From positions 1 through 21,311 of IMG/VR virus record IMGVR_UViG_3300050020_000542: a DNA stretch of 21,311 nucleotides; one strand, given 5' to 3'. Positions 1 through 21,311 of this stretch are shown here, one piece after another; the stretch's first letter is position 1, and each line of letters starts with the position of its first letter. The translations under genes were made by a program, and so were the position numbers. This DNA comes from a virus. The notes below the pieces were generated by a model, which made no database searches, was not told where the DNA came from, and worked only from the letters and a program-made list of their open reading frames with translations.

Positions 1-2697
1 TTAGCCTCCCATATACTGCGACCGCCCGGCCCCACGTTCCAACGGCAACTGGTATCCAATCAGGCAGAACTGATCCAGCGCGAACAACACGACCGAGTCT
101 AACTGCTCGCCCGCTGCCATCCGCTGCTCCCGGCTCCATGGCGTCGTGTACTCGCCGATTCCCACCAGGTGGCTGCTTTGCGACCGCCCGAATCCCAGTT
201 GCATCGGCAGCTCAATCGACGCCAGGGCCTTGTTGAGATCGCGATCCCCCGTGTACGTGAAGTTTTCGGTCTTCAGCGAATCCAGGCTGGCCGGCGTCCA
301 GTGCGCGTGCGGGAAGTTGATCAGCCGGTTCAACGCGGTATCGTTCACGTCCGGCGGATAGAGCACCTCGAACCGTGCGTCGGGGTGCGCCTGCCGTACG
401 AGTGTCATCACCGCGCTGGTGAATTCCCCGATCAGTTCCGGAAGGAATGCGCATTCGTCGGCAAGACCGCTCGGGTCGGTATTCTGGCTGAGGATCGGCG
501 CCATCGGCCGTCCGTAGCGCGCCTGAAAAGTGGTCGTCGTGTAACTGTCGTAAAAAGGCATCCCCGAAGCGGCCGCGAAGTACCACCACTGTATTTCGCC
601 GAACTGCAAGTACGGCCGCATCCGGGCTGTCGCCATCAAGTCCGCCATCTCGCCGTAGACCGCTTGCCAGAATGCCGTACTTTGGGGACCGAAGTTGGTC
701 TGTAGCGCCGGCGTGTTCAGCCAAACCGGGTCGCCGTTCGGGTAGCGCTGCGCAATGCCCGCCTGCGGAGTGTCGTCTCCATGCTGCAACTCCATGCTGA
801 ACGACACCGTCGCCTCAATTCCATAACCCTTCCATGCCTCCAGGAACGCCGCATTCCAATCGCGCGCCGCCCGGTTGAGTTTCACCGGCGCCGCAGTATC
901 CGTCCGCCAGATCCCGTCTACCCCGCCCGCCAGCGTGGTGCCGCTCGCCACCGCCGTGAACGCCGTGCTGTTTGTGTTCGCACTGATTCCCACCGTGTTG
1001 CCGTCCAACCCCATCAGCCGCGACGTGATGGTCAGCGCCGCGCCGTCGGCCCGCGCCCACACGCCCGTGGACCCGGCGTTGATCAATAACTCGAAACACT
1101 TGGCGATGCTCTCCGCCGTGTCGCCAATCAGGTTGAGATGTACGATCGGCGTCGGTCCCAGGAATACTTGGGTCTGCTTGCCGAATTCGGGTCCGCCTGA
1201 AAATGTGATCGTGCCGCTGGCATAATTGTGTCCCTGCCGCTGTAGTTCGTAAAACCACAACGCCCCGGCATAGTGGTTCGCCCGGCCGCAGAATCCCAGC
1301 TTCTGCATCAGCCACGCGGTTCGCTCCGCTGCGATTGCCAGCGAGTGGTCCGTATCCCAGTCGGTCGCCAGCGTCATCTGTGCCATCGGGTCGAAGTCCG
1401 GCAGCGTGCCGCTCGGGTAGGCGATTTCCAGAAAATCGAAATAGACCAGCGTCCCCGCCGCGCCGGTGTGCGTCACCGTCACTGTATGCTGTGCCTGGCC
1501 GGACACCGCTGCGATCGGCATGCGCACCAGTACATCTTCCGCCGCTTTCTCTAAATTCAGCGTCAGCGGCGTGCCTCCATCCACCTGCACCGCAACCTGC
1601 CCGCCGTTGTCCACCAGGCGCGTCCCCAGATACAGCCAGTGATCGCCATTCGCCGAGTACGTGCAACTCACCTGCGCGCCCGGCGTATCCGTCCACCGGA
1701 TGGACCCGCCCGAGTAATTCCCCCGAGCCTCCGTCCAATTTCCTGCGTACACGACCGCCGAGTCATCCTCGATGCGACGGCTCCCCGTTCCTGCAACGGA
1801 GTATTGCAGCTTCGTCCCGCTCACGCTCCAGTTCGTCACCGCAACCGCGAATTCGCTGCGTGCGAAGTTGCCGCTCTGCAAGTCCGCCGCCCATGTCCAG
1901 CGCATCTTCCGCACGCCCGTGGTCGGCACCGTCGCCCCCGTAGTATCGCGCAGCGCCGAAAAATCGAGTTGCACCCTCCAGCCTGCCGGGGATACCCCAC
2001 CCGCAAACTGCGCCGCGGCAGGCGCCCACGATTCCGTCTCCGCTCCGTGCACCGTTCCGTATACGCCGATCCGGTTGCCGTTCGCTCCCGGGGCGCCATG
2101 CCACGTCAACACGATCTGCGCCCCGCTGGCCGTGGCGCTCACCGCTCCCGTCGCTTGATTCGCTGTGATCGCCACCGCCAGCGCACCGATGGCGCTCTCC
2201 AGCGTGTCGCTGCCCGTCAGACGGTAATTGAAGTGCTGATCCAGCCAGGCCAGTTCGATGTAATCGCCCACCGTCGGCGTTCCTGCCAACTCGAACGCCA
2301 CCGTCGCGTCCGCATACCCGCCCACCGCGGTCGCATAGTTACTCAACGGAACCCTGTACAGCGTCTCCGTCCCGCCGGACTCCGCCCAGACTCTCAGATA
2401 CGGCCAATCGACCGTCGGATAGAGCGCCGAATCCATCGGAATACAATTCGTGCGCACTTCCTGGCAGCTGAGTTGCACGCCGCTCAAATCACCATCCGGC
2501 AGGTTGCGCAGCGCCGGGTATTCGAAGACATTGTCCCGGTTCCACTCGATCACCACCCAATCGGACTGTTGCCGCCAGCATCCCGAAACCGTGAACCCGT
2601 TTGCCGACGCGCCGCTCAGCGCCGCCACCGCCGATGGCCGTTCAAAGTAGCACTGCAGGTCGCGGTCCGGACGTAGTTTGGTAAGTTGTTCCACCAT
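1..2697 (-). CDS. Tail tip/fibre protein with C-terminal TIM-barrel-like (glycosidase-like) domain
   Basis: 898 aa, last gene of the tail-tip module. The start is fixed by a TAATG overlap: its ATG shares two bases with the stop of the hub gene, so translation is probably coupled. The open frame extends to 4089, but that upstream part is only antisense of the hub gene. Residues ~1-350 are Gly/Ala/Thr-rich beta structure with a repeat-like segment (GSDTLESAIGALAVAI, then GNRIGVYGTV) that recurs in looser form near residues 550-600. From ~620 to the end the sequence looks like an alpha/beta barrel with an acidic strand end (YLQFGEIQWWYF) and a second conserved-looking Glu (LKTENFTYTG), as in glycoside hydrolases. 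RcGTA and related tails carry a TIM-barrel domain in their hub protein; here it is a separate protein. I infer cell-wall or surface-glycan binding or cleavage at the tail tip. Catalysis is not shown. The stop codon is at the very edge of the window. Confidence 0.7.
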   Translation of the reverse strand: MVEQLTKLRPDRDLQCYFERPSAVAALSGASANGFTVSGCWRQQSDWVVIEWNRDNVFEYPALRNLPDGDLSGVQLSCQEVRTNCIPMDSALYPTVDWPYLRVWAESGGTETLYRVPLSNYATAVGGYADATVAFELAGTPTVGDYIELAWLDQHFNYRLTGSDTLESAIGALAVAITANQATGAVSATASGAQIVLTWHGAPGANGNRIGVYGTVHGAETESWAPAAAQFAGGVSPAGWRVQLDFSALRDTTGATVPTTGVRKMRWTWAADLQSGNFARSEFAVAVTNWSVSGTKLQYSVAGTGSRRIEDDSAVVYAGNWTEARGNYSGGSIRWTDTPGAQVSCTYSANGDHWLYLGTRLVDNGGQVAVQVDGGTPLTLNLEKAAEDVLVRMPIAAVSGQAQHTVTVTHTGAAGTLVYFDFLEIAYPSGTLPDFDPMAQMTLATDWDTDHSLAIAAERTAWLMQKLGFCGRANHYAGALWFYELQRQGHNYASGTITFSGGPEFGKQTQVFLGPTPIVHLNLIGDTAESIAKCFELLINAGSTGVWARADGAALTITSRLMGLDGNTVGISANTNSTAFTAVASGTTLAGGVDGIWRTDTAAPVKLNRAARDWNAAFLEAWKGYGIEATVSFSMELQHGDDTPQAGIAQRYPNGDPVWLNTPALQTNFGPQSTAFWQAVYGEMADLMATARMRPYLQFGEIQWWYFAAASGMPFYDSYTTTTFQARYGRPMAPILSQNTDPSGLADECAFLPELIGEFTSAVMTLVRQAHPDARFEVLYPPDVNDTALNRLINFPHAHWTPASLDSLKTENFTYTGDRDLNKALASIELPMQLGFGRSQSSHLVGIGEYTTPWSREQRMAAGEQLDSVVLFALDQFCLIGYQLPLERGAGRSQYMGG

Positions 2698-5600
2698 TAG
2701 AGTCGAATCAGCACCGTCAGGTTCGCGCCCGGATATGTCTGTCCCACCGCCAGCACCGCCAGCGTCAGCTTCGCGCCAGAGGCCAGCGGTCCCGTAGCCT
2801 TCCCATCGACGGCTGCCGATGTGCTCATGCCCGCGGGAATCGATAGCGTGCAGAATGGCACCCCATCCACGTCCACCCGTAGGCTCACCACCGCATCCGC
2901 CACACTCCCCAGCACCGCGAAGACATCCCGCACCGAGTGTCCTGCCTCCACCACCAAAGCCGGAGCCACCGACGCTTCCACCGCCAGGTACCCGTCCACC
3001 TGAATCGAGTACTGGCCGCCCGAAAGCGTCCGCAGTCCCCGGTCCACCGCGCTCGTCAGGCAGATGCTCCTCACCGGACTGTTGCCGCGGGTGTTGGTGA
3101 CGAACAGCTCCGCGCTCGCCACCCGCACGTCCGGCAGCGTCACTGTCTGGCTCCAGCTCCCGCTGTAAGGACTCCCGAAAAAGTTCGCCGGGAATGCCGC
3201 GATCGCCGTCTTCACCTTCAGTGCGTACACCCGCGCCGCCGCCTGAATCGTCCCCGCCGCATTCCCACTCGCCAGACACGTCACCGCCGACTGCACCGCC
3301 GCTCGCGGCGTCAGCGTCACGTGATTCGCGCTCGCCGTCGCCGTCGCATTCACATCCGCCGCCGCCGCGATCAGCGCCGCCAGCGCCGTCGCGATATCGC
3401 CGCTCCCGTCCCCCGCCAGTTGCGCATGAGTATATGTGGCCGCTCCAATCGTAATCGTGTGGGCGTACCCCGTGCCGTAAGAATTGTAGAACCCGAACGT
3501 CACCGAGCTGGCCGACGCCGCATGCGCCGCCGCCGTCGATCCATGCGCCCCGCGCGTCACCTGGTACCGCGTGCCGCTCAACTGCACCGCCGTGATCAGC
3601 ATCACTTCGGCGCCCACCTGGCAATAATCCCCGGCTGCCGCCGCGCCCGCGGACGTCAAATCCATCTGCGTCGCCGCCGCCGTCGCATCCGCCGCCAGCC
3701 CCAGCGTCGGTAACCCGCTCAGCTCGTCCCAGTAGTGCATCGTCAACGTGGCCGACGAAACTGTGCTCGTGTTCGTCAGGTCGGTAAACGACACCCCGCT
3801 CAGTTCCACCGCGCCGCCGCCCTGCCCGGCTCCCAGCCCGAAGTACGGCTCCGGCGGAACATCCACGTCGCTCCCGCCGCTGCCGCCAATCTGCCACCGC
3901 GTCACCGTCGATAGCTCGGCGGCGCACTCCAGGTCGTTGACGTTGGCCGCGCGGCCGCACACCTGCACCGTCTCGCCGCCGCGGTTCGGCACCGCGAACT
4001 GCACCGGGCTGCTCGTTGCCAGTGCGCCGAACTGCCACCCGGTCTCGGCCACCACGAAGAAACTGCTCGCATCCGGAATCACCGTCCATCCCGGCGATAT
4101 CGTCAGCTCCGTAGCCGTATTGGCCGTGATCGCTCGCTCCTGCCCCGCACCCTGCCCCCTGGTAATCCGTGCGATCATGCCGAGGTACCGGTTTGCCGTC
4201 ATGTGCAATCCGTCGTTTCCCACACTCGACGCGCCGTGTTTCGTAACGGCGTTCTCCGATTGCAGTTCCATACGCCAGTAGAAATTCGCATGGTCGAAGT
4301 TGGCATCCGGCGGGGCGATCAACTGCTTGTTGAATCCGGTGTCCGTGAACTGCGCCGCAATCGCCTGGTTCGATGCGATCCGGAACAGTTGTGCCGGTGT
4401 GCTCCCGCGATATGCGTGGAAGCCCGCCGTCCCTGGAGAAAAGCTCAGGCCACCAATCGTCACCCTGCTCCCGTCGCTCAGTGTCACCGCCCGGACGATG
4501 AACGAATGCTGGCTCTCATTCCCCGATCCGTCCACGCCGGACACCGCGTAGTAAAGCGTCTGGCCGCCGGCCAGCGATCCGCCCGGCCCCAGCGTCGCCG
4601 CCAGATTCAGCAGCGGGATTCCCGGCCCGCCCACTGCGGCGACGGCTGGCGCCACGAACCCAACCCGAAGGTTCGTCTGCACCGAGCCATCGCCCGCCGT
4701 GGTCGCCGTCTCCTCGACTCCGAACTGAATGTTGCCCTCGGCATCCAGAACATTGCCGAGCAGCGGATCGGGAACGCCAATGCCGGTACTCCCCTGCCGT
4801 CGGCCGCCGCTTGCCGACGTTACCTGCCCGTTGCTGTCGGCGTACCACGAATCGTCATGGATCTGCGCCGTGATGGTGGAAGTCCGGTGGTTCGCCCCCG
4901 GCGCGATCTTCAATACCCGGAATACCTGGCGGTTGAACCCTTCCTTGAGATACGTGACGGTGATCAGGTCTCCCGGTCGGATCCCGAATGACCTCACGCT
5001 CGTCGCGAACTCTACGTACGTGTTGCCGCGCACCGAGCGATCCAGGTTCAGCTTCAACATCCTCGCCGCCTGGTCGAAGTTCGGGATTCCCAGCGCCGCC
5101 AGAGTCTGCGTCACTTCCTGCCCGCAGCGCGACACGTCGTCGGCGTCCACCAGCGAAAAACTGTCTTGTTGGTATTCGTTCAGCGAATCCTGAAATTCCA
5201 CCGCGAACAGGTTCGGTGTGTCCGCGATGCTGCGCGTGTACACCCGAAAACTCGGCTCGCCGGAGGGCTTCCGCATGAGGCCCGAAAGCCCGTTGGTCCC
5301 ATCGCCGAATTCGTAGCTCGGCCACCCGCCCTCCAGCGGCTCCGCGCTGTTGCTCCACGCCGGCTTTGCCGGCATCTCCAGCGCCAGCGAGTTCTCCACC
5401 CGCAATTGCAGCGTACCGTTCACTCCATACGTCAACATCAGCCTCGAGGAGTTGCGAATTCCCCGCACCAGGTCGCCGGCGGCCCGCCGCGTTGCCAGCA
5501 CAAGGTTGCACTGGAATCGCGGCAGCTGAATCGCATTCCCATAAAGATCCAGAGCTGCAATCTCTTCGTCGCAATACGCCGCCGCCGCCGCGAAGCTCGC

Positions 5601-6857
5601 CACGTCGATTTCCGTCAGGCTCCAACCCGCCCGCCGCAGGATGTCCAGTAGCACCCACGCCGTGTTGCTCGTAAACTGCTCCCCGGTGTAGCTCCCGTCC
5701 GCGCCGTATACCGGCAGTTTCAGCCCCTGCACGAGTACCGTCACTTTGGGGAGCGTCGTTCCGTTGCTGATCCGGTTCGGCACTACCACCGAAAGGTACG
5801 CCATGCTGCCGTATGGATCTCCCGCCGGCTGTCCGCTGCCATCCAGGAAATTGAGGTCGAATGCGCCGGTTCGCGTGCCCAGCGTCGGAATGTTATACCA
5901 GCCCGTTCCCGTCATGTTGGTCCCGGATACTCCCGCCGGAATCTCCACGTCGTTCACCAGAACCGTCAATACCCCTTGAATCTCGCCCAGCCCCAGCAGC
6001 ACCTCCATGCGCGTCAGATTTCCGTCGTTGCGTCCGAACACCACCGGCGGCGTATACCACGCCGTGCCGTAAATCATCGGTACGAAGTCGTTGTATCGGG
6101 CTGCGTTCACTGAGACCGCCGACGTCTGTGAACTCTTGGCGCCGTAGGCCCTCACCGAAATCGCCGCCGGCACGAACTCGATGCCCCCGAAGTTGCCGAA
6201 CATCCCCCGCGCCTGGCAGTCCGTCCGTGTATAACTGCACCCGGTGAACGCGGCGCTGCCGTCCACCGTCCCCGTTCCCCCCGTCGCCCCGGGTGAGTAG
6301 CCGCAGCGGTAATACCGCGAGTATTTCCCGCTCGCGCCGCCATCCACTGCCTCCGTGCGCTGCCCCTCGTCGCCCGGAAACTCCCACGGGCACCGCCGCT
6401 GGATCCGCACCTGCGGCATCAACAACCGCTGCAGGTTCATCCGGTTCGTCGCCGTGATGCGGAACGTGGCTTCCAGAATCTCGTCCGGCGGGTTGCAGAT
6501 CCCCTGGAAGATCACCCATCGGTCCGTCAGGGGCGCGGCGTTCCGTAAATCGTAAAACACCAGCCCGGCCGTCAACCGCGCACCCTTCCACCCGGTCGCG
6601 CGTTCGATCTCCGAACAGTGCGAATCCGCGTTCCCTAGCATCAGCGAGATCTTCGGCACGCCGTCCGCCCCTTGATCGCTCGATGCCTGCAGCTCGAACA
6701 CATTGTGCCCCAGCACTCTCGCGCTGTAGGCTACTCCTCCCACCGACACCGCGTGCGTGCTCCAGTGTTCTCTCGTTCCATCGGAGAGTACGCAGTCGAA
6801 CAGCAGCAGCGGCGTGTCCGTGACGGCTTGCTCCTTGAGCTCAAAGATGGTTTGCAT
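2697..6857 (-). CDS. Fused tail hub: BR0599/gpL-like Fe-S domain + gpJ-like hub + Ig/FN3-like repeats
   Basis: 1386 aa. Residues ~1-230 match the phage BR0599/DUF2163 (lambda gpL-like) pattern, with four cysteines at 156, 185, 207 and 214 and the ending CQARGMFGNFGGIEF; gpL-type proteins bind a 4Fe-4S cluster through four such cysteines. Residues ~240-690 look like a lambda gpJ/Phage-tail_3 hub: a start like NDFVPMIYGTAWYTPP, LLGLGEIQGVLTVLVNDVEI, and a later segment with ATRRAAGDLVRGIRNSSRLML and IRPGDLITVTYL. The rest is beta-rich, with an FN3-like unit (~730-830) and Ala/Thr-rich modules to the C-terminus. It would form the central tip of a siphovirus-like tail that closes the tube and contacts the host. 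It overlaps the preceding distal-tail gene by 17 nt and the following gene by TAATG. The one-chain fusion of L- and J-type functions is the odd feature. Confidence 0.85.
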   Translation of the reverse strand: MQTIFELKEQAVTDTPLLLFDCVLSDGTREHWSTHAVSVGGVAYSARVLGHNVFELQASSDQGADGVPKISLMLGNADSHCSEIERATGWKGARLTAGLVFYDLRNAAPLTDRWVIFQGICNPPDEILEATFRITATNRMNLQRLLMPQVRIQRRCPWEFPGDEGQRTEAVDGGASGKYSRYYRCGYSPGATGGTGTVDGSAAFTGCSYTRTDCQARGMFGNFGGIEFVPAAISVRAYGAKSSQTSAVSVNAARYNDFVPMIYGTAWYTPPVVFGRNDGNLTRMEVLLGLGEIQGVLTVLVNDVEIPAGVSGTNMTGTGWYNIPTLGTRTGAFDLNFLDGSGQPAGDPYGSMAYLSVVVPNRISNGTTLPKVTVLVQGLKLPVYGADGSYTGEQFTSNTAWVLLDILRRAGWSLTEIDVASFAAAAAYCDEEIAALDLYGNAIQLPRFQCNLVLATRRAAGDLVRGIRNSSRLMLTYGVNGTLQLRVENSLALEMPAKPAWSNSAEPLEGGWPSYEFGDGTNGLSGLMRKPSGEPSFRVYTRSIADTPNLFAVEFQDSLNEYQQDSFSLVDADDVSRCGQEVTQTLAALGIPNFDQAARMLKLNLDRSVRGNTYVEFATSVRSFGIRPGDLITVTYLKEGFNRQVFRVLKIAPGANHRTSTITAQIHDDSWYADSNGQVTSASGGRRQGSTGIGVPDPLLGNVLDAEGNIQFGVEETATTAGDGSVQTNLRVGFVAPAVAAVGGPGIPLLNLAATLGPGGSLAGGQTLYYAVSGVDGSGNESQHSFIVRAVTLSDGSRVTIGGLSFSPGTAGFHAYRGSTPAQLFRIASNQAIAAQFTDTGFNKQLIAPPDANFDHANFYWRMELQSENAVTKHGASSVGNDGLHMTANRYLGMIARITRGQGAGQERAITANTATELTISPGWTVIPDASSFFVVAETGWQFGALATSSPVQFAVPNRGGETVQVCGRAANVNDLECAAELSTVTRWQIGGSGGSDVDVPPEPYFGLGAGQGGGAVELSGVSFTDLTNTSTVSSATLTMHYWDELSGLPTLGLAADATAAATQMDLTSAGAAAAGDYCQVGAEVMLITAVQLSGTRYQVTRGAHGSTAAAHAASASSVTFGFYNSYGTGYAHTITIGAATYTHAQLAGDGSGDIATALAALIAAAADVNATATASANHVTLTPRAAVQSAVTCLASGNAAGTIQAAARVYALKVKTAIAAFPANFFGSPYSGSWSQTVTLPDVRVASAELFVTNTRGNSPVRSICLTSAVDRGLRTLSGGQYSIQVDGYLAVEASVAPALVVEAGHSVRDVFAVLGSVADAVVSLRVDVDGVPFCTLSIPAGMSTSAAVDGKATGPLASGAKLTLAVLAVGQTYPGANLTVLIRL

Positions 6858-7623
6858 GAATGATCTTTACCGTGCAGGAATTGCGGTTCACACTGGTAGT
6901 GGTAATCGTCAGCGCATCGTCGCCCAGGTGCGCGCCTTCGTAGACTCCGCCGCGCGTGCTGGCCTTGTATCCCGACGCCGCGGTCTGCGCCTCCACCTGT
7001 AGGCCGTACACTTCCACTGTATCGCCCGCCCCGATCTCCACCCCGAATCGCACCGACGTGGCTTGTGCATCTCCGCTGGATGTCCAGGCGAGCCGCGTCC
7101 AGTCGCTGGTCACCGCCCGCCCCGCGCCCTGGCTGCCAACCGTCAGCCGCACGCTCGTCGCCGTCGCCGCCCGCACGTAGGCGCTCAAGCAGTACTGGTA
7201 TCCGCCGGGCGCCGCCAGCGTCTGTCCGGCCGATTGTGCTGCTCCCCCGCCGTTGCTCAACCGCCACGCCCTCGTGCCCCCCCGCGGATCGGCGACACTC
7301 CCGGTCAGGCTCAGTAGCGGATCCTTCTGCCAGGCCCCTTGGTCAAGCTGATCGCTCCAGGCCAGCAGATTGCCCGCCGGATCCAGAAACGTGAAACCGT
7401 TCAGCGTGCCCTCTGCCGCTATGAAAAACGCCCGCAGCGCCGCCGCTTCCTCATCGCTCAGATCCGTGTAGGTCAGCACCCATTCCGTAACCTGTGAGGC
7501 CGGGTCCGCCAGCTTCATCGTGCTGCCGTCGACGGCTTGATTCACCACCGTCCGCGCCCGCCGCGTTTTCCGCACCGGGAATTGGCTCAGCGCCCCGCTT
7601 TCGAGTTGTGGATAGGCTGCCAT
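6841..7623 (-). CDS. Distal tail protein (DUF2460/gpM-like N-terminus plus beta-sandwich domain)
   Basis: 260 aa. The N-terminal ~105 residues parallel the next upstream gene product almost motif for motif: MAAYPQLESGALSQFPV, then LSDEEAAALRAFFIAAEG, then FTFLDPAGN. This is the DUF2460/lambda gpM-type tail-tip pattern, with the characteristic F-x-DP turn. Residues ~108-260 add a lectin- or CBM-like beta sandwich (GTRAWRLSNGG, then YQYCLSAYVRAATATSVRLTVGSQ, then a VEVYGLQVE strand). CBM-like domains of this layout often decorate tail tips, so glycan binding is a reasonable inference. The stop lies 17 nt inside the hub gene, so the two are probably co-translated. No strong ribosome binding site precedes the ATG, which lies 6 nt after the preceding gene; coupling is likely. 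Confidence 0.72.
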   Translation of the reverse strand: MAAYPQLESGALSQFPVRKTRRARTVVNQAVDGSTMKLADPASQVTEWVLTYTDLSDEEAAALRAFFIAAEGTLNGFTFLDPAGNLLAWSDQLDQGAWQKDPLLSLTGSVADPRGGTRAWRLSNGGGAAQSAGQTLAAPGGYQYCLSAYVRAATATSVRLTVGSQGAGRAVTSDWTRLAWTSSGDAQATSVRFGVEIGAGDTVEVYGLQVEAQTAASGYKASTRGGVYEGAHLGDDALTITTTSVNRNSCTVKIIHANHL

Positions 7624-7629
7624 GGCGTT

Positions 7630-7986
7630 TCAGATATTCCGCACCACGGTGAGCTTCGTGCCCCCCCGCATTTCCGCCACGGTCGCCAAAGCCACCTCGT
7701 CGGCCGCCAGGCTGCAGTTGTCGTACACGTGCCCGTCCCATGGGTCTGTGAAGGAGAAACTGCCGAACGCTCCCTGACTGGCCAGGAAAAACTCCTCGAT
7801 TGCCGCCAGTTCCCCCTCGTCCAGTTCGCTCAACTGAATCTCCCATTCCATCCGCGCCCCCGCCGAATCGCGATAACGCTGGTCGCTGCCATCCACGAAG
7901 CGCACCGTCTGATTCTGGAACTGCTCGCGCCGCGCCACCGGATACTGCGCGATTGCATTCGTCTTCAACTGAGGAAAGGTTGCCAT
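7630..7986 (-). CDS. Small distal tail protein (DUF2460/gpM-like)
   Basis: 118 aa, a single-domain paralogue of the following gene product. Shared landmarks are the start (MATFPQLKTNAIAQYPVARR), the segment ELDEGELAAIEEFFLASQGAF, and FSFTDPWDGHVYDNCSL, which has the conserved DP turn and the Cys typical of gpM/DUF2460 proteins. Such proteins sit at the tail tip between the tube and the hub. The start codon follows one base after the stop of the tape-measure-like gene, which points to translational coupling. The paralogous pair probably arose by tandem duplication, after which the second copy gained a beta-sandwich extension. Confidence 0.7.
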   Translation of the reverse strand: MATFPQLKTNAIAQYPVARREQFQNQTVRFVDGSDQRYRDSAGARMEWEIQLSELDEGELAAIEEFFLASQGAFGSFSFTDPWDGHVYDNCSLAADEVALATVAEMRGGTKLTVVRNI

Positions 7987-7987
7987 A

Positions 7988-8578
7988 TCAAAGGTCGTTC
8001 ACTACGTCGTTGATCGCGTTCAGATTGAGCATCGCGTCCCGCACTGCCAGCGCAATGTCGTTGCTCCGGTCCATGAAAGAGCGCGCATCCATCGCCTGCA
8101 CGTTCACCGTGATCTGCGATGCCGCGCCATTCGCCGTGCCGCCGCTTGCCTCCGCCGGCGCATAGCTCCGCGGCGTTCCCATCTGGCTGTAATCGAGGCC
8201 GGTCATCTGCCCTTGGCTCTCCGCTGCCTGGAAATCGACCGCCGCCGGCAGTGCGTATTTCACCAGCGGCGCCGGAGCCGCCGGAGACCCTCCGCTAAAT
8301 AAACTCACCAGCCCGCTGATTAAGGGTGCCAGCCCGAACCCGCTCTCGATCACCGTTTTCGCCACCGAACCCAGCGTGCTCCCGCTGTCACTCGATGTTG
8401 CGGTCGTCGTAGTCTGCGTCTTGGTCGTAGCCGCCGGCGCCGGGATACTGCTCCGCAGTTCGTCAACCTGTGCAATTACACCTGCCAGCATCGCGGTCGC
8501 ATCCCCAAGGGCCGCCGTCTGCTGCCCCGACACCGCCAGAAACGTCTGATAAACCTCGTCTTGTGTTCCGCTCGCCAT
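7988..8578 (-). CDS. Short tape-measure-like tail protein
   Basis: 196 aa from the preferred ATG (8578). An in-frame ATG lies two codons earlier (8584), but the AAGGGAG ribosome binding site abuts that one directly and sits 6 nt from the one chosen. The N-terminus is helical (DEVYQTFLAVSGQQTAALGDATAMLAGVIAQVDELRSS), followed by a Thr/Ser linker (~48-65), a hydrophobic glycine-rich segment (VIESGFGLAPLISGLVSLFSGG) and a C-terminal motif ending ARSFMDRSNDIALAVRDAML. Its place after the G/GT chaperones and before the distal tail proteins is the tape-measure slot. At roughly 0.15 nm per residue (a general rule for tape measures) it would specify a tail near 30 nm, in the range of the short RcGTA tape measure. 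Identity is by position and composition; no peptidase or muramidase domain is seen. Confidence 0.55.
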   Translation of the reverse strand: MASGTQDEVYQTFLAVSGQQTAALGDATAMLAGVIAQVDELRSSIPAPAATTKTQTTTTATSSDSGSTLGSVAKTVIESGFGLAPLISGLVSLFSGGSPAAPAPLVKYALPAAVDFQAAESQGQMTGLDYSQMGTPRSYAPAEASGGTANGAASQITVNVQAMDARSFMDRSNDIALAVRDAMLNLNAINDVVNDL

Positions 8579-8595
8579 CTTCATCTCCCTTGGTA

Positions 8596-8634
8596 GGATA
8601 GGCCTCCGGCCTGTCCATCCGAGCGAAGCTCGGA
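8596..8634 (-). repeat. Two adjacent stem-loops between chaperone and tape-measure genes
   Basis: First hairpin: GGATAGGCC-TCC-GGCCTGTCC (8596-8616), nine pairs including one G-T wobble. Second hairpin: TCCGAGC-GAA-GCTCGGA (8618-8634), seven perfect pairs. Neither is followed by a T-run on either strand, so a Rho-independent terminator is unlikely. The pair looks like a REP-type intergenic repeat or an mRNA processing/stability element, and it sits directly beside a CGCAGAG repeat block. Confidence 0.6.
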
Positions 8635-8638
8635 CTCT

Positions 8639-8673
8639 CTCTGCGCTTATCTCCGCGCCCCTGCGTCTCTGCG
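8639..8673 (-). repeat. CGCAGAG-type iterated repeat, copy 1
   Basis: On the minus strand the heptamer CGCAGAG or a one-base variant occurs four times, with + strand starts at 8639, 8651, 8659 and 8667 (spacing 12, 8 and 8). A second, better-preserved block of the same type and orientation is at 16402-16436. The block overlaps the end of the chaperone extension, encoding its last residues (NHRRDAGARR) and its stop. From memory, repeats of this kind are frequent between genes in soil-bacterial genomes, including acidobacterial ones. Confidence 0.6.
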
Positions 8674-9425
8674 GTGATTAGACCCTTCCGCCTTCGTTTC
8701 CGCCGCCCACGCCTGCTCCAGAATCAGGAATCCCTCCACTTGTCGCGCGCTCAACTCCCCGAAGTTCATCCCGCCGAGCTGTCGCCGCACCAGGAAGTCC
8801 TCCACCAGCCCTTCGCTCTCCGCCGTGATGTAGCTCTTGGGGCAGCTCTCCGTCGCCACCGTCTTCCGCGCCCACACGGGCGCCATTCTGCCGTCGTGTC
8901 GCGCTCCCAGCCACCCGCACCGCCGCCGCGCTTCCAGGCCGCTCCTCCGGCACGCGTCGCACTCCCAACCGGCCTGGTTGGAAAACTGAAAATGGAAGGC
9001 GACTAGGAGTTTTTTCTTTCTTCCTCGCTCAGCCCTGTCTCTCGGCGGACCGCCGCCAGGGCCTCCCGGAATAACTCCTCGGGTCCGGCCTCCGCCAGCA
9101 GTTCCGGGCCCGCCATGGTTCCATCGATCGCCAGGCCGGAAACCGCTTTCACGCCCCACGTCACATAGAGCCGTTCGATTTCAGCCTGCAGCAGTCCCGC
9201 GTCCATTTTGTCCCCCGCCTCTCCGCTGGCCGCCAGAAACTCCGTCCGCCGCGCCAGTTCCCGCACCCGCCGCATCAGTTCCACCCGCCGCCCGAAGGAC
9301 ATCCTCGCGATCGTAAACGTTACCCCCGCTACCGTTTGCGATTCCACCACCGCTTCGCTGGCGTAGCTTCCCCCAGCCATCGCCTCCCCGGCCTTTCCCT
9401 TATCCGAACGCCACGGTAATTTCAT
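8647..9425 (-). CDS. Tail assembly chaperone GT fusion made by -1 ribosomal frameshift
   Basis: Long product: the G-like frame is read from 9425 to the heptamer at 9015-9009, then one base is re-read and translation continues in the -1 frame to a stop at 8647-8649. The extension of about 120 aa begins KKLLVAFHFQFSNQ. It carries a zinc-ribbon-like cluster (WECDACRRSG, then RRRCGWLG) and a helical tail (SEGLVEDFLVRRQLGG, then LSARQVEGFLILEQAW). Lambda G/GT and many siphoviruses use the same device to make a minor, longer chaperone that binds the tape measure. The gene order (tube, G, GT, tape measure) fits. The extension has no good ribosome binding site of its own near the frame entry, which supports frameshifting over independent initiation. 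The last ~10 residues lie in an intergenic repeat and may be a late addition. Confidence 0.78.
8965..8981 (-). promoter_or_regulatory. Hairpin downstream of the frameshift site
   Basis: CCAACC-AGGCC-GGTTGG on the minus strand, a perfect 6-bp stem with a 5-nt loop, starting 27 nt after the slippery heptamer. This is farther than the usual 5-9 nt for a stimulatory structure, so its role in frameshifting is uncertain. Confidence 0.35.
9003..9425 (-). CDS. Tail assembly chaperone G
   Basis: 140 aa, the short, unshifted product. Mostly alpha-helical (SFGRRVELMRRVRELARRTEF, then AEIERLYVTWGVKAVSGLAI, then PEELFREALAAVRRETGLSEEE), of the size and position of siphovirus tail assembly chaperones, directly after the tail tube gene. 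It ends ERKNS-stop, with the slippery A AAA AAC as its penultimate codons. The ATG at 9425 overlaps the tube gene by 26 nt and has an AAGGG about 10 nt upstream. An alternative ATG at 9380 (MAGGSYASEAVV) avoids the overlap and has a GGGGAGG very close to it; I cannot decide between them. Confidence 0.8.
   Translation of the reverse strand: MKLPWRSDKGKAGEAMAGGSYASEAVVESQTVAGVTFTIARMSFGRRVELMRRVRELARRTEFLAASGEAGDKMDAGLLQAEIERLYVTWGVKAVSGLAIDGTMAGPELLAEAGPEELFREALAAVRRETGLSEEERKNS
9009..9015 (-). promoter_or_regulatory. -1 frameshift slippery heptamer A AAA AAC
   Basis: On the minus strand the zero-frame codons are AGA AAA AAC TCC TAG. The heptamer A AAA AAC fits X XXY YYZ exactly in phase, two codons before the zero-frame stop, and the -1 frame is open for about 120 further codons. 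A purine-rich, Shine-Dalgarno-like GAGGAAG lies a few bases upstream, as in dnaX-type sites where it stimulates slippage. Confidence 0.85.
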
Positions 9426-10584
9426 CGTCCACGGTCCCTTGTGCCCGCGATGCCCGGAAACGCCACTGCAGCCGGTTCAGCCCATCGTCGAACTCCGGCA
9501 CTTCCGGCACCACGCTCTTCAGATACACGCCCATCAACTGCCCGTCCGTCTCCCCCAGTTGGAACATCACGCTGATCGGCGATTGCTGCCGCGCCGCCTG
9601 GTACAGTTCCTTGGTGGCATCGTCGTCTCGCGCATAAAGGTCGAAAGCCGCCGTCACCGTGCGCTCTCCCGGTGAAATCGCCCGCACCCCGGAACACGCC
9701 CCGCTCAATCCGAACTCCCGGTCCCGCGTGTCCAGTGCGTTCTTCAATGTGATCGTCCCTGCCGTGATCGTGCAGAACCGCGATGGCCCCGTCCCCAGCC
9801 ACGCCTGCCCCATGTTCCCGGGCACGATCGAGTAGTCGAACCCCGCCACCGCCGGTTCCACTGGAAAACTCTCCAATTGCGACGCGCCGGCTTCGAAGCT
9901 CGCGCTGTCCACCAGGTCCTTCGCCACTCCCTTGAAGTGGAATTGGTGGTAATCCCCGTCCACCACGATGTCCATCTGGTCCACTCCCGCTCCGCTAAGC
10001 AGCCGCTGCACCGCCGTCGCCGGACTCCAGTAGTCGAAGATGCTCACGCTCGGCAACTGCGTCGCTAATGTGTACGTCACCGCCGCCGTCACCGCCGCCC
10101 CCGCCGCCGGCAACACCGTGAACGGCGCATTCAGTTGTACCGTCTGCGCGTCCACAATCGCCGCCACGAACCGGATCTCGCCCCCGAAGCACACCGCCTG
10201 CCCCGCCGCCAGCCCGTGCGGCCCCCCGAATCCCAGCCGCCCCGCCGCCGTGCACGACGCCGCCGTCCCTCCTCCGAACTTCACCGGACTGCCGCCCAGC
10301 GCCGCCTGAAACAGCGCACCGTATCCCGGCCCTGCCGTAGTTTTGTCCCAACTCGTCAGGTACGTCTCCAAATCGAAATCCGTGCGCCGCCTCACTCCGG
10401 CCGGCACGCCCGCGAACGTCCGGCTCCCCGTCTTGTCGCGCCGCGTTCCTGTCGCCACCTGTTGTTGGATCCCGAGCTTGACCGCCGGAATCCGATTCGT
10501 GGCTGTGATCGAGCCCACACTCCCGTATGCGCTCTCTAGCGCCGTGTAGAATCGATTCGCGCTGGACGAAATATATGTAGACAT
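9400..10584 (-). CDS. Major tail tube protein
   Basis: 394 aa, matching the Phage_tube_2-type tail tube layout: an N-terminus with SSANRFYTALESAYGSV, RIPAVKLGIQQQ, GSRTFAGVPAGVRRRTDFDLETYL, a C-terminal strand set (RTVTAAFDLYARDDDATKELY, then PISVMFQLGE) and the terminal GTVDDEITVAFG. Residues ~105-170 look like an inserted Ig-like beta domain (GRLGFGGPHGLAAGQAVCFGG, then VDAQTVQLNAPFTV). Hexameric rings of such a protein would form the non-contractile tube through which DNA passes. It starts one base after the stop of the tail-terminator gene and overlaps the chaperone gene by 26 nt or abuts it, depending on that gene's start. Confidence 0.85.
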   Translation of the reverse strand: MSTYISSSANRFYTALESAYGSVGSITATNRIPAVKLGIQQQVATGTRRDKTGSRTFAGVPAGVRRRTDFDLETYLTSWDKTTAGPGYGALFQAALGGSPVKFGGGTAASCTAAGRLGFGGPHGLAAGQAVCFGGEIRFVAAIVDAQTVQLNAPFTVLPAAGAAVTAAVTYTLATQLPSVSIFDYWSPATAVQRLLSGAGVDQMDIVVDGDYHQFHFKGVAKDLVDSASFEAGASQLESFPVEPAVAGFDYSIVPGNMGQAWLGTGPSRFCTITAGTITLKNALDTRDREFGLSGACSGVRAISPGERTVTAAFDLYARDDDATKELYQAARQQSPISVMFQLGETDGQLMGVYLKSVVPEVPEFDDGLNRLQWRFRASRAQGTVDDEITVAFG

Positions 10585-10585
10585 G

Positions 10586-11086
10586 CTAGTTCCTGTTCAC
10601 TCCGATCTCGAAAGTGACTTTTGCCACCTGTATGAAATTCTTCCCACCCTGCTTCACCGGGCCAAATGCCACTTCGTATCCGCCGGCGTAGTACATCCCG
10701 TCGCCCCAATCGCCCCGGTTCCCATCCAGCATCTGCATCGTCGCGTCCACATAGACCTCAAGACTGTCCTCAATCCCGTCCAGCCGGTCCTGTGAGTGCT
10801 GTAACTCGATCGCCATCTGCACCTGCCCCGAGAACGTCTGGAACTTCTCCTTCAGGTTGTTCACGATCTTTTCGCAGTACACGTTCACCGCCGGGTACTT
10901 CACCCCTTGCGCACGCTCCGCCAATGCGCCCGCCGCGTTCTGCGCCCGCACCTGTGAAGCGGCCACCAGACCCGCAAAATCCGGTCCCCCTTGTGTCAGC
11001 GCTCCAACCCCCGCATTCACGCCCTTCGGCCCCGTGATCCGCTGCACTACCTTGACCGTTGCCGCGCTTCCCAGTTTGCTTGTCAT
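10586..11086 (-). CDS. Tail terminator / tail completion protein
   Basis: 166 aa. The start is set by a TGATG overlap with the adaptor gene (ATG at 11086), preceded by GAGGGG; the open frame reaching 11263 is antisense or alternative-frame extension. A likely core runs YPAVNVYCEKIVNNLKEKF, VQMAIELQHSQDRLDGIE, LDGNRGDWGDGMYYAGGYEV, GGKNFIQVAKVTFEIGV, alternating strands and helices in the style of tail terminator proteins (lambda gpU-like fold, RcGTA counterpart). Its position between the head-tail adaptor and the tube gene is that of tail terminators. It would cap the tube and join it to the head. Identity is by position and predicted fold. Confidence 0.65.
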   Translation of the reverse strand: MTSKLGSAATVKVVQRITGPKGVNAGVGALTQGGPDFAGLVAASQVRAQNAAGALAERAQGVKYPAVNVYCEKIVNNLKEKFQTFSGQVQMAIELQHSQDRLDGIEDSLEVYVDATMQMLDGNRGDWGDGMYYAGGYEVAFGPVKQGGKNFIQVAKVTFEIGVNRN

Positions 11087-11868
11087 CAGCCCCTCTGTAT
11101 CATCCGCGGCACCGGCAGCCGGTAAGTCGGCATCTGTCCGTTGCCTGCCGGCCGTCCCGTTGAGGGCATTGTGTCCGGTTGCACCCACGTCTGCCCCGGC
11201 GCCAGAATCGGCGAGTTTTGCATCGTCATCCCCGTCGGGCTTGTCCCGCAGTACACGTTCCATCCCTTGACCTTCGCCGGCGCGGTCGTCTGCACCGCCA
11301 GCGAACTGCCCGACACCTGGATCATCGCCGGTGCCGAACTCGCCCCCTCTTCACCCGCCACGTTGGTCCACGCGGCCGCCACGTAATACGTGCCGTCCGC
11401 CAGCCCGCCCGCCGTCGCCTGTACCACCGGCGTTGCCGCCTGTTCCATCGGGTCCGTGACCATCCCCAGGCCGCCCTGGATCACTTGGTTGTACGCCCAC
11501 TTCACCTTTTCGTGGTATTCGTCCCGCCTCCCCGCGTACCGGTCGTTCAGTTGACTGTTGTATGCGTCTCCGTACACCATTTCCAGCGTCCGGAAAATGT
11601 GCCAGAGCTTGAGCGGGGGCGTCATCACCACCTGCTGGATCGCCGGCGGCGTATTCAGCCCGCCTGGCAGTCCCGCCACCTCGTAGATCGCCATCGGTGT
11701 CTTCAGCTGGTACAGCAACGCCGAAACCTCTATGCGGAGTTCCTCATGTGCCAGAGCCAGCTTCCGCGTGACGTCGATGCCCTCCACCGTGGCCACATTC
11801 AGGATCTGCGAGTCGTGTCCCCGTAGATCTTCCATGCCCGTAACCGCGCCGTCCGTGAACAGTGCCAT
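11086..11868 (-). CDS. Head-tail adaptor-like protein with C-terminal FN3/Ig-like domain
   Basis: 260 aa. Residues 1-145 are helical and resemble connector/adaptor proteins of the HK97 gp6/SPP1 gp15 kind (DSQILNVATVEGIDVTRKLALA, then TLEMVYGDAYNSQLNDRYAG, then YEHKVKWAY-type helix). Residues ~155-240 form a separate beta domain (LADGTYYVAAAWTNVAGEEG, then KVKGWNVYCGTSPTG), FN3-like, with a counterpart in the tail hub around residues 740-830. It lies after the capsid region and immediately before the tail terminator, the usual place for the protein that docks under the portal. The added surface domain is unusual for an adaptor and could be exposed at the neck. The assignment to adaptor is moderately secure; the exact family is not. 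Confidence 0.6.
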   Translation of the reverse strand: MALFTDGAVTGMEDLRGHDSQILNVATVEGIDVTRKLALAHEELRIEVSALLYQLKTPMAIYEVAGLPGGLNTPPAIQQVVMTPPLKLWHIFRTLEMVYGDAYNSQLNDRYAGRRDEYHEKVKWAYNQVIQGGLGMVTDPMEQAATPVVQATAGGLADGTYYVAAAWTNVAGEEGASSAPAMIQVSGSSLAVQTTAPAKVKGWNVYCGTSPTGMTMQNSPILAPGQTWVQPDTMPSTGRPAGNGQMPTYRLPVPRMIQRG

Positions 11869-11878
11869 CGTGTGCCGC

Positions 11879-12205
11879 CTACTCCTTGGAGCCCCGCGCC
11901 TCGCTCCGCAGCCGGTCCAGCTCCGTGGTGGATAACACCGTCAACTGAAGCCTCGCCGCCACCGCCGCCCGCTCCGCCGTTCGCTGCGCCTCTGCCAGTA
12001 GCTCGCGATGCGCCTTCGCCTCGTCCTTCGTCGCCAGCCGGACATGACCCTCCACCAGCAGCTTGGCAGCCAGCCGGCGCGGTACCTCCGTCTTCCTCCC
12101 GCTCTTGCCCCCGTCCGCCGTCTCCACGCTCACCACGAGCGCAAACTCATCCGCGATCTTCGCTTCCATCTCGCGAATCTTCTGGTAATACATCTGTAGA
12201 TCCAT
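11879..12205 (-). CDS. Small helical phage protein of unknown function
   Basis: 108 aa starting MDLQMYYQKIREMEAKIADEF. The start is chosen at 12205 because GGAAGG lies a few bases before it; codons upstream to 12307 come from a hairpin-rich repeat. It has an N-terminal helix, a short basic middle (GGKSGRKTEVPRRLAAKLLVEG) and a long Ala/Arg/Glu coiled-coil-like C-terminus (AHRELLAEAQRTAERAAVAAR). It sits between the capsid gene end and the adaptor, where head-decoration, head-completion or neck proteins occur. I do not recognise a family. Confidence 0.6.
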   Translation of the reverse strand: MDLQMYYQKIREMEAKIADEFALVVSVETADGGKSGRKTEVPRRLAAKLLVEGHVRLATKDEAKAHRELLAEAQRTAERAAVAARLQLTVLSTTELDRLRSEARGSKE

Positions 12206-12233
12206 GTGCCTTCCTTTCCTTTTCCTGTGGCAT

Positions 12234-12297
12234 AAGGCTCCTGCCTTGTCCTCGGTGGGGCGGACGCCCTCGTCCGCGCGCGACCCCCTGGTCGCGC
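12234..12297. repeat. Cluster of three stem-loops with CCCT/TCCT loops
   Basis: Three hairpins in a row: AAGGC-TCCT-GCCTT (12234-12247), CGGACG-CCCT-CGTCCG (12261-12276) and GCGCGACC-CCCT-GGTCGCGC (12278-12297). All stems are perfect and the loops nearly identical. There is no T-run, so this is not a standard terminator. It looks like a host-type, REP-like intergenic repeat or an mRNA-stability element between the capsid remnant and the next phage gene. Confidence 0.65.
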
Positions 12298-12339
12298 TCT
12301 TGCACATCTTGAGCAGTCCGCCCCTCTGCCGTCACCACC

Positions 12340-12477
12340 CTAGGTGTTCACCTGCACGCCCGACGAGTTCCGCAGCACCGCGCAGCCGTACAGCACGTCT
12401 ACCGTGAACTGTTGCGCCAGCGTGATGGCAGAGTGCATCATTCCCACCCCGGAGAATCGCACCAGCGGCTTCCACAT
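12340..12477 (-). pseudogene. Displaced 3' end of the major capsid gene
   Basis: An open frame of 45 codons from an ATG at 12477, with a TAG just upstream, ending at TAG 12340. From 12420 on it reads TLAQQFTVDVLYGCAVLRNS and finishes GVQVNT, which looks like the C-terminal strand of a phage coat protein and is exactly what the capsid gene at 14854-15720 lacks: that gene stops with NTL plus ten unrelated residues. Joining the two at NTL would give a capsid of about 303 aa. The residues before TL (WKPLVRFSGVGMMHSAI) align only weakly with the capsid (L, F and M in register), so the fragment could instead come from a second, diverged capsid gene. It has no ribosome binding site worth noting and is probably not expressed as a protein. 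Confidence 0.6.
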
Positions 12478-12532
12478 GCGTTTCTGGAACTAGAGACCTT
12501 GCCGCCACCTTTCGGGCAGAAGGCATGAGGCA

Positions 12533-13015
12533 TCATTTCCGGGTGTTCACTTCGCAAACAAGGACTCGTCTGGAAACAAACCACTGTACGCAGTGCAATA
12601 ACAGGAAAACGAAAAAGACGTTTGCGGCGAAAGCGAAGTGCAACACGAAAGCGCCCATGATCGAGTTCAGAGGCAAACTACTGCTATGCTCCAGTGTATT
12701 GAACGCCCATGGAAGCTCCCAAAAGAACAAAGCACCAAAAGCGAAGAACATTGCGGCGATAAGCTGCCGAACATTCGTTATCCGGGCCTCAAACCGAATC
12801 CCAGAACTCGACGGCGAATTACTCCGGTGATTCGAGATGGGGAAGCGTCTAACGATAGAGGCCGCTGAGAACAGCGTGTAAAGGCTGACTAAAGAAAGCA
12901 GAAACCAATACAGCCTGTAAAGAATTGACAGTTGAGACCAGATGGACCAGATGGCGAAAGATTCGTACACCAGTGTTTTGACACCGATTAGTTTCAAACA
13001 GTTCCCGAAATCCAT
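12533..13015 (-). CDS. Small multi-pass membrane protein (insertion cargo)
   Basis: 160 aa with about four predicted membrane segments: IWSQLSILYRLYWFLLSLV running into SLYTLFSAASIV (~25-56), LIAAMFFAFGALFFWELPWAF (~85-105) and FVLHFAFAANVFFVFLLLHC (~122-142). A polar Ser/Arg loop (~58-80) separates the first pair. From memory it resembles a small uncharacterised membrane-protein family common in Acidobacteriota; I cannot name a function. It lies in lower-GC DNA inside the capsid insertion, about 65 nt downstream of one copy of the 52-bp repeat. There is no phage-like feature, so it is probably host-derived cargo. The upstream signal is poor (GGAG adjacent to ATG), so the start is uncertain. 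Confidence 0.6.
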   Translation of the reverse strand: MDFGNCLKLIGVKTLVYESFAIWSIWSQLSILYRLYWFLLSLVSLYTLFSAASIVRRFPISNHRSNSPSSSGIRFEARITNVRQLIAAMFFAFGALFFWELPWAFNTLEHSSSLPLNSIMGAFVLHFAFAANVFFVFLLLHCVQWFVSRRVLVCEVNTRK

Positions 13016-13079
13016 GCTCCATTTGTTTTGCCATCTCCCTTACTACACCGAAAGGAAACACCATAAAGTCTCTACGAGG

Positions 13080-13131
13080 CCATTTACTTTCAATAACTTA
13101 AAGCGTGAGCTATTTGATACGCCAACGTGTT
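13080..13131 (-). repeat. 52-bp direct repeat, copy A (between cargo genes)
   Basis: Matches copy B at 14844-14895 in 40 of 52 positions without gaps, including identical blocks CGTGAGCTATTTG and CCAACGTGTT (+ strand). On the minus strand the copy, with a few flanking codons (13090-13137), reads QANTLAYQIAHALSY-stop, against QPNTLDCQIAHGMRY-stop in the capsid copy: 10 of 15 residues shared. Part of a ~270-bp stretch without a gene (13016-13287), in which I see nothing else. Confidence 0.75.
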
Positions 13132-13287
13132 GGCTTGGAAGGGGTGAATCGTTGGAGGTTTGGGCGATGCGCTGTGGAGCCTGGGTACGCCAGTGGGCCG
13201 AATTCGCTCTTGCGGCTCTTGCGACATGAGGCGATTGCTCAACAGCCGAACGCCCATTTCTAAGCGACGCCGTTTGGGGTCAGCCCG

Positions 13288-14616
13288 TCACATAGTTGGA
13301 ACCGACGTGAACGTGCCGAACGGACTGAACCGCAATCCCAATCCTGCGATTCCACCGCTAGTTTGAAACTTCACAATGCCCCGCCTTCCCGCCGTCAGCG
13401 CAAGTTGAGTCGGCAGAACAAACGCAGTGTGGCCGTTCCCTGCAATCGTGAGGTTCTGTGTGCCAAGCTGATTGCCGCTATCGTCCCACATCGTCGCTAC
13501 GACGCTTGCCGAAGAAGCCGACAGGTTCGCCAGGGCCACGCCCATCACAAAACCAGCCGTGTTGTCGTAAGGAAGCGTGACGGTGGATGGGAACTGGCTC
13601 TGGAGCGGGACCGTGCCCTCTGAAGGTGAACCCGTCTGCGGAGTTTGACGAAAGATCGCATAACCACCGAGAGATCCTATGCTGAGTACATCGGCCCATC
13701 CGACAGACAGCGACGGCAGTTGATCCCCCATCGAGATGAGCAACGTCGCATTCGGGTTTATGGTGGCGCTCACGGATGAAGTAGTGGTCGTTTGCGAAAT
13801 GCCTTGCTGTGTGGTCGTGACTGGCAAGCTCAAGGCGCTGCCGTCGTCTCTATGAAGGGAAACTGTTACCGGGACTGCGGTTGATGACGTGTTGACGAGG
13901 GTAGCCACGGTGGTCCAACCGCCGCCAGCAGCGATGTGGGAGACTACGCCGGATCGACTTGGCCCCGGCGCAGTGTTCGTACTGATTCCGGTGATCGTGA
14001 TGGGCTTGCCAACGTCTCCCCACACTGACGAGATTGCAGTCCCTCCAATACCTGCCGCATATTCATCACTGCCGGGTCCGAAATCAATGCCAATAGCCAT
14101 GTGTAGCTGGCTCTGGAAATCTATGGTGCTCGTCAGTGGCCCACCGGAAACCTGCATCTCGATCAAACCATCTATAGTCCCGTTGATAATTGAAGTGAAG
14201 TCCGTCCGATTTGTAGGGGCGTATGCGTTCGGGTTGGACGGGCTTTCCCAAATACCACTGACCGGAGAAGTAGTGGTGGAAGTACCCAGAAGTGTGCTGC
14301 CGTTGTAAAGCCTGAACGTCAACTGCGTTGTTGGGGAGAGGGTCGGAACCGAAACGCCCCCACCTTTTCTAAAGTCTATTTCAAGGTTATTTGGCGTGAA
14401 TGTTCTGCCGAAGAAAAGTGTTTCGACAAACGGAGGGTGCACCGTAAAACGGACTTGCACAATCGTGCCGGAGTTCAATATCGTCCCAATCTGTGCCTGA
14501 ACGATATTGGAGAACCCAAACAGCGCACCAAGAAGGCCCATCGCACGGACGCTCCGCAGTACCGTGGTACGGTGCGACTTCAACACAATCCCCGCAGCAA
14601 CACGAGCAAGCGACAT
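13288..14616 (-). CDS. Secreted beta-rich protein, acidobacterial type (insertion cargo)
   Basis: 442 aa. The ATG at 14616 is chosen because a GGAGG lies 4 nt upstream; the frame stays open to 14652. The N-terminus has basic residues, then a hydrophobic stretch (MGLLGALFGFSNIVQA) with a likely signal-peptidase site after VQA. The mature part is Ser/Thr/Gly-rich beta structure. Its C-terminal ~220 residues have a pattern I associate with extracellular proteins of Solibacter-like Acidobacteriota: GGGWTTVATLVNTSS, HRDDGSAL, DNTAGFVMGVALANLS, MWDDSGNQLG, NGHTAFVLP, GLRFSPFGTFTSVP. There is no cell-wall anchor or enzyme motif. It lies inside the late operon of a phage, within the DNA that splits the capsid gene, so it is probably a host gene or a moron. 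Its role (surface or adhesion?) is unknown. Confidence 0.75.
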   Translation of the reverse strand: MSLARVAAGIVLKSHRTTVLRSVRAMGLLGALFGFSNIVQAQIGTILNSGTIVQVRFTVHPPFVETLFFGRTFTPNNLEIDFRKGGGVSVPTLSPTTQLTFRLYNGSTLLGTSTTTSPVSGIWESPSNPNAYAPTNRTDFTSIINGTIDGLIEMQVSGGPLTSTIDFQSQLHMAIGIDFGPGSDEYAAGIGGTAISSVWGDVGKPITITGISTNTAPGPSRSGVVSHIAAGGGWTTVATLVNTSSTAVPVTVSLHRDDGSALSLPVTTTQQGISQTTTTSSVSATINPNATLLISMGDQLPSLSVGWADVLSIGSLGGYAIFRQTPQTGSPSEGTVPLQSQFPSTVTLPYDNTAGFVMGVALANLSASSASVVATMWDDSGNQLGTQNLTIAGNGHTAFVLPTQLALTAGRRGIVKFQTSGGIAGLGLRFSPFGTFTSVPTM

Positions 14617-14843
14617 AACGCCTCCAGAATCGCTTCGCATGTTAACACACAACGCACTCTGTAGCAGGATCAGCCCGAACAGTGCCCGAACAGTGCGTAG
14701 AATATGTGTGTGCGTGATGGATCAGCGTCCTCCTGAAGACGGCAAAGGGCCACTGGTTTCCCGGGCCGGGACGGTTCCTTGGCGTTTCCAGGGGCGGTGG
14801 TTGCACTATCGGTGGCTTCGTGGTGGAAGCGGCGGGTGGCAAG

Positions 14844-14895
14844 CCGTTTAATTTCAATAGCGCATGCCGTGAGCTATTTGGCAGTCCAACGTGTT
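14844..14895 (-). repeat. 52-bp direct repeat, copy B (capsid junction)
   Basis: Overlaps the last codons and stop of the capsid gene and shares 40 of 52 bases with copy A at 13080-13131, in the same orientation. The repeat replaces the expected capsid C-terminus with DCQIAHGMRY-stop. To its left, 14617-14843 holds no convincing gene on either strand; it is presumably the leader of the secreted-protein gene plus the edge of the insertion. Confidence 0.75.
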
Positions 14896-15720
14896 CGGCT
14901 GGTAGCTCATCACCACTCGCATCCCGAAGTTGCCCAGTTCCGCGTACTCCGCGATCGCGCCCGTCCCCGGCAGCGGCTGCGGCAGCCGCCGCACCACCAG
15001 TCCGACGGCGTCCTTCGTGAACGCCATATTGTGCGTCGTCACCGGGCTGCTCCCCGTCTTCTGCACGAACTGCGACCGGAATACGAAGAAGTCCTTGATC
15101 TTCCCCACGCTGCCGTAAATCAACGACCGCAGTCCGGCGTCGCCCGCCGTCTGGAATTCGCTGAACCGCGGTATCTGCCGCCACGCCGAGTACGTAGCCG
15201 CGTCCACCACCATGTACTTCTGATCGCTCGGCGGCACCTTCGACAGGAACATCGCCGTTTCCGCTGCGTCGATGACCGCTTCCGTGATCGGCGTCCCCGG
15301 CGTCCCCACTGAAGTGTTCGCCGTAAACCCCGCGTATAGCCCCAGCAGGTCGCTTTCGATCCTCTGTGCGATCGCCGCCACCGCCGGCTCCATGTAGATC
15401 TTCAGCAGATCCGGCACCGCCAGCACCTTGGTCACATCCGGAATCTGGAAGGTCGCTTCCGCATGCGTGTTCAGCACGATCTGCGCGTTCCCCAGGCTCG
15501 GATTCTGCGTTTGTACCGTTCCGCCTTCCGCGATGTTGTTGGCCACCATCGTCGGCGGAATCGGTATGTTTACCGTGTCGCCGGCTTGCGCCAGCACCGG
15601 CTCGTAATCGCGATTCACCAGGTTCCCCATTACCAGGTTCCCGATCAGTACCGGCAATGCGTCTACCGCCACCAGCTTGACAATCGCGTTCGCGACGTTA
15701 CTCGAAGTAATTGCTGCCAT
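14854..15720 (-). CDS. Major capsid protein, C-terminus replaced by insertion
   Basis: 288 aa. It follows the scaffold gene and has a good ribosome binding site (AGGGAG, 7 nt before the ATG). The sequence is coat-like throughout: an N-terminal arm (MAAITSSNVANAIVKLVAVD), GDTVNIPIPPTM, QIVLNTHAEATFQIPDVTKVL, IAQRIESDLLGLYAGF, a P-domain-like PPSDQKYMVVDAATYSAWRQI, and a final strand GNFGMRVVMSYQPNTL. There is no prohead protease domain or neighbour, so the scaffold is probably internal and separate, as in P22-like heads. Residues 279-288 are not capsid: they come from the 52-bp repeat, while the expected C-terminus lies 2.5 kb away at 12340-12420. Whether the truncated protein still assembles is unknown; loss of a terminal beta strand would normally be harmful. 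Fold assignment is by context and pattern. Confidence 0.8.
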   Translation of the reverse strand: MAAITSSNVANAIVKLVAVDALPVLIGNLVMGNLVNRDYEPVLAQAGDTVNIPIPPTMVANNIAEGGTVQTQNPSLGNAQIVLNTHAEATFQIPDVTKVLAVPDLLKIYMEPAVAAIAQRIESDLLGLYAGFTANTSVGTPGTPITEAVIDAAETAMFLSKVPPSDQKYMVVDAATYSAWRQIPRFSEFQTAGDAGLRSLIYGSVGKIKDFFVFRSQFVQKTGSSPVTTHNMAFTKDAVGLVVRRLPQPLPGTGAIAEYAELGNFGMRVVMSYQPNTLDCQIAHGMRY

Positions 15721-15754
15721 TCGTTCTCTCCCTCAAAAGATCGTTCCCTACAAT

Positions 15755-16306
15755 TCACAGCCCCTTCAGGGTCTGCGACGCCACGCGCACGATTTCCTCT
15801 CGTACCCGCTGCATTTCCTCGGCGCTCATCCCCGGACGTATCCGCTCCAGGTCCACCGTCTCCCGGCCGGACGCCGGAGCTTTCGGGGCGGCCGTCATCC
15901 CCGTGCCCCCGGCAATCCGCGCCGGGAGAAACTCCGGATTCTCGTTCACGAAAGCGGTCAGGTATTCCTTCAACGGCGTTTCGCCGGCCTCGGTGCGGGC
16001 TACTAACCGCCCGTCCTCGGTCCGCACGATCCCGTCCTGTACCGCTCTGAACGCAAGATCGATCTTGCCTACTCCCAAACGCTGCAGTTCGGCGCGCACC
16101 GTCGAGCTCCGCTCCGCTTCCGCCGCCAGCTTGCGGCTGCGCTTGTTCTCTTCCGCCAGTTCGTTCAACCGGCGCTCCAGTTGCTCCCGCCGCCTCCGCT
16201 CCTCCTGTAACTCTGCCTTGTGCGCCGGCTCCGTTTTCGCCTGCTCGTTGTTCACAAATTCCTGTACCGCCTGCCGCACAATCGCCTGTATGTCGATGCC
16301 TTCCAT
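15755..16306 (-). CDS. Capsid scaffolding protein
   Basis: 183 aa, strongly charged, with a long coiled coil (~28-75: HKAELQEERRRREQLERRLN, then ELAEENKRSRKLAAEAERSS) and a C-terminal segment (DLERIRPGMSAEEMQRVREE) of the helix-turn-helix kind that scaffolds use to bind the coat protein. It lies between portal and capsid, the usual scaffold position. AGGAGG precedes the ATG by a few bases, so it should be well expressed. It would guide procapsid assembly inside the head and leave before packaging. Confidence 0.75.
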   Translation of the reverse strand: MEGIDIQAIVRQAVQEFVNNEQAKTEPAHKAELQEERRRREQLERRLNELAEENKRSRKLAAEAERSSTVRAELQRLGVGKIDLAFRAVQDGIVRTEDGRLVARTEAGETPLKEYLTAFVNENPEFLPARIAGGTGMTAAPKAPASGRETVDLERIRPGMSAEEMQRVREEIVRVASQTLKGL

Positions 16307-16401
16307 ATACCTCCTGATCCATCTGCTTGCAGCCCTTCCAGGCCGCGTGCCCTCTGGGCGGCCCCCATTCTTGCCTGTCCCGTTCGCCCTCCCAATGTCT
16401 T

Positions 16402-16436
16402 CTCTGCGCTTCCTCTGCGTTCTCTGCGCCTCTGCG
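16402..16436 (-). repeat. CGCAGAG-type iterated repeat, copy 2
   Basis: Four exact CGCAGAG heptamers on the minus strand (+ strand starts 16402, 16413, 16422 and 16430) in the 144-bp gap between portal and scaffold genes. Same orientation and type as the block at 8639-8673. The rest of the gap has no gene. Confidence 0.7.
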
Positions 16437-16450
16437 TTGAAAAGGACTCC

Positions 16451-17821
16451 CTACCCCAAGTCGATCTCGTCCGCCACCCGGTTCTTGATCTCCTGCCGCG
16501 CGTCGCACAGGTACTTGAACGCCAGCTTCTTGAACACCTGCTTCTTCAACGTCTCCGATGCGATCCCTAGATCCAGCAGCTTCTTCGCGTCGTCCAGATC
16601 GCTGCCGAAATCGCCGATGTCGAATTCGTCTATCCCCGATACGTCGATCGTTACCTCGTCCTGCCGCGCCTCCGCAATTGCCCACAGCACCTGCTTCATC
16701 GCGTCCTTCACCATCGCCCCGTACGCCCGCAATACCTCCTGCGTCACGGCTGAGTCGATCTGTTTGCTCAGTCCGGACGCCGCGATGAATCCGCCTTTTG
16801 CTTGCTCAGCTTGGTTCAGCAGGTAACAAACGCGGTAGATTTCGTCCTTTAGCCGGACCAGGTTGTCCGCTGCGATCTGATAGACCTTGCCCTCCGGCTC
16901 CGTCCACCCGAATCGGTCGTCTTTCCCGAGTTGGATGAAGTAACTCTCCCCTACCACCTGGTTCCATTCTTTGTCCGAATAAATCACCGGACTCGCGAAT
17001 AGTCCCATCGTCAAAGCCCACGAAAGCGCGTTGGACTTGTTGAAGTGCTCCAATTGCAGGAGTCCGGCCTTATTCATCAGCCACAACCCCTCGGACACTT
17101 TCATCTCGAATACCGGAACCCGCCGCTGCGCGGCTAACCCGTGACGCCCCGTATCCGCTAACTCGATCGCCTGTGCCTCGCCCGTCTTGCGGAACACTTG
17201 GTAGTTCTCGCGGTCGTAGTAAATCCACCGCGTTTCCTTCTCCCACTTCGCGTCGGTTACTTTCGATTGCTGCAGGCACGACGTGCGGATTACTACCCAG
17301 TCCAGTCCGCCCGTCTCGTCGTAGTTCCAGTTGATGACTTCATCCGCCGCGTATTCTGTGAGGTAAGCCCGCGATCTCCCGCTCGCGTCTTCTTCCGCCC
17401 GCGTCCGCGCCACCCCGCCCGTCTTCGGGAAGTCCACCACCACGAAACTGCTCCCGCACACCATCACCTGCACGAAACGTTGCCGGAAGAACTCGTGCAG
17501 GCTCGTCCCTTTCAGGTCGCAGTCCACCGATAGCAGGTTATAGAAGCCCTTCGCCCCCGCATCGCTTCCCTCAAACTCCAACATCGGTTCCCGCCGCATC
17601 AACGTCGCCGCGTACCAGTCCACAATCGACCCTACGTAGTTCTCGTAGAACACTCGCCGCAGCCGTTCCTCGTAAACCTGTCCCGGCTCCTTTTGACGCC
17701 GTACCAGGTACTCGCACGCGTTCAACCGCAGTTGTTCCCCGCCCGCGTACAGGTCCTTGTATTGCTTCCACATCGCCTTCCGCGCGATGTAATCCGGATG
17801 CTCCCGGTTGATGTTTTCCAT
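16451..17821 (-). CDS. Portal protein
   Basis: 456 aa, directly after the large terminase gene. The ATG at 17821 is preferred over the in-frame GTG at 17830, because a weak GGGTG sits ~7 nt before it and nothing precedes the GTG. Portal-like features are an N-terminal helical wing (REHPDYIARKAMWKQYKDLY, then YLVRRQKEPGQVYEERLRR, then YVGSIVDWYAATLMRREP), a middle beta region (WVVIRTSCLQQ, then TRWIYYDRENYQVFRKTGE) and a long C-terminal helix region (LLNQAEQAKGGFIAASGLSK, then YGAMVKDAMKQVLWAIAEA). Length fits SPP1/HK97-class portals (~400-500 aa). Twelve copies would form the DNA channel at the head vertex and dock the terminase. Confidence 0.85.
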   Translation of the reverse strand: MENINREHPDYIARKAMWKQYKDLYAGGEQLRLNACEYLVRRQKEPGQVYEERLRRVFYENYVGSIVDWYAATLMRREPMLEFEGSDAGAKGFYNLLSVDCDLKGTSLHEFFRQRFVQVMVCGSSFVVVDFPKTGGVARTRAEEDASGRSRAYLTEYAADEVINWNYDETGGLDWVVIRTSCLQQSKVTDAKWEKETRWIYYDRENYQVFRKTGEAQAIELADTGRHGLAAQRRVPVFEMKVSEGLWLMNKAGLLQLEHFNKSNALSWALTMGLFASPVIYSDKEWNQVVGESYFIQLGKDDRFGWTEPEGKVYQIAADNLVRLKDEIYRVCYLLNQAEQAKGGFIAASGLSKQIDSAVTQEVLRAYGAMVKDAMKQVLWAIAEARQDEVTIDVSGIDEFDIGDFGSDLDDAKKLLDLGIASETLKKQVFKKLAFKYLCDARQEIKNRVADEIDLG

Positions 17822-17833
17822 GCTTTTCACCCG

Positions 17834-19138
17834 TTAATTGCTTAGCAGGGGCTGGCACCGCTCCCCGATCTTCAGCCCTCCGCGGCACTCCTGCCACAGC
17901 ACGTAGCCCAATGCGTCCGACAGATGCGTCCGCATCCGGTCCCGGTCTTTATCGATCAGACTGGTGTCCTCCTTGAAGCACACCTCTTCCAGGTCCTTGA
18001 TCAGTTCCTTGCACCCCGGGTCCACCAGCAACCCGATCTTCCCGGCGGCGGATTGCAGTTGCCGGTTCGTCAGGTTGATTCGCTCCCGCACGTTCGGATT
18101 CGCTTTCGGTACCCGGTAGCTCACCACTATGCTCGAATGCGCCGCGAAATGCTCGCGGACCATGTCGAAATCCGTCGCGCCCGTTGTCTGCTGCTGGTTC
18201 CCCGATGCGTCCCCGTAGACCACTACCCCTGCATCGTGTCTCGGAAAGCGTTTCAGGAATTCCTCGCATGCCTGCTTCGTCGTGCTGTGCCGGATCACGA
18301 TCTCTCCCACCACCTGCACAACCCCGCCAGCCCGCTGCAGGATCAACGAGCTCATAGGATCCACGTTGAAATCCAACGCCCAGCTCAATGGTTCGCGCAA
18401 GTTCACCGCCAGTTCCCGTACGTGCGTGCTCCGGTCGAATGCCGAGTAAACCCGGCCTCCGTCCATACTCAGATACGCCCCCAGCACTTCCTGCTGGTAG
18501 AACTTCTCGTCGTAGCTGTCTCTCAGCCGCTCGTAGAAATCCCCTATCTTCTCCAGCAGGTGCCGGTTCTCGAATGGCGCCGCCTGCACCGCCGCATACC
18601 CGTTCACCTTGTCCGATATGAACTTCCGGTATACCCAGTCGTAACCCTTCGGCGTCCATACCCCAAACCCGCACAACCGCGCCGCTTTCGGATCCCGCAG
18701 CCGGCCTTCCAGCCGCAGCCACGATTCTTCCTGCGTGTACGTCAACTCGTCCAGCCCGAACCATGCCAGGTTCGTCCCCCGCAGCCGCTCGAATTCGTCC
18801 ACCGGCCGGAACAGGATCCTCGAACGCGTATCCAGCATGACGAACGTATTCTCAGCCTTGTTATGTTCGTACGGGATATCGTTGCTCTCCAGGATCTCGA
18901 CCAACGCCGCCTGCGTCGCATCCCGTAACATCGGATAAGTCGGCGCGCCCAGAAGTCCAAGCCGTCCCGGATTCATGTAGCTCAGACGGATTGCCTCGTG
19001 ACACAGTGCCTGGCTCTTTCCGCTGCCGATCGGCCCGGAGAAGCCTTTGAACCTGTTCTTCAACGCGTGAAACTTCTTCTGGGACGGTAACGGGTCGTAA
19101 TTTATGTCTCGGCGCTTGGTTTCACCGGCTCGACCCAT
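17834..19138 (-). CDS. Terminase large subunit (TerL)
   Basis: 434 aa from the ATG at 19138, which follows AAGG by 4 nt; the frame is open further, to 19321, but that part overlaps the preceding gene. Walker A is GPIGSGKS at residues 35-42. Walker B is LAWFGLDEL, with the DE pair. The RNase H-like nuclease half shows its acidic residues in SWALDFNVDPMSS, VVVYGDASGNQQ and MRTHLSDALGYVLW. All key residues are present, so the motor is probably functional. It overlaps the small-terminase-like gene by 37 nt and is followed 12 nt later by portal. It pumps DNA into the procapsid and cuts it. Confidence 0.93.
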   Translation of the reverse strand: MGRAGETKRRDINYDPLPSQKKFHALKNRFKGFSGPIGSGKSQALCHEAIRLSYMNPGRLGLLGAPTYPMLRDATQAALVEILESNDIPYEHNKAENTFVMLDTRSRILFRPVDEFERLRGTNLAWFGLDELTYTQEESWLRLEGRLRDPKAARLCGFGVWTPKGYDWVYRKFISDKVNGYAAVQAAPFENRHLLEKIGDFYERLRDSYDEKFYQQEVLGAYLSMDGGRVYSAFDRSTHVRELAVNLREPLSWALDFNVDPMSSLILQRAGGVVQVVGEIVIRHSTTKQACEEFLKRFPRHDAGVVVYGDASGNQQQTTGATDFDMVREHFAAHSSIVVSYRVPKANPNVRERINLTNRQLQSAAGKIGLLVDPGCKELIKDLEEVCFKEDTSLIDKDRDRMRTHLSDALGYVLWQECRGGLKIGERCQPLLSN

Positions 19139-19368
19139 GTAACCTTGATCTCCTTTGTCTCTCCGCCTTCGAGGTCCTTTTCCAACTGCACTAACTTCAA
19201 ATAGTCCGCCAGCGAAGGTTTGAACTCCTCCGTCTTTAACTTCTCCTCCATGTTTGCGATCACTTTCGCGAGGATTCTGCCCACCCGGAACTTGTTCTTT
19301 ACTTCTGACCAGTGCTCGCATTCCTGACAGGATTTGTGAGCCTTTTCTTGTTTTATGGCCTTGCGCAC
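19102..19368 (-). CDS. Small terminase-like protein, first gene of the late operon
   Basis: 88 aa. The start is read as GTG at 19368, because GAGGAG lies exactly 6 nt upstream; an in-frame ATG at 19419 would place the start in front of the terminator hairpin and is unlikely. It is basic and helical, with a Cys pair (SCQEC) near residue 14 and a helical block ILAKVIANMEEKLKTEEFKP then LADYLKLVQLEKDLEGGETK, ending with KEIKVTWVEP, an ending often seen in small terminase subunits just before TerL. It would recognise phage DNA for packaging. It overlaps TerL by 37 nt. It is short for a TerS and has no clear helix-turn-helix, so identity rests largely on position and the C-terminal motif. Confidence 0.6.
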   Translation of the reverse strand: MRKAIKQEKAHKSCQECEHWSEVKNKFRVGRILAKVIANMEEKLKTEEFKPSLADYLKLVQLEKDLEGGETKEIKVTWVEPVKPSAET

Positions 19369-19380
19369 AGTGTGCTCCTC

Positions 19381-19413
19381 AAAATAAAAAAGGCTTCGCG
19401 AAATCGCGAAGCC
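19381..19413 (-). terminator. Intrinsic terminator in front of the late genes
   Basis: Perfect 9-bp stem GGCTTCGCG-ATTT-CGCGAAGCC (19413-19392), followed on the minus strand by TTTTTTATTTT (19391-19381). The T-tract ends right beside the GAGGAG ribosome binding site of the first late gene, so transcription must read through it to express the late operon. Confidence 0.9.
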
Positions 19414-19510
19414 AAACAACCCTTCCCTGACTCGACAATAACACCAGGGGTATCGCCGCTAACTTGGAGAATTTTTGTAACTGATTGATAATACAGTAAA
19501 TATAATGGCA

Positions 19511-19540
19511 ATAATATACTTACCTGACAGCTTATGTTAA
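19511..19540 (-). promoter_or_regulatory. Candidate late promoter (sigma70-like)
   Basis: Minus strand: TTAACA (19540-19535), an 18-nt spacer, then TATTAT (19516-19511), each 5 of 6 to consensus. It would start an RNA about 100 nt before the terminator at 19392-19413. The region around 19460-19550 is strongly AT-rich. A weaker plus-strand pair (TTGGAG, 17 nt, GATAAT; 19464-19492) could serve the divergent genes. Confidence 0.55.
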
Positions 19541-19543
19541 GCT
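19529..19543. promoter_or_regulatory. Operator-like inverted repeat over the -35 box
   Basis: AGCTTA-TGT-TAAGCT, a perfect 6+6 bp palindrome with a 3-nt spacer that covers the candidate -35 of the minus-strand promoter. The placement suits a dimeric repressor or activator site. No regulator gene is in the window. Confidence 0.4.
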
Positions 19544-19555
19544 CAAGAAAGCGAA

Positions 19556-19577
19556 GGGGCGACCCGAAGGCCGCCCC
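19556..19577 (-). terminator. UUCG-tetraloop hairpin, possible minus-strand terminator
   Basis: Minus strand: GGGGCGGCC-TTCG-GGTCGCCCC, nine pairs (one G-U) closed by a C(UUCG)G tetraloop, followed by TTCGCTTTCTT. The T-tract is imperfect, so termination efficiency is uncertain. It would insulate the late promoter from minus-strand transcription coming from the right. Confidence 0.55.
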
Positions 19578-19689
19578 GAAAGATTACGCGGGGCTGCGTT
19601 CCGCCGCAATTTAAGATTAACACGGTGGGGGGCTAATGCAATCCGCGAGGTGGTTGGCATTTTTGGGCAGCAGAGATCGAAGAATTCTG

Positions 19690-20517
19690 ATGACGGTATA
19701 CGTCTTCTGTGATGAAAGCGGGAAATTCAAAGATCATGCCGTAGTATCGTTCGGAGCGGTCGCCGCGGGATTGAAGCGTCTGGACGACTTCGAGACTGCC
19801 TGGAAGTACTGCCTTCGTGAGGCCGGCCTATCGTACTTGACGATGAAGGAGGCACTCAATTGTCAAAGACCCTTGAGCGAAAAGAACCCAGCCCAAGGTG
19901 AGGGAAATAGGGTCGCGGCCATTCTACCATTCGTTGATTGCCTAAAGAGGAACCTCGGGTTGCTTACAGGCTTCGCTATTGACGTCCACGCTTTCCATTC
20001 AATTTCTTCGGCGGCGCAGAAGCACCTCGGGAAGAATCCGCAGTATGCGGCGTTTGCCCGCGTCGTACAGGAAACGATGAAAGAAGAGGTTTCCGAGGGC
20101 GGTGAACTTTGCATCATCTGCGATGACGAGGAAGAGGTGGCCTTGGGAGTTTACAAACTCTATCGTAAGCTGAAACTCTACTACCCGGTCGCACGAAAGA
20201 GAATTGTGAGTCTTTCATTGGCTGACGATGAAGTGTTTTATCCACTCCAGGGTGCCGATCTGGTGGCGTCTCTCCTTCGCCTTGAAGCCCGTCGAATTTT
20301 CCTTGGCGAAGACTACTACTGTCGCGCGCTGTACGAACGGCTGATTACTAAACTGGAGATCGCTCCACAGGCGACTGTGACGATTGGACTGTTTAACCGG
20401 GACAAACTCGCTGGGCTCTCGAAGAGCTTTATCGAGTTTGAGCAACAGTACGGAAAATACGGCGTGGCCTCGTTGGTCGAAGAGAAGCACAATCCTTCAG
20501 GCCGTCCGGTACAATGA
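19690..20517 (+). CDS. DUF3800 family protein (RNase H-like fold)
   Basis: 275 aa from the ATG at 19690, 5 residues before the conserved DESG (VYVFCDESGKF); an in-frame ATG at 19636 would add 18 residues not expected for the family. Typical DUF3800 marks are the N-terminal DESG on the first strand, an acidic CDDEEEVALGVYKL in the middle and a late LQGADLVASLLRLEARR corresponding to the family's QxADLxA helix. DUF3800 proteins are thought to be RNase H-like nucleases and recur near mobile elements and defence loci; their function is mostly unknown. Lower GC than the phage genes and divergent from them. Its stop overlaps the region where the next small gene starts, so the two are likely one unit. 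Confidence 0.8.
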   Translation: MTVYVFCDESGKFKDHAVVSFGAVAAGLKRLDDFETAWKYCLREAGLSYLTMKEALNCQRPLSEKNPAQGEGNRVAAILPFVDCLKRNLGLLTGFAIDVHAFHSISSAAQKHLGKNPQYAAFARVVQETMKEEVSEGGELCIICDDEEEVALGVYKLYRKLKLYYPVARKRIVSLSLADDEVFYPLQGADLVASLLRLEARRIFLGEDYYCRALYERLITKLEIAPQATVTIGLFNRDKLAGLSKSFIEFEQQYGKYGVASLVEEKHNPSGRPVQ

Positions 20518-20525
20518 TAGGCGAC

Positions 20526-20702
20526 ATGAAGCCCCACCCGGAAATGATCGAAGGCCCGGAAGCCTGGGACCGCTTCCAGAAGGCGATGAAGCGCGTTGTG
20601 GCCGTGCCCCACGCGGAGATTCAGAAGCGCATCGAAGCGCACCGGCAAGAGGCCGCGCGGAATCCGAACCGGCGCGGGCCGAAGAAGCGTAAATTGGGGT
20701 AG
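20526..20702 (+). CDS. Small basic protein coupled to the DUF3800 gene
   Basis: 58 aa starting MKPHPEMIEGPEAWDRFQKA; an alternative ATG at 20514 overlaps the DUF3800 stop (ATGA) and adds four residues. It has a helical body with EIQKRIEAHRQEAARN and a basic end NPNRRGPKKRKLG. From memory, short proteins with an IEGPEAxxRF start and an NPNRRGPK end are widespread and uncharacterised in Acidobacteriota. The coupling suggests joint expression with the DUF3800 protein, possibly as a regulator or antitoxin-like partner, but nothing in the sequence shows this. Confidence 0.65.
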   Translation: MKPHPEMIEGPEAWDRFQKAMKRVVAVPHAEIQKRIEAHRQEAARNPNRRGPKKRKLG

Positions 20703-20720
20703 TGGGGGACAAGAGAAACA

Positions 20721-20981
20721 ATGAGCGAACAGCAGGATGTTTTCGAGGTATGGGAACTCGCGACGTTGAGTTTCAAATGCTCCCACTGTGGCACCGTCAT
20801 CATGTTTGATATGGCGACGAAGGACACGCATGGGCTACCAAAACGATGCTCCACTTGCAATGAATCCCTCGGCGCAGGAGCCCAGGCATTCTACGATTAC
20901 CGTACGTTCTACAATAAGGCCACCGAATCAGGCGTCACTATGAAGCTGCACGCTAAGAAGCCGTTGGTCCCGCACTCCTGA
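20721..20981 (+). CDS. Small zinc-ribbon protein
   Basis: 86 aa with two CxxC knuckles, C20-x2-C23 (FKCSHCGTVIMF) and C43-x2-C46 (PKRCSTCNESLG), a standard four-cysteine zinc ribbon. The rest is a short alpha/beta tail (AGAQAFYDYRTFYNKATESG). It follows the small basic gene by 18 nt on the same strand and could belong to the same transcript. A purine-rich stretch (AAGAGAAAC) precedes the ATG. No family is recognised; nucleic-acid or protein binding is the usual role of such ribbons. Confidence 0.65.
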   Translation: MSEQQDVFEVWELATLSFKCSHCGTVIMFDMATKDTHGLPKRCSTCNESLGAGAQAFYDYRTFYNKATESGVTMKLHAKKPLVPHS

Positions 20982-21011
20982 ACGATTGGCCCGTGGTAGC
21001 TTTCCGTCCCG

Positions 21012-21311
21012 TCACTTGGCTCCTAATACCTGCCCCGCTGCCATAGCGCGCACCTTTTCGTACGCCTCTTGCCCCCACGGTGGGAGAAGCGCCTGAATGG
21101 ATGGGGTTTGCTTCGCCCGCCACTTCTCCCAGTTCCGCTGGTCGCGCTTCTTATTCCCGGTAGGGCTGGGCATTGTGGCGTAAGCGTTTGCGACGGGAAA
21201 GTCGGGGTAGTGCCCTAGATCTGTTCCGCTAAGTCTATCCTCCTCCTGAATCTGATTGTTCCGCCGCATAGCTTCGGCTTGCTGGCGGAGCAGTTCCGTT
21301 TGTTGCTGCAT
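21012..21311 (-). CDS. Partial gene, Gln-rich coiled-coil N-terminal part, unknown function
   Basis: At least 99 aa, open to the right edge; the window ends exactly on a possible ATG, so the true start may lie outside. It reads MQQQTELLRQQAEAMRRNNQ, a coiled-coil-like helix, then GHYPDFPVANAYATMPSP, a basic KKRDQRNWEKWRAK segment and a C-terminus PWGQEAYEKVRAMAAGQVLG. It converges with the zinc-ribbon gene, 30 bp away. From its composition it could be a small phage or mobile-element accessory protein; no family is recognised. Confidence 0.55.
   Translation of the reverse strand: MQQQTELLRQQAEAMRRNNQIQEEDRLSGTDLGHYPDFPVANAYATMPSPTGNKKRDQRNWEKWRAKQTPSIQALLPPWGQEAYEKVRAMAAGQVLGAK

Follow-up and report, generated by a model that had tools for sequence, protein, structure and literature searches.

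The window, by which we mean the whole 21,311-nucleotide stretch of IMG/VR virus record IMGVR_UViG_3300050020_000542, carries a cluster of phage-type head and tail genes, all of which are on the minus strand. The cluster opens with a small conserved gene (19102-19419; 105 aa) that lies before the terminase gene and has matches of 33 to 59% at the same place in relatives; by this position, it is a candidate small terminase. The gene for the terminase large subunit (17834-19321; phrog_2, E=3.6e-34) is collinear in the family, and because homology begins at about residue 60, its true start probably lies downstream. There follow genes for a portal protein (16451-17830; phrog_145, E=8e-51), for a protein that is scaffold-like by position (15755-16306; collinear in the family, 53-79%), and for the major capsid protein (15720-14854; PHROG 283 major head protein, E=1.9e-33; Pfam P22_CoatProtein), the last of which is truncated. 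Beyond the capsid locus lie a small gene recognized as conserved by family comparison (11879-12307), a gene for a head-closure-like protein (11086-11868; phrog_8040, E=3e-7; collinear), a conserved, collinear head-tail gene (10586-11263), the tail tube gene (9400-10584; Pfam Phage_tube_2, E=7e-10), a further conserved, collinear tail gene (9003-9425), and a gene for a short protein with a tape-measure end (7988-8584; phrog_3779). Two DUF2460-type tail genes (7630-7986 and 6841-7623) matched Pfam DUF2460 with E=5e-12 and, below the cut-off, with 2e-4, respectively. They precede the gene for a 1386-aa tail-tip protein (2697-6857; phrog_31 central tail fiber J, E=3e-26; Phage-tail_3) and a conserved tail-fibre-like gene that runs off the window (1-2600; 47-65% matches). 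Most family genomes examined have matches to the latter behind their tail-tip gene.

The truncated capsid frame encodes 288 aa. It reads normally up to MRVVMSYQPNTL on the minus strand, with MSYQPNTL as the last of 278 family residues, and closes with ten foreign residues (DCQIAHGMRY) and a stop codon read from an insert. The missing end of the gene, comprising 27 codons and the stop codon, lies displaced at 12423-12340 on the minus strand, where it encodes TLAQQFTVDVLYGCAVLRNSSGVQVNT and shows no base change relative to the same stretch of the two nearest relatives (L003 and L004). In these relatives, the capsid runs uninterrupted through the split point of the window (CCGAACACGCTGGCGCAACAG). 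The insertion point is capsid codon 277/278, at a GCC(G)AA-CACG site.

A search of IMG/VR yielded 196 candidate stretches, and 80 capsid relatives were fetched as the comparison set. All 80 capsids were uninterrupted and measured 303 aa (305 aa in one case), none ended naturally at about 288 aa, and the last 27 residues were nearly invariant in 79 of them. The first-pass annotation, which was made without homologues, had proposed that the capsid frame ends with NTL and ten non-capsid residues, that the lost C-terminus is still readable downstream in the same orientation, and that the intact protein would have about 303 residues, and it had called for an alignment with homologues lacking the insertion. 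This alignment confirmed the proposal throughout: the same frame end was found, the relatives continue past it as family sequence, and the displaced 27 residues and stop codon are intact. The capsid gene is interrupted by an insertion, and we regard this as very probable.

Two head-to-tail units in the insert

Comparison with the junctions in relatives that lack the insert delimited it to 2,469 bp (12421-14889, minus strand); its ends are ambiguous owing to the common CACG, and 12425-14893 is equally valid. Because a 63-nt repeat, which the first-pass annotation had overlooked, marks a third, internal junction, the insert can be divided into two head-to-tail units. Unit 1 (13126-14889, minus strand; 1,764 bp) is bounded by CACG at 14890-14893 and 13126-13129, and unit 2 (12421-13125, minus strand; 705 bp) by CACG at 13126-13129 and 12421-12424. 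One copy of the repeat (copy C, 14843-14905, minus strand) combines the capsid arm with the start of unit 1, while the other (copy B, 13079-13141, minus strand) combines the end of unit 1 with the start of unit 2. The two copies have 75% ungapped identity and a local alignment score of 49, whereas none of 500 shuffles scored above 25. Both units begin with the same sequence of about 45 nt, TTGGNNTNNCAAATAGCTCACG...TATTGAAANTAAAYGGC. The lengths 1,764, 705, and 2,469 are all multiples of three, an observation to which we gave no weight.

The junctions read CCGAACACG followed by TTGG (capsid to unit 1), GCCAACACG followed by TTGG (unit 1 to unit 2), and GCCATCACG followed by CTGG (unit 2 to capsid). 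All three have CACG in common, preceded by a GCC-A-like arm, and the likeness between capsid arm and unit end is modest, with 4 of the 233 CACG sites in the window scoring equally well. The base after CACG is T at the start of both units and C in the capsid genes of L003 and L004. ACGTTGG and ACGCTGG had been noted earlier at the two ends as possible target-site remnants, and such a repeat does exist: both insert ends have the identical CACG, and seven of eight positions match when it is extended to CACG[T/C]TGG. The single mismatch would be explained if the T arrived with the unit. The T form of the site is also present in the uninterrupted capsid genes of three relatives (L035, L037, and L041), and the target could therefore have been polymorphic.

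Each unit carries one passenger gene. That of unit 1 (13288-14652, minus strand) encodes a 454-aa protein with an acidobacterial C-terminal domain, for which we found relatives in Bryobacterales (L083, 69%; L084, 60%); the protein matched nothing in PHROG or Pfam at threshold and, judged from its N-terminus only, is probably secreted. Distant matches of 30 to 31% to this protein were also seen in large viral contigs. The open frame of unit 2 (12533-13015, minus strand) encodes a hydrophobic 160-aa protein, probably a membrane protein, for which no relatives and no PHROG or Pfam match were found. The GC content of the insert is 0.54, versus about 0.63 in the flanks. The first-pass annotation had described the intervening DNA as lower in GC and carrying two non-phage genes, and its term “cargo” insertion fits insofar as foreign, gene-carrying DNA is concerned but not as one block, as there are two tandem units with a common start sequence.

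Since CACG and similar left arms recur at the junctions, recombination at a short core is suggested. The two-unit insert would have entered the capsid gene at the GCC(G)AA-CACG site by site-specific recombination at this common core, with the enzyme supplied in trans. We lean slightly towards such recombination rather than transposition, and this class assignment is based on the three junctions of one contig, because the 63-nt repeat has no relatives in the collections searched and the window has no recombinase. Beyond a common sub-motif, the whole repeat had no relative in 237 family genomes, and none was found in 396 phylum genomes or in viral, phage, and plasmid collections; the insert as such had no match in phage and plasmid collections. 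Part of the repeat, TTATTGAAA, resembles a common motif of the family genomes that is sometimes located near tRNA genes, and no consistent element was associated with the motif in these genomes.

Alternatively, the insert could have arrived by ordinary transposition, as a non-autonomous element or mobile insertion cassette, which would leave our reading of the cluster unchanged. CACG, or CACGYTGG with one later change, would then be a target duplication of 4 or 8 bp, next to which a second related copy landed. The direct repeat at the insert ends, perfect over 4 bp and near-perfect over 8 bp, is what such an event would leave, the common left end of the units is as expected for elements of one family, and the T-form site in intact capsids allows for a polymorphic target. 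Mobile insertion cassettes and non-autonomous transposons likewise carry passenger genes without a transposase. However, a repeat search of 12200-15100 revealed no recognizable terminal inverted repeats at the insert boundaries, there is no transposase, the right ends of the two units are alike in little beyond GCCAWCACG, and the internal junction, a third similar site joining two tandem units, is similar to the capsid flank over several bases beyond the core. We consider transposition a less likely origin of the insert than recombination, but a serious alternative and the main one.

Two further element types were considered and rejected. The units resemble integron cassettes in being small, promoter-distant, and arranged head to tail, with one gene each in one orientation and short similar junction sites. 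Unlike in integron cassettes, conservation is found at the start of the unit and not at its end, and the junction cores (GTTGGAC, GTTGGCG, and GCTGGCG on one strand; GTTCGGC, GTTGGCT, and GATGGCA on the other) depart from the RYYYAAC/GTTRRRY consensus of attC sites. No matching partner box was found at the unit ends, the predicted fold was no better than that of shuffles, and no integron integrase was present among the window genes, although one could lie elsewhere in the host. Core consensus and placement thus ruled out attC sites. IS200/IS605-like ends were dismissed after inspection by eye, which revealed a hairpin some 14 nt inward of each left end and none matching at the right ends.

Distribution and descent of the cluster

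To place the cluster, we turned to bacterial genomes. Among 101 Bryobacteraceae genomes, reached through one Bryobacterales genome, the capsid gene was present in 90, nearly always as a single, intact copy. In 247 genomes sampled phylum-wide across the Acidobacteriota, it was found only in the starting genome, apart from one 31% match. The terminase-portal-capsid-tail block was collinear in 10 of 10 genomes, and further genomes agreed up to their contig ends. One IMG/VR sequence (L029) comes from a record that is presumably the genome of “Ca. Solibacter usitatus” Ellin6076.

The cluster lies within long chromosomal contigs and is bordered by host genes at either end. In one genome (G160), ferritin and sugar oxidase genes adjoin one end, and TPR, symporter, and permease genes the opposite end; in a second (G118), AsnB adjoins one end, and the other has O-antigen ligase and a MacB-type permease. 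The flanking genes scanned in these two genomes included no integrase, repressor, or replication genes and were metabolic and transport genes instead. The upstream neighbours of the terminase gene (AsnB and/or the next gene) are common to at least seven genomes, and the gene ending just before the cluster is common to four IMG/VR contigs. Distant genera have different neighbours, and the site of the cluster is therefore not the same throughout the family. The upstream neighbours seen in its relatives are missing from the window itself.

The descent of the cluster was compared with that of the host RpoB. Distances correlated both for the capsid (Mantel r=0.67, p=1e-4, n=15) and for five concatenated cluster genes (Mantel r=0.80, p=1e-4, n=13). 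Agreement between the five-gene cluster tree and the RpoB tree was partial, with 3 of 10 splits in common (P=0.005). Capsid divergence (0.05-0.30) was of the same order as that of RpoB (0.025-0.20). Based on this distribution, the co-descent with RpoB, and a divergence on the RpoB scale, the cluster appears to be domesticated, and it is very likely to have been inherited vertically. We infer that the window represents part of an acidobacterial chromosome of the Bryobacteraceae type, its placement in this family included.

Gene transfer agent or prophage

Five criteria have been put forward for gene transfer agents (GTAs): their genes are fixed in the host chromosome; they are mostly inherited vertically and co-diversify with the host; the particles carry random pieces of host DNA; their own genes cannot be fully packaged; and the DNA is delivered to other cells (PMC9662315). 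Two of these, chromosomal fixation and co-diversification, can be tested from sequence, and both were found here. By its genes and distribution, the cluster is best read as an undescribed GTA-like element and not as a prophage, and it probably functions as a GTA. When intact, it would build small tailed particles carrying host DNA.

The first-pass annotation had spoken of a phage. If the cluster were an ordinary temperate phage, the window would be a defective prophage carrying an insertion. The record is classed as viral by IMG/VR, and all cluster genes are phage structural genes. One genome (G209) has two extra, more distant capsid copies in a prophage-like context, which look like true prophages. 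Against this stands a locus that is near-universal in one bacterial family, almost always present in one copy there, and absent elsewhere in the phylum; it follows the host tree and is directly flanked by host genes, with no integrase seen. The sporadic distribution and variable site of a prophage were not observed, most of the family having one locus per genome, and the nearest isolated phages are only 27 to 30% identical. Phage ancestry of the genes aside, we judge a prophage improbable.

In cluster make-up and inheritance, the locus can be likened to RcGTA and the Rhodogtaviriformidae, the alphaproteobacterial type I GTAs, which likewise have a terminase-portal-capsid-tail cluster of about 15 to 17 kb that is a fixed part of the chromosome, is passed on with the host, and lacks integration genes. 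DUF2460-type tail genes are also found in RcGTA. The host of the present locus belongs to another phylum, and its capsid is of P22/HK97 type and related to PHROG 283. Few GTAs are known outside the Alphaproteobacteria, and this cluster, carried by about 90% of the genomes sampled from an abundant soil family, would add an independent one. FpGTA of Faecalibacterium and other GTA-like elements outside the Alphaproteobacteria are similar in that a GTA-like structural operon was found by sequence in a non-proteobacterial host; FpGTA has been tied to packaged DNA reads, whereas our case is built on distribution and co-descent (PMC12946183). From the same phylum, acidobacterial prophages with structural phage genes have been described from genomes, including one predicted prophage in “Ca. 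Solibacter usitatus” Ellin6076; that study treats them as prophages and describes no family-wide, vertically inherited cluster (PMC5900883). We found no report of a GTA in Acidobacteriota in the literature searched, a scope that excluded most subscription journals and preprints.

If the cluster is GTA-like, many “viral” contigs in IMG/VR, such as the candidate stretches found here, would probably be bacterial chromosome. Unexplained bacterial DNA has been reported in purified peat virus particles (PMC6172770), for which the cluster would offer a testable source.

Consequence and age of the insertion

The window capsid has lost its nearly invariant last 27 residues, and because of this loss, capsid assembly and particle production have probably been abolished. 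The cluster is thus probably disabled in the window lineage, and the earlier suggestion of an inactivated element is likely to be correct. The structural role of the lost C-terminus is argued from conservation, since the AlphaFold model of the intact capsid was too poor for a fold search (mean pLDDT, 36) and solved structures match capsid residues 44-220 only.

Over the 278 retained codons, 21 synonymous changes and one amino-acid difference separate the window from L003, and the window branch carries no amino-acid change; a test of these codons for selection relaxed since the insertion gave no sign of it. The other cluster genes are full length where comparable. Either the insertion is recent or the locus is still constrained, and because nothing else has decayed, a recent insertion is the simpler reading. 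Taken together, the explanation that we favour, and hold to be reasonably probable, is a family-wide GTA-like cluster whose capsid gene was recently split by units recombined in trans, with particle production probably abolished.

The first-pass annotation had also allowed for a removable insertion, and it is possible that excision at the repeated core would rejoin the capsid frame. The interruption might accordingly be regulated, with excision in some cells controlling particle production, as for elements in sporulation and competence genes. The exact core repeat at both ends and the unchanged remnant and retained codons would suit such a switch, but the interruption was seen in one contig only and in none of the 80 relatives, the insert has no recombinase, and a recent random insertion accounts for the absence of decay. 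A regulated interruption is therefore very unlikely. Little credit can likewise be given to the combined proposal of an independently domesticated, family-wide GTA together with a new, non-integron class of cassette that reversibly switches particle production via the capsid.

As the record is a single metagenome contig, the insert could in principle have been joined by an assembly error. The capsid sequence, however, breaks off and resumes at the same nucleotide with nothing lost, two false joins would have had to coincide at sites with the core of the internal junction, and the common stretches should be far below the usual assembly k-mer length; a chimera is thus very improbable. An insert that is spliced out of the transcript or the protein, as a self-splicing intron or an intein-like element, would leave a working capsid but is scarcely conceivable, given that no Rfam intron family was detected in the window at gathering thresholds, that the reading frame meets a stop after ten codons of insert, and that the passenger genes do not encode intron proteins.

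Under the favoured reading of a recently split GTA-like cluster, the capsid gene of the window illustrates one route by which such a cluster can be lost, namely, a single recent insertion, and the window lineage would provide a natural capsid-deficient counterpart for comparison with intact lineages.

Ends of the insertion in the capsid gene

The 63-nt junction repeat of the insertion (14843-14905 and 13079-13141) contains part of a motif, TAAGTTATTGAAARTAAAYGG, which is carried by 12 of 61 Bryobacteraceae genomes (loci L108 to L138) and had zero occurrences in the reversed control. At five of the loci examined, the motif directly adjoins the 3′ end of a tRNA gene. The GC-rich right end of the second insertion unit (12424-12489) has an open frame on each strand; the plus strand reads MAECIIPTPENRTSGFHMRFWN*, and the minus strand reads MWKPLVRFSGVGMMHSAI, in the same frame as the capsid remnant.

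Upstream region and possible mosaicism of the cluster

Homology between the window and its relatives begins sharply at about 19506. Upstream of the cluster, at 19506-21311, GC content is lower and a DUF3800-like gene and small genes are found in the position that a glycosyltransferase-like gene and AsnB occupy in the relatives. This upstream region may be a second local insertion, or else the cluster may have been relocated. A short intergenic repeat (8590-8683) recurs in related clusters between other genes, for example, at 2887-2934 in L003 and 5968-6015 in L012. Another capsid relative, L006 (1099-9899), matches the window at about 85% on the upstream side of the capsid gene but at about 94% downstream of it, a pattern resembling recombination between two cluster haplotypes.

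Capsid relatives in IMG/VR and in a Bryobacteraceae genome

We found 196 stretches encoding a capsid of the window type in IMG/VR, among them the relatives L003 to L082. If the cluster is chromosomal, these stretches are probably bacterial contigs classed as viruses. The Bryobacteraceae genome G209 contains two more distant capsid copies (L222 and L223; 61-64%) on contig C1, in addition to its normal cluster on contig C2. The portal and terminase accompanying the C1 capsids are weakly related, and L222 and L223 are possibly true phage relatives of the cluster.
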